Shown here: piece by piece, positions 1 through 64,000 of the stretch
Layout of the letters: each line of letters begins with the position of its first letter
How positions within the stretch are numbered: the stretch's first letter is position 1
Assembly (NCBI GenBank): GCA_017624855.1
Contig: JAGAMF010000007.1
Coordinates: 62,001-126,000, forward strand
Reading direction: 5' to 3'
DNA: 64,000 nt
From: Lachnospiraceae bacterium
Lineage (GTDB): Bacteria > Bacillota > Clostridia > Lachnospirales > Lachnospiraceae
The notes under the pieces: model-generated
What the model was told of the DNA's origin: nothing
What the model saw: only the letters and a program-made list of their open reading frames with translations
The model's database searches: none
Program-made: the position numbers and the translations under genes

Positions 1-791
1 CCAAAATATTCTTTGATATGGGAATTATGAACACCACTTTTTCCAATACCATACTTACTGTGGCGACTTTGCAGGATTTGTGCCTGTGGATTCTCTTAAA
101 TGCGGCTACCAGAATCGCGGCTACCGGCGAAGTAAAGTTTTTGGATATGCTTATTGTGGTTGTAGTAACCTTGGGGCTGTTTGTAGCGGTAAAATTAATT
201 TCCGACCATACGAAAGTATGGAAGAAGCAAATGAAGGCCATACATTTTTACAGTATCAGCTTTGCCGTGCTTCTTATGGTGTGCGGCCTGTTGTCTCTTT
301 GTGGCATAAACATCATGTATTCCGCCTTTTTGGTGGGCTATGTGTTAAAAGCCATCGTAGGATACAATGATGAATCCAAGAGCAAAATGGATGCACTGGG
401 TAATTTTGCATTTTCCTTTTTTATTCCGATTTATTTTGCCTTGGTAGGTATTCAGTTAAATGTAGTGAATGACTTCTCATTCTTAAAATTTGCTGTTTTC
501 TTTGTGATTGCTTTCGGTTTGGAAGCAGTGGGAACATTGTCCATGCTTCTGTTTACCAATTTAACCACTGCATCAAAAATTAATTTTGCGGTTACCATGA
601 ATGCCAGAGGCGGCCCGGGCATTGTATTGGCCACTGTGGCATATGCCAACGGCATCATCAGTTTGGAATTTTTTACGGTGTTGATTCTGACCACCATGCT
701 TTCTTCACTGATTGCAGGATATTGGTTGCGCAGACAGCAGAAGCAAGACGCCAATGTGTTTATGGTTTTAACCAAGCCGGAGAAGAAATAG
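1..791 (+). CDS. Cation:proton antiporter (CPA2 family), 3' part
   Basis: The reading frame is open to the first base, so the start lies upstream of the window; about 262 codons are visible. The protein is almost entirely hydrophobic helices with one charged loop (around SDHTKVWKKQ) and carries the RGGPGIVLA segment typical of the last helices of CPA2 sodium (or potassium)/proton exchangers. Family knowledge says such proteins exchange a monovalent cation for protons across the cytoplasmic membrane. No C-terminal TrkA/RCK domain follows: the protein ends about 20 residues after the last helix. The ion specificity cannot be read from the sequence. A KdpDE-like pair nearby makes a role in potassium or sodium balance plausible, which is inference. 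Confidence 0.8.
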   Translation, partial: KIFFDMGIMNTTFSNTILTVATLQDLCLWILLNAATRIAATGEVKFLDMLIVVVVTLGLFVAVKLISDHTKVWKKQMKAIHFYSISFAVLLMVCGLLSLCGINIMYSAFLVGYVLKAIVGYNDESKSKMDALGNFAFSFFIPIYFALVGIQLNVVNDFSFLKFAVFFVIAFGLEAVGTLSMLLFTNLTTASKINFAVTMNARGGPGIVLATVAYANGIISLEFFTVLILTTMLSSLIAGYWLRRQQKQDANVFMVLTKPEKK

Positions 792-938
792 GCAAAACGG
801 TTTAAGGTCATTTTATAAATAACAATTATAAAATTTATAATGAAAAGGTTTATAAAACCGCTTTTTAAACCGATAAAAGATATGGTGTGGTCGCAAGGTA
901 TAGAGAATGCGGCGATGTAAGAAAGGAGCTTATAAGCT

Positions 939-1160
939 ATGGATAAGATTAAAGAGCAGATTGAAAAAATCGTAGAAAAGATTAAAAAGGATCCTGATTT
1001 CAAGGAAGAATTCATGAAAGATCCTGAGAAAGCCATCGAAAAAGTAACCGGCATTGACATTCCCGACGGAATGGTAGATAAGGTGGTTGACGGTGTTAAG
1101 GCTAAGATTACCGGCGACAAGATTTCAGGAGCTATGGGTTCTTTGAAGAATTTGTTCTAA
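939..1160 (+). CDS. Small acidic/basic helical protein resembling Nif11/NHLP leader domains
   Basis: A 73-residue, highly charged protein preceded by AAAGGAGC with good spacing. Its middle reads DPDFKEEF..DPEKAIEK..GIDIPDG, the layout of the Nif11/nitrile-hydratase-leader-peptide domain (DPEF..L..DP..AL...GI.LP.G). It ends in a glycine-rich, mildly hydrophobic tail without cysteines. No RiPP-modifying enzyme or ABC peptidase lies nearby in the window, so this may be a free-standing helical protein of unknown job rather than a peptide precursor. It is transcribed alone and followed by a strong terminator. Confidence 0.7.
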   Translation: MDKIKEQIEKIVEKIKKDPDFKEEFMKDPEKAIEKVTGIDIPDGMVDKVVDGVKAKITGDKISGAMGSLKNLF

Positions 1161-1176
1161 TTACATAAGTTCATGA

Positions 1177-1211
1177 GAAAAGTGCAGAGGATTATTCCTC
1201 TGCACTTTTTT
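1177..1211. terminator. Bidirectional intrinsic terminator
   Basis: A perfect stem GTGCAGAGGA/TCCTCTGCAC with a 4-nt loop is flanked by A and T runs on both sides. It sits between the small gene at 939 and the convergent response regulator gene, so it can end both transcripts. Confidence 0.85.
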
Positions 1212-1229
1212 ATTACTTACTTGAGCGTT

Positions 1230-1937
1230 TTACAGATTTTCTTCGTTCATGCGGTAACCTACGCCAAGCTCATTGATAATATACTGATTATCGCCGGGTT
1301 TAGAACCCAGTTTTTTACGAATATTAGCCATGTTTACCTGAAGCTTTTTGATGCTGCCGTCATCGGAGCAACCCCAGATTTCTTTTATAATGGAGGCATA
1401 GGTCATGACTTTGCCGGTATGATAAGAAAGAAGCGCCAAGATGTTATACTCGGTCTGAGTAAGCTTAATTTCCTCATCTTTCATATATACGATACGACGA
1501 TCATAATCAATGGTTAAATCATATAAGGTAAATTTCTCGCCGGGAAGAGAACCGGAGCCGCTTCCGGGGCGATTGTTTCGCAGTGTGGCACGAACTCTTG
1601 CGAGAAGCTCACCGGTGCCGAACGGTTTGGTTATGTAATCATTGGCGCCTAAATCCAAAGCTTCGATTTTATCCTTTTCGCCGGTTCTTGCGGAGAGAAC
1701 AATAATGGGTGTGGTATCCGTTTGGCGAATATTTTGAATAAATTCAATGCCGTCCCTATCGGGAAGACCTAAGTCCAGCATAACCAAATCCGGAATATGG
1801 GAAGCATACATGAGAAGTCCCTGTTCACAGGTTGAAGCTGAAAGTGTCTGGTAATCGTTGGCACTCAATACGGTTTCAATAAAATTTCGAATATTATTTT
1901 CATCTTCGATTACCAAAATTTTATATTTGTTACTCAT
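1230..1937 (-). CDS. OmpR/PhoB-type response regulator, KdpE-like
   Basis: 235 residues. A CheY-like receiver has the acidic pair near residue 11 (IEDEN), the phospho-acceptor Asp55 in MLDLGLPD and the conserved Lys in DYITKPF; a winged-helix DNA-binding domain follows with the usual end GVGYRM. The start overlaps the stop of the sensor kinase gene by 8 nt, so the two are translationally coupled. The partner's DUF4118 region makes KdpE the best match, but no kdpFABC operon is visible, so it may control another potassium or osmotic-stress target. Confidence 0.85.
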   Translation of the reverse strand: MSNKYKILVIEDENNIRNFIETVLSANDYQTLSASTCEQGLLMYASHIPDLVMLDLGLPDRDGIEFIQNIRQTDTTPIIVLSARTGEKDKIEALDLGANDYITKPFGTGELLARVRATLRNNRPGSGSGSLPGEKFTLYDLTIDYDRRIVYMKDEEIKLTQTEYNILALLSYHTGKVMTYASIIKEIWGCSDDGSIKKLQVNMANIRKKLGSKPGDNQYIINELGVGYRMNEENL

Positions 1938-2988
1938 TTTTGTCCTCCATTTTTAACTTAAAATAAAAAATTGCACCGCCTTCTTCGCGGTTTTCTCCGT
2001 GAATCGTACCGCCGTGAGCATTTACGATGGTAGAACATACGGACAATCCGATTCCCATATTGTTGCGACTACCGTCGGTAGGGGTGTCGGAGCGGCTGAT
2101 ATAGCCGCTGAATAAGCGGTCTTTTACATCGGGATGAATACCGCACCCGTTGTCTAATACCGAAAAAACGGCAAAGGATTCATGGGTATCAACTTTTAGC
2201 ATTAATTCGGTCATGTCTTTGGCATGAAAAACTGCATTTTCCAGCAAATTGAGAAGCACCTGTTCAATCAAAATAGGGTCCATGGGGATGCTGATAAACT
2301 GTTCGGGGATTTCCACGATTACTGCCTGTTCGGGACAGCGTTTCTTGAATTTTACAAGAACGGAGTCGATTAGTTCTTCAAGTACCACAGGTGTTTTGTT
2401 TACTTTTACCTTGTTGCTGTCAATTCTGGTTACAGACAGCAGATTTTCCACCATGTGAATCAACCACTGGGAATCTTTTTGTACATCTCCCAGAAGCTTC
2501 AAATTCTGCTCCTTTGACAGTGTATCGTAGTTCTCGATTACTGCGGAAGTAGAGCCGTAAATAGAGGTAAGCGGTGTTCGCAAATCGTGAGATACGGCGC
2601 GTAAAAGGTTTGCACGCATTCGCTCCATTTCACTTTCCGATTTAATCTTTTCCTGCGCTTTCAACTGTGTGGTCAGCGTGCCTGTCATAACCGCGACAAT
2701 CAGCATTACCACGGCCGAGAAAATACATTCCGGTGAAATTAAGTCAAATGCATAGTAAGGAAAAGTAAAGGCATAATTTACCGCCAAAACGCTTAAAAGT
2801 GATGCGGTAATGCCCCAAAAATATCCTTGGGTTTTTAAAGACACAAGAAAAACACCCAAAACGAAAATCATGGGTATTAATGTTCTGGTATCAAATACAA
2901 TTTCGATAAAAAGATTTACGGCAAATAAAAAAAGTAAGGTTACTAATGTAAAAATGCCGTCCCATATAAGCTGTTTGTGTTTTTTCAT
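1930..2988 (-). CDS. Sensor histidine kinase, KdpD C-terminal half (DUF4118 + HisKA + HATPase)
   Basis: Begins with four membrane helices of the DUF4118 type, then a HisKA helix with the phospho-accepting His in VSHDLRTPL, and a HATPase with N (LLENAV), G1 (DNGCGI) and G2 (NNMGIGLSV) boxes. The roughly 500-residue KdpD N-terminal universal-stress/sensor region is absent, as in many Clostridia. The frame extends to 3006, but a good promoter (-10 at 2995-3000) lies within that extension, so the Met at 2988 (MKKHKQ) is preferred, giving 352 residues and a nearly leaderless mRNA. It acts with the regulator just downstream. Confidence 0.85.
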   Translation of the reverse strand: MKKHKQLIWDGIFTLVTLLFLFAVNLFIEIVFDTRTLIPMIFVLGVFLVSLKTQGYFWGITASLLSVLAVNYAFTFPYYAFDLISPECIFSAVVMLIVAVMTGTLTTQLKAQEKIKSESEMERMRANLLRAVSHDLRTPLTSIYGSTSAVIENYDTLSKEQNLKLLGDVQKDSQWLIHMVENLLSVTRIDSNKVKVNKTPVVLEELIDSVLVKFKKRCPEQAVIVEIPEQFISIPMDPILIEQVLLNLLENAVFHAKDMTELMLKVDTHESFAVFSVLDNGCGIHPDVKDRLFSGYISRSDTPTDGSRNNMGIGLSVCSTIVNAHGGTIHGENREEGGAIFYFKLKMEDKNE

Positions 2989-2994
2989 GTATGT

Positions 2995-3023
2995 ATTATA
3001 GTACATAGCGGTTAGCCTTACAA
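2995..3023 (-). promoter_or_regulatory. Sigma-A promoter for the KdpDE-like pair
   Basis: On the minus strand TTGTAA (3018-3023), a 17-nt spacer and a perfect TATAAT (2995-3000). The predicted start of transcription falls within about 2 nt of the ATG at 2988, so no Shine-Dalgarno would be present. Confidence 0.6.
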
Positions 3024-3045
3024 GTTAAGAAGCGGTAAAAAGAAA

Positions 3046-3074
3046 TTGCACATCCTTGTGTATGAGGCTATAAT
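3046..3074 (+). promoter_or_regulatory. Sigma-A promoter for the MATE-HAD operon
   Basis: TTGCAC (3046-3051), 17-nt spacer, perfect TATAAT (3069-3074). It is divergent from the kinase promoter, and the 5' untranslated region to the ATG at 3132 is about 50 nt. Confidence 0.6.
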
Positions 3075-3131
3075 TAGTTTCGGAAATATGCGTAAAAGAA
3101 GTGAAAATCATATTTGATATACGGAGATAAA

Positions 3132-4529
3132 ATGGATCAGAATCAAAAGTATATACGAATGACAACCGAACCCATTCCCAAGTTGGTAGGTTCTTTGGCA
3201 GTGCCTACCATTATCAGTATGCTTGTGACCACCTTTTATAATATGGTGGATACTTATTTCGTGGGTAAAATAGACACTTCAGCCACGGCAGCCGTAGGTG
3301 TGGTTTTTTCTTTAATGGCATTTATACAGGCCTTCGGCTTTCTCTTTGGTCACGGCGCCGGCAATTTTATGGCGCGAAAGCTGGGGGAAAAAGACTTGGA
3401 AGAAGCTTCAAGGATAGCCAATGCAGGCTTCTTTTTCTGTCTGGTATTCGGTATTCTTTTTATGGTTATGGGACTGATATTTGTAGAACCTCTGGCATAC
3501 ATGCTGGGGTCTACGGAGACCATTCTTCCCTATGCGGTGGATTACATGCGGATTATCCTGTTGGGAAGTCCCTACATGATGGCTTCGTTTGTGTTGAATA
3601 ATCAGATGCGATATCAGGGAAATGCCATGTATGCCATGATAGGTATTATTGTGGGTGCAGTGTTGAATATTGCTCTGGATCCGCTGCTTATGTTTGGTCT
3701 TGACATGGGAATCAAAGGAGCCGCTTATGCCACCATTATCAGCCAGGGCGTAAGTTTCCTGCTCTTGTTGGGAGCTACCCACTTTGGTGGAAACATTCCC
3801 ATTACGCTGAAAAAGAATCCCTTCGTATTTCGACTGTTGCCGGAGATTCTTGCGGGCGGTATGCCTTCGTTGTGTCGTCAGGGAATTGCCAGTATATCCG
3901 TCATGTTACTGAATACGTCAGCGCGAGATATTGCCCTGCTTCAGGCGGATGCGGAGAGCGCCGGCCTGTATGCGGACGCAGCTATTGCGGCGTTGTCCAT
4001 TGTGTCTCGCATTACTATGTTTGCCAATTCGGCATTGATCGGTTTCGGCCAGGGATTTCAGCCGGTATGCAGTTTTAATTACGGAGCCAAAATATATAAA
4101 AGAGTAAAAGAATCTTTCTGGTTTTGCGTAAAAACTTCGCTGGTTTTCCTGATTGCGGTAGCTGTTGCAGGATTTGTTTTTGCCCCGCATCTGGTGGAGA
4201 TTATGCGTGACGGAGACCCTTTGGTAACGGAAATCGGTACTTTTGCGTTAAGGGCGCAGTGCCTGACGTTTCCGTTGAACGCGTGGATTGTTATGTGTAA
4301 CATGCTTTTACAGGCTTGCGGACAATCTTTTACCGCATCTGTGGTGGCATCTTGCAGGCAGGGAATTTGCTTCATTCCGCTATTATATATTCTGCCCGCA
4401 TTCTTTGATTTTACGGGAATTTTGGTTGCTCAGCCGGTGGCAGATGTTTTTACATTGGTAATTTCCATGGTGTTTGGTTTGTGGTTTCTTCGGAAGCTTG
4501 AGAAAGATAAAAACGAGGTGAATGTATGA
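3132..4529 (+). CDS. MATE family multidrug/sodium antiporter
   Basis: 465 residues with about 12 membrane helices and the two-fold MATE arrangement. The first helix contains PTIISMLVTTFYNMVDTYFVG and the loop GAGNFMARKLGE. The family exports cationic drugs or metabolites using a sodium or proton gradient. ATG at 3132 is chosen because GGAG lies 5 nt upstream; an upstream TTG at 3114 has no ribosome site. The stop overlaps the next start as ATGA, so the HAD hydrolase is translationally coupled. The substrate is unknown. Confidence 0.9.
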   Translation: MDQNQKYIRMTTEPIPKLVGSLAVPTIISMLVTTFYNMVDTYFVGKIDTSATAAVGVVFSLMAFIQAFGFLFGHGAGNFMARKLGEKDLEEASRIANAGFFFCLVFGILFMVMGLIFVEPLAYMLGSTETILPYAVDYMRIILLGSPYMMASFVLNNQMRYQGNAMYAMIGIIVGAVLNIALDPLLMFGLDMGIKGAAYATIISQGVSFLLLLGATHFGGNIPITLKKNPFVFRLLPEILAGGMPSLCRQGIASISVMLLNTSARDIALLQADAESAGLYADAAIAALSIVSRITMFANSALIGFGQGFQPVCSFNYGAKIYKRVKESFWFCVKTSLVFLIAVAVAGFVFAPHLVEIMRDGDPLVTEIGTFALRAQCLTFPLNAWIVMCNMLLQACGQSFTASVVASCRQGICFIPLLYILPAFFDFTGILVAQPVADVFTLVISMVFGLWFLRKLEKDKNEVNV

Positions 4530-5131
4530 TTAAAAATATAGTATTTGATGTAGGAATGGTTTTGGTTGATTTTAAATGGCGTCAGGTTATGGCAGATGTG
4601 GGATGTACTCCCGAGGAAATCGAGGTGATTTCCGCGGTCATGGTAAACGGCCCCTTGTGGAATGAGTTGGACAGAGGTGTTATGGAGGAAGAGGATGTCA
4701 TTGCCGGCATGGTAGCCAAGCTCCCCGGCTTGGAGGACAAAGCATGGGCATTCTGGAAAAACATTCATCTTACTATTGAGGCGTTTCCATACGCGAAAGA
4801 TTGGGTAAAAGGTTTGCAGGATGAGGGATACCACACATACCTTCTTACCAACTATCCCAGAAGCCTTTATAAAAATACCGCAGAGCAGTGCTTTACTTTC
4901 CTGCCCTACATAGATGATGTTTTGGTATCTTCTCATGAAAAGATGACCAAACCCGACAAGGAAATCTATGAGCGCCTCCTTGAAAAGTTTGATTTAAAAG
5001 CGGAGGAGACCGTTTTTATCGATGACAGACTTGCCAACATCGAAGGCGCCGAAAGCGTAGGCATCACGGGAATTCATTTTACCGATTATGAGGAAGTAAG
5101 TGCCAAATTAAATAAAATCATCGGAAGATAA
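4526..5131 (+). CDS. HAD superfamily hydrolase, subfamily IA
   Basis: 201 residues. Motif I is FDVGMVLVDF, where the usual DxD nucleophile pair reads D-V-G, so the second acid/base Asp is not present. Motif II is LLTNY, motif III the Lys of KPDKEIYE, and motif IV FIDDRLANIEGA. The helical cap between motifs I and II is the YihX/haloacid dehalogenase type. With D to G at the +2 position, as in YihX-like or epoxide-hydrolase-N-like members, phosphatase activity is not certain. Coupled to the upstream MATE gene and followed by a terminator. Confidence 0.85.
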   Translation: MIKNIVFDVGMVLVDFKWRQVMADVGCTPEEIEVISAVMVNGPLWNELDRGVMEEEDVIAGMVAKLPGLEDKAWAFWKNIHLTIEAFPYAKDWVKGLQDEGYHTYLLTNYPRSLYKNTAEQCFTFLPYIDDVLVSSHEKMTKPDKEIYERLLEKFDLKAEETVFIDDRLANIEGAESVGITGIHFTDYEEVSAKLNKIIGR

Positions 5132-5148
5132 ACCGGAAGAATTATATG

Positions 5149-5191
5149 AACCGTCTTAAAATAAAGCCCTTTGTTTTAAGGCGGTTTTTTA
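5149..5191 (+). terminator. Intrinsic terminator of the MATE-HAD operon
   Basis: Stem ACCGTCTTAAAA / TTTTAAGGCGGT with one G-T pair and a 12-nt loop, followed by TTTTTT. Confidence 0.85.
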
Positions 5192-5255
5192 TTGGAGAAA
5201 CAAATTCTTTTAAGCAAAGAGCGGAGTGTGCGTCGGATACAATTACCGGGAGGGG

Positions 5256-5285
5256 TTAATTTTTTGCCCCTTTTAACCGAAATAA
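5256..5285 (+). promoter_or_regulatory. Candidate sigma-28 (FliA/SigD) promoter
   Basis: TTAA at 5256-5259, about 17 nt, then CCGAAATAA at 5277-5285, resembling TAAA-N15-GCCGATAA, ahead of a flagellin operon where that sigma factor is expected. The match is imperfect and no sigma-A box is clear here. Confidence 0.4.
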
Positions 5286-5318
5286 ATAGTGACCTAAAAA
5301 TATGGCATGAGGTGTAGC

Positions 5319-8300
5319 ATGATTCATTTATATACAAATTCCGGTCAGGAAGACAAACAAGTAAATACAACTTATGCAAAACCCGTAGAGAATAGTGCGT
5401 CCCGCGTGATTAAGGCTACGGATTTTGCCATGTCCATTACCGGAAAGAATGCTGAGTTCTCGGCATATGAAGGTCAGGGCATAAGCAAGCAGGATATTAT
5501 GAAGCAGGCAGGCGCCATGGATGTTACGGCAAACCGCAATTACATGACGGTAATGTCCAATTCGTTATCCGATGAAGATTATGCCGAACTGGTAAAAGAA
5601 GGCTATAAGCCCGGGGAAACTTCCGTGGAAACCACGGTAACCGTGGTGGATGAGATTAAAGCAAAGCTGGCTCAGAGCGGTGTGATTATAGAAGGTTACA
5701 ATGATGATTTGTCCGATGAGGTTTTGCAGGAGATTACCGGTAGCGAAAGTGCTGCCAACGCGGTAAAAAAGGCATTTCGCGAGGCAGATATCCCTATGAC
5801 GGAAGGCAATGTGAGAAATACTGCCGAGGCTATGGGCTATGCAGCAGAGATTACTGAAATTACCGATGGAATGTGCGATTACCTTCTTCGAAACGGTATC
5901 GACCCCACCATCGACCATTTATACAGAGTTCGTTTTTCCGGTGCGGAAGTTTCGGAAAACATGGGTGGTTATTATGCCGATGATATCGGCGGCTATATGA
6001 GCAAGCAGTCTTCCGAATTTGACTGGCAAAGTATGGAAGCAAGATTGTCACAGACCGTTGAAGAGGCAGGACTTCCCGTAAACGAAGAAACCATGAAGGA
6101 AGCACAGTGGCTTGTAAAAAGCGGAATTCTTCTGAATGCAGGTAATGTAAAGATTCTCCATGATTTAAAAGGAATCCGGATGCCTATGTCTGAGGAAGAA
6201 GTTGCCCGCAGTATTGCCAACGCCATCGCGGACGGCAGAGAAGCAAAGGAAGCTTATCTTAGCAACAGCACAAGCAAGTTAAACGAAGCGGTGCAGGTAT
6301 ATGAGGATGTACAGAGCTTCAGCTACGAAGCGGTTAAGGTTGTGGTAGAGGGCGGCAAGTCCTTAAACATTCGCGAATTACGGGTGGCAATGCAGTCTGT
6401 TCGCATTGAAGGCACCGTAAGTGAAAACGGCATCAGCCTTTCGGTGGAAGCTGCAAGCGCATCCATGGCGGCAGTAAGTGCCGAAGCGGTAAGCACGGAG
6501 AATCCGGAACTTGTAAAAGCAATGCGTGTTTTGGAAGAAACCAGACTTGCCATGACGGTAGAGAATAATTACAGGCTTATGAAGCTTGGTTACAATATTG
6601 AGACCACAGAACTTTCACAGTTGGTGGAAGATTTAAAAGCAGTGGAAGCTCACAGACAGAATACCCTTTTCCCCAAGGACAGTGAAGCTGCACAGAAAGC
6701 AACTTTGTGGCAGGCGACAAACGATAAGCTTGTTACATTGGCTTTTATGCCGGCGGCAACCGTAGGTAAAATTGTACAGGCGGAAGGCGTACACACTTTA
6801 TCTTCGGTACACGATTTGGGCGAGGCCATGCGGCAGGATTATCTCAAAGCCGGACAGCAGTACGAGCTTCTGGGAACCGAAGTACGCAGGGATTTGGGAG
6901 ATTCCATTCAGAAGGCATTCAGCAATGTGGATGATATTCTGCAGGATATGAATTTCGAGTTGAACGATACCAATCGTCGTGCAGTGCGAATCCTTGGATA
7001 CAACAGTATGGAAATAACGGTTTCCAACATTGAAAGCGTAAGAGAGGCAGATGCCGGATTGCAGCGAATCATAAATAAAATGACGCCTGCTTCTACCTTA
7101 CAGTTGATTCGGGATGGCATTAATCCCTTGGAAACGGATTTGGCAACTTTGGAAAATCACCTTGACGGTTATGAAAGTACTACCACGCAGACTGCCGAGA
7201 AATACAGTAAATTCCTTTTTAAGTTGGAGAAGAATCATGAGATTACTCCTGAGGAAAGAGAGTCATATATCGGTATTTACAGACTTTTACATCAGATTGA
7301 AAAAGCAGACGGTGCTTTGGTAGGAAATCTTTTAAGTCAGGGCGCGGAAATGACTTTTAAGAATCTTTTATCGGCTGCAAGAAGCGGTAAAAGTACCGGA
7401 ATGGACTACTGCATCGATGAAAGCTTCGGCGCCATGGCAAAGCAGGCAGGATACGAATTCAATATCAGCAGCCAGATTTTAAAAGGATTTGAAGATGTCT
7501 TAATCGGAAATGAAGAAATCAACGCAGAAATCATGGCAGAGGATTTGGACGAATTAAGAGATGTCCTTGGCGGAAAAAATGCGGATGCGGTAGAGGAATT
7601 ACTCTATTACAATCAGGAAATAACGCCGGACAATATACAGTCCATGCAGGCATTGCTTGAAAATCCGGATGCAACGCAGAGCGCATGGAGCATTTTCCAA
7701 GCGGCAGCAGAAAAGAACCGGGGAGCGCGCAATGCAGATAAAAAAGCAGAGGGCGAAGCAGAAGCAGTTCGGGAGAGTGCAAAAGAGGCAAGTGCTTTGG
7801 AAGAGGCAATTTTCGCAATGCAGGATGCTTTTACGGATGAGGTAAGTGCCAAGGATGCTTACAGCGAGCTTGTTAAGCAGACGGGCAGTATTTTGGAAGA
7901 GAGCCTGGCAAATGACGAAATGGGCAGAATTGACATTAAGTCCATGACTTCGGCATATAAGCAGATTTCTTTTACCGGAAATCTTATGAAAGAAGAGAAT
8001 TACGAAATTCCGGCATATATTAACGGTAAGCTTCAGGGAATCAGAGTTAAAATTGTACATAAGGGTGAAAGCGAAGGCAATGTAATAGCAACCCTTTCCA
8101 CAGAAAAATACGGCAATATCGTAGCACAGTTCAGACTCACGGAAGAGAAGGTACAGGGCTACATCGCATGCGACAGCGAAGAGGGCATGGAGGCCCTGAA
8201 AGCAGCCGGAAGATTCGAGGAAGAATTGTCCGCTGCAGGCAAAGAAGCAGGCGATATCAGATATCTTTACAGTGAGAAACTGGACGGAACCTTTTTGTAT

Positions 8301-8399
8301 CGCAGACACGATAAAAGTGATCCGGCCGGCGGTTCAACCAAAGATTTATACGAAACGGCAAAATTGTTTATTTTAAGTATGCAGGATACAGAAAGGTAA
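5319..8399 (+). CDS. Large flagellin-operon protein with FliK-like C-terminus
   Basis: 1026 residues, no signal peptide or membrane helix. ATG at 5319 has GAGGTG 5 nt upstream; an earlier ATG at 5307 lacks a site. The body holds several degenerate repeats of a helix-turn pattern (L..GI.PT...L), for example LLRNGIDPTIDHL, LVKSGILLNAGNV, LMKLGYNIETTEL and LIRDGINPLETDL. I recall such proteins in Lachnospiraceae flagellar loci as DUF6240, from memory. The last 140 residues (around VKIVHKGESEGNVIATLSTE and AQFRLTEEKVQGYI) resemble the FliK hook-length-control C-domain: beta strands followed by a helix (EEGMEALKAAG). A gap of 9 nt to flagellin indicates co-transcription. The function in assembly is inferred. 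Confidence 0.65.
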   Translation: MIHLYTNSGQEDKQVNTTYAKPVENSASRVIKATDFAMSITGKNAEFSAYEGQGISKQDIMKQAGAMDVTANRNYMTVMSNSLSDEDYAELVKEGYKPGETSVETTVTVVDEIKAKLAQSGVIIEGYNDDLSDEVLQEITGSESAANAVKKAFREADIPMTEGNVRNTAEAMGYAAEITEITDGMCDYLLRNGIDPTIDHLYRVRFSGAEVSENMGGYYADDIGGYMSKQSSEFDWQSMEARLSQTVEEAGLPVNEETMKEAQWLVKSGILLNAGNVKILHDLKGIRMPMSEEEVARSIANAIADGREAKEAYLSNSTSKLNEAVQVYEDVQSFSYEAVKVVVEGGKSLNIRELRVAMQSVRIEGTVSENGISLSVEAASASMAAVSAEAVSTENPELVKAMRVLEETRLAMTVENNYRLMKLGYNIETTELSQLVEDLKAVEAHRQNTLFPKDSEAAQKATLWQATNDKLVTLAFMPAATVGKIVQAEGVHTLSSVHDLGEAMRQDYLKAGQQYELLGTEVRRDLGDSIQKAFSNVDDILQDMNFELNDTNRRAVRILGYNSMEITVSNIESVREADAGLQRIINKMTPASTLQLIRDGINPLETDLATLENHLDGYESTTTQTAEKYSKFLFKLEKNHEITPEERESYIGIYRLLHQIEKADGALVGNLLSQGAEMTFKNLLSAARSGKSTGMDYCIDESFGAMAKQAGYEFNISSQILKGFEDVLIGNEEINAEIMAEDLDELRDVLGGKNADAVEELLYYNQEITPDNIQSMQALLENPDATQSAWSIFQAAAEKNRGARNADKKAEGEAEAVRESAKEASALEEAIFAMQDAFTDEVSAKDAYSELVKQTGSILEESLANDEMGRIDIKSMTSAYKQISFTGNLMKEENYEIPAYINGKLQGIRVKIVHKGESEGNVIATLSTEKYGNIVAQFRLTEEKVQGYIACDSEEGMEALKAAGRFEEELSAAGKEAGDIRYLYSEKLDGTFLYRRHDKSDPAGGSTKDLYETAKLFILSMQDTER

Positions 8400-8408
8400 G
8401 GTGACAAT

Positions 8409-9521
8409 ATGAGTTTAAGAGTTTCACAGAATATTTCAGCAATTACGGCGCAGAATGCGTTACACAGAACAGACAATAAGTTATCCCAGTCCCTGGAGAG
8501 ATTATCTTCCGGTTTAAAAGTAAATCATGCGAAGGATAATCCGGCAGGTGTGGCGATCGCTAAGAGAATGAATTCCCAGATTAAGGGACTTTCCATGGCG
8601 GGAGACAATGCCAGTGATGCAATTTCCATCGTAGAAACCGCAGAAGGTGCTATGAGCGAAATCCACGCAATGTTACAGCGTATGAGCGAGCTTGCAATTG
8701 ATGCGGCAAACGGCACCAAGTCCGATGCGGACAGAGAGATGCTTGATGCAGAAGTAAAGCAGTTAAAAGAAGAAATTACAAGAATCGCAAAGGATACAGA
8801 GTTTAACGGTCGTCCTTTACTTGATGGCGGATTCGATTTAAGAGGCTATTCCAGCGATCCCAATGTGGAAGTTTTATACTATTCCGATGAAGTTACCGTA
8901 AAAGATTATTCAATCTCGGGAATCACAACCACTACAGATGCAGACGGTAATTTGGAAGTTACCGGATTAACCCTTTTACAGGGAACCGGCGACAATGCCT
9001 TCCCCGCAGACGCTCAGTATGAGGTTGACGGTGATGTGGTAACCATTAAGGCTTCCAACGATTTTGAGATGAAGATCAAAGTAAAAGGTGATGTGCAGGG
9101 AGATGTGAACCTTGATATGACCGGTATCGGTGCAATGCGTATGCAGATTGGTACGGAAGAAGGTCAGGTGCTTGAAATGCGTATTCCTACCATGAGTCTG
9201 GAACTTATGGGAATCGAAAATATTTCCATCGGAACCGAGGCGGATGCAAGAGATGCCATTGGAAGAATTTCTGAGGCGATTACCTATGTTTCCGCAGCAC
9301 GCTCAAGACTGGGTGCATATCAGAACCGTTTGGAATCTACCAATGCCAGCTTAGACATTACCCATGAAAATATGACAGGTTCATATTCCAGAATTATGGA
9401 TGTGGATATGGCAGAAGAAATGACCGAATATACCACTCAGCAGGTACTTTCTCAGGCAGGTACTTCCATGCTTGCACAGGCAAATGAAAGACCTCAGCAG
9501 GTTTTACAGTTATTACAGTAG
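8409..9521 (+). CDS. hag: Flagellin
   Basis: 370 residues. The N-terminal D0/D1 region (SLRVSQNISAITAQNALHRT, then LERLSSGLKVNHAKDNPAG) and the C-terminal D1/D0 region (RLGAYQNRLEST, ending ERPQQVLQLLQ) are canonical. The variable middle (about residues 155-265) is short and rich in Asp, Thr and Gly. The protein polymerises into the flagellar filament after export by the flagellar type III apparatus, and the conserved D0/D1 regions are TLR5 ligands in related bacteria. It is preceded by GGTGA, sits between the FliK-like gene and fliS, and has no terminator behind it. Confidence 0.95.
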   Translation: MSLRVSQNISAITAQNALHRTDNKLSQSLERLSSGLKVNHAKDNPAGVAIAKRMNSQIKGLSMAGDNASDAISIVETAEGAMSEIHAMLQRMSELAIDAANGTKSDADREMLDAEVKQLKEEITRIAKDTEFNGRPLLDGGFDLRGYSSDPNVEVLYYSDEVTVKDYSISGITTTTDADGNLEVTGLTLLQGTGDNAFPADAQYEVDGDVVTIKASNDFEMKIKVKGDVQGDVNLDMTGIGAMRMQIGTEEGQVLEMRIPTMSLELMGIENISIGTEADARDAIGRISEAITYVSAARSRLGAYQNRLESTNASLDITHENMTGSYSRIMDVDMAEEMTEYTTQQVLSQAGTSMLAQANERPQQVLQLLQ

Positions 9522-9537
9522 TTAAGGGGGAAAAGGC

Positions 9538-10014
9538 ATGACAAATGAAATGAAACAGGCCTATACCTTGCGTATTTCTCAGGCAAATAAAACCGAGTTG
9601 GTGGTTATTTTATATGAGATGTACTTAGACTATGCCAACGAGGCAAAGGAGAATTTGCAGGCAGAGAGCCGCCTTGCATTAAAAGAAAGCCTCGGCAAAG
9701 CCAGAGGCTGTGTGAATGAGCTTATGGAATCCCTTCATTTGGAGCAGGAACTTGCTCAGAATCTTCTTCAGCTTTATCTCTATGTATATCGTGAATTGTT
9801 GAAATGTGAGATGGATAAAGATGCTTCTCATATTGAAAATACACTTAAAGTGATGGTGCCTTTAAAAGAAGCTTATACCACAATCAGCGGGCAGGATGAT
9901 TCCGGTCCGGTTATGAGCAACGCTCAGACTGTGGTTGCAGGGCTTACCTACGGTCGCAGCGATGTGAACGAAAGCATGGCAGACCAGGGGGCTTCCAGAG
10001 GCTTTTATGTGTAA
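9538..10014 (+). CDS. fliS: Flagellar export chaperone FliS-like
   Basis: 158 residues, all helical, with the FliS-type opening MKQAYTLRISQANKTELVV followed by ILYEMYLDYANEA. FliS binds the C-terminal helices of flagellin in the cytosol and prevents early polymerisation; its place 16 nt behind the flagellin gene supports this. The C-terminal tail is longer and more polar than in standard FliS (about 130 residues). The last 10 nt overlap the 3' end of the convergent DUF2508 gene. Confidence 0.75.
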   Translation: MTNEMKQAYTLRISQANKTELVVILYEMYLDYANEAKENLQAESRLALKESLGKARGCVNELMESLHLEQELAQNLLQLYLYVYRELLKCEMDKDASHIENTLKVMVPLKEAYTTISGQDDSGPVMSNAQTVVAGLTYGRSDVNESMADQGASRGFYV

Positions 10015-10310
10015 GCCGCAGGTGTTTCCGGTATAAAAATAGTTTTGGGCAGAGAAGGGTCTTTTTGCTCTTCGTCAGCAACATTGTGAATTTTTTCTGC
10101 CTGCAACAGAAGGTAACGATAGCGTTTTAAGGCTGAGTTTACCTGATAAATATAGCAATCAATCAAATCAGGGTCAGTTGCATTGTCAAAGCCGCAATAA
10201 GCGCTTTCCAGTGCAATCATGGCCTTTTTGATTTCTTCGCGGAGTATTTCGTCGTTGTCTGCTTCGCCGGGGGTGGTTTCGTAATCTAACTGGCAATAAG
10301 CGATTTGCAT
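10005..10310 (-). CDS. DUF2508 (YaaL-like) protein
   Basis: 101 residues with the DUF2508 signature: ALESAYCGFDNATDPDLIDCYIYQ and then ALKRYRYLLLQAEK. The function of the family is unknown. In Bacillus the homologous yaaL sits beside bofA, and here a BofA gene lies divergently just to the right, which supports the call. The 3' end overlaps fliS by 10 nt head-on. Confidence 0.75.
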   Translation of the reverse strand: MQIAYCQLDYETTPGEADNDEILREEIKKAMIALESAYCGFDNATDPDLIDCYIYQVNSALKRYRYLLLQAEKIHNVADEEQKDPSLPKTIFIPETPAAYT

Positions 10311-10356
10311 GAGAGACCTCCTTTTATAATTATTAAAAAGAAAATGTTGCCAATCT

Positions 10357-10386
10357 GCCGCCGGTCAAAAGCCGGCGGTCTTTTAT
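10357..10386 (+). terminator. Intrinsic terminator in plus orientation between divergent genes
   Basis: Stem CCGCCGG/CCGGCGG with a 7-nt loop followed by TCTTTTA. The T run is on the plus strand. The only plus-strand unit that could use it is the flagellin-fliS operon, which has no other terminator, so that transcript would run antisense through the DUF2508 gene before stopping here. Confidence 0.7.
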
Positions 10387-10514
10387 TGGTTATTGTCAGT
10401 ATGACCGAAACAAAAGAAAATATACATTTTATGGGAAGAAAAGAAACGGTCATAAAATTCCGGGTTTGTACATAAATTAGCAATGAAAAGATGCTTAAAA
10501 CACAAGGGGAGAAA

Positions 10515-10796
10515 ATGACTTCCGTAAACATTCCTTTGCTTATCATTACTGCAGTTACGCTTATCGTTATACTTCTTATAGGTCGCAAACGGCCGGATTA
10601 TGCCATTAATTTTTTTCTGCGCATCGGTTTGTGCTTTGTGGCCATTTATTTTATAAACGATGCGTTTTTAAGCAAAGGCATCAGCGTTTGCATCGCCATG
10701 AATGCGGTGACTTTCTTAACCTGTGGGTTCTTGGGTTTTCCCGGCTTGTTTCTTTTGTATGGGTTGGGATTTTGGGATTTGTTTATGGGTGTGTAA
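10515..10796 (+). CDS. bofA: BofA-like pro-sigma-K processing inhibitor
   Basis: 93 residues with three membrane segments and the BofA ending GFLGFPGLFLLYGLGFWDLFMGV. In Bacillus BofA holds the SpoIVFB protease inactive in the forespore outer membrane; in Clostridia the protein is widespread even where the sigma-K system differs. The start at 10515 is chosen for the AGGGGAG 5 nt upstream; an ATG at 10491 lacks a site. The YaaL/DUF2508 neighbour matches the Bacillus gene order. Confidence 0.75.
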   Translation: MTSVNIPLLIITAVTLIVILLIGRKRPDYAINFFLRIGLCFVAIYFINDAFLSKGISVCIAMNAVTFLTCGFLGFPGLFLLYGLGFWDLFMGV

Positions 10797-10990
10797 GTTG
10801 ATTCGGAGCGGCTCCGTTTATAAGAATAATTTGTAAAAATGTATGTTGATAAATGCATGAGAGAGATGAATTCATAAAATTTTTGACGAGTAAAATCTCC
10901 GTAAAATCAAGGTTTTGTGGTCTTTTGAACTCTCTTTTTTATGATTGTTTGTATGATTTTTACAAAGATAAAAAACTTCTAAAAAACCAC

Positions 10991-11080
10991 TTTACAATTT
11001 GGAAAATAACCCATATAATGCAAAACACGACGGACACATCCGTCACAGATTCTTGGTTTCATTCAGGCAGAGTTCTCTGC
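10991..11080 (+). promoter_or_regulatory. Sigma-A promoter and structured leader of the Tad operon
   Basis: TTTACA (10991-10996), 17-nt spacer, perfect TATAAT (11014-11019). The roughly 95-nt leader carries two small perfect hairpins, GACGGA-CACA-TCCGTC (11029-11044) and GCAGAG-TT-CTCTGC (11067-11080), neither with a U run. The 300-bp gap from 10797 holds nothing else that I can recognise. Confidence 0.6.
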
Positions 11081-11120
11081 AAATATTCCATGATTTTTAT
11101 TAAATTTCATAGTGGGAGGT

Positions 11121-11651
11121 ATGATTATTGTAGCTCTGATTATTATTCTTATGATTGCGGTTATTTCGGATTTGTCCAAGACCCGTATACCAAATGTATT
11201 GATTCTTGTGGGGTTGATATCGGGAGTGTTTTATCGTGTGTTGTGCATGGGTGAGAGAAATTACATTCAAATTGTTTTGGGAATCGTGATTCCGCTCATA
11301 TGCTTCTTTCCCCTGTTTTTATGCAGGGCGATGGGTGCGGGCGATATTAAGCTGATGGCGGTTACAGGGACCTATTTTACCATAAAAGAAAATACAAAGT
11401 GTATCATTTTGGCCATCTTTCTGGGCGGTGTTATTGCTTTGGTTAAAATACTTTGCCATAAAAATTTAAGGAAGCGAATGAAGTACATGCTTGCTTATTT
11501 TGGAAATGTATGCAGATGTGGGGCGGCGGGAAATTATTATGATTCACCTTATATAAATTCCGACAACGCGGAAGAAGTCAAAACCGCGGGTATTAAATTT
11601 TCTCTGCCCATTTTATTGGCGACTATTATTGTTATGGGAGGTGGAGTATGA
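11121..11651 (+). CDS. tadV: Prepilin peptidase, A24 family (TadV/CpaA-like)
   Basis: About 176 residues with six membrane segments. The two catalytic Asp motifs are visible: ISDLSKTRIPN near the N-terminus and MGAGDIKLM in the middle. The enzyme removes the prepilin leader at the cytoplasmic face. The start is uncertain: GGGAGG ends only 1 nt before ATG 11121, and the alternative GTG at 11112 has no ribosome site. First gene of the Tad operon; its stop overlaps the next start. Confidence 0.8.
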   Translation: MIIVALIIILMIAVISDLSKTRIPNVLILVGLISGVFYRVLCMGERNYIQIVLGIVIPLICFFPLFLCRAMGAGDIKLMAVTGTYFTIKENTKCIILAIFLGGVIALVKILCHKNLRKRMKYMLAYFGNVCRCGAAGNYYDSPYINSDNAEEVKTAGIKFSLPILLATIIVMGGGV

Positions 11652-12649
11652 GAAAAAAGCAGGTGGCAATTTGCGATACCAACGCAGAATTTGCAGAAAA
11701 ACTTCAGGAATACTGGAAAGAAACAGGAGGACCTTCCTGTCGGACGGAATTCTATACAGACCCGGAACGGTTTATGGAATATGTTTTGGCACAACGGCCA
11801 TATGCCTGTGTCATATCTGAAGATCTTGCCCGGGATGAGGATTATGGAGTAGTAGCAAAGTACTGTGAAAAGGTGGTTGTCTTGTGTGAAGATAAAGATG
11901 GTTTGCCCCCAAACGGAATTTATCGATATCAAAACGGGGATGTTCTGGCGCGACAATTGAATGAAGTGACAGGAATTGGTAACAGTCATACATATGGATG
12001 TGCAGACAGGAGCACGAAACTGGTGGGAGTCTATACTCCCATAGGAAGGTGTTTGCAAACTTCTTTTACACTGGTTCTTGGTCAGATGCTGGCCTCAAAA
12101 TATAAAGTCTTATATCTTAACTTCGAAAGCTTTTCGGGTTTCTCACAAATGATGCAGCGCAATTTTAATTCCGACATGGCGGATTTGCTGTATTTTCTTA
12201 AAAATTTATCACAGGATTTTACACATCAATTTGAAAATGCGAAACAAAACATAAACGGTTTGGATTTTGTGCCTCCGGCTTTTTCGTATATTGATATTTC
12301 ACAGGTACTTCCCGGTGAGTGGGAGCGGTTCTTTGACGAATTGGGAAAACAGGGAGAGTATGACTTCATTTTACTGGATTTGACAGATTATGTGCAGGGT
12401 TTGTATCAGATACTTCGTTCTTGCTCACATGTGTATACAATTACCCGAAATGACGGAATGGCGTTGGCAAAAATTGCACATTATGAGGATGTTTTAAAAG
12501 AATTGTCTTATGAGGACATCATTGAAAAAACCAAGAAGTGCTCCTTCCCCATATATCGGCAATTGCCGGCAAATATGGAGGAGTTGATACACTCCGAGCT
12601 GGCGGATTATGTGAGAAAAATATTGCGGGAGGATTTTGATTTTCGATGA
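11648..12649 (+). CDS. TadZ/CpaE-like pilus assembly protein with degenerate P-loop
   Basis: 333 residues. It opens with a receiver-like fold (QVAICDTNAEFAEKL) and continues with a MinD/ParA-like half (VGVYTPIGRCLQTSF, VLYLNFESFSGF, YDFILLDLTDYV). In active MinD proteins the first of these is KGGxGKT; here both lysines are missing, so ATP binding by the standard P-loop is unlikely. TadZ proteins place the Tad machine at the pole. Both ends overlap neighbours by 4 nt, so it is coupled in the operon. Confidence 0.75.
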   Translation: MRKKQVAICDTNAEFAEKLQEYWKETGGPSCRTEFYTDPERFMEYVLAQRPYACVISEDLARDEDYGVVAKYCEKVVVLCEDKDGLPPNGIYRYQNGDVLARQLNEVTGIGNSHTYGCADRSTKLVGVYTPIGRCLQTSFTLVLGQMLASKYKVLYLNFESFSGFSQMMQRNFNSDMADLLYFLKNLSQDFTHQFENAKQNINGLDFVPPAFSYIDISQVLPGEWERFFDELGKQGEYDFILLDLTDYVQGLYQILRSCSHVYTITRNDGMALAKIAHYEDVLKELSYEDIIEKTKKCSFPIYRQLPANMEELIHSELADYVRKILREDFDFR

Positions 12650-13842
12650 AGAGTCAAGAGGAATTAAAAGCAGATATTTACGCAGAAGTAAGAGAACGAC
12701 TGGATTTGTCCAGAGAAATGGAGGATGGAGAGCTTTGGGATTTAATATACCGAATCATTGCGGAAAAAAGCGAAGAGCAATATATGAGCATCCGACAGAG
12801 AGAAACTTTAGCCGGTGAAATCTTTGCATCCCTTCGAAAATTGGATATTTTACAGGAATTGCTTGATGACGATGAAATTACGGAAATAATGGTAAACGGC
12901 CCGGAGGATATTTTTATTGAAAAAAGAGGGATTTTACAAAAGACAGATAAGAAATTTCAATCTGCGGAAAAATTGGAGGATGTAATTCAACAGATTGTAG
13001 CATCTTGCAACAGAACCGTAAACGAAAGTTCGCCGATTGTGGACGGACGAATTTCGGACGGAAGCAGAGTCAATGTAGTTTTAAAACCACCGGCATTAAA
13101 CGGTCCTATTGTAACCATTCGACGCTTTCCGGAAACAGCAATTACCATGGAGGATTACATTGCTTTTGGGAGCATTACACCACAGGCGGCAGTGTTTCTG
13201 CAAAAAGCCGTGGAGTATGGGTACAACATTTTTATTTCGGGTGGAACCGGAAGCGGAAAAACCACGCTGCTTAATATTTTATCCGGTTATATACCTTCCG
13301 GACAACGAATCATAACCATTGAGGACAGTGCGGAACTGCAAATCAAAGGGGTAAAAAATCTTGTGCGGTTGGAAACCAGAAACGCCACGCGGGAAGGGTG
13401 TGAAGCCATCAGCATTCGTGATTTGATTAAAACTTCCCTGCGTATGCGTCCCGACAGAATTATTGTAGGCGAAGTTCGTGGAGCGGAGGCTTTTGATATG
13501 CTTCAGGTCTTCAATACCGGCCATGAAGGAAGTTTATCCACGGCTCATGCAAACAGCGCTTCGGATATGCTGATGCGTCTGGAAATGATGGTTCTTATGG
13601 CAAAGGATTTGCCGTTGTCAGCCATTCGAAGACAGATTGCTTCCGGAATCGATCTTTTAATTCATTTGGGAAGAATGCGGGATGGGAGTCGTAAGGTTAT
13701 GGAGATTTTAGAGATAAAAGGAATCATAGGCGAAGAAATTGCACTGAATCCGTTGTTTGTATTGGAGGAGGGAGAAAAAGGTAAGACTTCCCTGGTACCG
13801 GTAAACAGTTTGCAGAATAAAGAGAAGTGGATAGAGGGATAA
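12646..13842 (+). CDS. tadA: Tad pilus secretion ATPase TadA/CpaF
   Basis: 398 residues. An N-terminal helical domain and the PilT/VirB11 motor follow: EITEIMVNGPEDIFIEKRG, Walker A SGGTGSGKTT, the Asp box (ITIEDSAEL), Walker B RMRPDRIIVGEVRG and the His box STAHANSA. It hydrolyses ATP to drive pilin assembly in the inner membrane together with TadB and TadC. All catalytic motifs are intact. Confidence 0.95.
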   Translation: MKSQEELKADIYAEVRERLDLSREMEDGELWDLIYRIIAEKSEEQYMSIRQRETLAGEIFASLRKLDILQELLDDDEITEIMVNGPEDIFIEKRGILQKTDKKFQSAEKLEDVIQQIVASCNRTVNESSPIVDGRISDGSRVNVVLKPPALNGPIVTIRRFPETAITMEDYIAFGSITPQAAVFLQKAVEYGYNIFISGGTGSGKTTLLNILSGYIPSGQRIITIEDSAELQIKGVKNLVRLETRNATREGCEAISIRDLIKTSLRMRPDRIIVGEVRGAEAFDMLQVFNTGHEGSLSTAHANSASDMLMRLEMMVLMAKDLPLSAIRRQIASGIDLLIHLGRMRDGSRKVMEILEIKGIIGEEIALNPLFVLEEGEKGKTSLVPVNSLQNKEKWIEG

Positions 13843-13845
13843 AAA

Positions 13846-14583
13846 ATGAACTATGAGGAGTATAAGTTTAGCAAAAAAGAACTGGTTATTCTCGGCTTGC
13901 AATGGATTGGAATTGCAGGGGTGACGGCGTATTTCTTTTACCGCTCCGTTGTGGTTTTTATGGTTCTGTTGCCGGTGTTTTTTCTTTATCTGAAGTGGAG
14001 AAAAAAAGAAGCAATCAAGAAGCGTAAGTGGGAGCTTACATTGGCTTTTCGTGAAGCGGTTGTTATGGTGGCAGGGAATTTACAGGCCGGAAACTCGGTG
14101 GAAAATGCGTTTAAGAAAGTATATGCAGATCTGAAAACCTTGTATGGAGAGCATGCGGAAATCTCGCGGGAATTTCGTATGATTGGAAGAGGGCTGGACA
14201 ATAACATGGTATTGGAAGCGCTTCTTAAGGATTTTGGAGAACGCAGCGGTGTAGAGGACATAAAAGACTTTGCGGATATTTTCGGTATTGCGAAGCGAAC
14301 GGGAGGTAATTTGAAGGAAATCATTTCGGATACGGCAGATGCCATCAGCACCAAAACGGAAATGCGAAGGGAGCTTCGAATTTTAATAAGCGAGAAGCAA
14401 TTCGAGCAGAGAATTATGAGCGTAATCCCCTTTTTTATTCTAATTTACATCGGTTTTACATCGCCGGGATATTTTGATTCTTTGTATCACAATTTGCAGG
14501 GGATTGGAATCATGACAGCATGTCTTGCGGCATATCTTGCGGCTCTGTTCTGGAGCATGAAAATCACTGAGATTGAAGTATAG
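13846..14583 (+). CDS. tadB: Tad pilus membrane platform protein TadB
   Basis: 245 residues: two N-terminal helices, a cytosolic GspF domain (LTLAFREAVVMVAGNLQAGN, GLDNNMVLEALLKDF, FADIFGIAKRTGGNL) and two C-terminal helices. TadB and TadC form the inner-membrane platform on which TadA acts. It begins 3 nt after tadA. Confidence 0.9.
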   Translation: MNYEEYKFSKKELVILGLQWIGIAGVTAYFFYRSVVVFMVLLPVFFLYLKWRKKEAIKKRKWELTLAFREAVVMVAGNLQAGNSVENAFKKVYADLKTLYGEHAEISREFRMIGRGLDNNMVLEALLKDFGERSGVEDIKDFADIFGIAKRTGGNLKEIISDTADAISTKTEMRRELRILISEKQFEQRIMSVIPFFILIYIGFTSPGYFDSLYHNLQGIGIMTACLAAYLAALFWSMKITEIEV

Positions 14584-14592
14584 GAGAATACT

Positions 14593-15795
14593 ATGACAAA
14601 AAATCGCAAAAGGGCTTTTATTATCTTGGCGGCAGGAATTGTAATTGCAATAATATCTGTTCTTGTGACCGGTATAAAAGGAGAAAACGGCAGTGGGAAC
14701 CGATTTGAAAGAAATGAATTCGGAGAAGGGGAAAAGGAAATTTCGGTGATTGCCGTAAGTTCATTGGGAGAAGAAGAAATCCTGTACTCTCTTGGAGAGC
14801 GGCAATTGTCGGAAAGCGAAGTTGAAGCTATATTACCGGAATTTCTTTCTTTTATGGAAAAAGCAGTACTTGGTGAGAATGACTCATCGGAGCAAGTGTA
14901 TAAACCTTTAAATTTTATGGAAGAGGCAGATGGGTATCCCTTTAATGTTTACTGGTCGTGGGAACCTCGCAATTACATAGATTCCAAAGGAAACATCAAG
15001 GAAGAAGTAAAAGAAGAAATCTGCGTAATGCTGACGGCGGATATTGAATATGGGGATTTTATGTACTCTCATACATTTCCCATTGTGTTGGTTCCGCAAA
15101 GCTATACGCCGGCGGAGGAATGGCGGAGGGAATTGGAAGATGCTCTGTTTTGGGCGGATGCAAGCAATCCTACCGACAAGTATATATTGCTTCCGGAGGA
15201 AGTAAAGGGACAAGCCGTTAATTGGAAAATGCAACAGGAGAATAAAGGAATTAAAATTGCAGGCTTTTGCGTTCTTGCAGCAATGGTATTTTTCTTTGCC
15301 GATAGCGTAGAGGAGAAGGAGCGGGCAAAAAAGAGAATACAGTATATTCGGAAAGAGTATCCGGAATTCGTTTTAAAATGTTCCATGCTGATCGGCTCCG
15401 GAATGACTCTGCGACAGGTATTTGAGAGACTGGCAAAAGCTTATATAAAAGATAAAAAGAAAGAACGGCCTTTGTATGAAGAAGTATTAATCTGTGTAAG
15501 AGAGCTGGAAAACGGCGTTGCGGAGAGGGAGGTTTATGAGCGTTTCGGAAGGCGTTGCGGAATTCGCGAAACACAGAAGTTTGGGAATCTGATGTCCCGA
15601 AATCTACGCAAAGGTTCGGAAGGGTTAAAAGGTGCATTGCGGGAAGAAGCAGTCGAAGCAATGGAATTACATAAAGAGCAGATAAAAAAGCAGGGAGAAA
15701 CGGCAGGAACGAAGCTTTTGTTTCCCATGTTGATTCTTTTGCTTATTGTAATGGTCATTATAATGGTTCCCGCGTTTGGCACTTTTAGCATATGA
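14593..15795 (+). CDS. tadC: Tad platform protein TadC with extra N-terminal extracytoplasmic domain
   Basis: 400 residues. A first helix (about 8-28) is followed by some 190 acidic residues predicted outside the membrane, a second helix (about 218-235), then the GspF domain (EYPEFVLKCSMLIGSGMT, FGRRCGIRETQKFGNLMSR) and a final helix. Classical TadC lacks the extracytoplasmic insert. The Flp pilin gene follows closely. Confidence 0.85.
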   Translation: MTKNRKRAFIILAAGIVIAIISVLVTGIKGENGSGNRFERNEFGEGEKEISVIAVSSLGEEEILYSLGERQLSESEVEAILPEFLSFMEKAVLGENDSSEQVYKPLNFMEEADGYPFNVYWSWEPRNYIDSKGNIKEEVKEEICVMLTADIEYGDFMYSHTFPIVLVPQSYTPAEEWRRELEDALFWADASNPTDKYILLPEEVKGQAVNWKMQQENKGIKIAGFCVLAAMVFFFADSVEEKERAKKRIQYIRKEYPEFVLKCSMLIGSGMTLRQVFERLAKAYIKDKKKERPLYEEVLICVRELENGVAEREVYERFGRRCGIRETQKFGNLMSRNLRKGSEGLKGALREEAVEAMELHKEQIKKQGETAGTKLLFPMLILLLIVMVIIMVPAFGTFSI

Positions 15796-15830
15796 CAGAT
15801 AAGTCAAAAAATAAGAAAGGAGGAAGCGGA

Positions 15831-16007
15831 ATGGATTTAAGAAAACAAATAAGTGCTTTTATGAAGGATGAAAGCGGTTTGTCTACGGTGGAAATTATTT
15901 TAATTCTGGTGGTACTGATTGCGTTGGTGCTGATCTTTAAGGATGAAATGATTGAAATCGTTGAGGACATTTTCAAAAACATCAACAAAAGAATTGACAA
16001 GATTTAG
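15831..16007 (+). CDS. flp: Flp-type pilin subunit
   Basis: 58 residues from ATG 15831 behind a strong AAAGGAGG; an in-frame ATG at 15792 overlapping the tadC stop would add 13 residues. The prepilin site is ESG/LSTVE, with cleavage after Gly and Glu at +5, followed by a single long hydrophobic helix and a charged tail ending KNINKRIDKI. The mature pilin would be about 42 residues. It is the major structural subunit, processed by one of the two A24 peptidases of this locus. Confidence 0.85.
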   Translation: MDLRKQISAFMKDESGLSTVEIILILVVLIALVLIFKDEMIEIVEDIFKNINKRIDKI

Positions 16008-16026
16008 AAAGGAAAGGGATTGTCGT

Positions 16027-17457
16027 ATGAAGCGTGCACAAATTACCGTTTATTTAACTTTGGTTTTTACATTGATTCTTTCTGTATTCCTTTCGGCATT
16101 TGAAGCGGCAAGAGGGAGTCATCTGAAAATAAGGATGGAAAATGCCGTTCAAACGGCAATCCACTCTACCTTTGGCGAGTATCACAGGGAGCTTTTTGAA
16201 CGATACGGACTGTTGTTTATTGATACCTCATATATGTCGGAAACGCCGGATTATCGCAAGGTGGAGGAGCGGCTGGAGGAATATCTGGAATATAATTTAA
16301 AGCCCGGAGAAGAGCAGACCTTGCTGTTTGCAAGAGACTGGTACGGTGTGGAAGATTACAATGTGAGCCTTACCAATATACGCCTGGCAACAGACGATTG
16401 GGGCGATGTATTTCGGCAGCAGGCAGTGGATTATATGCAAAATTATGTTGGTGGAGAAGTAATTGAGGAGGTTTACAAGTGGCTGGTGATTGTTGAAGAG
16501 TATGAACTGGACAGCGGAAGTTTTGAGGAATACCACAAAGAAGCAGTAAGAAAAGAAAAAAGCTGGCAGGAGAATAATCTGCTGGGAGAAGAATGGAATG
16601 CATCCGGCATATTACCTTCATTGGATTTTGCCAATGAGTATTTGGATGTCCTTTCCACACAAACCATAGGTTCCAATTTCGGGGGGATTTCTACGAAGGC
16701 TTTTATTCCATGGACACATGCCTCTCATCGTTGGAATATTCAGGGTACCGAGGTTTTGGAGGAGCAGAATTTTGACCTGACAAAGGAGTTGTTTTTCGGG
16801 GAATATATTTTGGACAAGTTCGGAAATTACACGGAAGTGAGGGAAGATTCCAAATTGGATTATCAGGTGGAATATATTCTGTTTGGGCAATCTCAGGACA
16901 GCCTGAATTATGTCCGCATGATGGAAGCTCTGTTCTGGTTTCGCGGAACCGCTAATTTGTGCATGCTTCTTGCAGATAAGGAAACCCAGGCAACTATAGA
17001 GCTTATATCACAGCTATCTCTGTTGCTTGAAATTCCGCCGGAAGTGGTTATTGCAATCATCAATGTATGTTGGGCGGCGGCCGAGAGCATGAGTGATGTG
17101 CAGAAGCTGACCAAAGGCGAAAAAGTACCGCTTCTAAAAGGACCGCAAGATTTTACGATAGGGCTGGGAGGTCTGATGGAAGGCATTGACATGGACATAT
17201 CGGCTAAGGGCGGAAAGGGAAATATTCCGGCCATAGAATTAGAATATGAGGATTATCTAAGAATTTTTTTGTACCTGCAAGTGCCGGTTCTGAAAGTATA
17301 TCGTTGTATGGATATGATTGAGGCGGATATCAGACTGACGGAAGGAAATGAGAATTTTAGAATGGATGCCTGTGCGGATGCAATCAGTTTGGAAGTTGGA
17401 ATCGTAGACGGTTACGGACATTTTTATTCTATGGAACGCAAATACAGTTATTTTTAA
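16027..17457 (+). CDS. Tad-locus membrane-anchored protein, DUF5702-like
   Basis: 476 residues. The N-terminus (KRAQITVYLTLVFTLILSVF, then LSAFEAARG) is a pilin-like helix of the TadE/TadG sort; the rest is a large acidic extracytoplasmic domain without cysteine motifs. I recall the family as DUF5702 in clostridial Tad loci, from memory. It may be a minor pilin or tip protein. ATG 16027 is preferred (GAAAGGAAAGGG upstream); the longer frame from 15952 would overlap the pilin gene. Confidence 0.7.
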   Translation: MKRAQITVYLTLVFTLILSVFLSAFEAARGSHLKIRMENAVQTAIHSTFGEYHRELFERYGLLFIDTSYMSETPDYRKVEERLEEYLEYNLKPGEEQTLLFARDWYGVEDYNVSLTNIRLATDDWGDVFRQQAVDYMQNYVGGEVIEEVYKWLVIVEEYELDSGSFEEYHKEAVRKEKSWQENNLLGEEWNASGILPSLDFANEYLDVLSTQTIGSNFGGISTKAFIPWTHASHRWNIQGTEVLEEQNFDLTKELFFGEYILDKFGNYTEVREDSKLDYQVEYILFGQSQDSLNYVRMMEALFWFRGTANLCMLLADKETQATIELISQLSLLLEIPPEVVIAIINVCWAAAESMSDVQKLTKGEKVPLLKGPQDFTIGLGGLMEGIDMDISAKGGKGNIPAIELEYEDYLRIFLYLQVPVLKVYRCMDMIEADIRLTEGNENFRMDACADAISLEVGIVDGYGHFYSMERKYSYF

Positions 17458-17468
17458 GAAAGGTAAAT

Positions 17469-17594
17469 AAGGGGTAGCGAAAGACATCCTTTTTCCGGGG
17501 CGTCTATAAAATCAATTCTACTCTCTCTAAAATTCTTTGGCATATAATATGGCACATCTAAGCCTAAGAAAGAGGATGTTTTTCGCTATCTCTT
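17469..17594 (+). repeat. Long imperfect inverted repeat over a translation start
   Basis: Arms 17469-17495 and 17568-17594 can form 27 consecutive RNA base pairs, including four G-U pairs, with a further 4-bp stem (17498-17501/17562-17565) after a 2x2 internal loop. The distal arm holds AGAGG and the ATG at 17576 of the next gene. It fills the only sizeable gap inside the Tad operon. No U run follows, so it is not a simple terminator. Confidence 0.75.
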
Positions 17595-18382
17595 TTATGT
17601 TTGACATGAAGAAACGGAAATTTTGCAAGATGGGAAGTATTACGGTGGAAACCGCAATTGTTATGCCCCTTTTTATATTTCTTTTAATCAATATAGTTAC
17701 GCTTTTTCAGATGATATCCATTCATACGAGTTTGGATTCTGCCCTGACACAGGTGGCAAGGGAAATCTCGGCGTTTGCCTGTTTTCAAGAGGTATATGAA
17801 AATGTGTTGCTATCGGAAGTGTATGTGAAAGAGCGTGTAATACAGACTGTTGGGAGGGATGTTATTAACAATTCGGTTGTTGTTGGTGGGACATCCGGCA
17901 TCGTTTTGTGGCGTTCGGAAGTAATAGAAGAAAATGATGTCATTGATCTGGTTATGACATACAGGGTAAGGCCGATGTTTCCGGTTTTTAACATAGGAGA
18001 AATGACCCTGGTGAATCGATGTTACATAAAAGCATATACCGGTTATGAGAAGGAGGAATATGGCAGCGAGAGGCAAAGGTATTATGTGGCAGAAAACGGA
18101 GATGTATATCATCTTCAAAGAGGCTGTACCCATTTGCAATTGTCAATTTCCATGCTGAATGTTAATGAGTTGGCGGCTGCAAGAAATGAGGACGGAAGCA
18201 GGTATTCACCTTGCGAAGTCTGCTATGACGCGGAGCGGTCAGGAAACAGGGTGTACATTACAACTCAGGGGGATCGCTATCATTCGTCAGTGGCATGTAC
18301 CGGATTAAAAAGAACCATTTATGTAATATCGGCAAGCGGAATAGGAACGAAAGCTTTATGCACAAGGTGTGGAGGTGGATGA
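17576..18382 (+). CDS. TadE-like pseudopilin with tandem Cys/His C-terminal motifs
   Basis: About 268 residues. A TadE-type helix (GSITVETAIVMPLFIFLL, Glu at +5 after Gly) anchors it. The last 90 residues carry two copies of one motif: YHLQRGCTHLQLSI... PCEVC, then YHSSVACTGLKRTIYVI... LCTRC. The pattern YHxxxC..L..I...C..C suggests metal binding. The start is uncertain: ATG 17576 directly touches AGAGG; in-frame alternatives at 17597 and 17606 have no site. Likely a minor pilin exposed on the cell surface. Confidence 0.75.
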   Translation: MFFAISFMFDMKKRKFCKMGSITVETAIVMPLFIFLLINIVTLFQMISIHTSLDSALTQVAREISAFACFQEVYENVLLSEVYVKERVIQTVGRDVINNSVVVGGTSGIVLWRSEVIEENDVIDLVMTYRVRPMFPVFNIGEMTLVNRCYIKAYTGYEKEEYGSERQRYYVAENGDVYHLQRGCTHLQLSISMLNVNELAAARNEDGSRYSPCEVCYDAERSGNRVYITTQGDRYHSSVACTGLKRTIYVISASGIGTKALCTRCGGG

Positions 18383-18384
18383 AT

Positions 18385-18810
18385 ATGTCTTATATAAAAA
18401 CTGCGTTGTTCATCATTTTTCTTACAATGGAAGGCATCAGAGATTTACGGGAGCGGAAAATATCAATGAAGTCAGTGCTCTTTTTTGGAATTGTGGGCAT
18501 TATAACAAGTCTGCCTGATATAAGGTTGCAATGGATGAGCCTTATTGGTGGTATAGCAATCGGCGTTGGGCTTTTGCTGATTGCAAAATTTACCCGGGAG
18601 AAGGTTGGATTCGGCGACGGATGGATCTTTACGGTAAGCGGTGTATATCTTGGATTCTATAATAATTTAAGTCTGTTTTTTATTGCCTTGTTTTTGGCTG
18701 CAATGACTTCAGTTGCCTTGCTTGTTTTTAAAAGGGTATCATTTAAAACAGAATTGCCTTTTGTGAGCTTTGTGCTGCCCGCATATTTTATAACCGTATT
18801 GCTTCGCTGA
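18385..18810 (+). CDS. Second A24-type prepilin peptidase
   Basis: 141 residues with multiple helices and both aspartate motifs, GIRDLRERKIS and VGFGDGWIF. GGAGGT lies 8 nt before ATG 18385; an ATG at 18379 overlaps the previous stop. It is a minimal version lacking the methylase domain. Two peptidases in one Tad locus suggest one for Flp and one for the TadE-like proteins, as TadV is known to process all of them in other systems; the split is inference. Confidence 0.75.
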   Translation: MSYIKTALFIIFLTMEGIRDLRERKISMKSVLFFGIVGIITSLPDIRLQWMSLIGGIAIGVGLLLIAKFTREKVGFGDGWIFTVSGVYLGFYNNLSLFFIALFLAAMTSVALLVFKRVSFKTELPFVSFVLPAYFITVLLR

Positions 18811-18827
18811 ATAAAAAAGAGGTTTGT

Positions 18828-19376
18828 ATGAAAAATGTAAGGAAGTTTTATTGCTTTTATGCAGGTTTAAAATCAAAAAGAAAAGACAGAGCAAAAGCAA
18901 GTTTTACCGTTGAGACCACATTTATTTTGCCTTTGATTATCGCAGTAATTGTGACAATGCTTTTTCTTATAATTCACATGTATAACCGAAGTGTTATATA
19001 CAGTGCCGTATGTCGGGGAAGTAAACAGATTTTTTATTATGAGAACGAAAGCAACGATGTGATTGAAGAAATGTGTTTGGATGCTCTCTTAAATGATATG
19101 GAAGGCAGACTTGTGTGCGTGGAAGATATTAAGGCAGAGATAAAAGTTACTGCACTCTATGTTGAAGTAAGCGTTTCGGGCAAGATGAAAATTCCGGAGT
19201 GGACCATATGGAGCCGGGAGGGTGCGGATGAGTTTTGGACTTATAATATCAGTCGAAAAGAGCCCAGATTCCATGTGGCGGATTTTATCAGAAATGGGCA
19301 GCAGTTGGAAAATATTTATGAGGAAGTCAAGGAGGGACTGTCATCGGATGGAAGCAAGATTCAAGAGGGATTATAA
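18828..19376 (+). CDS. TadE/TadF-like pseudopilin
   Basis: 182 residues. A basic N-terminus (KSKRKDRAKA) precedes the pseudopilin helix SFTVETTFILPLIIAVIVTM and an extracytoplasmic domain of about 120 residues. It belongs to the same operon; the next gene starts inside its last 30 nt, implying coupling. Confidence 0.75.
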   Translation: MKNVRKFYCFYAGLKSKRKDRAKASFTVETTFILPLIIAVIVTMLFLIIHMYNRSVIYSAVCRGSKQIFYYENESNDVIEEMCLDALLNDMEGRLVCVEDIKAEIKVTALYVEVSVSGKMKIPEWTIWSREGADEFWTYNISRKEPRFHVADFIRNGQQLENIYEEVKEGLSSDGSKIQEGL

Positions 19377-20448
19377 CCATAATTATATGATTTTATCGGT
19401 GCAGGAGAAGGATAACTATCGCATAAAAATGATATGTAACAATAAAATAAAAGGCTTGCTGGAAAGTCATATAAGTTCTTTTAACGGCAGTTATGAGCTT
19501 TATTATGATGTTAGTTCCAAGCAACCGCTAAGTCGCCTATATGCAAGGAAAGAGATGGGGATTGGAGAAGTTGTGGAAGTGTTGTCATCCGTAAAAATAT
19601 TGATGGAAGAACTTCGAAAATATTTATTGGACAGTGACAGCATCATATTTCATCCCGATTTTTGTTATTGCAATCCGGAAACCTTGAAAGCAGAGTGGAC
19701 TTGCTATCCCGGAGAAAATCAAACATGGCACATAAGAGAACTGGCGGAATTTCTAATCGATCGGGTAAATCATTCCGATTGCGATGCGGTAGAGCTTGCC
19801 TATGGCTTTTATAAAATGGTAAAAGCAGATTGTTTTGGCATAAAAGAAATGGATGAACTGCTGCAAAAATATGGCCGGGAAAGAGAGTTTGAGCAGCCTG
19901 AGAAAGAGGAGATAAAAGAAGAAAATCTGTATGACGCTTGGGGACATGAGGAAGAAAAACAACCGGAACGCTTAACCTTATTTGAAAAGATTAAAAAACT
20001 TATTATGAATAAGCCGGAAAAAGAAGCACAGATTGTACCGTTTGCATCAAAGGTACAAAGATATGAATCGTCCCCCGGCCGAGAGATATTTGATGAGGAA
20101 TATCCGGAGGAATACACCGGTGAGACCATGGTGATGGGGGTTCAAAGCCGTAAATCGTTTCGTAGGCTTAGAAGCATAAAGAAGGGGAGTGTTGAGTATA
20201 TTTCATTGGATAAACTGCCTTGCATTTTAGGGAAAATGGAAGAATGTGCAGATGTGGTATTGAAGGATATCAGCGTATCGAGAATGCATGCAAAAATCTT
20301 TGAAGAAAACGGAGAACTGTTTTTGCAGGATTTAAATTCCAAAAACGGAAGCTATGTCAATAACCTTGAATTGGACAGTAACGAAATCGTAAAGTTATCC
20401 ATAGGAGATGAAATTGCATTCGGTAACCTTAGATATATATACGAATAG
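19348..20448 (+). CDS. FHA-domain protein with N-terminal DUF6382-like region
   Basis: 366 residues from ATG 19348, with AAGGAGGG 12 nt upstream. The first 190 residues contain a kinase-like fold remnant (IIFHPDFCYCNPETLKAEW); I recall it as DUF6382, from memory. The C-terminal FHA domain is clear: LPCILGKMEECADVVL, SVSRMHAKIF, LQDLNSKNGSYVN. FHA domains bind phosphothreonine, so a Ser/Thr kinase (outside this window) may control pilus assembly. Cytoplasmic; no membrane helix. Confidence 0.8.
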   Translation: MEARFKRDYNHNYMILSVQEKDNYRIKMICNNKIKGLLESHISSFNGSYELYYDVSSKQPLSRLYARKEMGIGEVVEVLSSVKILMEELRKYLLDSDSIIFHPDFCYCNPETLKAEWTCYPGENQTWHIRELAEFLIDRVNHSDCDAVELAYGFYKMVKADCFGIKEMDELLQKYGREREFEQPEKEEIKEENLYDAWGHEEEKQPERLTLFEKIKKLIMNKPEKEAQIVPFASKVQRYESSPGREIFDEEYPEEYTGETMVMGVQSRKSFRRLRSIKKGSVEYISLDKLPCILGKMEECADVVLKDISVSRMHAKIFEENGELFLQDLNSKNGSYVNNLELDSNEIVKLSIGDEIAFGNLRYIYE

Positions 20449-20498
20449 TTGATTTTTCGCCATAAAAAACGTATATTTTATATACGAGGTTAGTGCGA

Positions 20499-21581
20499 AT
20501 GAGAGAAGAATTAAAAGCCTTTCTGGTGCTGGAAGGATACTCGGCGGTTACTTCCAATTTGCCGGAATTTCTGGTGTTTTTAAAAAAAGAATACAGACAT
20601 ATAAGCGTGATTTTTGTGATGGAGTTGGAAGAAGGCTCTACTTTTACAAGTGAGAGGTATAAAGCAGTTTATGAAAGTGCCTGCAAGCTCCTTGAAAAGA
20701 ACGGAATTACGGAAATGCATATTTTAACGATGTTGATTACCGATGATGTTAATCTTGCATCGGAAGCTTGTAAAGAAGATAAAAATGCGTGGATTATTAA
20801 TCGCGGAGAAAAGACCCTTATAATCGAAGAAGATAAAGTGGTTGATTTTTATGGTATGAAATCCGTATTTCAGAGGTTTCTTCAGAATCCTGAGGCGGCA
20901 AAGATTAAGATTCAGGAAACGGAAGAGAAGATTTTAAATGATATTCGCGAAAGAAACAAAGCAAGTCTTCGTAAAATATTTATTCCCTGGGTTGCGTATG
21001 CGTTGGTTGCAATTAATATTGTGGTATATATTGTATGTACATCGACCGGCGATTTGTTGTATAATATGGGGGAAGTGAGCGTTGCAAATACCATATACGG
21101 TGGGCAATGGTACCGAGTGATTACCAGTATGTTTTTACATGGGAATCTGTCACATATTTTTAATAATATGCTGATATTGTATTTACTGGGAAACATGGTA
21201 GAAGAACGGTTGGGAAGATGGAAATTTCTGCTTAGTTATTTTGTGTGCGGAATTGTTGCAGGATTAATCTCCCTGGGAGCCAAGTATTTTAGCGGTATTG
21301 ATGCCAACAGCATCGGCGCAAGCGGTGCGGTTTACGGTATTTTTGGAATTGCGCTGGTAACAGAATTTGCAACAATCAATTGGAAAAAAGTGAGTGCTGC
21401 TACGGTAAGAAGAGTCATACTGGTTTTAGTGTGTATCGCAATCAGTTTGTATGTTGATGCGAAAACTTCCGGTATTGATTATGAGGCACATGTTGGGGGC
21501 CTGTGTATGGGGGCCATGATCGGAATGGCATGGTATTTTACATGGCTCAGAAAGATGAGGGAAAAGAAAAATGAAGGTTAA
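20499..21581 (+). CDS. Rhomboid family intramembrane serine protease
   Basis: About 360 residues. An N-terminal soluble region of about 155 residues is followed by six or more helices with the rhomboid marks: YRVITSMFLHGNLSHIFNN, catalytic Ser in SIGASGAVYG and catalytic His in EAHVGGL. Rhomboids cut transmembrane helices of partner proteins. GAGGT 8 nt before ATG 20499 supports this start over GTG 20493. Coming straight after the Tad genes, it could process pilin-like membrane proteins, which is inference. It overlaps the next gene by 11 nt. Confidence 0.9.
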   Translation: MREELKAFLVLEGYSAVTSNLPEFLVFLKKEYRHISVIFVMELEEGSTFTSERYKAVYESACKLLEKNGITEMHILTMLITDDVNLASEACKEDKNAWIINRGEKTLIIEEDKVVDFYGMKSVFQRFLQNPEAAKIKIQETEEKILNDIRERNKASLRKIFIPWVAYALVAINIVVYIVCTSTGDLLYNMGEVSVANTIYGGQWYRVITSMFLHGNLSHIFNNMLILYLLGNMVEERLGRWKFLLSYFVCGIVAGLISLGAKYFSGIDANSIGASGAVYGIFGIALVTEFATINWKKVSAATVRRVILVLVCIAISLYVDAKTSGIDYEAHVGGLCMGAMIGMAWYFTWLRKMREKKNEG

Positions 21582-22593
21582 TATTTATTACGGCGGAAGA
21601 GGTTTGATCGGAGACCCTACATTGTATGTAATCAATAAAATGAAAAAAGTGTTGGAAGAGTTAAATGTAACCGTTGAGAAATATGATTTACATGAGTGCA
21701 AAAATTCCATTACCACATTACCCAATACCTTGAAAGATGCTGACGGTATTATTCTTGCCAGCACAGTGGAATGGTATGGAATCGGCGGATATATGCAGCT
21801 TTTCCTGGATGCCTGCTGGCTGTACGCGGATAAGGAGAAGTTATCTCAGATCTATATGTGCCCCGTTGTAATGAGTACAACTTATGGCGAGCGTGACGGT
21901 AAGCTTACTTTGGCTACTGCCTGGGAGATTCTCGGCGGTCGTCCCTGTAGCGGAATTTGTGGATATATTCCCGAAATTTCGGTATTGGAATGTACGGAAG
22001 AATATGACCGCTTAATTGAGAAAAAAGCAGAAAACATGTACAGAACCATAAATCAGAAGATTACAAGTTTTCCGGCAAGTAATCAGGCTGTAAAGCAGAA
22101 GGTGTCATATACGCAGAATATCGCTTTAACACCTCAGGAGACAGAGCAGCTGTCCATGTATGCTTCAGACGACAATTATGTGCAGCGTCAGAAAGAAGAT
22201 ATCAAAGAATTAACAGACATGTTTAAGGACATGATGGAAAATAAAGAAATTGACGAAAAGAACAGTTTTGTAGATGAATTTGTAAGTCATTTTAAGGCGC
22301 AGCCCGGATTTTCAGCCATTTACAGAGTGGTAATCAAGAACTATAAAAAACCCATGATTATCCGTGTTCAGAACGCTAAACTGGAATGTTTTTACGGTAC
22401 TTCCGAGTATGCCGATATTGAACTTCAGTCAGATGAAAAGGTCATCGAAGATATTATTGCCGGTAAAATTACTTTCCAGAATGCTTTTATGAGTGGCAAT
22501 ATGACGATGAAGGGTGATTTTAAACTGCTTCGTAATTTAGACCATTTATTTACTTTTTCCACCAATGTGGAAGATGATGGAATGTTTTCATAG
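21571..22593 (+). CDS. Flavodoxin-fold NAD(P)H oxidoreductase fused to an SCP2-like lipid-binding domain
   Basis: 340 residues. The first 180 form an NADPH-dependent FMN reductase-like fold (YYGGRGLIGDPTLYVIN, ILASTVEWYGIGGYMQLFLD, MSTTYGERDG). The last 110 resemble an SCP2 sterol-carrier domain (IEDIIAGKITFQNAFMSGNM then TMKGDF). The fusion suggests electron transfer to a hydrophobic substrate held in the SCP2 pocket; the substrate is unknown. It overlaps the rhomboid gene. Confidence 0.75.
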   Translation: MKVNIYYGGRGLIGDPTLYVINKMKKVLEELNVTVEKYDLHECKNSITTLPNTLKDADGIILASTVEWYGIGGYMQLFLDACWLYADKEKLSQIYMCPVVMSTTYGERDGKLTLATAWEILGGRPCSGICGYIPEISVLECTEEYDRLIEKKAENMYRTINQKITSFPASNQAVKQKVSYTQNIALTPQETEQLSMYASDDNYVQRQKEDIKELTDMFKDMMENKEIDEKNSFVDEFVSHFKAQPGFSAIYRVVIKNYKKPMIIRVQNAKLECFYGTSEYADIELQSDEKVIEDIIAGKITFQNAFMSGNMTMKGDFKLLRNLDHLFTFSTNVEDDGMFS

Positions 22594-22616
22594 AAACCAA
22601 TAAAGGAGTAACCGAT

Positions 22617-23027
22617 ATGAGAAAAGATGATTGTATTTTTTGTAAAATTGCCAATGGAGAAATCCCTACCAACTCCATTTATGAGGATGAGAAATTTCGC
22701 GTGATTTTGGATTTGAGCCCCGCAACAAAAGGACATGCGTTGATTCTTCCGAAGGAGCATTTTGCCAACCTTTTTGAATTGCCTGAGGACTGGGCCGCTG
22801 ATGTTATGGTATTGGCAAAGAAGATGGCAACTATGATGAAAGAGAAGCTGAATTGCGACGGTTTTAACCTGGTTCAGAATAACGGCGAATGTGCAGGACA
22901 GACCGTATTTCATTTTCACTATCATCTGATTCCCCGTTATATTGGAGACGGTCAGAAGATTGCATGGGACCCCACATCTCCTTCTGCGGATGAATTAAAA
23001 GAAATTCATACTAAATTAACAAAATAA
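22617..23027 (+). CDS. HIT family hydrolase (HinT-like)
   Basis: 136 residues. CIFCKIANGEIPTN at the start (with zinc-type Cys residues), LPKEHFANLF, and the histidine triad HFHYHLIPRY. The family hydrolyses phosphoramidates and aminoacyl-adenylates. ATG is preceded by AAAGGAGT. All three triad histidines are present. Confidence 0.92.
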   Translation: MRKDDCIFCKIANGEIPTNSIYEDEKFRVILDLSPATKGHALILPKEHFANLFELPEDWAADVMVLAKKMATMMKEKLNCDGFNLVQNNGECAGQTVFHFHYHLIPRYIGDGQKIAWDPTSPSADELKEIHTKLTK

Positions 23028-23067
23028 GATTATAATAACCTGAAGAACGGCGGTAAGGAGGTTTCAT

Positions 23068-24006
23068 ATGAACGATAATACGAATGAAGTTCCGGAAACA
23101 ACTCAGGTAGAATTGGATCAGGTGCAGAAACTGAACAAGATGCGCAAGGAATATCGCAATGCGGATATTATTTGGAAAACCGTTACGGTGTTGGTGGTAA
23201 TTCTGGCATTCTTGTTTGTGTATGCGGCATATATGAAGCTGATGTTTGCAACAGGAGCTTTGCGAGTGATTTTGGCGGTACTTTTCCTTTTGGCGATACC
23301 GTTTTGTCTGTATATTCTTCCGTTAATTCTTAAAATGTCTTCAAAGTTTAAGGCATATAACAAAGAGTATAAAACCAATTTCCTTCAGGAAAAGATTTAT
23401 GCGGAATTTCCCAAAGCAGACTATAAAGAAACCGATAAAATTTCCATTAAAGAAATCAGCGAGTGTTCCATGATTAAAAAGGCCCGCGCGGCTCATGCAA
23501 ATGACTGCATTGAAGGAACTTACAAGGGTGTTGATTTTGTTCGATATGACATGGAACTTTCTTATAAAAAGAGTCGTAAGTCATCCAACTGTGTTTTAAT
23601 TGCCTGCAATAACAGAACGGAACTTAACGGTGAAGTTCAAATTATTGACAGAGATTTTACCATTGGTAAAAGTGCTTATGAAAAGCCGGAAAACTATTTG
23701 GGATATGCAAGTTGTGATGCGGATTTTGATAAGAAGTTTGCAATATATGCACAGGATCCCGCTGAGGCGGCTGATTTTATAGATAAAAATTTGATGCGTA
23801 AGTTGTCAAAATTTTCGGGCAGAGGTCCTATTGCGGCGTTCTTTGATAAAAAGAAAGTATACATGATTATCAGAAGAAAAAAGGATTCCATGGAAGCGCC
23901 CATATATAAGGCGGTAAAAGAGTCAGCCTGCCGAAAAGAAGCTGAAAGGGAAGCCGAAGTAATCAAGAAGTGGTTAGAACTTTTAGATGAATGTGTTTTA
24001 AAATAA
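23068..24006 (+). CDS. DUF3137-like membrane protein
   Basis: 312 residues behind a textbook AAGGAGGT. Two helices lie near residues 38-85, then a cytosolic domain with KKSRKSSNCVLIACNN, FDKKFAIYAQDPAEA and VYMIIRRKKDSMEAP, the pattern I associate with DUF3137. Function unknown. It ends 3 bp from the convergent bioY stop with no terminator between. Confidence 0.7.
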   Translation: MNDNTNEVPETTQVELDQVQKLNKMRKEYRNADIIWKTVTVLVVILAFLFVYAAYMKLMFATGALRVILAVLFLLAIPFCLYILPLILKMSSKFKAYNKEYKTNFLQEKIYAEFPKADYKETDKISIKEISECSMIKKARAAHANDCIEGTYKGVDFVRYDMELSYKKSRKSSNCVLIACNNRTELNGEVQIIDRDFTIGKSAYEKPENYLGYASCDADFDKKFAIYAQDPAEAADFIDKNLMRKLSKFSGRGPIAAFFDKKKVYMIIRRKKDSMEAPIYKAVKESACRKEAEREAEVIKKWLELLDECVLK

Positions 24007-24008
24007 AA

Positions 24009-24593
24009 TTACGATTTTGTCTGTCGGTTTTTAAACTGTTCGGGAAGAGCGGGATAAATCAATTTGCGCAGACCTATGGATAAGAACATTTTGGCAATGT
24101 CCGGAATGATAAACGGAAGAATACATATTTGTAGAACTGGTATCATTTCGGACATATTTTTTATATCGGAATAGGCAAAAACAAACCATAAAGTACCGAA
24201 AGAATAACAAGCAATCAGTCCAAGAAGCATTCCTGCAATTCTTGACCACAGGCTGCAAGCACCAAGACGGGTAATTCCCCAATAGATTAACGCAAGGAAA
24301 ATAAAACCCATGATATAGCCGCCGGTGTTGCTTAACAGTACACCCAAACCGCCGCGGAATCCGGAAAAGACCGGTACGCCTACGATACCCAGCAGAATGT
24401 ATAGCAAGACACAAAAAGTGCCCTTCTTCCCACCCAACAATTCCAGTGCAAGAAAGATACCCAAGGTTTGCAGGGTAAAAGGAATCACCACAGGAATTGT
24501 GATATAGGAACAAAGGGCAATGATTACAGTAAAAAGGGAGCAATACACCATAGAAAGGATTCGATTATGTCCGGATTCCTTTTTATGGCTCAT
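24009..24593 (-). CDS. bioY: Biotin transporter S component BioY
   Basis: 194 residues, six helices. Signatures: IPFTLQTLGIFLALELLGGK and FSGFRGGLGVLLSNTGGYIMGF. BioY binds biotin in the membrane and works with the shared ECF AT module, or alone. No biotin synthesis genes are near. It follows murG by 27 nt and is probably co-transcribed with it. Confidence 0.92.
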   Translation of the reverse strand: MSHKKESGHNRILSMVYCSLFTVIIALCSYITIPVVIPFTLQTLGIFLALELLGGKKGTFCVLLYILLGIVGVPVFSGFRGGLGVLLSNTGGYIMGFIFLALIYWGITRLGACSLWSRIAGMLLGLIACYSFGTLWFVFAYSDIKNMSEMIPVLQICILPFIIPDIAKMFLSIGLRKLIYPALPEQFKNRQTKS

Positions 24594-24620
24594 ATGTAAA
24601 TACTCCTTTCGTTATTATCG

Positions 24621-25694
24621 TTACGGTCTGTTAATTACCGCATCTTCAATCAAGCTGATTACCTTGTCAACAGCGTTCAACTGTGAACTCTGGGACATGG
24701 TATCAATGTAAGATTTTCTGTTAAAGTATAACTCATGAACCTTTTCTACCAAAGTTGTTTCATCTAAGTCATCCTCGTTAAGAACCAGTGAAAAGCCCTG
24801 AGATTCGAAAGACTTGGCATTCAGAATCTGGTCTCCTCGGCTGCTGGTTGCAGGAAGGGGGATTAACAGGTTAGGCTTCTTTAATGCAAGAAGTTCGCAA
24901 ATTGCGTTTGCGCCGGCACGGGAGATTACGATATCTGCCATGGCAAGCACATCTTTTAATTCGCTCTTCAAGTACTCGAACTGGGCATATCCGCTTTTAT
25001 CTAAAAGAAGATTGTCAATGCGGTCGGTTCCGCAAATGTGAACAACCTGGAAGTCTTCCAATAACTTGGGCAGAGCGGCTCTTACAGCTTTGTTAATCGC
25101 AACAGAACCTGAACTTCCGCCGATGACCATAATAACGGGAAGATTGGCATTGAACTTACACATATTCAATGCGGCTACCTTATCACCTGCATGTAATTCT
25201 TTTCGAATGGGTGAACCGGTAAGAACTGCCTTTTCGGCAGGAAGATTCTGTAAGGTTTCCGGGAAATTACAACAAACCTTGGATGCTACGGGAATGCATA
25301 ATTTATTTGCAAGTCCGGGAGTCATATCCGACTCATGGATGATGCAGGGGATTTTTAATGCGGCAGCAGCACGAACAACGGGCACGCTGACAAAACCGCC
25401 TTTCGAGAATACCACATCGGGTTTTAATTCTTTTAAAATCTTCTTGGCTTCATTAAAGCCCTTCATTACACGGAAGGGATCCGATACATTTTTCAAATCG
25501 AAGTATCTTCTGAATTTACCGGTGGCAACTCCGTAATAAGGAATGTCAAAATCAGTGATTAACTTTTTCTCGATACCTTCATATGAGCCGATATAATGAA
25601 TGTCATAACCCAATTCTTTTAATTTAGGCAACAATGCAATATTCGGTGTTACATGGCCGGCAGTTCCGCCGCCTGTGAGAACGATGCGCTTCAT
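24621..25694 (-). CDS. murG: UDP-GlcNAc:undecaprenyl-PP-MurNAc-pentapeptide GlcNAc transferase MurG
   Basis: 357 residues, GT28 fold. N-terminal GGGTAGHVTPN loop, HESDMTPGLANKLC, central MVIGGSSGSVAINKAVR and the UDP-GlcNAc site ISRAGANAICELLALKKPN with LIPLP. It makes lipid II at the inner face of the membrane. It stands apart from the usual mra/dcw cluster here, beside bioY. Confidence 0.95.
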   Translation of the reverse strand: MKRIVLTGGGTAGHVTPNIALLPKLKELGYDIHYIGSYEGIEKKLITDFDIPYYGVATGKFRRYFDLKNVSDPFRVMKGFNEAKKILKELKPDVVFSKGGFVSVPVVRAAAALKIPCIIHESDMTPGLANKLCIPVASKVCCNFPETLQNLPAEKAVLTGSPIRKELHAGDKVAALNMCKFNANLPVIMVIGGSSGSVAINKAVRAALPKLLEDFQVVHICGTDRIDNLLLDKSGYAQFEYLKSELKDVLAMADIVISRAGANAICELLALKKPNLLIPLPATSSRGDQILNAKSFESQGFSLVLNEDDLDETTLVEKVHELYFNRKSYIDTMSQSSQLNAVDKVISLIEDAVINRP

Positions 25695-25790
25695 AAAACA
25701 TCCTCCGCTTATGTGTAAGTTTATTATAGAATATCCTGTTATTCTGAAAATGTTGTCATTTTTCGATGCTTCAGAAATGAGGAATTGATT

Positions 25791-26039
25791 TTATTTATTT
25801 TGCTCCAAAGCCGCGGTCAATGCACATGCCAACTGGTCCGGGCAGGAAGTGCTCTTGAATCCGCAACGGATTCCCTGAATTTTAGAAATGGCATCCTTAG
25901 CATTCATGCCTTCTACCAAACGGGCAATCCCCTGGAGATTACCGTGGCAACCACCGGTGAAATGAACCTTGGTAACAATTTCGCCGTCTAATTCAATATC
26001 AATTGCTTGGGAACAAACGCCCTTGGGAATATATCGCAT
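25791..26039 (-). CDS. TSCPD domain protein
   Basis: 82 residues: GVCSQAIDIELDGEIVTKVHF then GGCHGNLQGIARLVEGM and CGFKSTSCPDQLACAL. The TSCPD motif is named for the C-terminal conserved residues of a vitamin B12-dependent ribonucleotide reductase; stand-alone copies have unknown function. The conserved cysteines are all present. Confidence 0.88.
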   Translation of the reverse strand: MRYIPKGVCSQAIDIELDGEIVTKVHFTGGCHGNLQGIARLVEGMNAKDAISKIQGIRCGFKSTSCPDQLACALTAALEQNK

Positions 26040-26164
26040 ATTTTTACTCCATTCGTGTTTTTATGATACATTAAAATGGATTATATCAGAAAAAAAGGTC
26101 GATTTCTACTGTTTCGAGGAAAAATGAAACAGGAATTTGTCGACGAAATGAGTGGGCAAACGGC

Positions 26165-26193
26165 TTGTTTGAAAAATTGAATTTATCTATACT
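26165..26193 (+). promoter_or_regulatory. Sigma-A-like promoter
   Basis: TTGTTT (26165-26170), 17-nt spacer, TATACT (26188-26193), 42 nt before the ATG at 26235. Confidence 0.45.
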
Positions 26194-26234
26194 GTTACTA
26201 TTCCCGAAAACAGAAAAATGAAACGGAGGACAGT

Positions 26235-26867
26235 ATGGAATTATTTAAAAATGATATTTTTATAAAAGTATCGATTTTTCTCATTACGCTAAGCATAATA
26301 TGCCAGATTGTGGCAGGGGTACTATATCAGAATATGATTCAGGAAACCGACAATATGTCTGCGACGGACAATAAATTACTGAAACAATGCAAGTTAAAAT
26401 TCGCCAACTGCTTTCAGCTGAATTCCGGAGTGGCCAATATACCTATTTTTGTGGAGAAGTTTATTAATCGCATAAAAATCGGCTTTTTAACATTGCCCGG
26501 ATTATCTGTATTTTCGGGACAAGCTATGCTTCTTTCGGTACTTTTATGCGGAATCGGCGTATATCGCCGAATTGTCCAAGGACATCATCTTGTGGAATTG
26601 TTCCCGTATTATATTGTCAGTCTGTTCGGTTTGTATGCATATTTCAGCATTTCTTCCATGGTAGACCTGAAAGGGAAAAAAGAAATCCTGAAAACCAACA
26701 TGATTGATTATCTTGAGAATCATATGGTAAGCCGATTAAAAGTGCTTCCCAGGGAGAAAATTGCCAAGGAGATTATGGAAGCACAGACTCCTGTTGTGGA
26801 AACACCAAGATTTGGAAGAAAAGAACAACAGGAGTTGGAGCAGTTGCTGCAGGAATTTTTATCTTGA
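26235..26867 (+). CDS. Membrane protein of unknown function
   Basis: 210 residues with three predicted helices (about 12-30, 96-114, 125-143), a loop with three Cys residues (LKQCKLKFANCFQ) in the predicted extracellular part and a basic, coiled C-terminal tail (RKEQQELEQLLQEFLS). Preceded by GGAGG-like ACGGAGGAC. I recognise no domain. It lies alone upstream of pgi with its own promoter. Confidence 0.65.
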   Translation: MELFKNDIFIKVSIFLITLSIICQIVAGVLYQNMIQETDNMSATDNKLLKQCKLKFANCFQLNSGVANIPIFVEKFINRIKIGFLTLPGLSVFSGQAMLLSVLLCGIGVYRRIVQGHHLVELFPYYIVSLFGLYAYFSISSMVDLKGKKEILKTNMIDYLENHMVSRLKVLPREKIAKEIMEAQTPVVETPRFGRKEQQELEQLLQEFLS

Positions 26868-26955
26868 AAAAAGCCCTTATTTTTGCTACACTTGACAAGG
26901 AACATGACATTTTAAAAATGTTGCAATAAATATAAGGATAAAAGGAGAAAATCAC

Positions 26956-28305
26956 ATGAGTAAAAAAGTAGCATTTGATTATTCCAAAGCAGCACCCTTT
27001 ATCAGCGCTAACGAAATGGAACTGATGAAGAAGCTTACACTTGACGCAAAAGAATTACTGGTTTCTAAAACCGGTGCAGGAAATGATTTCCTTGGATGGA
27101 TTGATCTTCCTGAAAACTATGACAAAGAAGAGTTTGCAAGAATTAAGAAGGCAGCTGAAAAGATCCAGAACGATTCAGAAGTTCTTTTGGTTGTTGGTAT
27201 CGGCGGTTCTTACCTCGGTGCAAGAGCAGCAATCGAATTCTTAAGACACAGCTTTTACAATGTTGTTGATAAGAGCATCCGTAAAACTCCCGAAATTTAT
27301 TTCGTTGGTAACTCTATCAGCTCTACATACTTAAAGCACTTGATTCAGGTAATCGGCGACAGAGATTTCTCTATCAACATGATTTCCAAGTCAGGTACAA
27401 CAACAGAACCTGCTATCGCATTCCGTGTATTAAAGAAGATGGCAGAAGAGAAGTACGGCAAGGAAGGCGCTGCTAAGAGAATCTACGCTACAACAGATAA
27501 GGCAAGAGGATCTTTGAAGGGTCTCGCAACAGAAGAAGGATACGAAACCTTCGTAGTGCCCGATGATATCGGTGGCCGTTTCTCAGTTCTTACAGCAGTT
27601 GGTTTACTTCCCATCGCAGTAAGCGGCGCTGACATTGATAAGTTAATGGAAGGTGCAAGAAGCGGTAGAGAGCGTGCATTAAACAACGCTTTTGAAGAGA
27701 ACGATGCACTTTTATATGCAGCAGCTCGTAACATCCTTTTAAGAAAAGGAAAACAGATTGAAATCCTTGCTAACTACGAACCCAGCGTACACTTTGTATC
27801 TGAGTGGTGGAAGCAGTTATATGGTGAGAGTGAAGGTAAGGATCAGAAGGGTATCTTCCCTGCAAGCGTTGATTTAACAACAGACTTGCACTCAATGGGA
27901 CAGTTTATCCAGGACGGTTCCAGAAATATCTTCGAAACCATCATCAACATCGAAACTTCCAGAGAAGAAATCATTATCGAGGAAGAGCCTGTTGATCTTG
28001 ACGGTTTGAACTACTTAACAGGTAAGACCGTAGACTTCGTAAACAAGAGCGCTATGAACGGAACAATCCTTGCTCATACAGACGGACAGGTTCCCAACTT
28101 CTTAGTAAATGTTCCTGAAGTAAACGAATTCTACTTAGGTGAATTATTCTACTTCTTCGAGTTCGCATGTGGTGTGAGCGGATACATCCTTGGTGTAAAT
28201 CCTTTCAACCAGCCCGGCGTAGAAAGCTACAAGAAGAACATGTTTGCTCTCCTTGGCAAGCCCGGATTTGAAGCTCAGAGAGAAGAACTTCTTAAGAGAT
28301 TATAA
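26956..28305 (+). CDS. pgi: Glucose-6-phosphate isomerase
   Basis: 449 residues. Signatures [31 protein letters not shown] and [15 protein letters not shown], and the catalytic helix ending [15 protein letters not shown]. It interconverts glucose-6-phosphate and fructose-6-phosphate in glycolysis. Length fits the bacterial family of about 450. Codon use is more biased than in the neighbours, as expected for a highly expressed glycolytic gene. Preceded by AAAGGAG and followed by a terminator. Confidence 0.97.
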
Positions 28306-28323
28306 TTAAAAGATTATAAAACA

Positions 28324-28360
28324 AGACATCGTCGTGAGAAATCGCGGCGATGTTTTTTTT
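28324..28360 (+). terminator. Terminator of pgi
   Basis: Stem ACATCGTCG/CGGCGATGT with one G-U pair, 10-nt loop and a run of eight T. Confidence 0.85.
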
Positions 28361-28401
28361 ATGAAAAAAACGGCAACCTAATTGAAAAATGTCGAAAATA
28401 C

Positions 28402-28430
28402 TTGCGACAAATGTAAGAGTCGTGTAAAAT
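28402..28430 (+). promoter_or_regulatory. Sigma-A promoter of putP
   Basis: TTGCGA (28402-28407), 17-nt spacer and TAAAAT (28425-28430), 61 nt before the ATG. Confidence 0.5.
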
Positions 28431-28491
28431 GCAAACATATGAGAAAAAATGATATACATGAGAAATGCATGTGTATAGAAAGTGGTGAATT

Positions 28492-29988
28492 ATGAATTAC
28501 GCAGAATTATCGGCTTTTATTGTGTACTTATTGCTGGTACTTGCGGTTGGCGTTTACTTCTTTATAAAAGGTCGTAAAGCTGACGGTGGTGACAAGGATT
28601 ATTTCCTTGGCGGAAGAAATATGAACGGATGGGTAGCAGCCCTTTCAGCAGGAGCTTCCGACATGAGCGCATGGGTACTTATGGGTCTTCCCGGTTCCAT
28701 CTACCTTGCAGGTATGGGACAGGTGTGGATTTCCGTAGGTTTGCTTATCGGTACAATTTGTGCATGGATTTTCGTTGCTCCGAGATTGAGAAGATTGTCC
28801 ATCAAGGCACAGGACTCCATTACGATTCCTCAGTATCTGACAAACAGATTCCAGTCCAAAAACAAGGCGCTTCAGATTATCTGTGCGGTTATTTTCGTAG
28901 TAGTTTATTGTGTATATGCGGCATCCAGTATTTATGCATGCGGTACTTTATTTAATACCGTATTCGGAATGAAACCCATTTACGCAATGGTTGGTGCAGC
29001 TGCAATTATTATCATCTATACATTCCTTGGCGGATTCAACGCAGTATGTTGGACTGACTTTTTCCAGGGTATGCTTATGCTGGCAGCTATTATGATTGCT
29101 CCTATCGTGGCAGTTATTGCTATGCAGGCTCCGGATTTTGTGCCCGCATATGAAGTAGTAACGGGCGAGAATTATTACAACTTCTTATCTAGCGGTTCTT
29201 TTAACTGGGAAAGTATTGCGGATATTTTAAGCGGTCTCGGATGGGGACTTGGATATTTGGGTATGCCCCATATTTTGGTTCGTTATATGTCAATCAAGTC
29301 TGAAAAAGAAATGAAGAAATCAAGAGCAATCGGTATCGGTTGGACAACTTTAATTCTTATCATGGCGTCTGTTGTAGGTATTGTTGGACATCACTACATC
29401 GGAAGCGGTTTGGAAGATAAGAGCGTTGTATTCATTACTATGGTAAGAAGCGTGTTCCCTGCTTTGATTTCCGGTGTACTTCTTTCAGCAATCCTTGCAG
29501 CATCTATGAGTACAGCTGACTCGCAGTTGCTTGCTTCTTCATCTGCTTTTGCATCCGATGTTTACAAGCCTGTATTCCGTAAAAATGCATCTAACAAGGA
29601 AATGCTTTGGGCAGGCCGTATCATCGTAATCGTGATTGCGATTGTTGCGTTATTGATTGCAATTAACCCTAACTGTGCCGGCATTATGGCATTGGTTGAA
29701 TGTGCGTGGGCAGCTTTTGGTGCGGCTTTCGGTCCTGCGATTATTCTTTCACTGTTCTGGAAGAGATTTACATATAAGGGCGCGATTACCGGTATTATTG
29801 TAGGTTTTGTTGTGGATGCACTTTGGTATGCGTTTTTATCCGGTCCTACAGGATTATACGAAATCATTCCCGGATTTATCGCAAGTATGATTGCAGCTGT
29901 GGTTGTATCTTTAATCGACAAGACTCCTTCAAAAGAAGTTATGGATTTATTCGAAGAAGGTATTAAGCCTACTGTGGATGCAGAGTAA
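28492..29988 (+). CDS. putP: Sodium/proline symporter PutP
   Basis: 498 residues, 13 helices of the sodium:solute symporter family. SDMSAWVLMGLPGSIYLAGM in the second helix and SAILAASMSTADSQLLASSS in the ninth are the PutP sodium-site regions. It imports proline with sodium. Alone in its transcript, with its own promoter and terminator. Confidence 0.92.
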   Translation: MNYAELSAFIVYLLLVLAVGVYFFIKGRKADGGDKDYFLGGRNMNGWVAALSAGASDMSAWVLMGLPGSIYLAGMGQVWISVGLLIGTICAWIFVAPRLRRLSIKAQDSITIPQYLTNRFQSKNKALQIICAVIFVVVYCVYAASSIYACGTLFNTVFGMKPIYAMVGAAAIIIIYTFLGGFNAVCWTDFFQGMLMLAAIMIAPIVAVIAMQAPDFVPAYEVVTGENYYNFLSSGSFNWESIADILSGLGWGLGYLGMPHILVRYMSIKSEKEMKKSRAIGIGWTTLILIMASVVGIVGHHYIGSGLEDKSVVFITMVRSVFPALISGVLLSAILAASMSTADSQLLASSSAFASDVYKPVFRKNASNKEMLWAGRIIVIVIAIVALLIAINPNCAGIMALVECAWAAFGAAFGPAIILSLFWKRFTYKGAITGIIVGFVVDALWYAFLSGPTGLYEIIPGFIASMIAAVVVSLIDKTPSKEVMDLFEEGIKPTVDAE

Positions 29989-30038
29989 TCATTTAATATT
30001 CAACAGAAATGTTCGTATAAAAATAAGCGAAGTGAAGG

Positions 30039-30069
30039 CCGTCCGTTCGTAAAGAACGGGCGGTTTTTT
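30039..30069 (+). terminator. Terminator of putP
   Basis: Stem CCGTCCGTTC/GAACGGGCGG (one G-U pair), 5-nt loop and TTTTTT. Confidence 0.88.
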
Positions 30070-30167
30070 GGTTGGTATTATCCTTGCATTTGCGCAAGGC
30101 TTTCAATATAATTAAAATGTAGATAAAAAAATAACGGTAAGTTGCAGAACATCAGGGGGAATTATAA

Positions 30168-31139
30168 ATGAGAAAGTGGTCTGTTTTTATCATATGCTTT
30201 ATTTTTATGGTAGGCCTGTTTGGATGTGGAGAAACGGAAGTAACCGTGGAAGAAATATCGACCGAAGAGCAGTTAGGAGTGGAAGAGCAAGAGGCAATTG
30301 GTAACGAAATTATATCTGCCGAAGAGCAACCGGAAAATGCCTCCAAAGAAACCGAAGAAGAACTTTTTCTTGCTAAGTTAGAAGGGATAGAAGGGGACTT
30401 TGTCGATGAAAATGACCGGGAGATTCCGGACGATGCATACAATGTGGAAAGAATGTTTGGAACTCATAAGTTTCTCTTGTTTGAAGATTCCGATTCTTTT
30501 TTGGAAGCGTTTGGTTTTGGGGACGCAGAACCCTTTTATGAGTTTTATGCGGATGGCAAATTGGAATTAACCCTGTATTATGATGAGGAAACACAGCTTG
30601 GTTGCGGTGATTACGGTAGCAATTGGGGATTCTGCTTTCTTGGATTGGAAGAGAAGGAATGGAGCGGCTATCTTTGGGGAGACTATATGGAGCCGGTTGT
30701 GGTATATAGCGGCCTGCGCCCGGAAGATTACATGGGCGATTATTCCTATGACGAGATAAAAGAATACAACGACGCGGGACAACTAATAGAGTATCGCGTT
30801 ACCAATATCGCGGATTTGACAGCGGAATATACGAATATTGAGAATTTGAAAGACGGCACTGTTCTGTGGAATGATGCCCTGGTGGTAAGCTATTCCTATA
30901 ATGATGACGGAACATTGGCGTATCGGAAGTATAATCATAATTTGTATTTGTTCGGAAGCAATACGGGTACATTGGAAACCTGGTTTGATGAGAAGGGCAG
31001 ACCTATTTATGAGCAGGCCTATATTACACATGGGACTTTAAATTGGTTTTATATATACGAGGATGAGGATGAGATTCCGGAGTATATTTTATATGTGGAC
31101 AATAACGGTGGGCAGGCTGAATTTACGATGTATAGATAA
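30168..31139 (+). CDS. Acidic lipoprotein of unknown function
   Basis: 323 residues. The lipoprotein signal MRKWSVFIICFIFMVGLFGC has its lipobox Cys at residue 20. An acidic linker (about 22-75) follows and then repeated Tyr/Asp-rich beta stretches such as EYNDAGQLIEYRV, YSYNDDGTLAYRKY and WFDEKGRPIYEQA. These resemble the YD/RHS or MORN-like repeat pattern, but I cannot name a family. Surface-anchored, function unknown. Confidence 0.75.
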   Translation: MRKWSVFIICFIFMVGLFGCGETEVTVEEISTEEQLGVEEQEAIGNEIISAEEQPENASKETEEELFLAKLEGIEGDFVDENDREIPDDAYNVERMFGTHKFLLFEDSDSFLEAFGFGDAEPFYEFYADGKLELTLYYDEETQLGCGDYGSNWGFCFLGLEEKEWSGYLWGDYMEPVVVYSGLRPEDYMGDYSYDEIKEYNDAGQLIEYRVTNIADLTAEYTNIENLKDGTVLWNDALVVSYSYNDDGTLAYRKYNHNLYLFGSNTGTLETWFDEKGRPIYEQAYITHGTLNWFYIYEDEDEIPEYILYVDNNGGQAEFTMYR

Positions 31140-31222
31140 AGCTGTTAAAAATTGTATCCAAGAGGGATTTCTTGCTGAATTTTGAAGATATTATGTGGTT
31201 ATAGCTGTTTGGAGCGAATGAA

Positions 31223-31990
31223 ATGAAAAAGCTTATATTACGAATTGTATTGATAGTATCAGGCATTTTGGGACTTATCTGGTTCCTAACGCCCTACGCA
31301 GTCGGCAGAATTATGAATTTAGGCAATGGCACCGGCGCCGGCATTATGGTGCTTATGGTGTGCTACAGCATTTTTTTTAATAAAATTAATCAGGCGGTAA
31401 AAAAGCTTCATACCACAAAGCCCGGCAAAATTGTTTTGGGAGCAGTAGCAACGGTTGCGTCTGCAATTATCATTTTGGCGGGCGTAGAAACCGCTTTTAT
31501 GATAAAAGCAGCAACCGCGAAGCCTTCCGAAAATGCTACGGTTGTGGTGCTTGGGTGTCGTGCCTACGGCAGCAGGCCCAGTATTATGCTGGCGTCAAGA
31601 CTGGATGCGGCGTATGAGTATTTGACAGAGCATCCAGATGCAATCTGTATTGTTTCCGGCGGTCAGGGACCGGATGAAAGTATGCCGGAAGCAGAGTGTA
31701 TGTATCTGTATCTTACGGAAAAAGGAATTGCGCCGGAGCGGATTTATATGGAGGATAAGTCTACCTCTACCAGAGAGAATCTGCTGTTTTCACAGGAGAT
31801 TATTGAGGCGGAAGGATTAAATCCGGAGATTGCCATTGTGACCAACGAGTATCACGAATATCGCGCAGGTATGGTGGCGGACGCTTTAGAGATGGAGCAT
31901 AGTGCCGTATCGGCCAATACGCCTCTGTGGCTGTTTCCGACTTATTATATTCGTGAACTGTATGGCATATTGTACGAGTGGGTGTTATAA
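31223..31990 (+). CDS. YdcF/SanA family (DUF218) membrane protein
   Basis: 255 residues. Two N-terminal helices plus a third (LGAVATVASAIIILAGVETA) precede a DUF218 domain: VVVLGCRAYGSRPSIMLASR, IVSGGQGPDESMPEA, MEDKSTSTRENLLFSQ and VTNEYHEYRAG. SanA/ElyC relatives act in envelope or undecaprenyl-phosphate homeostasis; the reaction here is unknown. Confidence 0.85.
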   Translation: MKKLILRIVLIVSGILGLIWFLTPYAVGRIMNLGNGTGAGIMVLMVCYSIFFNKINQAVKKLHTTKPGKIVLGAVATVASAIIILAGVETAFMIKAATAKPSENATVVVLGCRAYGSRPSIMLASRLDAAYEYLTEHPDAICIVSGGQGPDESMPEAECMYLYLTEKGIAPERIYMEDKSTSTRENLLFSQEIIEAEGLNPEIAIVTNEYHEYRAGMVADALEMEHSAVSANTPLWLFPTYYIRELYGILYEWVL

Positions 31991-31998
31991 AAATTTTA

Positions 31999-32027
31999 TT
32001 GACAAATGCACACACAAGTGTTTTAAT
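31999..32027 (+). promoter_or_regulatory. Sigma-A promoter of the T-box leader
   Basis: Consensus TTGACA (31999-32004), 17-nt spacer, TTTAAT (32022-32027). Confidence 0.65.
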
Positions 32028-32033
32028 GAATAA

Positions 32034-32320
32034 AAATAAAATATCTAAACCGTTGAGGCGGAGATAAAGGTAATTATGCTTTCACAGAGAGCCTGCGTTG
32101 CTGAGAGTCAGGTAAAAAACAGATTATCAAATGGACCGCTGAGGGCGCAGTCAAATGTAGGAAACTACAGAGTATTCTGCGACGCGTGGGCATGCGTCAG
32201 TTGCCGGGGATATGTTGGTATCTCAGTAAGAGCACGAGAAATCGTGAATGCAAGGTGGCACCGCGGATAAGAAATATTCGTCCTTGGCAGAAAAGAGTTT
32301 TCTGTCAGGGATTTTTTATT
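32034..32320 (+). promoter_or_regulatory. T-box leader, tryptophan-type, with antiterminator and terminator
   Basis: The signature AAGGTGGCACCGCGG (about 32252-32266) is the T-box bulge and antiterminator, preceded by a long Stem I region that opens with AGAGAGCC and GCTGAGAG. The terminator (32281-32317) has a 14-bp stem with GAG loop and six T. Uncharged tRNA pairing lets transcription pass. A 7-bp helix GCGTTGC/GCGACGC places TGG at 32187-32189 next to the presumed specifier loop, fitting tRNA-Trp, which agrees with trpB downstream; the specifier assignment is a hand fit. Confidence 0.85.
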
Positions 32321-32327
32321 GTGATGC

Positions 32328-32429
32328 ACACCTCGCGGAAATGAAATTAGTTGCTTCGCAACACCGCTCGGGCGCAAAAGAATGTGCAAGCACATTCTTT
32401 ATTGAGAACACCTCGCGGAAATGAAATTA
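32328..32429 (+). repeat. 22-bp direct repeat pair enclosing a hairpin
   Basis: ACACCTCGCGGAAATGAAATTA occurs exactly at 32328-32349 and again at 32408-32429 (80 bp apart). Between them are TTGC-TTC-GCAA and a perfect 10-bp stem AAAGAATGTG/CACATTCTTT (32377-32400) that could act as a second attenuator. The unit looks like a small intergenic repeat or tandem duplication between the T-box terminator and the leader ORF. Confidence 0.7.
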
Positions 32430-32435
32430 AAATCC

Positions 32436-32465
32436 TTGACCGAAGATACCAAATCGTTTTATAGT
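32436..32465 (+). promoter_or_regulatory. Possible internal promoter before trpB
   Basis: TTGACC (32436-32441), 18 nt, TATAGT (32460-32465). A transcript from it would begin around 32472, after the ribosome site of the 27-codon ORF, so it would bypass both the T-box and translation of that ORF. Confidence 0.4.
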
Positions 32466-32478
32466 AGGAGGTGCGGAT

Positions 32479-32562
32479 ATGTTATTGACGAAACGATGGC
32501 ATAGCCTGCGAGAACTAAACAATATGAAAGATGCTTCTACCGAGTTTCGATGGCGCAGATAA
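32479..32562 (+). CDS. 27-residue ORF, possible Trp-sensing leader peptide
   Basis: ATG follows AGGAGGTG with 5-nt spacing, one of the best ribosome sites in the window, so translation is likely. The peptide is basic (about eight Lys/Arg), contains Trp at residues 7 and 25, and ends before trpB by 87 nt. Position behind a tryptophan T-box resembles the Bacillus rtpA arrangement, where a T-box is combined with a Trp-codon leader peptide. No homologue is recognised. Confidence 0.45.
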   Translation: MLLTKRWHSLRELNNMKDASTEFRWRR

Positions 32563-32649
32563 AGCCGCCCAAAGAGAAGCAGTTGATGTAAAATAATAAC
32601 AAGAATTTAATTATAACAAGAATTTTATCAGGTTTAGGAGGACACAACC

Positions 32650-33870
32650 ATGATTTATAACAATATTGATTTTGATACTTATTTTAAAAATTATCCCGAT
32701 GCAAACGGTTATTACGGAAAATACGGCGGAGTGTATGTATCTCCCGAATTGGAGAAAGCAATGGCTGACATCAACGAGGCTTATTTTACAATCTGTAAGT
32801 CAAGCAAATTTATCAGCGAATTGCGTCGTATCCGTAAGGAATTCCAGGGCAGACCGACTCCCATTTCTCATTTGGAAAGACTGTCTGAAAGCATTGGAAA
32901 CGGTGTGCAGTTATATGTAAAAAGAGAAGACTTAAACCATACCGGTGCGCACAAGTTAAACCACTGTATGGGTGAAGCGCTCCTTGCCAAGTTCATGGGT
33001 AAGAAGAAGGTTATCGCTGAAACCGGTGCAGGTCAGCATGGTGTTGCCCTTGCAACCGCAGCTGCATACTTCGGATTGGAATGTGACATTTATATGGGTG
33101 CCGTAGACATTAAGAAGCAGGCTCCCAATGTGGCAAGAATGAAAATTTTAGGTGCAAATGTGGTTGAAGTAACTCACGGTCTTGCAACCTTAAAAGAAGC
33201 AGTAGATGCCGCTTTTGACGCATATATCAAGGAATACAAGGATGCAATCTACTGTATCGGTTCCGTTTTAGGACCTCACCCCTTCCCTATGATGGTGCGC
33301 GATTTCCAGAGCGTAATCGGTGTGGAAGCTAGAGAGCAGTTTTTACAGATGACAGGTGAATTGCCCGACGCGATTGTAGCATGCGTAGGCGGCGGTTCCA
33401 ATGCAATGGGACTTTTCTCAGGCTTCTTAAACGATCCCGTGGACATCTACGGCGTTGAGCCCCTCGGTCGTGGAGAAAAGCTTGGCGATCATGCAGCAAG
33501 CTTAAAATACGGTACCGAAGGCGTTATGCATGGCTTTAACAGTATCATGTTAAAAGATGAGAACGGCGAGCCTGCTCCCGTTTACTCCGTAGCCAGCGGT
33601 CTTGACTACCCTTCTTCAGGCCCTGAGCACGCATTTTTACATGACCTTGGAAGAGTAAAATATGATGTGGTTGACGACGAAGAAACCATCGATGCGTTCT
33701 TCAAGTTATCCAGAATGGAAGGTATCATTCCCGCAATCGAAAGCTCTCATGCAGTGGCTTATGCCATGAAGCTTGCTAAGCAGATGGGCAAAGGTTCCAT
33801 TCTCATTAACCTTTCCGGTCGTGGAGACAAGGATATGGATTATATCATCGAAAACTATGGAATTCGCTAA
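32650..33870 (+). CDS. trpB: Tryptophan synthase beta chain
   Basis: 406 residues. PLP lysine in [11 protein letters not shown], then [17 protein letters not shown] and the phosphate loop [14 protein letters not shown]. It joins indole and serine to tryptophan. AGGAGG is 8 nt upstream. No trpA or other trp gene is adjacent, so the enzyme may salvage indole; regulation by a tryptophan T-box fits. The length is that of TrpB1. Confidence 0.95.
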
Positions 33871-33935
33871 GAAGTTTTTATACGGATGTCGTATCGGTAT
33901 TCGAATGATTCTATGAATAGAATGTGATATATTTG

Positions 33936-33976
33936 AACTGTCGGTTTTGTTGTGAAACAGAGCCGACAGTTTTTAT
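33936..33976 (+). terminator. Terminator of trpB
   Basis: Stem AACTGTCGG/CCGACAGTT with further pairing inside the loop, then TTTTTA. Confidence 0.85.
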
Positions 33977-34068
33977 TATAAAAATAGCCCACTATTTACG
34001 AATTGTGTTTCTTTAAAATAAAAGTTATAATGAAAATAGGATTTAAAATCGATGAGGAGATAAAATAT

Positions 34069-34266
34069 ATGCAGTCAAAAAGCTATCTGATATCCGACAC
34101 CACAAAAGAAGAAAGAATCGCCTTGATCAAATCCTGGATTCCGGAAGATGAAGTGATGGACGGATGCGATATTGATTTGTGGGATATGTATGCCGATTAT
34201 ATTAACGGAACCAAAGAAATTGCGGAGTGCAATGCGGCTTTTAAGGCCGAGTATTATACAGATTAG
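34069..34266 (+). CDS. Small conserved-type protein, function unknown
   Basis: 65 residues from ATG 34069, behind GAGGAG with 9-nt spacing; the frame extends to 34003 without a site. It has a SYLISDTTKEERIALIKSW opening and a WDMYADYINGTKEIAECNA core. I recognise no domain. It starts a run of two small genes ahead of an XRE regulator. Confidence 0.6.
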   Translation: MQSKSYLISDTTKEERIALIKSWIPEDEVMDGCDIDLWDMYADYINGTKEIAECNAAFKAEYYTD

Positions 34267-34275
34267 GAGCTGCCG

Positions 34276-34524
34276 ATGAATAGTGAAATGAAAATCAATA
34301 TTTCGCCCATAACAAGATTGGGCGACAGAAGAGTAGCATATGTTTTGTTTACGGATAAAGGTGCCAACGCGGAGTTTATCATTCCGGGCGGCGAATTGTT
34401 GCGCAATGAAGGATTTGATGAAAAAGCTCTTGCGGAACTGAAGGAATATCTTGAAAGTGAGCAGGACAATTTGTTTCAGGTGGCAAAAGAATTAAATCCC
34501 ATGAGAAGTTTTATGAAGGATTGA
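34276..34524 (+). CDS. Small protein, function unknown
   Basis: 82 residues, ATG preceded by TAGGAGCTG. The pattern INISPITRLGDRRVAYVLFT then GANAEFIIPGGELLRNEGF suggests a compact beta-alpha fold. It follows the previous small gene by 9 nt and probably shares its transcript. Confidence 0.6.
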   Translation: MNSEMKINISPITRLGDRRVAYVLFTDKGANAEFIIPGGELLRNEGFDEKALAELKEYLESEQDNLFQVAKELNPMRSFMKD

Positions 34525-34621
34525 GAAGACTTTCAAATAATGTTATACTATATCCGAGCGCAATGCGATAAATGAAATACATCATAGTATGCGAATTCAG
34601 CAAATTAAAACGGAGGCAAAT

Positions 34622-35146
34622 ATGAGTCAGGTTGCAAAACGTTTAAAAGAAGTACGAGAAGAAAAAAATTTCACAATAGAGGCGGTAGCAGAGAAAAGCG
34701 GCCTTGCCGCGGAGGAATTGCAGGCATTTGAAGAAGGAAGTAAACTTCCGGATGCAAGTGCGTTAATGCAGTTGTCCAAAGCCTATGAAATGTCCATCGA
34801 CCGCATTTTATATTCGGGAAATGAAATGCCTAAATATGACGAGAGCAAGGCGGTTTATGCCAATGTAAAACCTGCGACTCCAAAGGAGGCAGAACAGAGC
34901 GGCGATTCGGCTAAGAAGGTTAAGCATTCCGGCAAAGCAAGTATTTTAACCCATTTGGTATTCCCGGTTTTGTGCGTTGTAGTCTACTTATTTCTGGGTA
35001 TTGCAGGCGGTTTCTGGCATCCGGGCTGGATTATTTTTTTAGGAATCCCTCTTTATTACGGATTGGTGTTGATTACTTCCCGAATCGGTAAAAATGTTGA
35101 CAGTGCCGTGCAGGAATATATGGATGAGGAGAATAAAAAGAAGTGA
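34622..35146 (+). CDS. XRE-type regulator with membrane segments
   Basis: 174 residues from ATG 34622 (GGAGG upstream; the frame extends to 34589). An N-terminal Cro/C1 helix-turn-helix (VAKRLKEVREEKNFTIEAVAEKSGL) is followed by a linker and two helices (about 110-155), the second preceded by FWHPGWIIF. Membrane-bound XRE proteins of this sort are common in Clostridia, and their targets are unknown. The stop overlaps the GTG start of the amidohydrolase. Confidence 0.8.
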   Translation: MSQVAKRLKEVREEKNFTIEAVAEKSGLAAEELQAFEEGSKLPDASALMQLSKAYEMSIDRILYSGNEMPKYDESKAVYANVKPATPKEAEQSGDSAKKVKHSGKASILTHLVFPVLCVVVYLFLGIAGGFWHPGWIIFLGIPLYYGLVLITSRIGKNVDSAVQEYMDEENKKK

Positions 35147-36537
35147 AAATCATAATTAAAAACATTCAGGCAATTTTACCCGATGAAGCGGGTTCAAATA
35201 AAATCGAAAAAGCTACCGTGGTTGTTAATCAGGGAATCATCGAGGCAGTTATTACGGATGAAAAATGCGTTATTGCAGATGTAAAAGACGCGGCAACCAA
35301 CTATGTAAACAGTGAGAAGCTCTGTATCGAAAAGAATGCATATCTTACTGAGGCAGAACGCACCGCAGATAAAATCATCGACGGTACCGGCAAGCTCCTT
35401 ATGCCCGGTTTTATTAACTGCCATACCCATTCTTATATGGCGTTTATGCGTAATGTGGCGGATGACTTGGCGTTCGGTGACTGGTTGTTCGGCACCATTT
35501 CTCCCATTGAGGATGCCATGACGGACGAAGATGCATATTGGGGTGCCAACCTTGCTATTTTAGAGATGATGAAAAGCGGTACCACCTGCTTTAACGATAT
35601 GCAGATGAACATTCACCAGACCACCCGCGCTGTAAAAGAATCCGGCATGCGCGCCGTGATTTCCAGAGGCCTTGTGGGAAGCGGTAATGATGAAGCGGGG
35701 GCAATGCGTCTGCGTCAGGCTTACGAAGAGAGAGACGCGGCGAAGGATTGCGACAGACTGTCCTTCTTCTTAGGACCTCACGCGCCCTATACCTGCGACG
35801 AAGCCTTTTTAAACATTGTGGCAGAAGAATCTGCCAAAAACGATATGGGCATTCACATTCACTTGTCCGAGAGCCGTACCGAGATTGAGAACTGTATGAA
35901 GCAGTACGGCTGTACGCCTATTGAATTGGCAAGAAGAAGCGGTATTTTTGACCGTCCCACCATCGCAGCACATTGCGTACATGTGACAGACGAAGACATT
36001 GCTATTTTAAAAGATAAAAATGTCAGCGTGGTAACCAACCCTGCCAGCAATATGAAGCTGGGTAACGGTTTTGCACCGGTACCCAAAATGCTTAATGCAG
36101 GCGTAAATGTATGTCTTGGTACCGACGGCGCAGCAAGTAACAATACACTGAATATGTTCCATGAATTAAGTCTTTTAACCCTGATTCATAAGGGCGTAGG
36201 CGAGACTGCTCAGTGCATCAGTGCAAAGGAAGGTTTCAAGATTGCTACCATGAACGGAGCAAAGGCGCTTCGCATGGAAGATTCCATCGGTTCCGTTGAA
36301 GCGGGCAAAAAGGCGGATTTGGTGATTTTGAATACAAACACACCTTCTCTTATGCCCAACAATAACCTGATTGCAGGCCTGGCATATTCAGCAAACGGTT
36401 CCGAGGTTGAGACCGTGATAATTGACGGTAAAATCACCATGGAAAACAGAACGGTTCTTACCATGGACGAAGAGAAGATTTATTTCGAAATTAACCGAAT
36501 TATCAGTCGCATGGGCTTGGATAAAAAGGTATATTAA
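35143..36537 (+). CDS. Amidohydrolase, MtaD/SsnA-type deaminase
   Basis: 464 residues with GTG start overlapping the previous stop. Zinc-site motifs: GFINCHTHSYM, HIHLSES, AAHCVHV and LGTDGAASNN. The set fits 5-methylthioadenosine/S-adenosylhomocysteine deaminase and related enzymes that deaminate nucleosides or guanine. An insertion of about 40 residues near position 25-60 (with Cys32 and Cys51) is unusual for the family. Substrate not certain. Confidence 0.88.
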   Translation: MKIIIKNIQAILPDEAGSNKIEKATVVVNQGIIEAVITDEKCVIADVKDAATNYVNSEKLCIEKNAYLTEAERTADKIIDGTGKLLMPGFINCHTHSYMAFMRNVADDLAFGDWLFGTISPIEDAMTDEDAYWGANLAILEMMKSGTTCFNDMQMNIHQTTRAVKESGMRAVISRGLVGSGNDEAGAMRLRQAYEERDAAKDCDRLSFFLGPHAPYTCDEAFLNIVAEESAKNDMGIHIHLSESRTEIENCMKQYGCTPIELARRSGIFDRPTIAAHCVHVTDEDIAILKDKNVSVVTNPASNMKLGNGFAPVPKMLNAGVNVCLGTDGAASNNTLNMFHELSLLTLIHKGVGETAQCISAKEGFKIATMNGAKALRMEDSIGSVEAGKKADLVILNTNTPSLMPNNNLIAGLAYSANGSEVETVIIDGKITMENRTVLTMDEEKIYFEINRIISRMGLDKKVY

Positions 36538-36556
36538 AATTTGCATGAGGATAATT

Positions 36557-36590
36557 AAAAACTCCCACGAGCAAATCGTGGGAGTTTTTG
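36557..36590. terminator. Terminator between convergent genes
   Basis: Perfect stem ACTCCCACGA/TCGTGGGAGT, loop GCAAA, T run on plus strand and A run upstream, so it can serve both the amidohydrolase and the kinase gene. Confidence 0.88.
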
Positions 36591-36624
36591 CATGCTAAAC
36601 TATTTTACATTCTAATAAACAATA

Positions 36625-38061
36625 CTAGGTGTTCTCCTCGTCATTTTCTTCAATGTCCGAAATGGGCAGGGTAAAAATAAATTCGCTGCCTTCGCCTTCC
36701 GTACTGATGACATTGATGTTTTCTCCGTGGGAACGAATGATTTCACGGGTGATGGAAAGACCCAGACCGGTGCCTTTTTTATCTTTACCACGGGAAATGT
36801 CGGTTTTATAGAAGCGGTCCCAAATCTGACGGATGCTTTCTTTGGGAATGCCGATACCGGAGTCTTTTACGCTGACAAGCACTTTGTTGTGCTTTTCAAT
36901 GGTTTCGATTTTGATATCGGAATCCTTGTGGCTGAACTTGATGGCGTTATCCAAGAGGTTGTACAATACCTGCTGAATTTTGGTCATGTCGGCGTGAACA
37001 TACAGTTTATCGCCGGTAAGGACCAGCTTCAGGGAAATACGCTTCTGACGGCAACTGCCTTCAAAAGTTGCCACGGTTTTGCGGATAATATCATTAATGT
37101 CAAAATCACTTTTATCCAGAATCATACCGTCGGTATTTAAGTTGTTCAAGGTTAAAAGACTGTTGGTCAACTTAATCAGACGATCGGATTCATCACGGAC
37201 AATGGTGAGGTATTTTTCATACAGTTCCGGAGGAATGGTGCCGTCCAGCATGGCTTCGGAGTACCCTTTTATGGAAGTTAAAGGAGAGCGGAAGTCATGG
37301 GATACATTGGCCACCAGCTTTTTCTGGTCATCTTCGCCTCTTGCCAGCTCGCTGGCCATGTAGGACAGAGAAGCTGCCAGGTAACCGATTTCGTCCTCGC
37401 TGTCTACCTGAAACTGATAGTGCAAATTACCGCTGGCGTACTGCTCCGTAGCTGCAGTGATTTTACGCAAGGGACGGTAAACCATATTGGTAAAAAAGAT
37501 TAGGATAATCAAGGACAATACAAAGAGAATCACCAACATAATATATGAGATATTAAGAAGCTGATTGGCGAAAACATCAATGCTTGCCATGGTAGAGTGA
37601 ATTACTACATATCCCTGCACCTTATAATTAATGATAATCGGTGCGGAAACGCTTAACACATCTTCTTCAAAGCTGTCAAAATAATCTCCCACGCTATAAT
37701 AATTACCGGTGGTTGCAGCCGGATCAAACCCCTCTACCTGAACGGGACTGTTTACATCAACCGGCTTGGATGAGTCCAAAATAATGGAGCCGGAGGGACT
37801 GATAATCCAAATGGTGGAAGACAGGTATGCATCCAGCATGTCGATTTCCCTTTTTACAATATCCAGAGAAGTTTTGCTGTTGTACAGGTCCGTAGCATAG
37901 GTGTCTGCAATGAGGGTAGCTTCGGTATAGAGAGTCTCCGCTTTGTTGCGGATTAACATTTCCTTGGTCATGTTGGATACGAAAGTAGCCACTACAATAA
38001 AACCGAAGAAGCCGAAAATCAAATATGCAATTAGGAATTTTAAGTACAGAGTTTTTTTCAT
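36625..38061 (-). CDS. Sensor histidine kinase
   Basis: 478 residues: helix at 8-29, extracytoplasmic sensor of about 140 residues, second helix near 170-190, HAMP, HisKA with His in ANVSHDFRSPL, HATPase with LLDNAIKFSH, DSGIGI and KGTGLGLSI. It phosphorylates the regulator encoded 53 nt upstream. The signal is unknown. Confidence 0.9.
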   Translation of the reverse strand: MKKTLYLKFLIAYLIFGFFGFIVVATFVSNMTKEMLIRNKAETLYTEATLIADTYATDLYNSKTSLDIVKREIDMLDAYLSSTIWIISPSGSIILDSSKPVDVNSPVQVEGFDPAATTGNYYSVGDYFDSFEEDVLSVSAPIIINYKVQGYVVIHSTMASIDVFANQLLNISYIMLVILFVLSLIILIFFTNMVYRPLRKITAATEQYASGNLHYQFQVDSEDEIGYLAASLSYMASELARGEDDQKKLVANVSHDFRSPLTSIKGYSEAMLDGTIPPELYEKYLTIVRDESDRLIKLTNSLLTLNNLNTDGMILDKSDFDINDIIRKTVATFEGSCRQKRISLKLVLTGDKLYVHADMTKIQQVLYNLLDNAIKFSHKDSDIKIETIEKHNKVLVSVKDSGIGIPKESIRQIWDRFYKTDISRGKDKKGTGLGLSITREIIRSHGENINVISTEGEGSEFIFTLPISDIEENDEENT

Positions 38062-38114
38062 AAAAGTAATCCTAAAACACAGTTTATAAGTGCCTTATGG
38101 CGCGATAAAAGTAT

Positions 38115-38822
38115 TTATTTCAATACTTCGAATTTGTAGCCTACGCCCCAAACCGTATCGATGTGCCATACGGGATGGTCGCTTAATTTCTCACGAAGTC
38201 GCTTGATATGAACGTCTACGGTTCTGGTGTCTCCCGCGTATTCATAGCCCCAAATCTGATCTAAAAGCTGCTCTCTGGTAAATACCTGATTGGGTGAAGA
38301 AGCAAGGAAATAAAGAAGTTCCAGCTCCTTGGGAGGCATATCGATGGACGAACCTTTGTAGATAACCGAGTAATTGGAGAGGCTGATTTTTAAGTCGGGA
38401 TATTCCACCTGCTTTTCTGTGTTGGTTGCGGCAGGTGCCTGAGTTGCCACCATTTTATAACGGCGAAGCACTGCTTTTACTCTGGCAACCAATTCCTTGG
38501 AATCAAAGGGCTTCTCCATGTAGTCGTCAGCGCCCAGTTCAAGACCCAAAACCTTGTCGAAAATCTCACCCTTGGCAGAGAGCATGATAATGGGGGTCTG
38601 GTGCTTTGTGCGAACTTCGCGGCACACCTGATATCCGTCAATGCCGGGAAGCATTAAGTCCAACAGGATTAAGTTGGGGTCAAATCCTTCTACTGCCGTC
38701 AATGCAGATTCGCCGTCGTTGACAATCATGGTTTCAAAGCATTCCTTGGTAAGATACAGGGAAATCAGCTCTGCAATATTGTTATCATCATCTACAATTA
38801 AAATTTTCTGTTTGGATACCAT
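38115..38822 (-). CDS. OmpR/PhoB-type response regulator
   Basis: 235 residues. Receiver with VDDDNNIAEL, Asp in LILLDLMLPGIDG, DYMEKPFDSKEL, and a winged-helix DNA-binding domain ending VWGVGYKFEVLK. It belongs to the operon with the kinase. A TATAAT at about 38871-38876 on the minus strand is a plausible -10 for this pair. Confidence 0.92.
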   Translation of the reverse strand: MVSKQKILIVDDDNNIAELISLYLTKECFETMIVNDGESALTAVEGFDPNLILLDLMLPGIDGYQVCREVRTKHQTPIIMLSAKGEIFDKVLGLELGADDYMEKPFDSKELVARVKAVLRRYKMVATQAPAATNTEKQVEYPDLKISLSNYSVIYKGSSIDMPPKELELLYFLASSPNQVFTREQLLDQIWGYEYAGDTRTVDVHIKRLREKLSDHPVWHIDTVWGVGYKFEVLK

Positions 38823-38920
38823 AGTTCCTCCTGTTTTGGTTTAATATGTGTCAACAGTTCGTCGCTAAACATCATTTGTATTATTATATCATACATCCGT
38901 ATTATTTTTGGTAAAAATTC

Positions 38921-41284
38921 TTACCCCTTAAATTCCACGATGGTGACGCCGGCATCGCCTTCGCCGAATTCGCCCAAGCGAAAGGCTTTTACATAGCTGA
39001 CGCCTTTTAAATAGCGGTGTACGCCGCTACGCAGGGCACCGGTGCCTTTGCCGTGTACCACCCGGACGCTTTTTAAGTGAGACAGATAGGCATCGTCCAG
39101 GTATTTGTCCAAAGCTGCCAGGGCTTCATCTACGGTTTTGCCAAGAAGGTTAATTTCCGGGGAAATAGAAGCCGATTTGGAAAAAGCGCCGCTGTAATTG
39201 GATTTTCTGGTTTTCTCTTTGGCAGCAGGTTTTTCTTCCACAAGGCGCAGGTCTTTTATATTGGCTTTGGTACGCAGGATGCCGCACTGGATAAAAAGGT
39301 CGCCCTTTGCGTCCGGCTTGCTGCTGATATTGCCCTTCATGCCCATGGAAACAATTTCTACGGTTTCGCCGATTAAAATCTGCTCCGGCTTTAAAATCAC
39401 ATGATTTGCTTTGGGGGCATTTTCTTTTAAGGAACTGTCCTTGGAAGAAATTTTGTCGCGAAGCTTCTGGCGGGTTTTCTCCATTTCCTGAATGGTGGTT
39501 CCCTTCTGATAGGCACGGATTGCCTTGTCGGCGGTATCCTTGGCTTCCTGTAAAATTTCTCTTGCTTCTTCGTTGGCTTCCCGAAGAATTCGTTCTCTGG
39601 ACTGTTCCAGTTTTTCCTGTTTCCTGTTCAGCTGTTCTTTTAAGGACTGGATTTCCTTGCGGTATTCCTCAATCTGAAGTCGCTCGTTTTCTATTGTGAT
39701 GCGAGACTGTTCCAAATCGCTTAAAAGGTCTTCAAAGCTTTCGTCTGCCGCGCTGATTTCGCCTTTGGCGGAGTCGATGATATCATCGGATAAGCCTAAT
39801 TTACGGGAGATGGCGAAAGCATTACTTTTACCGGGAATACCGATTAACAGGCGGTAGGTGGGAGATAAAGTCTCCACATTGAATTCGCAGCATGCGTTTT
39901 CCACAAAATCCGTGGAAAGTGCGAATACTTTTAACTCGCTGTAATGGGTGGTGGCCATGGTGCGGATGCCTCTGTTATGGAGATGACGCAAAATACTGAT
40001 GGCAAGAGCGGCACCTTCCGTGGGGTCTGTACCTGCACACAATTCGTCAAACAGGCAGAGCGAGTTATCATCGGCTTTATCAAGTATAGAGATAATATTG
40101 GTCATGTGGGCGGAGAAGGTACTGAGGCTTTGCTCAATGCTCTGCTCATCGCCGATGTCCGCAAAAATCTCGTTAAATACACACAGTTCGCTGTTGTCTC
40201 CGGCAGGAATATGAAGGCCGGACTGTCCCATGGCACTTAAAAGTCCCGTGGTTTTCAAAGAAACGGTTTTGCCGCCGGTATTGGGGCCGGTAACAATTAA
40301 AAGGTCATAGTCTTTGCCTAAGCGGATGTCAATGGGAACCACCTTTTTCTTGTCAATAAGGGGGTGGCGCGCCTTGCGAAGGTGCAGGCTTTTCTCCTCA
40401 TGATACACCGGCTTAGATGCGTTCAGCTCCAATGCCAGGTTGCCCTTGGCAAAGATAAAATCCAACTTGGTTAAATTCTGCTGGTTGGTGGTAAGCTCTA
40501 CCGTGAATTCGGAAGCTTTGGCGCTTAACTCGGCAAGAATTTTCTCGATTTCTTCCTGTTCTTCTATGCTTAACTGCTGAATTTTATTATTCAATTCCAC
40601 TACTGCCGCCGGCTCGATAAAAAAGGTGGAGCCCGCCTTGGACTGATCGTGAACCATACCGTTTACGAAGCCCTTGTATTCGGCTTTTACCGGAATGCAG
40701 TAGCGATTGTTTCGCATGGTAATTACCGCGTCTTGCAGATATGTTCTGTAGGTGGAATTTACCATGGTATTTAACTGGCTGTGAATTTTTTCTCCGGTCA
40801 GTACCTTGCTTCGGCGGATGTGTTTTAAGGTAGAAGAAGCATCGTCTGCGATTTCTTCTTCGGATAAAATACATCTGCGGATTTCACGGGATAACTGAGT
40901 TAAAGGAACAAGTTCTTCAAAAAGCTGTGTCAAAGAATCGGAAGGCTCTTCTTCACGCTCTTTTTTACCGTAATCCTGTACCTTGGCGGCACATTCTGCC
41001 AAAGCGGCAATGCGAAGAAGCTCCGATGCCGAGAGAGAACCGCCCAAATTCAAATTGGCGATTGCACGGAACAAATCCGTGTTGCCCTGAAAAGTAATGC
41101 GGCCTTTGCGAAGGAGGCGTCCCGTAGCATCTGCGGTTTCCGTCTGTGCCAGGTTGATTGTATGGATGTCCGACATGGGTAACAAGGCCTCGCACTCCCT
41201 TTTGCCAAGGGGAGAAGATGCGTGCTCTGTCAGCATGCGGATGATTTTGTCATATTCTAAAATTCGTAATGCGCGTTCGTTCAT
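38921..41284 (-). CDS. mutS2: Endonuclease MutS2
   Basis: 787 residues from the Met at 41284 (AAAGGA ahead of it); the frame extends to 41314. MutS-like core and clamp, Walker A TGPNTGGKTVSL, Walker B SLCLFDELCAGTDPTEGAAL, a coiled coil (about 530-620), then a KOW-like and an Smr nuclease domain (SVRVVHGKGTGALRSG). MutS2 suppresses recombination or, in Bacillus, rescues collided ribosomes. All motifs intact. Confidence 0.95.
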   Translation of the reverse strand: MNERALRILEYDKIIRMLTEHASSPLGKRECEALLPMSDIHTINLAQTETADATGRLLRKGRITFQGNTDLFRAIANLNLGGSLSASELLRIAALAECAAKVQDYGKKEREEEPSDSLTQLFEELVPLTQLSREIRRCILSEEEIADDASSTLKHIRRSKVLTGEKIHSQLNTMVNSTYRTYLQDAVITMRNNRYCIPVKAEYKGFVNGMVHDQSKAGSTFFIEPAAVVELNNKIQQLSIEEQEEIEKILAELSAKASEFTVELTTNQQNLTKLDFIFAKGNLALELNASKPVYHEEKSLHLRKARHPLIDKKKVVPIDIRLGKDYDLLIVTGPNTGGKTVSLKTTGLLSAMGQSGLHIPAGDNSELCVFNEIFADIGDEQSIEQSLSTFSAHMTNIISILDKADDNSLCLFDELCAGTDPTEGAALAISILRHLHNRGIRTMATTHYSELKVFALSTDFVENACCEFNVETLSPTYRLLIGIPGKSNAFAISRKLGLSDDIIDSAKGEISAADESFEDLLSDLEQSRITIENERLQIEEYRKEIQSLKEQLNRKQEKLEQSRERILREANEEAREILQEAKDTADKAIRAYQKGTTIQEMEKTRQKLRDKISSKDSSLKENAPKANHVILKPEQILIGETVEIVSMGMKGNISSKPDAKGDLFIQCGILRTKANIKDLRLVEEKPAAKEKTRKSNYSGAFSKSASISPEINLLGKTVDEALAALDKYLDDAYLSHLKSVRVVHGKGTGALRSGVHRYLKGVSYVKAFRLGEFGEGDAGVTIVEFKG

Positions 41285-41371
41285 TTTTTTACTAAATCCT
41301 TTCGGCTCTATCATAGCATAGATTTGCCTAAAATGCTATTTTCTATTGCATAGTTTTTATGGTATACTGTA

Positions 41372-41521
41372 CGCGAGGTAAAAACCAAACGGCGCGTAAG
41401 CGACATTTGGTTTTTACCCGCGATAATGAGCAAGCCGTCTGCGTAAGCAGACAGTAGAGCGCGAAGCGCGGGGCTTGCGAATATACGCAGAGGAATGAAG
41501 AGGTAAAAACCAAGCGGCGCG
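41372..41521 (+). repeat. Structured intergenic repeat element
   Basis: A 22-bp sequence (gaggtaaaaaccaa-N-cggcgcg) occurs at 41375-41396 and 41500-41521 with one mismatch. The first copy pairs with 41406-41422 in a 17-bp stem capped by CGC-GTAA-GCG. Between the copies, 41430-41478 folds as a three-way junction: GCAAGCC/GGCTTGC enclosing GTCTGC-GTAA-GCAGAC and GCGC-GAA-GCGC. The second copy ends at the ribosome site of the next gene. Confidence 0.75.
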
Positions 41522-41533
41522 AGGTGATTTTAT

Positions 41534-42826
41534 ATGAAAGAACATCAGGACAGTGATTATTCGTTTTTACAAGAGAAGATAAAAGAACGGCCCATCAACC
41601 GTAAGAAGTTAATCAGAACCAGCTTGAACACGGCTACTTTTGCAGTGGTGTTCGGTTTGGTTGCCTGTGTAACTTTTATTTTGTTGGAGCCGGTAATCGG
41701 AAACTGGCTGAATCCTCAGAAAGAGGAGGGGGTGGGCATTGTAACTCTTCCGGCGGAAGAGGAAGAAATGCTGCCCGGCGATATGGTACAGGATGAAGAT
41801 GAGTTGAACCAGAGCGAGAATATATCCAATGCGGTATCTACGGTGGAATTGCAGCTTTCCAATTACGAAGAAATGTACGACAAACTGTATCAGGTGGCGC
41901 AGGAAGCGCAGAAAGGTATGGTTACCGTTACTGCCATGAGTTCCAATGTGGACTGGTTCAACAACACTCTGGAAAGTGAAAATAAAACCACAGGCTATAT
42001 TGTGGCGGACAACGGCAAAGAATTGCTGGTGTTGGCAGATTATCGCTTTGTGTCCAAGGCGACAGAGATTCTCATTACTTTTGGGGACGGTTCTCAGGCT
42101 TCTGCTACGCTGAAAAAGCACGATTCCAATACGGGGCTTGCCATTTTGGCCATTGATATGACCACCCTGTCTTTGGATACCAAGGCATCGTATGAATATG
42201 TTACCCTCGGAAGTTCCAACACCGGAAATCAGGTGGGTGATCTGGTAATTGCGGTAGGCAGTCCTTTGGGATTTAAGGATTCCTTATGCTACGGCAATAT
42301 CACTTCCATGGGCAACGAAATCAACGAAATCGATATCAATTACAAACTGATTACCACGGATATTTACGGCAGCAGCAATGCCAGCGGTGCCCTTTTAAAT
42401 ACAAGAGGACAGATTATTGGAATTATCAACCAGAATTATAACAGTTCCGACTTGAAGAATCAGATTTCCGCTGTGGGTATTTCTGAGTTGCGTAAGGTGA
42501 TTGAGAATATGTCCAACGCCAAAGACACCACTTATTTGGGCTTGTATGTTACCAATGTAACGGACACGGCGCAGAACCAGTTGTCGGTGCCTAAGGGTGC
42601 GTATGTTGTGGATGTTGATTTGAATTCCCCGGCCATGCTGGTGGGTATGCAGAAGGGTGATGTGGTTACGGCTGTTGATGATGCAATCGTCACAAATGTA
42701 ACCGAGTATGTGAACGAGTTAAGAGAGCATGCGCCCAATGAGGAAATAACCGTAACGATTCAGAGAATGAGTGTGGATGGATATCGCGAGATTGATATGA
42801 AGGTTACTTTGGGCGTTTTGAACTAA
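41534..42826 (+). CDS. HtrA/DegP-like membrane pseudoprotease with PDZ domain
   Basis: 430 residues. A single helix (about 35-55) anchors an extracytoplasmic trypsin-like fold (about 120-310) and a PDZ domain (about 330-430, with GAYVVDVDLNSPAMLVGMQK). Hand alignment with HtrA: the TNNHV histidine region reads LADYRFV, the DLAVL aspartate reads NTGLAIL, and GNSGGPL reads SNASGALLN, so all three catalytic residues seem replaced. GAGGTG 7 nt before ATG. Confidence 0.8.
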   Translation: MKEHQDSDYSFLQEKIKERPINRKKLIRTSLNTATFAVVFGLVACVTFILLEPVIGNWLNPQKEEGVGIVTLPAEEEEMLPGDMVQDEDELNQSENISNAVSTVELQLSNYEEMYDKLYQVAQEAQKGMVTVTAMSSNVDWFNNTLESENKTTGYIVADNGKELLVLADYRFVSKATEILITFGDGSQASATLKKHDSNTGLAILAIDMTTLSLDTKASYEYVTLGSSNTGNQVGDLVIAVGSPLGFKDSLCYGNITSMGNEINEIDINYKLITTDIYGSSNASGALLNTRGQIIGIINQNYNSSDLKNQISAVGISELRKVIENMSNAKDTTYLGLYVTNVTDTAQNQLSVPKGAYVVDVDLNSPAMLVGMQKGDVVTAVDDAIVTNVTEYVNELREHAPNEEITVTIQRMSVDGYREIDMKVTLGVLN

Positions 42827-42876
42827 GCATTTTTACAAAAGCGATGGAATATCAAGCAAGGAAAGGATATAGAACT

Positions 42877-43821
42877 ATGCGTTACATTGAAGAATTAAAA
42901 GAAGGAGCTGCGGTAAAGGATATATATCTGTGCAAACAGAAAAATTATATCACAACCAAGAGCGGCAAAGAATATTGCAATGTGATTTTGCAGGATCGGA
43001 CCGGAGTTATTGAAGGAAAGGTGTGGGATCCCAACAGTTTCGGAATTTCGGAGTTTGATGCTCATGATTATATTTATATCAATGGGGATGTAAGCAGTTT
43101 TCAGGGAAAATTGCAGGTAAATATTAAGATGCTTCGCGTGGCGGAGCCCGGGGAATATGATATAAAAGAATATTATCCCATTACCAAGAAAGATATTGAT
43201 GAAATGTATGCTGAAGTTGTGGAGATTATTAACAAGGTTAAAAACGAGTATCTCAGCAAACTTCTTAAGTCCATATTTGTAGAAGATGCAGATTTTGTGG
43301 AACTTTTTAAACAGTCCTCTGCGGCAAAAAGCGTGCACCACGGCTTTATCGGCGGTTTGCTGGAACATACATTAAGCGTTGCAAAGTTATGTGATTATTT
43401 GTGTGTTTTACACCCTGTTTTAAAAAAGGATTTGTTGATTACGGCAGCGTTATGTCACGATATCGGCAAGACAAAAGAACTGTCTCTTTTCCCGGAGAAT
43501 GATTACACGGATGAAGGCAATCTTCTGGGTCATATTGTTATGGGTACGGAGATGGTGTCGGATAAAATTCGCGAGATTCCGGGATTCCCCACAGGTCTTG
43601 CAGGAGAGTTAAAACATTGCATTCTTGCCCATCACGGCAAGTTGGAATTCGGTTCGCCCAAAACACCGGCATTGATTGAAGCGGTAGCGTTGAATTATGC
43701 CGACGATACAGATGCTAAACTCCAGATGTTTACCGAGATTGTCAGTAAGGCAGATACTTATGATTGGTTGGGTTACAACCGGTTAATGGACGGCAATGTA
43801 AGAATGACCAAGGGCGAATAG
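42877..43821 (+). CDS. YhaM-like 3'-5' exoribonuclease (OB + HD)
   Basis: 314 residues from ATG 42877 (GGAAAGGA upstream; frame extends to 42844). An N-terminal OB fold (DIYLCKQKNYITTKSGKEY, LQDRTGVIEGKVWD) is followed by an HD domain (GLLEHTLSV, ALCHDIGKT, HIVMGTEMV, LAHHGKLEFGSP). YhaM-type enzymes trim RNA and single-stranded DNA. The length fits the family. Confidence 0.88.
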   Translation: MRYIEELKEGAAVKDIYLCKQKNYITTKSGKEYCNVILQDRTGVIEGKVWDPNSFGISEFDAHDYIYINGDVSSFQGKLQVNIKMLRVAEPGEYDIKEYYPITKKDIDEMYAEVVEIINKVKNEYLSKLLKSIFVEDADFVELFKQSSAAKSVHHGFIGGLLEHTLSVAKLCDYLCVLHPVLKKDLLITAALCHDIGKTKELSLFPENDYTDEGNLLGHIVMGTEMVSDKIREIPGFPTGLAGELKHCILAHHGKLEFGSPKTPALIEAVALNYADDTDAKLQMFTEIVSKADTYDWLGYNRLMDGNVRMTKGE

Positions 43822-43847
43822 AGAATATAAAGCAGGATAAGAATATT

Positions 43848-45245
43848 ATGCAGGAATATAAAAAAGGTGACTGCCTGACGGTTACCATTGAAGATTTAGA
43901 CACAGACGGTCAGGGCATCGGCAAGGCGGAGGGATATACCCTTTTCGTCAAGGATGCCCTGGTTGGTGATACAGTAAAAGTTAAAATTATGAAGGCTAAG
44001 AAAAACTATGCCTTCGCAAGGTTAGAGGAGGTTATTACGCCCTCCTCTTATCGCGTTGCGCCCAAATGCGAGCATCATCGCCGTTGCGGCGGATGCCAGT
44101 TGCAGTGCTTGTCTTATGAGGCACAGCTGCGCTTTAAGGAAAAAAAGGTGCGCAACAATCTGGTGCGTATCGGTGGTTTTAAAGAAGCAGACATTGATGG
44201 GATTATGCAGCCCATTATCGGCATGGAGGAGCCTTTTCACTATCGCAATAAGGCTCAGTATCCTATTGGGAAGGACAAGCATACCGGAAAGCCTGTGGCA
44301 GGCTTTTATGCGCAGAGAACCCACGATATTATCCCCAATACGGATTGCGCGTTGGGAGTTAAAGAGAATAAAGAGATTCTTGAGAGAATTTTATCTTGGA
44401 TGGAAGTATGTAAAATTCCGCCTTATGACGAGGTAAACGGAGAAGGATTGGTGCGCCATGTACTGATTCGTAAAGGTTTTGTCAGTGGGGAACTGATGGT
44501 GTGCCTTGTAATAAACGGCGGGGATTTACCGGCAGCAGACCGATTAATCGAATCCCTAAAAGAAGTGTCTGGCATGAAGAGTATCTCCATCAGCATAAAC
44601 CGGGAAAAAACCAATGTAATTATGGGTACTACAATCCGCACCCTGTGGGGAAGCGATACCATCGAGGATACATTGGGAGGTATTAAGTTTAGAATTTCGC
44701 CTCTCTCTTTTTATCAGGTAAACCCCGTACAGACTGAGAAGTTGTACGCTAAGGCTGTGGAATTCGCAGGCCTTACCGGCAAAGAATCCGTATGGGATTT
44801 GTATTGCGGTATCGGCACCATTTCACTTTTTATGGCGAAGAACGCAGGGAAAGTTTACGGTGTGGAGATTATTCCGGAGGCCATTGAAGATGCCAAGGGC
44901 AATGCTGAGCGCAACGGTTTTACCAATACGGAGTTTTTCGTGGGGAAGGCAGAAGAAGTGTTGCCTCAGTTTTATGAGAGGGCAAGTCGGGAAGAGGATA
45001 TGCTTCATCCGGATGTAATCGTGGTGGATCCGCCTCGTAAAGGATGCGATGTGCAGTGTCTGGACACCATGATAAAAATGCGGCCGGAGCGTATTGTGTA
45101 TGTAAGCTGCGACAGTGCAACTTTGGCGCGGGATTTGAAGATTCTGTGCGAGGGCGGGTATGAGCTTAAGAAGGCTGTATGCGTGGATATGTTCGGGATG
45201 ACGGGCCATGTGGAGACTGTAGTGTTGATGTCAAAGGCGAAGTAG
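43848..45245 (+). CDS. rlmD: 23S rRNA (uracil-C5)-methyltransferase RlmD-type
   Basis: 465 residues from ATG 43848. TRAM domain (TIEDLDTDGQGIGKAEGYT), iron-sulfur Cys set (CEHHRRCGGCQLQCLSYEAQ), SAM fold (DLYCGIGTISLFMA), and the catalytic Cys in YVSCDSATLARD. It methylates U1939 (RlmD) or related sites of 23S rRNA. The C-terminus is intact, so the mobile element behind it did not truncate the gene. Confidence 0.93.
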   Translation: MQEYKKGDCLTVTIEDLDTDGQGIGKAEGYTLFVKDALVGDTVKVKIMKAKKNYAFARLEEVITPSSYRVAPKCEHHRRCGGCQLQCLSYEAQLRFKEKKVRNNLVRIGGFKEADIDGIMQPIIGMEEPFHYRNKAQYPIGKDKHTGKPVAGFYAQRTHDIIPNTDCALGVKENKEILERILSWMEVCKIPPYDEVNGEGLVRHVLIRKGFVSGELMVCLVINGGDLPAADRLIESLKEVSGMKSISISINREKTNVIMGTTIRTLWGSDTIEDTLGGIKFRISPLSFYQVNPVQTEKLYAKAVEFAGLTGKESVWDLYCGIGTISLFMAKNAGKVYGVEIIPEAIEDAKGNAERNGFTNTEFFVGKAEEVLPQFYERASREEDMLHPDVIVVDPPRKGCDVQCLDTMIKMRPERIVYVSCDSATLARDLKILCEGGYELKKAVCVDMFGMTGHVETVVLMSKAK

Positions 45246-45480
45246 TAACCACCAAAGAATGCCTTAAAATAAAGGTTTTTTTGATGATTACGATTTTTGC
45301 TTACCATAAAAGAGACCAAAATTATTGTTTGCTCGGAAACATATCTGTTCGGAAAATGTTCCTGTCGGAGCGTAGTTTTGAAGATATACTATGTATAAAA
45401 TGTAAGGTTGTAGCTACGGGATAGATGATAAAAGTCAATGCAACTTGCATATGGTATTTTGTCAATAGAATAGAACTGAA
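45246..45480 (+). other. Gap between rlmD and the mobile element
   Basis: No gene and no RNA motif recognised. The left attachment site of the element is expected in or near this stretch, but I could not match it to a direct repeat beyond 56282. Confidence 0.4.
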
Positions 45481-45523
45481 AAAGAGGCATTACAGATTTA
45501 TGAGTTATCTGTAATGCCTCTTT
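45481..45523. terminator. Bidirectional terminator at the element's left edge
   Basis: Perfect 17-bp stem AAAGAGGCATTACAGAT/ATCTGTAATGCCTCTTT with 9-nt loop and A/T runs on both sides. It abuts the stop codon of the gene at 45524. Confidence 0.9.
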
Positions 45524-46423
45524 TTACTGTTCATCAAGCCACTTGATAAATTGTTCTTTAGTGATAGCACCGGATTTTAGGTCTATTTGCATGGCTTTTA
45601 AGGTATCCATAAAATTATCATAATCTTTGCAAGCCTTTTCGCTATTGCTGTGGCGGTAGTAGTATTGATATCTGGCTTTTTTCTTTAGGCGGATTTGTTT
45701 ATCTACATCGTTTTCATTGGAATGTGTTCGGTGAGTTCTCTGAGCGCCATCAATTTTACAGGTTGTTTTGGTGTTGAAAGGGCTGGTTCTGTCACAGTAT
45801 TTGGCATCGGAACGCTCTGCAATAAAATATTTTTCACAGTTCTGACACTTTAAGATATTGCACTCATGTGTAATTAAGAAGTGCAAGGAAGCTATGCAGG
45901 CATCTTCCACAGTCTCACATTCGTAAGTGGTGAGTGGAACATCGTAGATTTCATTCTTTGCAGCCACATATCCACGCATCATTCGTTCCAATGGTGACAT
46001 CTCATTATTCTTTTCTATGAAATCTTCTACAGATTTATCTTCTTGTCCTTCCTTCATAACCAAGGTGTAGTGCATGGCAGGGAGGCTTAATCCTTGCGAT
46101 TCTAGAAAAAACATGAAGCAGGATTCCTCAAAAAAGCTTTTATTTTCAATTCCTAAATCCACATATTCCCGTAACTGAACAAGAAAGTGAGAATCGGATG
46201 TAATTCCTTCACAGGTATCTCCGGCAGCCTGAATAAAAGGATGATTGCTTTTTGCGATATTTCCTTCCATAGAAATAAAGTCTGTAAACATTTCTCCCAG
46301 ACCAGCTTTTATATTTAATCTGCGGTTGTAGATTTTCTTTAGGAATTCTTCTCTAAATTGTGGTCTTTCACCATAGACAAGTTCTCCATCTTTTCCGGTT
46401 CGAAATGACATTGTAAAACTCAT
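45524..46423 (-). CDS. Zinc-ribbon protein, DUF6076-like
   Basis: 299 residues. The N-terminal two thirds are helical and unrecognised. A Cys-rich motif ILKCQNCEKYFIAERSDAKYC (Cys at four positions) resembles CGNR-type zinc fingers; the C-terminus is basic and coiled (KKKARYQYYYRHS). I recall DUF6076 for such proteins, from memory. It is divergent from the HTH gene, an arrangement typical of the control region of a mobile element. Confidence 0.65.
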   Translation of the reverse strand: MSFTMSFRTGKDGELVYGERPQFREEFLKKIYNRRLNIKAGLGEMFTDFISMEGNIAKSNHPFIQAAGDTCEGITSDSHFLVQLREYVDLGIENKSFFEESCFMFFLESQGLSLPAMHYTLVMKEGQEDKSVEDFIEKNNEMSPLERMMRGYVAAKNEIYDVPLTTYECETVEDACIASLHFLITHECNILKCQNCEKYFIAERSDAKYCDRTSPFNTKTTCKIDGAQRTHRTHSNENDVDKQIRLKKKARYQYYYRHSNSEKACKDYDNFMDTLKAMQIDLKSGAITKEQFIKWLDEQ

Positions 46424-46451
46424 AAAGTGAACCTCCTATCGTTAAATGTAA

Positions 46452-46542
46452 TGCAATTGCAATCAATTCAATATTGCTTACAAACCCCTATTGAAAGAGA
46501 TGGAGTAAACAAGTATTATGATGTTGTAATAATTGTATTACA
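46452..46542. promoter_or_regulatory. Two operator-like palindromes in the divergent region
   Basis: TGCAATTGCA (46452-46461) and TGTAAT-N6-ATTACA (46525-46542) lie between the zinc-ribbon gene and the HTH gene; either could be bound by the small HTH protein. Confidence 0.45.
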
Positions 46543-46575
46543 CGAAACAAAAATCTGTCAAGGAGGTAAATAAAA

Positions 46576-46773
46576 ATGTGTAATGAAGATTTGAGAAATG
46601 AAATCAGAATTGCAAATGTGAAGCAGTGGGAAGTAGCCGATGCTATTGGTATTTCCGAAATGACCATGGTCAAATGGCTTCGCAAGGAACTAAGTCCTGA
46701 CAAGAAAGCAATGGTCAGAAATGGTATTGCAGAAGTTAGGGCAAAACACGAATCGAATAAACAATTAGGCTAA
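46576..46773 (+). CDS. Small helix-turn-helix protein
   Basis: 65 residues with ANVKQWEVADAIGISEMTMVKW as a Cro/excisionase-like HTH, followed by a basic helix. AGGAGG upstream. Probably the switch or excision regulator of the element; the specific role is inference. Confidence 0.7.
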   Translation: MCNEDLRNEIRIANVKQWEVADAIGISEMTMVKWLRKELSPDKKAMVRNGIAEVRAKHESNKQLG

Positions 46774-46859
46774 GGCTGGTCGTTCCCCATTTGGATGTCG
46801 ACCTTAAACACGAAGACGAAGGGGAAAACTGTCAAAAATAATAGGAAGGAGAACGGATT

Positions 46860-47027
46860 ATGAAGAACAGAGAAAGACAGCGAGCAAATCGCAGAATGAA
46901 GCAGGAATTTTTATCCATGCACAATGATATGGGAATCAAAGACCCTACACCATACCATGCAGTAAAGCATATGGTAGAGCAGGAAAAGAAAGCTTCCAAA
47001 TCTTCTAATAAGAAAGGGGTAGCATAG
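46860..47027 (+). CDS. Small basic protein of the mobile element
   Basis: 55 residues, 2 nt before the primase-helicase start. GGAAGGAG lies 8 nt upstream. It opens MKNRERQRANRRMKQEF and holds a helical HAVKHMVEQEKKA segment. No family recognised; very basic, so nucleic-acid binding is possible. Confidence 0.6.
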   Translation: MKNRERQRANRRMKQEFLSMHNDMGIKDPTPYHAVKHMVEQEKKASKSSNKKGVA

Positions 47028-47029
47028 AA

Positions 47030-49969
47030 ATGAATAATAGAGAGTTGTTAGAATACATCTTTCGAGGTGGGGGAAAGCAGGTTGTGAGTACTCTGCCGGA
47101 GGGAATCCACAAACAGTTTGATGCCAAGGATGTGGATGCTGCATGGGAATATATTGTGGAGCAAGGGAAGACATCAAATGTTTACATTAATCCCAATGGT
47201 AGAAGAGAGGATTTGCCAAATGGTATCAGAGGCGGTGATGATGATGTAAGAACGGTCATTGCATTAGAGGTAGATGCTGATGTGCTAGGACCTGCTCATA
47301 AGGAACAGAACCTGCCACCGACAAAGCAGGATGCAATTGATACCCTTAATGGGCTGTCAATTCCGCCATCGGTAATCGTAGATTCCGGCTATGGGATTTA
47401 TGGATATTATTTATTCGAAAGTCCAATTGATACAACGGATGAGGAAACGAGAAGGCGTGTGGTTGCAATATATAAAGGGTTTGGAAAGTCTGTAACCAAA
47501 GCATTTGCAGAAAAAGGCTGGAAAATAGATCAGGTATTTAACATTTCACATTGTTTCAGAGCGCCGGGAAGTTTGAATCACAAATTAAATAATGAAAAGC
47601 CAGAGTGTCGTGTCATTGTTGATAACGGCATTTTTTATACCCTAGAAGATTTCGAGAAGTTCTATGAGGAGCCTGTTGTAGAGCATACTGCTTTTGAAGT
47701 GGATGAGCGAGTGGTTGGAAGTGCAGAGAGGATATTGGACAGATGCGCTTTTGTTCGTAAGCTGGTAGATACCCCGGATTGTGTTACCGAGCCGGAATGG
47801 AAAGCAGCACTTTCTAATATAACACTTGCTAAAGATGGAACGGAAAAAGCACACGAATGGAGTTCTTTATATACGGGGTATTCTGTAGAAGAAACGGAAA
47901 CCAAGGTATTACAATGCCGGAAGGCGAAGAAACCTTGCACTTGCGCCTACATAAAGGATGCATTGGGATTCGATTGTCCGGAAGGTGGATGTGGTGTGAA
48001 AGCACCTGTGGTATTTTCTTTATTATCGAAAGAAGAGCAGATTGCAAATCTGATAAAGGAAGAAAAGCCTACTATGGAATATCTGTTTGACCCGTATGTA
48101 GTGAAACTTCTTCCTTATGCTAAAGAGCATTGTCCTATCGAGTATTCCAAGATTAAGGCAATGGCAAAGCAGGCAGGAATCGGACTTCGTGATTTTGAGA
48201 AAGTGGTAAAAAAAGAGGCGGAAAAGCAGTCCCGGAGTATCTTGGATGAATTTGACATAGAACCAACGGAAATTCACTTGAAGGGAATGGATACCAAGGG
48301 TGCCATGACACCAAGAGGGTATCGCATTTCTGATGCGAATGGAGTGGAAGTTGTCAGAGCAGAAGAAGGTGTTGCTTTTTGTGAAACGCTTTGTGGTGAA
48401 CCGCTTATTATTAGCAAGCGTACCGAGAATGTAGACAATGGTACAGAGAAATATGAGCTGGCTTATCGGAGAAATCATAGGTGGAAGAAAATTGTGGCAT
48501 CCAGATCCACGGTACTTAATAAGAATAAGATTATTCAGTATGCAGATTATGGTGTTCCGGTATCGTCGGATAATGTAGAAGGTGTGGTTCGCTATATTGG
48601 TGCTTATGAGTCTGAGAATGAGAGAAAGATTCCTTTTGTTAGAAGTACAGACAGAATCGGATGGATGGGGAATGAGTTCTTTCCTTATGTAGTGGATGGC
48701 GAGGTTTTATATGAGAACAACGAGGGTACCGAACTGGTGGATAGTCTAAATGAAAGTGGAAGTTTTGAAGTTTGGATGCAAATGGCATTGAAACTACGAG
48801 AGGAAACATTCGCAAGGGCGATTTTAGCAGCATCTTTTGTATCTCCGCTACTAGAACTGTTACAGATGAGAGTTATCATTCTTCATTTGTGGCATTCTTC
48901 CAGAAGTGGTAAGACTGCAATCCTAAAATTTGCTCTTTCCATATGGGGAGACCCATTAAAGCTGATGGGTAATTTTAACAGTACGGCAGTCGGTCTGGAA
49001 AGAAGGGCAGGAACATTAAAACATCTGCCACTGGGACTGGATGAATTGCAGGTGTTAAATGAGAAACGCTTATCACCGTCACTGATTGTATATTCTCTCG
49101 GTAATGGGTACGGGAAGACAAGAGGTGCTAAAAATGGTGGTCTTCAGGATGTACCTACATGGAGAAACAGCATCATTAGTACGGGTGAACAGCCACTTGC
49201 AAGTGAAAATTCCATGGATGGTGTGAACAGCAGGGTGTTGGAACTTTACGGTCAGCCTGTTAGTAATCCGGAATATGGCAGAGAGGTTCATCGCATTAGC
49301 GAGAGTAATCATGGCTTTGCCGGGAGAATGTTTATTCAGTATCTTATTGATGAAGTGATTATGAATAAGAAAAAGATGCACGAGGATTTTGAAACTATGA
49401 GAGATACGCTGGTGCAGGAATTTGCAAATCTGAATAAAGGCGATATCGGTGTTCATCTGGATACCATTGCCGTTCTTTCGTTAGCTGATTGGTATTCATC
49501 AGTTTCTGTATTTAATGCAGACAAGGATATTGCTTGGAATGATGCGGTGGAACTTGGTATTGCTCTTTTAAGCAATGCAAAGGAGCAGGAGAAAGAAGAC
49601 GTGATTGTAAGGGCATTTGCTTATATCACAGACTGGATTGCTGCAAATCGTACCAGATTTGAAAAGCATGCAACTCCATGCTATGGAATGGTGGAAACAA
49701 ACAAAGTTTATGTGATTGCAAGTGAGTTTCGCAGTGCTTTGGAGGACGGAGGATTTTCTTACAGCAAATGTATCAAAGGATTTAGGGAGAGAGGCTATAT
49801 TGCATCTTATCCGGATGCGGGCGGTGTGGAAAGAACACAATGCCAGAAACGAATACAGGGAGTCAATGTCAGAGCCATATGCCTAAATATGAAGTTGGAA
49901 GCTTTGTATCCGGTAGAGGAAGATTTCCTTGTAGGGAATGTGGTGCCGCTTACCGGGAAGGTATCGTAG
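47030..49969 (+). CDS. Primase-helicase (AEP-like primase + DUF927-type helicase)
   Basis: 979 residues. The N-terminal 200 residues look like an archaeo-eukaryotic primase: Asp82-x-Asp84 in ALEVDADV, then SGYGIYGYYLFE and SHCFRAPGSLNHK. A Cys-rich linker (PCTCAYIK, DCPEGGCG) follows. The C-terminal half has the DUF927 pattern, Walker A HSSRSGKTA (about 625) and Walker B LGLDELQ (about 668). Such fusions open and prime the origin of phages, plasmids and P4-like satellites. An iteron cluster immediately follows the gene. Confidence 0.82.
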   Translation: MNNRELLEYIFRGGGKQVVSTLPEGIHKQFDAKDVDAAWEYIVEQGKTSNVYINPNGRREDLPNGIRGGDDDVRTVIALEVDADVLGPAHKEQNLPPTKQDAIDTLNGLSIPPSVIVDSGYGIYGYYLFESPIDTTDEETRRRVVAIYKGFGKSVTKAFAEKGWKIDQVFNISHCFRAPGSLNHKLNNEKPECRVIVDNGIFYTLEDFEKFYEEPVVEHTAFEVDERVVGSAERILDRCAFVRKLVDTPDCVTEPEWKAALSNITLAKDGTEKAHEWSSLYTGYSVEETETKVLQCRKAKKPCTCAYIKDALGFDCPEGGCGVKAPVVFSLLSKEEQIANLIKEEKPTMEYLFDPYVVKLLPYAKEHCPIEYSKIKAMAKQAGIGLRDFEKVVKKEAEKQSRSILDEFDIEPTEIHLKGMDTKGAMTPRGYRISDANGVEVVRAEEGVAFCETLCGEPLIISKRTENVDNGTEKYELAYRRNHRWKKIVASRSTVLNKNKIIQYADYGVPVSSDNVEGVVRYIGAYESENERKIPFVRSTDRIGWMGNEFFPYVVDGEVLYENNEGTELVDSLNESGSFEVWMQMALKLREETFARAILAASFVSPLLELLQMRVIILHLWHSSRSGKTAILKFALSIWGDPLKLMGNFNSTAVGLERRAGTLKHLPLGLDELQVLNEKRLSPSLIVYSLGNGYGKTRGAKNGGLQDVPTWRNSIISTGEQPLASENSMDGVNSRVLELYGQPVSNPEYGREVHRISESNHGFAGRMFIQYLIDEVIMNKKKMHEDFETMRDTLVQEFANLNKGDIGVHLDTIAVLSLADWYSSVSVFNADKDIAWNDAVELGIALLSNAKEQEKEDVIVRAFAYITDWIAANRTRFEKHATPCYGMVETNKVYVIASEFRSALEDGGFSYSKCIKGFRERGYIASYPDAGGVERTQCQKRIQGVNVRAICLNMKLEALYPVEEDFLVGNVVPLTGKVS

Positions 49970-50214
49970 CCAGTGTAACCACTGTAGCCACTTTCCCGGA
50001 GTGATACCAGTTATATATATAATAGAATAAAAAGAAATGGGGGGATGAATATTTTAATTGCCCCTATATATAATGTTTCTACTAAAAAGTGGTTACAGTG
50101 GTTACATTGTTCTTTTTATTCACATGAAACCATTGATTTTATGGCATTTCTTTAATGCCTAAAATGTAGCCGGTAGCAAATTTGTAGTGGTTACAAGTGG
50201 CTACGAGTGGCTAC
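49967..50214 (+). repeat. Iteron cluster, candidate replication origin
   Basis: Eight copies of AGTGGYTAC: three inverted and tandem at 49967-49993 (TAGCCAGTG, TAACCACTG, TAGCCACTT; the first overlaps the primase stop codon), two direct tandem at 50088-50105, three direct at 50186-50214 with 10-bp period. AT-rich stretches (around 50012-50030 and 50061-50075) lie between. This is the layout expected of an origin bound by an initiator, directly behind the primase-helicase. Confidence 0.7.
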
Positions 50215-50243
50215 AAATATATGTGGAAGGAGGGAAGGAACTC

Positions 50244-50555
50244 ATGAAAAAAAAGATGTTGGAGCAGTACAAGGAACTTGGTGCGATGTTTCGCACTTAT
50301 AAAACGATGGCAGTAAAACTTAGTGTGAATGCATCGAACTTTTTGACAAAAGCAAAGTGGCAGAAACTTCAAAAGGCTGTGGACACTGTTGGAAGTTTTG
50401 CATCCGAGTTGGAGGATAAAATGTTTGAGGAGCATCCGGAACTTACAGATGAGTATGTGGATGTATTCTATGGAGCAACAACCAATGAACCTCGTAATGA
50501 GTTGGATGCTGAGATGGTAACCAGAGCAAAAGCATTTTGCAAAACATTATTTTAG
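50244..50555 (+). CDS. Small helical protein of the element
   Basis: 103 residues from ATG 50244 (GGAGGGAAGGAA upstream). All-alpha with KKKMLEQYKELGAMF and WQKLQKAVDTVGSF. No domain recognised. It lies between the iterons and the packaging genes. Confidence 0.6.
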   Translation: MKKKMLEQYKELGAMFRTYKTMAVKLSVNASNFLTKAKWQKLQKAVDTVGSFASELEDKMFEEHPELTDEYVDVFYGATTNEPRNELDAEMVTRAKAFCKTLF

Positions 50556-50634
50556 ATTTTGATGAAGTAAATATGGGTATAGAGACATGTCTGACAGAGA
50601 TTATCTGCCGGGCATTTTTTATCCCCATTATTGT

Positions 50635-50735
50635 AGTGGGAGGCCCCTAGGGGGAGGTAAATCTCTACACCTTTTTTCCTTGGGGAACGGTGCCGGGGTC
50701 ACACGCATAACTTTGGCGAAATCAAACGCAAAAAA
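50635..50735 (+). other. cos-like packaging region
   Basis: The GC-rich stretch with the perfect palindrome CCCCTAGGGG (50644-50653), then TAAATCTCTACACC and GGGGTCACACGCATAACTTTGGCGAAAT, sits just before a P27 small terminase gene. From memory, clostridial cos phages carry similar sequence at this place. No biochemical site can be assigned by eye. Confidence 0.4.
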
Positions 50736-50764
50736 ATGAGAAATCAAACAAGGAGGAATGTGAA

Positions 50765-51325
50765 ATGGCAAAAGATGGTACTAGCCGTGGCGGTTCACGT
50801 CTCGGTGCAGGCAGAAAACCAAAAGCTGTGGCAGAAAAAATAGCTACAGGTAATCCGGGTGGCAGAAAACTTACTGTTATGGATTTCGGTGATAGTGCTG
50901 AAAATCTTATCGGTGTAGAAATGCCGCCCGTCAGTGAGTATATGAAAGCGGAGCAAAAAGATGGTGGAAGCATGTGCGCTGCAGAAATATACCAGGAAAC
51001 ATGGGGATGGTTGCATGAGAGAAAGTGCGACCACCTTGTAACAAAGCAGCAGATAGAGCATTATGCTATGTCTGTGGCTCGTTGGATTCAGTGTGAGGAG
51101 GCAATATCCAAGTTTGGATTCCTTGCCAAGAAACCAACAGGAACGGTGATTTCTTCTCCGTATGTAACGATGGCGAAGGAATACATGAAACAAGCAAATA
51201 CCGCATGGTATGCGATTTATCAAGTAGTAAAAGAAAACTGTATGTCAGAAATTACAGGACACACACCCCAGGATGATGCAATGGAGAGATTGCTCCGTGC
51301 AAGAATGGGTAACACAAGATTTTAA
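50765..51325 (+). CDS. Phage terminase small subunit, P27 family
   Basis: 186 residues. SRGGSRLGAGRKPKAVAEK and GNPGGRK at the start, the helical DNA-binding core, and the P27 ending DDAMERLLRARMG. The small terminase recognises the packaging site and recruits the large subunit, which is absent here. GGAGG upstream; 18 nt to the capsid gene. Confidence 0.85.
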   Translation: MAKDGTSRGGSRLGAGRKPKAVAEKIATGNPGGRKLTVMDFGDSAENLIGVEMPPVSEYMKAEQKDGGSMCAAEIYQETWGWLHERKCDHLVTKQQIEHYAMSVARWIQCEEAISKFGFLAKKPTGTVISSPYVTMAKEYMKQANTAWYAIYQVVKENCMSEITGHTPQDDAMERLLRARMGNTRF

Positions 51326-51343
51326 TTTTAGGAGGATTTGATT

Positions 51344-52354
51344 ATGAATACAAATTTAGTGGCTACAGACATTATGGCTCGCCTTGATGAAATGGTAGCA
51401 AAATTCAATGGAACAAAGGTGGAAACACCTGTAGTGGATACCAAAAAGGCAGAACAATATCGTACAGCCTTTTGGAGTCATATGCAGACCGGAATGCCGG
51501 AAAATGCATTAAAAGAAGGAAGTGACGGCTCGGGTGGATACCTTGTGCCGGATACCTATGAGAAGAAACTGGTAAAAGCACTTACAGAAAAGAACTTCAT
51601 GCGTCAAATCGGTCATGTTATTCCGACTACACATGATTTGAAGATTTCGCTTGCTTATTCCACCGGAACCGCTGACTGGATTCAGGAGGGAAAACAGATG
51701 ACTTTCATGGATGCAGAATTTGGGCAAGCAAAAATTAGTGCGTATAAGTTAGGTGCTACGGTACTTGTATCGGATGAATTGTTGGAAGATGCAGAAATTG
51801 ATTTGGAAGAATATGTGCATAGTTCTATGGTGGAAACGATTGGAGAACGTGAAGAAGAGGCATTCCTTGTAGGGAATGGAAAAGGTAAGCCGACCGGAAT
51901 TATCTATCAGGCAGAAGTGGGAACAGAAACAGAAGAAAGAGGTATTATTTCAATGGATGATGCCATGGACCTTACTTATTCTGTTAAGGGACCTTATCGT
52001 AAAAATGCTATTTTTGTTATGTCGGAAGAAGCCTATCTTTCTCTTCGTAAATATAAGCATTTAAATGGAAGACCTGCATGGAGTTCCAATTTGGCAGATA
52101 AGGAGCCGGAGACATTGTTTGGTTACCCTGTATATGTTTCAAAATATCTTCCTGACCTTACACCGGGTAACACACCAATCCTTTTTGGCGATTTTAGTTA
52201 TTTTTGGATTGGGGATCGTGGAAAGCGTAATATGAAACGTCTTTCAGAACGTTTCGCAGACCGTGGAATGATTGGCTTTGTGATGTCACAGCGTGTGGAT
52301 GCAAAGCTGGTGCTTCCGGAGGCAGTGAAGACACTTAAGGTAAGAGAAGCGTAA
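51344..52354 (+). CDS. HK97-type major capsid protein with very short N-terminal arm
   Basis: 336 residues from ATG 51344 (AGGAGG upstream; TTG 51338 lacks spacing). Fold markers: GSGGYLVPDTYEKKLVKAL, ATVLVSDELLEDA, EEAFLVGNGKGKPTGI, GDFSYFWIGDRG and RVDAKLVLPEAVKTL. The usual delta (scaffold) domain of about 100 residues is reduced to about 35, and no head protease gene is present, so an uncleaved shell is implied. It could form a capsid for the element. Confidence 0.88.
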   Translation: MNTNLVATDIMARLDEMVAKFNGTKVETPVVDTKKAEQYRTAFWSHMQTGMPENALKEGSDGSGGYLVPDTYEKKLVKALTEKNFMRQIGHVIPTTHDLKISLAYSTGTADWIQEGKQMTFMDAEFGQAKISAYKLGATVLVSDELLEDAEIDLEEYVHSSMVETIGEREEEAFLVGNGKGKPTGIIYQAEVGTETEERGIISMDDAMDLTYSVKGPYRKNAIFVMSEEAYLSLRKYKHLNGRPAWSSNLADKEPETLFGYPVYVSKYLPDLTPGNTPILFGDFSYFWIGDRGKRNMKRLSERFADRGMIGFVMSQRVDAKLVLPEAVKTLKVREA

Positions 52355-52415
52355 TAATTATATTGATTGGGGCGGTTCGGTGGAATCGCTCTTATGTATT
52401 GGTGGAGGTACTACG

Positions 52416-52706
52416 ATGGAAAACACAAAAATTATTCATCCTTTGTATTTTCACGAAGATGGTACCTCTGCCCTTAAAGCAGAAGTGCAGGATACTTCGT
52501 GTAAATTAGTGGGATTGCCGGGAAATGTAAAGTATAAAAAATCAAGAATGACAGAGGAAGAATTACAAAGAGAATATGACTATTATTTGGCAGAAAAAAT
52601 CGCAAAGAAAATGCGTGATTCTGGCATTATTTCCATAAAAGAATACACAAAATTGAGGGAAGAAAACCGCAGATTTTTCTCTCCTTTTTTAGCAGAAATC
52701 AGTTGA
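52416..52706 (+). CDS. Small protein preceding the recombinases (SHOCT-like end)
   Basis: 96 residues from ATG 52416 (GGAGG upstream). The C-terminal half reads MRDSGIISIKEYTKLREENR, the length and pattern of an SHOCT-type helical hairpin, common in genes just upstream of clostridial serine recombinases. The N-terminal half is unrecognised. Confidence 0.55.
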   Translation: MENTKIIHPLYFHEDGTSALKAEVQDTSCKLVGLPGNVKYKKSRMTEEELQREYDYYLAEKIAKKMRDSGIISIKEYTKLREENRRFFSPFLAEIS

Positions 52707-52758
52707 TATTAGTTGGATAGTACGGGGTAATGGTACTGTCAGAAAGGTAGGTGAGACG

Positions 52759-54303
52759 ATGGCTAGGATAACAAAGATTGAGCCAAATCATACTGTTGCA
52801 AACAAAATAAAAGTAGCTGCGTACTGTAGAGTCTCTACAGACCAGAATGAGCAGTTATTATCCCTTGAAACGCAGAAAGCACATTATGAATCATGGATTA
52901 GAAGTCATGACGAATGGGAATATGCCGGACTTTATTATGATGAGGGCATTAGCGGAACAAAAAAGGATACAAGACCTGCTCTTATGCAGATGCTTTCTGA
53001 TTGTGAGCATGGCATGATTGATTATGTGGTTACGAAATCCATAAGCAGACTGGCAAGGAATACAACGGACTGTTTGGAAATCGTAAGAAAATTATTGGAC
53101 CTTGGAATTGCAGTATATTTTGAAAAAGAAAATATTGATACCGGGTCGATGGATAGTGAATTGCTTTTATCCATTATGGGAAGTATTGCAGAAAGTGAGT
53201 CCTTATCCATTTCAGAGAATAATAAATGGAGTATTCAGAAGAAATTTCAAAATGGAACTTTCAAGTGTTCTTATCCTCCATATGGTTATGATTGGGACAA
53301 GAAGAAAGGGGAGATGGTTGTTAACCCTGAGCAAGCAGAAATAGTGAAATACATATTTGCACAGACCCTTGTTGGAGTAGGAACACATGATATAGCAAAA
53401 GACCTTGCTGTAAAAGGTGTTCCTACTAAGAAGGGAGGAAAGTGGACGGGGCATACGGTTAACGGTATTATCCGAAATGAAAAATACACGGGAGACTGTT
53501 TGTTTCAGAAAACATATACGGATTCCTCCTATAAGCGTCATACAAATTTTGGAGAATTAGATCAGTATTATGTTGAAAATCACCATGAGGCTATCATTTC
53601 AAGAGAAGAGTATGAGGCTGCCAACGCAGTGGTTGACCGAAGACGCGAGGAAAAGGGAATCGAACTTGAAAGCCAGAAGTATAACAACAGATATCCTTTA
53701 TCTGGCAGAGTAATTTGTGGGAATTGCGGTGGCACATATAAACGCAAGACTTATAGTAAAAAAGTAGTTCTTGCATGCACTACTCACATAGAGGATAAAG
53801 ATAAGTGCAATATGAAATACATTGACCTTGCAGATGTGGAAAGGGCGTTTGCAACCATGATGAACAAGTTAATATTTGGCAGAAACAGAGTATTGAAGCC
53901 ATTTTATGCAAGCGTCCGGGATAGTAATAAAACGGATGCTTTTTTGCGAATCCATGAAATTGATGAGCAGTTAGAACTCATTACGGAGAAAAAGCAGAAT
54001 ATCAAAGGTTTGTATGCGCAGGGAATTATTGAACCTGTCATGTATGCAAAAGGTATGAATGATTTATCTGCCGAGGCAGACAGATTGCTTACGGAAAGGG
54101 ACAGCATCAGCTATGCGGCGAAAACAGACATTGCTTATATCGAAGAAGCGAAAGAATTGCTGGATTATACAGATGGAGCTGCCATATTGACAGGATTTGA
54201 GGCAGATGTATTCGAGAGATTTGTAGATAGAATTGTAGTAAGAGACCGACATCATTTGCAATTTGAAATGAAGTGCGGATTAAAATTAACAGAAAGGATT
54301 TGA
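52759..54303 (+). CDS. Large serine recombinase 1
   Basis: 514 residues. Catalytic Ser in YCRVSTDQNEQ, then DEGISGTKKDTRPALMQML and KSISRLARNT; a recombinase domain (YGYDWDKKKGEM), a zinc ribbon (SGRVICGNCGGTYKRK) and a C-terminal coiled coil. Such enzymes integrate and excise DNA at att sites, often with a directionality factor. Confidence 0.92.
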   Translation: MARITKIEPNHTVANKIKVAAYCRVSTDQNEQLLSLETQKAHYESWIRSHDEWEYAGLYYDEGISGTKKDTRPALMQMLSDCEHGMIDYVVTKSISRLARNTTDCLEIVRKLLDLGIAVYFEKENIDTGSMDSELLLSIMGSIAESESLSISENNKWSIQKKFQNGTFKCSYPPYGYDWDKKKGEMVVNPEQAEIVKYIFAQTLVGVGTHDIAKDLAVKGVPTKKGGKWTGHTVNGIIRNEKYTGDCLFQKTYTDSSYKRHTNFGELDQYYVENHHEAIISREEYEAANAVVDRRREEKGIELESQKYNNRYPLSGRVICGNCGGTYKRKTYSKKVVLACTTHIEDKDKCNMKYIDLADVERAFATMMNKLIFGRNRVLKPFYASVRDSNKTDAFLRIHEIDEQLELITEKKQNIKGLYAQGIIEPVMYAKGMNDLSAEADRLLTERDSISYAAKTDIAYIEEAKELLDYTDGAAILTGFEADVFERFVDRIVVRDRHHLQFEMKCGLKLTERI

Positions 54304-54307
54304 TGGA

Positions 54308-54718
54308 ATGGGACATACACCATACGGATATAAAATCGTAAATGGTCTGGCTGTTATTGATGAGGTAGAAGGAGCAGCCGTCAAGAAACTGTATGAGGGT
54401 TATCTGGGCGGTCTTGGATTACAGGCGGCTGCGGATGAATCCGGAATAGAGATTAGTCATAGTCAAGCAAAGAGAATGATGCTGAATAAAAAGTATCTTG
54501 GAACAGATTATTATCCGGCACTTATTACGGAAGATACGATGGAGCAGGTCAAGACGGAACTAAAAAAGAGAGCAGGAAAGCTTGGCAGAGTATATGAACC
54601 CAAGGAGCAGGAGAAACAGGCTGTTCCAACAAGGTTTCAATTTGGCAAAGAGGAGCAGTACTTTGAAAATCCTTTTTTGCAGGCACAGTATATGTATGAA
54701 TTAATAGAGGGAGTGTGA
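54308..54718 (+). CDS. Serine-recombinase-related protein without catalytic domain
   Basis: 136 residues, starting 5 nt after the first recombinase. It begins GHTPYGYKI, which is the start of the recombinase DNA-binding domain, and continues with [20 protein letters not shown]; there is no resolvase domain. I recall the same middle gene in trios in other Clostridia, so it is probably a functional partner, not a frameshift fragment. Confidence 0.75.
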
Positions 54719-54722
54719 CGTT

Positions 54723-56282
54723 ATGGCGAACGTAACAGTGATTCCTGCACGAAGATGCAGAGTGCAAGCGGGTGCAGTACAAGAAAAGCCTAAGATTAAA
54801 GTGGCAGCATATTGTCGTGTTTCCACGGATAGTGATGAACAGGCAACTAGTTATGAAATGCAAGTGGAACATTACACGGAATACATCAGCAAGAATCCCG
54901 GATGGGAACTTGCGGGTATTTATGCCGATGATGGTATCAGCGGTACTAACACCAAGAAAAGAGAAGACTTTAATCGAATGATTGAAGATTGTATGGCAGG
55001 TAAAATCGACTTTGTGATTTCAAAATCCATCAGCCGATTTGCCAGAAATACGCTCGATTGCCTTCAGTACATCAGACAGCTTAAGGACAAGGGCATTGCA
55101 GTATTTTTTGAAAAAGAAAACATCAATACGATGGATACAAAGGGAGAACTTCTCCTTACCATTATGGCTTCACTTGCACAGCAGGAATCGGAAAGTTTAT
55201 CCCAGAATGTTAAGTTGGGATTACAGTTCAGATACCAAGCTGGGAAGGTGCAGGTCAATCACAATCGTTTTCTTGGATATACGAAGGACGATGATGGAAA
55301 CCTTATCATTGAGCCTACTGAGGCAGCAGTTATTAAAAGGATATACAGAGAGTGCCTTGAAGGGGCAAGTTATAGGGATATTTGCAACGGCCTTATGGCA
55401 GACGGAATACTTACCGGGGCAGGAAAAAAGAAATGGATTCCAAGCACCATTCATAAGATTTTATCAAATGAGAAGTACATCGGTGATGCCCTTCTTCAAA
55501 AGACCATTACTACGAATCTGCTTGAAAAGAAAAGAGAAATCAATAATGGTCTTGCACCACAATATTATGTGGAAGACAGCCACGAAGCCATTATTCCGAG
55601 AGACCTTTTTATGAGGGTTCAGGAAGAAATGGTACGAAGAGCCAATCTTAGGAGTGGCGAGGACGGAAAGAAGAAACGCATCTACAGTAGCAAGTATGCC
55701 CTTTCAAGCCTCTGCACCTGCGAAAAATGCGGAGATGTTTATCGAAGAATCGCATGGAACAACAGGGGCAAGAAATACACGGTATGGAGATGTTGCACAA
55801 GAGTGGAACATGGTCCCGGCGAATGCGATGCACCTACTGTTTTAGAAGAAGATTTGCAGGCAGCAGTTATGAAAGCAATCAACAAGGTGGTGGGGCAGAA
55901 AAGCACGGTAATCGAAAACCTTGAAACTATTCTGGAGCAGACAGTTATTTGTGCAGATGAGGAACTTGCAGAACTTGACGAGAAAATAAAAGCGGTACAG
56001 CTTGAACTTGTCGACAGAGCCACTTCATCAGAAGGTTATGAAGATTTGGCAAGAGAATCGAATAGGCTGAATGAAGAAAAGCAGAAAATTCTGGTAACCC
56101 TTGCTGAAGATAAGGGCAGACAGGAAAAGAAAGCAGAACTCATTGATTTCCTTCATGATCAGACCACCGAGTTTGATGAGTTCGATGATGGTTTGGTCAG
56201 AAGGCTTATTGAACAGATAACGGTGCATGAGAATGGAACATTTACAGTAGAATTTAAGAGTGGAACGATGGTGGAAGTATAA
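54723..56282 (+). CDS. Large serine recombinase 2
   Basis: 519 residues. Catalytic Ser in [45 protein letters not shown]-binding domain, zinc ribbon ([16 protein letters not shown]) and coiled coil ([19 protein letters not shown]). Diverged from recombinase 1 by eye but of the same plan. It marks the right part of the element. Confidence 0.92.
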
Positions 56283-56284
56283 GA

Positions 56285-56327
56285 AATAAGCCAAGCGCCG
56301 GGATTGGTTTCCCGTCGCTTGCTTATT
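56285..56327 (+). repeat. Long inverted repeat after the last recombinase
   Basis: Arms AATAAGC-c-AAGCGcCGGGA and TCCCGtCGCTT-GCTTATT pair almost completely around a 6-nt loop. Could act as a terminator (weak T run) or as part of the attachment site; it also touches the stop codon of the next gene. Confidence 0.65.
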
Positions 56328-56640
56328 ATTCGTTATCAAGTTGTTTTCTGTAATTGCTAGGGGAGCTTCCTTTTTGTTTATGAAATATACGACTGAAGTA
56401 CAGTGGGTTATCATATCCAACAATTCTTCCAATTTCAGTTACAGAATAAGTGGTTGTTTCTAAAAGAGTTTGAGCATTGGTCACTCTGGTTGATACAATA
56501 TACTGCATAGGTGTTGTGCCGGTATATTCTTTAAAGTTTCTAATGAACCAGCTTATACTCATACCTCGTGAAAGCGCATATTCTTCAATGTTTATTTCAG
56601 TATTGTAATTATCGTTAAAGTATTGTGTAGCCAATTCCAT
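56326..56640 (-). pseudogene. AraC family regulator, truncated to the DNA-binding domain
   Basis: 104 residues covering the double helix-turn-helix (YALSRGMSISWFIRNFKEYTG, GRIVGYDNPLYFSRIFHK). The cupin sensor half that should precede it is missing; upstream sequence instead reads as a galK fragment on the other strand. No ribosome site ahead of the Met. Probably a remnant. Confidence 0.75.
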
Positions 56641-56818
56641 TTAAAGCATATATTACAAGCGATGTATTAATTGGAGCAGGACTTTCGTCATCAGCTGCCT
56701 ACGAAACATTAATTGGAAACATTGTATCTGGTCTATACAATAATATGAGTGTTTCGGCAGAAGAGATAATCTATTTGGGATATGTAGAAGGATATTACAA
56801 GAAACTGCAAAGGTAATA
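56637..56818 (+). pseudogene. galK: Galactokinase fragment
   Basis: Frame PFKAYITSDVLIGAGLSSSAAY from 56637 onward is the GHMP ATP-binding motif of galactokinase, continuing AYETLIGNIVSGLYNN. After VSA the frame is shifted by an extra AG (56760-56763), and the continuation EEIIYLGYVEGYYKKLQR ends at 56818. Both ends are missing, so it is a decayed internal piece. Confidence 0.7.
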
Positions 56819-57077
56819 TTTTTGCCACAACAGAAACTTCCAGTTGTAGAGCTACATAGAAAATGCAGTGTTTGTAACCATACGTAAAAAACTAATAAAA
56901 ATAGTGGTCAAAAACCATCGGCATCCGATTTCATGCACGATATAATATATGTAATCTAATAAGAAAATAGTGTTACCATTTTGACAGAGAAAAAAGACAA
57001 AGGACGAGACACGTAAAACCAGAGAAAAGAACCGGAAAGCTGTCCAATAAATTTCCATGAATTAAAAGTTAAAATAA
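56819..57077 (+). other. Gap without recognisable gene
   Basis: AT-rich; a weak minus-strand frame of 68 codons exists but has no ribosome site or known motif. Probably decay left over from the galK region. Confidence 0.5.
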
Positions 57078-57920
57078 TTACCTATGTTGATTTCGCCATT
57101 CTCTTGGTGATACTCCGTAAATTGTCTTAAATGCACGTGAAAAATGAAGCTGATTTTCATATCCAACAGCAGAACCGATTTCTGCAATGGATAGGGAGGT
57201 CAGCTTTAATAATTCGGTTGCCTTGACCATACGGTAGTTCATTAGAAATTCCTGTGGGGAACGTCCGATTGAATTACGGAAAATCTTTCCGAAATAACTA
57301 CGGTTGATTCCGCAGACAGCAGCAATATCTTCGATGGTAATATTGTTTTGAAAATTCTGTTCAATGTAGTTGATTGCTTCTTTAATATAATAATCACTCA
57401 TTTTGCTACTTTGTACCAGTTTTGCTGACTTCGCAGACTGGGTAAGGTAATCCAAAAAGAGATAAAGATGTCCGATGAGATGAAAAGGAGATTCCTTTGC
57501 ATGATGGACAATATATAGCATTTCATTCATCAACTGTTCACGTAAATCTTTGGAGTGAGAGTGATACACAGGCGTGTTGACAGAAAGCTCTGTCAAGTCA
57601 ATCGCCTCCTTCACGCGCAGTCCGTCAAATTCAATCCATACATATTCCCAGGGCAGATTCTGATCGGCAATATATGTCGTGATCTGTCCGGGAAAGATTA
57701 AAAACCCCTGTCCGCTTTTAATAGAATAGGTCTGTGTTTCCCCTTTTGCAGTGTCTGCCATGAGGGTACCTGTACCTGAAATAATATAGTGAAATAAATA
57801 GTGATTTCGTGTAGCAGGACCAAAAGAATGTCCGGGTTCACACTGCTCATAACCGTATTGATACATACCTAAATCAATGAAATTCTCGTTTGGAAAAATA
57901 TTAAAGAATATGTTACTCAT
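57078..57920 (-). CDS. AraC family regulator with cupin sensor
   Basis: 280 residues from the Met at 57920 (AAGGAG upstream on the minus strand). N-terminal cupin with GYEQCEPGHSFGPATRNHY, then the HTH pair (DIAAVCGINRSYFGKIFRNS, IGSAVGYENQLHFSRAFKTI). Similar to raffinose/melibiose regulators such as MsmR or RafR. It is divergent from a sugar-binding protein gene, which it probably activates through the dyad between them. Confidence 0.88.
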   Translation of the reverse strand: MSNIFFNIFPNENFIDLGMYQYGYEQCEPGHSFGPATRNHYLFHYIISGTGTLMADTAKGETQTYSIKSGQGFLIFPGQITTYIADQNLPWEYVWIEFDGLRVKEAIDLTELSVNTPVYHSHSKDLREQLMNEMLYIVHHAKESPFHLIGHLYLFLDYLTQSAKSAKLVQSSKMSDYYIKEAINYIEQNFQNNITIEDIAAVCGINRSYFGKIFRNSIGRSPQEFLMNYRMVKATELLKLTSLSIAEIGSAVGYENQLHFSRAFKTIYGVSPREWRNQHR

Positions 57921-57941
57921 TTTGAACTCCTTATAGTAATT

Positions 57942-57998
57942 TATACCAAAATGCGTCATTATGTGATATTATATCACGAAATAAAGCATTTGGGTATA
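57942..57998. promoter_or_regulatory. 57-bp dyad, candidate AraC operator
   Basis: Centred exactly at 57970: outer arms TATACCAAAATGC and GCATTTGGGTATA match in 12 of 13 positions, and the inner palindrome GTGATAT-T-ATATCAC is perfect. The sugar-binding gene has a TATAAT at 58043-58048 but no good -35 box, as expected of an activator-dependent promoter. Confidence 0.65.
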
Positions 57999-58097
57999 AA
58001 AAATGAAAAATACCGCTATTTATAGGTGGCATATTGGTATGTTATAATTGATTTATCAAAAAGCTAAAAAGAAAATTTTCCCGAAAGGAGAGAGAAT

Positions 58098-59402
58098 ATG
58101 TCAAAAATCAAGATTAAGATTAAGAAAGGAATCTCTGTGGCTGTAGGAATCATGATGGTAATGGCAAGTCTTACAGGATGTGCACAGAGCTCGTCAAGTG
58201 AAAAAGTGGAAGTAGAACTGGTTTCCTACAAACCAGAAGCGGTAGCGGCTTTTGAGAAGATTGCAGAACGATTCAATGAAACACATGATGATATTCACCT
58301 GACGATTGATTCGCCAAATGAAGCTATGACAATCTTGAAGACAAGGTTTGTCAGAGAGGATTACCCCGATATTGTAGGGATTGGAGGAGACATTAATTAC
58401 TCCAATTTCCTCGATGCGGATTTGTTTATGGACATTTCTGATCTTGAGGAAATCGGAATGGTAAAGCAATCGTATCTGGATATTGATAAAGAATTGGAGT
58501 TTGTGCCACAGGAGGGAACCTATGCGTTACCATATGTAGCGAATGCTGCAGGAATTCTGTACAACAAAGATATGTTTGAAGAGCACGGATGGACAATTCC
58601 GGAAACATGGGATGAATTTCTTGCCTTATGTGACAAAATCGAGGCTGCTGGCATACAACCATTGTATTTAGGATATAAAGATACATGGACATGTCTGGCA
58701 CCGTGGAATGCACTGGCAGTCGGACTGACCGACTCGGATACCTGTAATCAGGTCAATATGGGAAATACGACTTTTACGGAAGAATATCGTGAGACGGCTG
58801 AAAAAATCAGGGTATTGCTCGATTATGCAGAACCAAATCCCTATGCATATGGATATAATGATGCATGTACTGCGTTTGCAAGGGGACAGTCTGCAATGTA
58901 TCCAATCGGCAGTTATGCAATTCCACAGATTAGGTCAGTGAATCCGACAATAAATATTGATTCCTTCACTTTTCCGGCAAATGAATCAGAGGAAGAGAAT
59001 GTCTTAAATTCTGGAATTGATTTGCAATTCTGCGTCATGAAGAACTGTGAGAACAAAGAAGCAGTGTATGAGGTTCTTCGTTTTCTGTATGAAGATGAAA
59101 CAGTTCAGATTTATCTTGACGAACAGGGCGGTATTGCATGCAAGGAAGGAGATTTCGATATTCCTTCGGAATTAGAGGGAATGCGGACCTATATTGAGAA
59201 TGACAGAATGGCAGATTTTCAGGATCATCATTATCCAAGTGAAATGAGTGTTGATGCCATGATACAGACATATCTGCTGGATAGTAGCGAAACAGCAACA
59301 GATACATTCTTGAAAAGGTTCGACACAGACTGGAAACGGTATAACAGGGATTTGATCCGAAAGGTGCAGCAATACCAGAAGGAAAAGGAGGGTGCACAAT
59401 GA
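58098..59402 (+). CDS. Sugar ABC transporter substrate-binding lipoprotein
   Basis: 434 residues. Lipobox ASLTGC with Cys28; the mature part has the solute-binding fold of family 1 (VAAFEKIAERFNETHDDI, AGILYNKDMFEEHGWTIPET, SAMYPIGSYAIPQIR). In a galactoside context it probably binds raffinose- or melibiose-like sugars. AAAGGAG upstream; the stop overlaps the permease start. With the permease gene broken, it may have no working transporter here. Confidence 0.9.
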   Translation: MSKIKIKIKKGISVAVGIMMVMASLTGCAQSSSSEKVEVELVSYKPEAVAAFEKIAERFNETHDDIHLTIDSPNEAMTILKTRFVREDYPDIVGIGGDINYSNFLDADLFMDISDLEEIGMVKQSYLDIDKELEFVPQEGTYALPYVANAAGILYNKDMFEEHGWTIPETWDEFLALCDKIEAAGIQPLYLGYKDTWTCLAPWNALAVGLTDSDTCNQVNMGNTTFTEEYRETAEKIRVLLDYAEPNPYAYGYNDACTAFARGQSAMYPIGSYAIPQIRSVNPTINIDSFTFPANESEEENVLNSGIDLQFCVMKNCENKEAVYEVLRFLYEDETVQIYLDEQGGIACKEGDFDIPSELEGMRTYIENDRMADFQDHHYPSEMSVDAMIQTYLLDSSETATDTFLKRFDTDWKRYNRDLIRKVQQYQKEKEGAQ

Positions 59403-59680
59403 AAAAGAAAATGACAAATCGGGATAAGACATTCTGGGCAGTGATCATACCGGTACTAATATTGTTCTTTGCCTTTAATACGTTGCCTATGATTAAGGGC
59501 GTCATATATAGTTTCACAAATTACAGGGGATATGGTTCCTATGATTATGTTGGATTTCGCAATTATATGGATCTCTTTACCGATGCCAGAGTAGTCAGGT
59601 ATTTAGGAATGTTATCCACCGTCAAAATGACGAAGCTAACAGTATACGAAAATGGCATATATGCGCCATTTCTGCTATAA
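59399..59680 (+). pseudogene. Sugar ABC permease, N-terminal fragment interrupted by IS66
   Basis: The first 70 residues match an MalF/UgpA-type permease: MIKGVIYSFTNYRGYG, then YVGFRNYMDLFTDARVVRYL. The remaining residues to the stop at 59680 belong to the insertion. The rest of the permease and the second permease gene do not follow the element. Confidence 0.85.
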
Positions 59681-61370
59681 TGATCTTTAGGAAGTGAGGT
59701 TCATTATGGCAATCAAGTATACAGAAGAACAATTAAATACAGTTGATAAGTCGTTTCTTATCCATCTTCTTCTCCAGCAACAGGAGCAGCTTGAAGCTTT
59801 AACAAAGGAACTTCATGCTACAAATGAAAAAATGCAGCAGATGATGGAACAGATCATTCTTGCAAAGCAGGAGCGTTTCGGCAGATCATCCGAAAAGATG
59901 GATGATTTTAGTCAGATTAGTTTTCGCGAAGAAGATGGAAGCATCGTATTTTTCAACGAAGCAGAAGCTATATGCGATCTTGATGCCGACGAACCGGAAG
60001 CTCTGGAAATTCAGAAGCAGCCAAAACGTAAAGGCAAAAAAGACTCTGATTTGACAGGTATTCCGGTAAAACGTGTTGACCACTACATGTCAGATTCTGA
60101 ACTGGAAGCCGAGTTTGGAGCTAATGGCTGGAAACAGCTGCCTGATGCAATCTCCAAAAGATACAACTTCGTACCTGCAAAAGTTGAAGTTGAAGAACAT
60201 CACATCGGTGTATATGCAAGCAAATCAGACGGACATATGGTCAAAGCTGATCATCCCAAAAGTCTTTTGCACGGAAGCTTGGTTTCACCTTCATTGGCCG
60301 CAGCAATCATCAACGGAAAATATGTCAATGCGGTACCTTTATATCGATTAGAACAGGAATTTCAACGTTATGGTCTGTGTATTACCAGACAAAACATGGC
60401 AAACTGGTGTATCCGTCTCGGAGAGGAGTATCTGTCAGTTCTGTATGATTATCTTCATAAAGAACTCTATAAATATCATGTGATACAAGCAGATGAGACT
60501 CCTGTGCTCGTAAATCATGACGGACGCAAAGCTGGTTCCAAGAGCTATATGTGGGTTTACCGTTCCGGGCATTTGTATAAAGATAAGCAGATCGTCCTTT
60601 ATGAGTATCAGCTTACAAGGAATACATCTCATCCAAGAGAATTTCTGCGAGGATACAATGGCATCTGTGTAACGGATGGATATCCGGTATATCACACTCT
60701 TGAAAAAGAGCTGGAAGAACTGACTATTGCTGGTTGCTGGGTTCATTGCCGTCGCAGGTTTAATGATGCACTGAACACAATCAAGGAGCCTTTCAGGAAG
60801 GAATCCGAATCATTCCTGCTCATGAAACAGATACAGGCAATCTACCGGGAAGAAAACAAACTAAATGATTTTTCTTCCGAAGAACGACTTAAGCAGCGAC
60901 AGGTGGTTGTGAAACCACTTGTGGATGCGTTTTTTGCGTACATTAAAACTTTAAAAGTATCTAAAAAAGATACTTTTGGAGATGCAGTAAGTTACGCATT
61001 GAACCAGGAACGTTATCTGAGAGTATTCCTCGAAGACGGTGATGTTCCGATTGATAATAACGCATCCGAAAGAGCAATCCGAGGATTCTGTGTTGGAAAG
61101 AAGAACTGGCAGATGATCGATACGATCAACGGAGCCAAAACATCAGCGATTATTTACAGCATTGTAGAAACCGCAAAAGCCAATAATCTAAAACCATACA
61201 ATTATGTACAGTATCTTTTGGAAGAGATTCCAAAACACATGAACGATACGAATTGTTCTTTCATAGAAAATCTCTTGCCATGGTCAGAAAACCTGCCGGC
61301 AGAGATTCATAAACCATAAATTTCGGTGGCTGCGAGAGCAGCTGCCTTAAAATGTCAAGGTACTTGCTAT
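59613..61370 (+). mobile_element. IS66-family insertion (tnpC only)
   Basis: A single long transposase gene with a hairpin before it (AAATGGC/GCCATTT, 59658-59679) and GGTGGCTGC/GCAGCTGCC after it. The tnpA and tnpB genes of classical IS66 are absent, as in the ISBst12 subgroup. Ends are approximate: I could not find the terminal repeats or the target duplication by eye. Confidence 0.6.
59706..61319 (+). CDS. tnpC: IS66 family transposase TnpC
   Basis: 537 residues from ATG 59706 (GTGAGG upstream). N-terminal coiled coil (LLLQQQEQLEALTKELHATN), an HTH-like region with KQERFGRSSEK, then the DDE core with QADETPVLV, CVTDGYPVYHTLEK, VHCRRRF and DNNASERAIRGF. Intact, so possibly active. Confidence 0.93.
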   Translation: MAIKYTEEQLNTVDKSFLIHLLLQQQEQLEALTKELHATNEKMQQMMEQIILAKQERFGRSSEKMDDFSQISFREEDGSIVFFNEAEAICDLDADEPEALEIQKQPKRKGKKDSDLTGIPVKRVDHYMSDSELEAEFGANGWKQLPDAISKRYNFVPAKVEVEEHHIGVYASKSDGHMVKADHPKSLLHGSLVSPSLAAAIINGKYVNAVPLYRLEQEFQRYGLCITRQNMANWCIRLGEEYLSVLYDYLHKELYKYHVIQADETPVLVNHDGRKAGSKSYMWVYRSGHLYKDKQIVLYEYQLTRNTSHPREFLRGYNGICVTDGYPVYHTLEKELEELTIAGCWVHCRRRFNDALNTIKEPFRKESESFLLMKQIQAIYREENKLNDFSSEERLKQRQVVVKPLVDAFFAYIKTLKVSKKDTFGDAVSYALNQERYLRVFLEDGDVPIDNNASERAIRGFCVGKKNWQMIDTINGAKTSAIIYSIVETAKANNLKPYNYVQYLLEEIPKHMNDTNCSFIENLLPWSENLPAEIHKP

Positions 61371-61620
61371 CTTGCGATTACACTCCATGACACAGTAACC
61401 ACACTGATGGAGAATTAAAAAACAAGAAAATTTGATAAATTTCGGAAAAGGATGTCCGATTTTGCATCTGCCAGTATAGAGTATATGAAGAGATAAATAT
61501 TCAAAACGAGAAAGCTCTGGAAGAAAAGAGACGGATGGAACAAATGCTGAAGGGAAGTTGATAATTAAACAAGGGCTCAATTGTAAACATGAACCAGTAA
61601 CGCTATAATTATAGTGAGAA
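61320..61620 (+). other. Gap with promoter and a small coding remnant
   Basis: A frame ending at about 61561 reads INIQNEKALEEKRRMEQMLK then GS and a stop; it lacks a start and looks like the tail of a lost gene, which I cannot identify. A promoter TTGTAA-N17-TATAAT (61581-61609) precedes the AraC gene. Confidence 0.5.
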
Positions 61621-61636
61621 CAGGAGGATGCATATT

Positions 61637-62554
61637 ATGGAAGATTCTTACGTATTACAACTGTTAAAACCAAAGTTTAAAGATTTTCATTTATGTTTCT
61701 GTGGATTTGCAGAATGTGAACCATTACATAGCTACGGACCGGCCGCAAGACCCAATTATATTTTGCATTATGTAATGAAGGGCAAAGGAATCTATCAGGT
61801 CGGCGAAACGAAGTATCAGCTGAAAGAAGGGCAGGCCTTTCTGATCGAACCGGAGAGTCTGACCTTTTATCAGGCAGATAAAAAGGATCCATGGTCTTAC
61901 ATTTGGGTAGGATTTGGTGGTACGGAAGCACAGAGATTTGTCAGAGATCTTGGACTGAACAGTCGTCAGCTTACGTGCGAATGTGAATATGGAAAAGAGC
62001 TGGAAGAAATTGTATTTGAAATGCTTCGGCATACGTACTCAACTGCGGAAAATATATACTATCTTCAAGGAAAATTGTATCAGTTTTTCTCCGTGCTGGC
62101 TCGCGGGATCGAAATTCAGCAATATGCGGATGATACGAAGGAAAGTATACATGTACAGGAAGCAATTGTCTATATAAAGAATTACTATTCACAGAAAATC
62201 ACAGTAGAAGATATAGCAAATCATCTTGCACTTAATCGAAGTTATTTATATACAATATTTAAGAACAGTCTTGGAATCTCGCCGAAGGATTTTTTGACGG
62301 AATTTCGAATTTCCAGAGGAAAGGAGCAGCTCACACTTACAGATCTGTCTGTGGAGGAAATCGCAGTTTCCTGTGGTTATCGCAATTCACTTGCTTTCGG
62401 AAAAGTATTTAAACAGAAAATGGGAATGACGCCGACCAAATATCGAAATGATAACAGAAAGGCTGCCCGAGAACGATTGATCCGTGTACAAAATGAACTG
62501 AAAGAATACAAGAAACATAAAACAATTTATGCAGGAGACATCGAAAAAGAATAG
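61637..62554 (+). CDS. AraC family regulator with cupin sensor
   Basis: 305 residues from ATG 61637, with AGGAGG 9 nt upstream; ATG 61628 touches it. Cupin half with CGFAECEPLHSYGPAARPNY, then the HTH pair (DIANHLALNRSYLYTIFKNS, IAVSCGYRNSLAFGKVFKQK) and a basic tail. Closely alike in plan to the regulator at 57078, with both carrying the EPxHSxGPA motif. It probably activates the symporter gene downstream. Confidence 0.88.
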   Translation: MEDSYVLQLLKPKFKDFHLCFCGFAECEPLHSYGPAARPNYILHYVMKGKGIYQVGETKYQLKEGQAFLIEPESLTFYQADKKDPWSYIWVGFGGTEAQRFVRDLGLNSRQLTCECEYGKELEEIVFEMLRHTYSTAENIYYLQGKLYQFFSVLARGIEIQQYADDTKESIHVQEAIVYIKNYYSQKITVEDIANHLALNRSYLYTIFKNSLGISPKDFLTEFRISRGKEQLTLTDLSVEEIAVSCGYRNSLAFGKVFKQKMGMTPTKYRNDNRKAARERLIRVQNELKEYKKHKTIYAGDIEKE

Positions 62555-62566
62555 ACGAAATGTTGA

Positions 62567-62635
62567 AAAAGGCATCCGATACCTAACATTTAGGATATAA
62601 CTCTTAACAAAAAGGTATAACGGATGTCTTTTTTT
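62567..62635 (+). terminator. Terminator between araC and the symporter gene
   Basis: Arms AAGGCATCCGATACCT and AGGTATAACGGATGTC with a 27-nt loop and seven T. Confidence 0.7.
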
Positions 62636-62731
62636 CTACGCTATACTTGTATCAACGAACATAAGGAACAAGTGCACAAGTTTCTTCGCTCAGCTAACAA
62701 ATAATCAAAGGAGTATTAGAGGAGGAGACTC

Positions 62732-64000
62732 ATGGGAAATCAAAAAGAAACTCAGAAAAATCCGCAATATAAATATGCTTCTACAAGAGAAAAATTGTGC
62801 TTTGGAATTGGGGCGATCGGTAAAGATGCGATTTGTAATTTAGTAGGAGCATTTTTAATGCTTTATTTTACAGATACTTTGTATCTGGCACCGGCATTTG
62901 TCGGCGTACTGTTTTTTGTAGCAAGAATATGGGATGCGATTAATGACCCGATGATGGGAATGATCGTTGACAATACACATACACGTTTTGGTAAATTCAG
63001 AATCTGGCTTGTAATCGGAACATTAGTAAACTCAGTTGTATTTGTTTTGTTATTCCACAGCTTTAACCTGTCAGGAACAGCATTGTACGTATATGTATCT
63101 GTTATGTACATCTTATATGGAATGACTTATACGATCATGGATGTCCCTTATTGGTCATGGCTTCCGAACTTGACAAATGACCCGCACGAACGTGAGAAAG
63201 TATCCGTAATTCCAAGATTTTTCGCAAGTCTTGCAGGATTTTCAGTAGCAACATTTGGGCTTTATATTATCAACTACCTGAACAAAGTTGCAGGCGAGAG
63301 CAATCTCTACGCAGAAAAAGGATATACACTTTTCGCAATCATTATCGCAGTTATTTTCATCGTTACAATCGGCATTACTGTATTTAATGTAAAAGAGGAA
63401 TCAACATTAGGTACATCAGCAGAAAAGACAAGTCTGAAACAGGCATTTCAGGTAATTGTAAAAAATGATCAGTTGCTTGCATTTATCGGATTACTTTTGA
63501 CATTTAACCTTTGTACACAGATTGCAAAAAGCTTTGCTGTATATTATTTCAAATGTGTATGCCATGATGAATATCTGTATTCTATTTTTGGACTTGCGAT
63601 TATTGCTGAGATGGCAGGACTTTTATTCTTCCCGAAAATCGCAGAAAAAATTAGCCGTGAAAAAGTATACGCATTTGCATGCGGACTTCCGATTGTTGGA
63701 TTTGTACTGCTCGGTGCAGCAGGATATGTAGCACCACAGAGCAAGGTGTTAGTTATTGTATGTTGTGCATTACTTTTCTTCGGCTCAGGTCTTTCACTTG
63801 GAGTAACAACATGCTGTATGGCAGATGTTATCGACTATGGAGAAGTGAAATTTGGTGTACGAAATGAAAGTGTAACATGCTCTGCACAGACATTCCTTAT
63901 GAAGGCAGCTACGGCAGCAGCAGGTGGATTAACAGGAATTGGTCTTCAGATTGTAGGATACAACGCAAAAGCGGTAACGCAGAGCGCAGCAACAGTAATG
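62732..64000 (+). CDS. GPH family sugar:cation symporter (MelB-like), 5' part
   Basis: 423 codons are visible and the frame is open at the window end. GGAGGAG precedes ATG 62732. The first helices contain FGIGAIGKDAICNLVGAFLM, ARIWDAINDPMMGMIVDN and the loop THTRFGKFR, all typical of the glycoside-pentoside-hexuronide carriers; the sodium-site Asp of MelB falls in WDAINDP. It imports a galactoside or related sugar with sodium or protons. The promoter has TATACT (62642-62647) but no -35, consistent with activation by the AraC protein upstream. Confidence 0.92.
   Translation, partial: MGNQKETQKNPQYKYASTREKLCFGIGAIGKDAICNLVGAFLMLYFTDTLYLAPAFVGVLFFVARIWDAINDPMMGMIVDNTHTRFGKFRIWLVIGTLVNSVVFVLLFHSFNLSGTALYVYVSVMYILYGMTYTIMDVPYWSWLPNLTNDPHEREKVSVIPRFFASLAGFSVATFGLYIINYLNKVAGESNLYAEKGYTLFAIIIAVIFIVTIGITVFNVKEESTLGTSAEKTSLKQAFQVIVKNDQLLAFIGLLLTFNLCTQIAKSFAVYYFKCVCHDEYLYSIFGLAIIAEMAGLLFFPKIAEKISREKVYAFACGLPIVGFVLLGAAGYVAPQSKVLVIVCCALLFFGSGLSLGVTTCCMADVIDYGEVKFGVRNESVTCSAQTFLMKAATAAAGGLTGIGLQIVGYNAKAVTQSAATVM

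Follow-up and report, generated by a model that had tools for sequence, protein, structure and literature searches.

The window analysed here, a stretch of 64,000 nucleotides from a Lachnospiraceae bacterium, carries at 45481..56327 an integrated element of about 11 kb that combines genes for a small terminase (TerS) and a major capsid protein (MCP) with replication and recombination genes. This raises the question of how an element with a shell gene of its own, and with no gene for a large terminase (TerL), portal or head protease, could be maintained and transferred. Phage satellites are best known in staphylococci, enterobacteria and vibrios.

Gene content of the element and its flanks

Profile searches of the ORFs against Pfam, PHROGs and NCBIfam recovered the genes named in the original prediction, that is, a zinc-ribbon/HTH pair, a primase-helicase, a small terminase, an MCP and a recombinase trio, the latter consisting of two full serine recombinases and a 136 aa partner. 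The features of the element and its flanks are as follows.

43764..45245, + strand: rlmD-like host gene, left flank (listed ORF; true start possibly further in)
45524..46423, − strand: DUF6076 zinc-ribbon protein, candidate regulator (Pfam PF19553, 1.8e-10; relative at the equivalent position of locus L058, 43%)
46576..46773, + strand: small HTH protein (phrog_17740, 3.3e-10; 70% relative in L058)
46860..47027, + strand: 55 aa ORF preceding the primase (relatives in L053, L058, L059 and L065, 48–52%)
47030..49969, + strand: primase-helicase, DUF927 and Cch-type HTH_56 (PF06048, 3e-44; PF18662, 5e-21; phrog_8841, 9e-125)
49971..50215, no strand: putative replication origin, inverted iterons AGTGG(T/C)TACA flanking an AT-rich stretch (shuffle test)
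50187..50555, + strand: 122 aa protein (phrog_13765, 2.5e-25; also in L001; true start possibly further in)
50644..50727, + strand: cos-like site, putative packaging start, GGGGGAGGTAAATCTCTAC...AACGGTGCCGGGGTCACACGCA (phage-trained profile, E 4.4e-12)
50765..51325, + strand: P27-family TerS (PF05119, 1.2e-7; phrog_83, 3.9e-29)
51344..52354, + strand: HK97-fold MCP with shortened N-terminal delta region, 336 aa (PF05065, 5e-68)
52380..52706, + strand: SHOCT_2 protein, precedes the recombinases (PF20612, 2.4e-13)
52759..54303, + strand: large serine recombinase 1, Resolvase, Recombinase and Zn ribbon domains (PF00239, 3.7e-35; PF07508, 1.6e-23; PF13408, 6.9e-12)
54308..54718, + strand: 136 aa recombinase-like partner without resolvase domain (phrog_7701, 3e-47, 134/137 positions)
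54723..56282, + strand: large serine recombinase 2 (phrog_95, 4e-147)
56326..56640, − strand: AraC C-terminal fragment, right flank (PF12833, 3.7e-19)

The 55 aa ORF, the 122 aa ORF and the SHOCT_2 protein had been overlooked in the original prediction. The listed ORF of the MCP begins at 51338, and translation probably starts with the ATG at 51344. TerS scored 32.5 bits against PF05119 (cut-off 24.7) and 21.1 bits against TIGR01558, under the cut-off of 45.6. The recombinase-like partner was also found in L002, L050, L055 and L454 and in phage L014. The predicted iteron cluster was recovered as the inverted copies listed above; it contains four copies of a 9-mer, a number reached in 0/200 dinucleotide shuffles; the same test on 18 other elements gave ≤ 2/200 in 7 of them and nothing unusual in 11. 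No protease match was obtained for any ORF of the element with Pfam, PHROGs and NCBIfam, and no ORF matched a named head-tail connector at E ≤ 0.1 in these libraries (10/11 main ORFs each).

The left-flank gene, which we take to be rlmD/RumA, has nucleotide matches in 28/31 genomes of the same genus (own genome counted), and homology to the five best siblings stops at about 45197–45226, just short of its stop codon. The AraC fragment lies outside the recombinase end and is probably not an element gene. The right flank showed no conservation across the genus, and an empty integration site was therefore not found. The ends of the twin elements L457 and L458 gave no clear att core, and no terminal repeats were found across 393 loci, many of which are slices. 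The own genome, a metagenome-assembled genome (MAG) of 74.5% completeness, gave no match to PF03354 (TerL) or PF04860 (portal) and thus no helper candidate by these profiles; its sole PF05065 match is the MCP of the window. Among the other host MAGs, TerL and portal were both matched in only 4/17 at E ≤ 0.001, one of the TerL matches being under the cut-off.

Recurrence of the gene order and of the cos site

The element belongs to a family of small mobile elements found in Clostridia, and many of the hosts are gut bacteria. The family was collected from IMG/VR contigs and GTDB genomes, whose titles are mostly of Clostridia, often from gut or rumen samples, and the gene order of the window was found again in dozens of loci. 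TerL, portal and protease were absent, by local profiles, from all 21 complete loci read from primase to recombinase, in agreement with the predicted recurrent minimal set; the protease profile was built from five seeds chosen by position and was checked against Pfam, as PF00574, only at the end. TerL and portal were likewise absent from 29 satellite virus records, with 4/4 phage controls positive. The 68 loci without TerL, portal and protease include repeated contigs (e.g., L024 is the window, and L110 equals L062) and the fragments L020 and L089, which were entered as phage in the tree. HNH genes were seen in two members only, L003 (by eye) and L032 (Pfam).

The satellite set was obtained mostly from MCP searches, and the frequencies of gene combinations are therefore biased towards MCP. 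A primase scan served as a check on this bias: 13/80 loci scored above 1150 bits, four of them near-identical, and 12 of these 13 carried an MCP without TerL or portal on the slice, with L297 lacking the MCP.

The cos-like region proposed in the original prediction was matched by a profile built from 33 phage sites, which had themselves been picked by a satellite-derived pattern, with some loci fetched by means of that pattern. This profile matched 37/54 satellite sequences (window counted) at E < 0.01, and the reversed-sequence control of the same 54 gave a single match, at E 0.21. Eight of the 17 misses are contigs whose first base lies at the expected position or beyond it (L002, L009, L034, L035, L057, L067, L072 and L077); the other nine (L005, L028, L030, L036, L038, L043, L065, L073 and L220) are not contig-start cases, and the site of L073 was recovered by the combined profile (4.5e-5). 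A cleaner test was provided by the satellite-trained profile, which found sites upstream of TerS in 56/63 P27-TerS loci (only 37 of the 63 having TerL or portal on the slice) versus 13/189 random windows, some of which may overlap true sites. The gene following the cos pattern was P27 TerS in 113 of 147 matches and, directly, the MCP in 7. None of 48 phage records found by TerS has TerS within its first 1,400 bases, and therefore none begins at the cos site.

On one and the same chassis, TerS and MCP come and go independently: loci were found with both genes, with MCP only, with TerS only and with neither. The two genes may, tentatively, be regarded as exchangeable modules added to a constant chassis of cos, primase and recombinases, in an old family whose MCP forms its own shell and whose helper dependence is graded (cos only, cos and TerS, cos and MCP, or cos, TerS and MCP), one or more unrelated chassis having also acquired the cos and MCP cassette (L457 and L458); we consider this scheme possible rather than likely.

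Capsid protein and origin of the minimal set

Judging by the profile match and by Foldseek comparison of its AlphaFold model (pLDDT 85, pTM 0.78), the MCP is an HK97-fold capsid protein. It scored 271.5 bits against TIGR01554, the HK97 phage MCP model (cut-off 27.5), and the best structural match was the GTA capsid 6tb9 (4e-23), with the capsid-forming PICI (cf-PICI) protein EcCI2 9gyi at 4e-18. Its identity to 12 aligned phage MCPs is 36–42%. With the starts trimmed to a likely Met, the delta region preceding the conserved Tyr comprises 38 residues in the main satellite group (35–49, n = 25) and 6 in the small one (6–20, n = 3), versus 94 in phage MCPs (90–97, n = 12); the N-arm that follows it is nearly normal in the satellite protein (28 vs 29–35 residues).

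In the MCP tree, the satellites fall into two groups of 37 and 5 rows, each with 100/99 support and separate from the 41 phage rows. One origin for all satellite MCPs forces at least one change and occurs in 5% of bootstrap trees, and they may have arisen only once. They are under purifying selection, with dN/dS of 0.047–0.145 in 11 pairs, one of them near saturation; for TerS, 4 pairs gave 0.084–0.197 and a fifth was saturated.

These data bear on two rival readings. According to one of them, TerS, MCP and recombinases were left behind by a deleted prophage. In one of the two respects named as counting against the original prediction, the phages agree: their TerL, portal and ClpP-type protease genes lie between TerS and MCP (24/24 loci with all five genes), and the minimal set therefore probably arose by loss of that block; damaged relatives also exist, with two stops in the MCP (L456), a short MCP and split recombinase (L028), a TerS reduced to about 50 residues and a truncated primase (L005) or about 2 kb of extra DNA splitting the primase (L458). 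The other respect, a scar without recurrence, did not hold: the minimal order is found repeatedly, its MCPs form groups separate from those of the phages, with dN/dS well below 1, and it is therefore no recent scar. Moreover, one genome assembled in two contigs holds three capsid-bearing elements, one damaged, and two of them, 93–97% identical in pieces, lie at different sites. A deletion remnant was rejected on selection, tree and recurrence, and we regard it as very unlikely. The other reading, a domesticated, encapsulin-like nanocompartment on a mobile element, would suit an MCP without portal or protease and draws on a trace match to the NCBIfam family-3 encapsulins (E 0.024); however, this match reaches only 13.8 bits where the cut-off is 180, far from the score with the phage MCP model, no cargo gene was recognised, and the cos-like site and TerS adjoin the MCP. 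Encapsulin identity was rejected on these profile scores and is scarcely credible.

Relation to known elements and proposed lifestyle

A packaging site and a shortened shell gene, in the lack of portal, packaging motor and tail, indicate that the element most likely spreads by hijacking the particles of other phages. In our view the element, which the original prediction already took for a possible satellite, is quite probably a phage satellite of the cos type, with an MCP and a TerS that would redirect the capsid and packaging of a helper in the manner of SaPIbov5 and its capsid protein Ccm. To our knowledge, SaPIbov5 has no TerL of its own, and it resembles the window element in lacking its own portal and protease as well, in carrying a phage cos site (recognised in the window by sequence only), and in having a single HK97 MCP homologue whose delta region is shortened, a size of about 10–15 kb and its own replication module. 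PICIs, as commonly defined, carry a tyrosine integrase, whereas the window element has serine recombinases, and its control genes match families other than the Stl type; its family further differs from SaPIbov5 in the Cch-like DUF927 primase, in the P27 TerS of many members and in the hosts. The cited parts of the SaPIbov5 reports identify no protease and describe a portal supplied by phi12 (PMC8569155, PMC5052747). As described there, Ccm is 24% identical to the phi12 protein, has a delta region of 87 residues versus 128 in the helper protein, occupies pentamers in T = 4 shells, and has a short N-arm thought to prevent self-closure (PMC8569155). The window MCP is thus nearer to phage MCPs than Ccm is to its phi12 counterpart.

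Comparison of the MCP with PDB sequences gave 34 matches at E ≤ 10, among them 7rwz_B (402 aa, the length of the phi12 capsid protein; 1e-12) and no 355 aa chain, and no sequence relation to Ccm was detected. Here we presume 7rwz to be the phi12/SaPIbov5 entry, and the deposited Ccm to be of full length. Since the window MCP keeps a near-normal N-arm, unlike Ccm, and shows no sequence relation to it, pentamer replacement is an analogy.

The comparison with cf-PICIs made in the original prediction was not supported; SaPIbov5 with Ccm is a closer functional match. The cf-PICIs are described as possessing a complete complement of capsid and packaging genes (MCP, protease, portal, connectors, TerL, TerS and HNH; PMC10690885). 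They share with the window element a satellite's own HK97 MCP and TerS, and the EcCI2 MCP is clearly related in both structure and sequence, but TerL, portal, protease and connectors are missing here, and cf-PICI identity was rejected on these defining genes. MulchRoom and MiniFlayer are also satellites with their own MCP, and differ in having TerL, portal and scaffold and, for MulchRoom, a tyrosine integrase, according to the cited part of the source (PMC10690885). The HK97-type cos phages L013, L014, L228, L240 and L247 have homologous cos, TerS and MCP, and L014 also has the recombinase trio; they differ in the block between TerS and MCP and in the full-length delta region. No description of the satellite family was found in the open-licence PMC literature, a search that leaves its absence unproven.

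We infer excision, replication, helper dependence and packaging of the element as follows. Integration and excision would be performed by the serine recombinases, and replication by the primase-helicase from the iteron origin adjoining its own gene. The helper would be a phage of the HNH-cos-P27 TerS-HK97 type, providing TerL, portal, protease, connectors, tail and lysis, and the satellite cos and P27 TerS would direct the helper TerL onto satellite DNA. The MCP, with its delta region cut to about 38 residues, could join the helper assembly pathway to give a small capsid fitting the element, and might block helper heads, as Ccm does in SaPIbov5.

A mixed shell of satellite MCP and helper protein, proposed by analogy, is favoured over an own shell and has perhaps an even chance of being correct. 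An MCP building its own small shell without delta domain or protease, with only portal, motor and tail taken from the helper, is a more doubtful proposition. The retained HK97 fold, the N-arm, the delta region short or absent in both MCP groups, its loss fitting that of the protease, and the 300 aa MCP of the second-chassis copies agree with it, but the element has neither portal nor connector, the delta domain is the scaffold in HK97-type phages (PMC5052747), and cf-PICIs with their own shells retain protease and portal (PMC10690885). If it were true, the MCP would have shed the delta scaffold and thereby the need for a protease, and would assemble into a small shell of its own on a portal taken over from the helper. 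The MCP might also be solely an anti-helper weapon, poisoning helper heads and protecting the host, while the element moves as a bare circle, by conjugation or in an SCC-like way. Ccm does lower the helper titre 10^6–10^7-fold, as the cited part of the report states (PMC5052747), and the Cch-like primase-helicase and Ccr-like serine recombinases resemble those of SCC by profile matches. These scores are far under the SCC cut-offs, though (133.5 and 147.2 bits against CcrB, cut-off 900; 67 bits against SCCmet_Cch1, cut-off 700), the window has phage packaging genes and a cos site, and cos is kept in L297 and L314, where both TerS and MCP are missing, which points to packaging; this reading is improbable.

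As a cos-type satellite, the element would belong to a satellite family of Clostridia in which a cos site, TerS and an MCP with shortened delta region are joined in defined combinations, and which has two MCP groups with the HK97 scaffold domain shortened or missing. Such a family may be used as a series of natural variants for working out which components a satellite needs to carry itself in order to control capsid size and packaging.

Gene content and surroundings of the element

The integrated element follows a host gene that we take to be rlmD-like and consists, in order, of a DUF6076 zinc-ribbon protein, a small HTH protein, a 55 aa ORF, a DUF927/Cch-type primase-helicase, inverted iterons flanking an AT-rich stretch, a 122 aa ORF, a cos-like site, a P27 small terminase (TerS), an HK97 major capsid protein (MCP), a SHOCT_2 protein and the serine-recombinase trio. 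The original prediction that the large terminase (TerL) and portal are absent was upheld: PF03354 and PF04860 had zero matches in the element's own genome (1.95 Mb, 14 contigs, 74.5% complete), where its MCP was the sole PF05065 match, and Pfam models detected TerL and portal in 0/29 satellite virus records (phage controls, 4/4). In 17 host MAGs at E ≤ 0.001, TerL matched in 4 (one score falling under the model's cut-off) and portal in 6 (two under); the satellite loci themselves contained no TerL, portal or protease by local profiles.

The following features were observed in the flanking DNA and at a related locus:

Window 56639-56768: 130-base stretch, presumably resembling a sugar kinase gene fragment and adjoining a truncated AraC gene; second copy (100% identity) at G000:C14:129632-129761, about 11 kb further on the same contig
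Window 59399-61319: apparent transport permease gene ending early at about 59680, immediately before a 541 aa ORF that we assume to resemble an IS66-type transposase
L028 16519-17907 (uncultured Lachnospira MAG): partly decayed family element near the rlmD-like gene, in the orientation opposite to the window's; the same neighbouring host genes lie beyond it

The region behind the rlmD-like gene may be an integration hotspot.

Recurrence of the gene order and the cos-like site

Relatives were gathered by scanning IMG/VR with MCP, TerS and primase, and GTDB genomes with MCP. The MCP was followed by serine recombinases within 2.5 kb in 49 loci, a count including the window, its own slice and several near-identical copies. 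By local profiles, 68 MCP loci (repeats and two truncated phage fragments among them) lacked TerL, portal and protease, and 57 others had one or more of the three. Phage loci with all five genes (24/24, some of them repeats) had TerL, portal and a ClpP-type protease (PF00574) between TerS and MCP. Of the two observations that the original prediction had named as speaking against a minimal element, the usual presence of these genes in that interval was thus confirmed, but a lack of recurrence was contradicted by the 49 loci. The main-group MCP profile found members in 4/391 genomes of the class (450-599 bits) and 2/397 of the family (456-599 bits), both counts including the element's own genome; the remaining matches listed reached at most 363 bits and were mostly phage-size frames of about 390-480 residues. 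Among the matches listed in the family-level scan were also shorter frames (246-347 residues), some of them located at the end of a contig, which may be further short MCPs.

A reading of the element as decay was rejected because dN/dS was low for MCP (0.047-0.145, 11 pairs) and TerS (0.084-0.197, 4 pairs), and because the 42 satellite MCP rows formed two groups (37 + 5, support 100/99 each) apart from 41 phage rows. The satellite/phage labels required two changes on this tree versus a shuffled mean of 28, and room is left for a single origin of the satellite MCPs. Individual members are damaged: L456 of genome G706 has two stops within MCP, L028 a short MCP and a split recombinase, and in L005 TerS is reduced to roughly 50 residues.

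Ahead of TerS, or of MCP in loci without TerS, stands a composite site, GGGGGnGGTCAAATCTCTACG-N~17-ACGGgCgtGGGGTCtCACGCA; in L004, L008, L045 and L074 it is found behind MCP on the opposite strand. The pattern matched 147 times in 291 records, followed by P27 TerS (113), MCP (7), neither (21) or a contig end (6). Inspection of 14 matches with neither gene revealed a 541 aa ORF, TerL-sized as far as length goes, behind 7, and two more shared this lay-out, cut by a contig end. A profile built from 33 phage sites recovered the window site (E 4.4e-12) and 37/54 satellite sequences at E<0.01, with a single match (E 0.21) on reversed sequences. The reciprocal profile from 20 satellite sites matched 56/63 regions upstream of P27 TerS, taken from loci retrieved by TerS, versus 13/189 random windows. 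Paired copies close together occur in L064 (6768-6951) and L088 (9780-9964), inverted, and in L027 (9782-9962), direct.

Modular make-up of the family

Twenty-one loci, not all independent, were read from primase to recombinase; their frequencies are biased by MCP-based sampling. TerS and MCP were both present in 9 (among them L005 and L028 with the defects described), MCP only in 9, TerS only in 1 (L220, where inspection by eye showed a degenerate site ahead of TerS) and neither in 2 (L297 and L314, both of which keep cos). Cos was detected in 17/21, and TerL, portal and protease in 0/21. The members without MCP retain primase and recombinases and, by eye, the small HTH/zinc-ribbon protein:

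L314 3049-4355
L297 4944-5786
L220 7611-8174

Between MCP and recombinases, L026 (11077-11451) and its relatives encode a small protein that combines a sigma-region-4-like HTH (Pfam) with a zinc-ribbon-like part and is possibly a late-gene regulator; its cluster occurs in 33/62 clustered loci, and SHOCT in 7/62.

Three elements occupy one complete genome (G831; 2 contigs, 100% complete), together with a prophage, L459, carrying TerL and portal. L454 has cos, TerS, MCP, SHOCT and the recombinase trio; L457 and L458 represent a second chassis with cos and a 300 aa MCP without the delta region, L457 (5439-10903) combining an NrS-1/D5-type primase with one DUF4368 serine recombinase. The latter two, located at different sites, share 93-97% identity in pieces, which suggests from sequence comparison that they moved recently; L458 is damaged, its primase being interrupted by roughly 2 kb of additional DNA.

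Capsid protein and proposed mode of action

AlphaFold predicted an HK97 fold for the window MCP (pLDDT 85, pTM 0.78), and the nearest Foldseek match was the gene-transfer-agent capsid 6tb9 (Rcc01687), with the capsid of the capsid-forming PICI (cf-PICI) EcCI2 also close. In 40 hand-picked rows with starts trimmed by hand, the conserved N-arm Tyr was preceded by 94 residues in phage MCPs (90-97, n=12), 38 in the main satellite group (35-49, n=25) and 6 in the second (6-20, n=3). Judged by sequence, this stretch is the delta domain, a scaffold domain that the phage protease cuts off in HK97-type MCPs (PMC5052747); an element without protease would thus carry an MCP without most of that protease's substrate.

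The earlier comparison with cf-PICIs was not borne out, and membership was rejected, since TerL, portal, protease and connectors are missing from the element; an SCC element was also rejected, with scores under curated cut-offs. In the literature searched, open-access for the most part, no description of this satellite family was found. The element's proposed working resembles that of cos PICIs with Ccm, but it differs from them in integrase and, by a search of PDB sequences, in MCP sequence and does not belong among them. Ccm of SaPIbov5 is a homologue of HK97 MCPs whose delta region measures 87 residues against 128 in the helper protein; it occupies pentamers of helper capsids, giving T=4 shells and lowering helper titre 10^6-10^7 fold (PMC8569155, PMC5052747), and its short N-arm is suggested to keep it from closing a shell alone (PMC8569155). 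The N-arm after the delta region in the window-type MCP is, unlike that of Ccm, near normal (28 residues vs 29-35), which keeps in play the less favoured alternative that this MCP forms its own shell on the helper portal.

The best-supported reading is that of a cos-type phage satellite, which the serine recombinases would move and the primase-helicase would copy from the iterons. Cos and TerS would direct the helper's TerL, and the MCP, in a step modelled on SaPIbov5 Ccm, would join helper head assembly, yielding small heads and blocking the helper.
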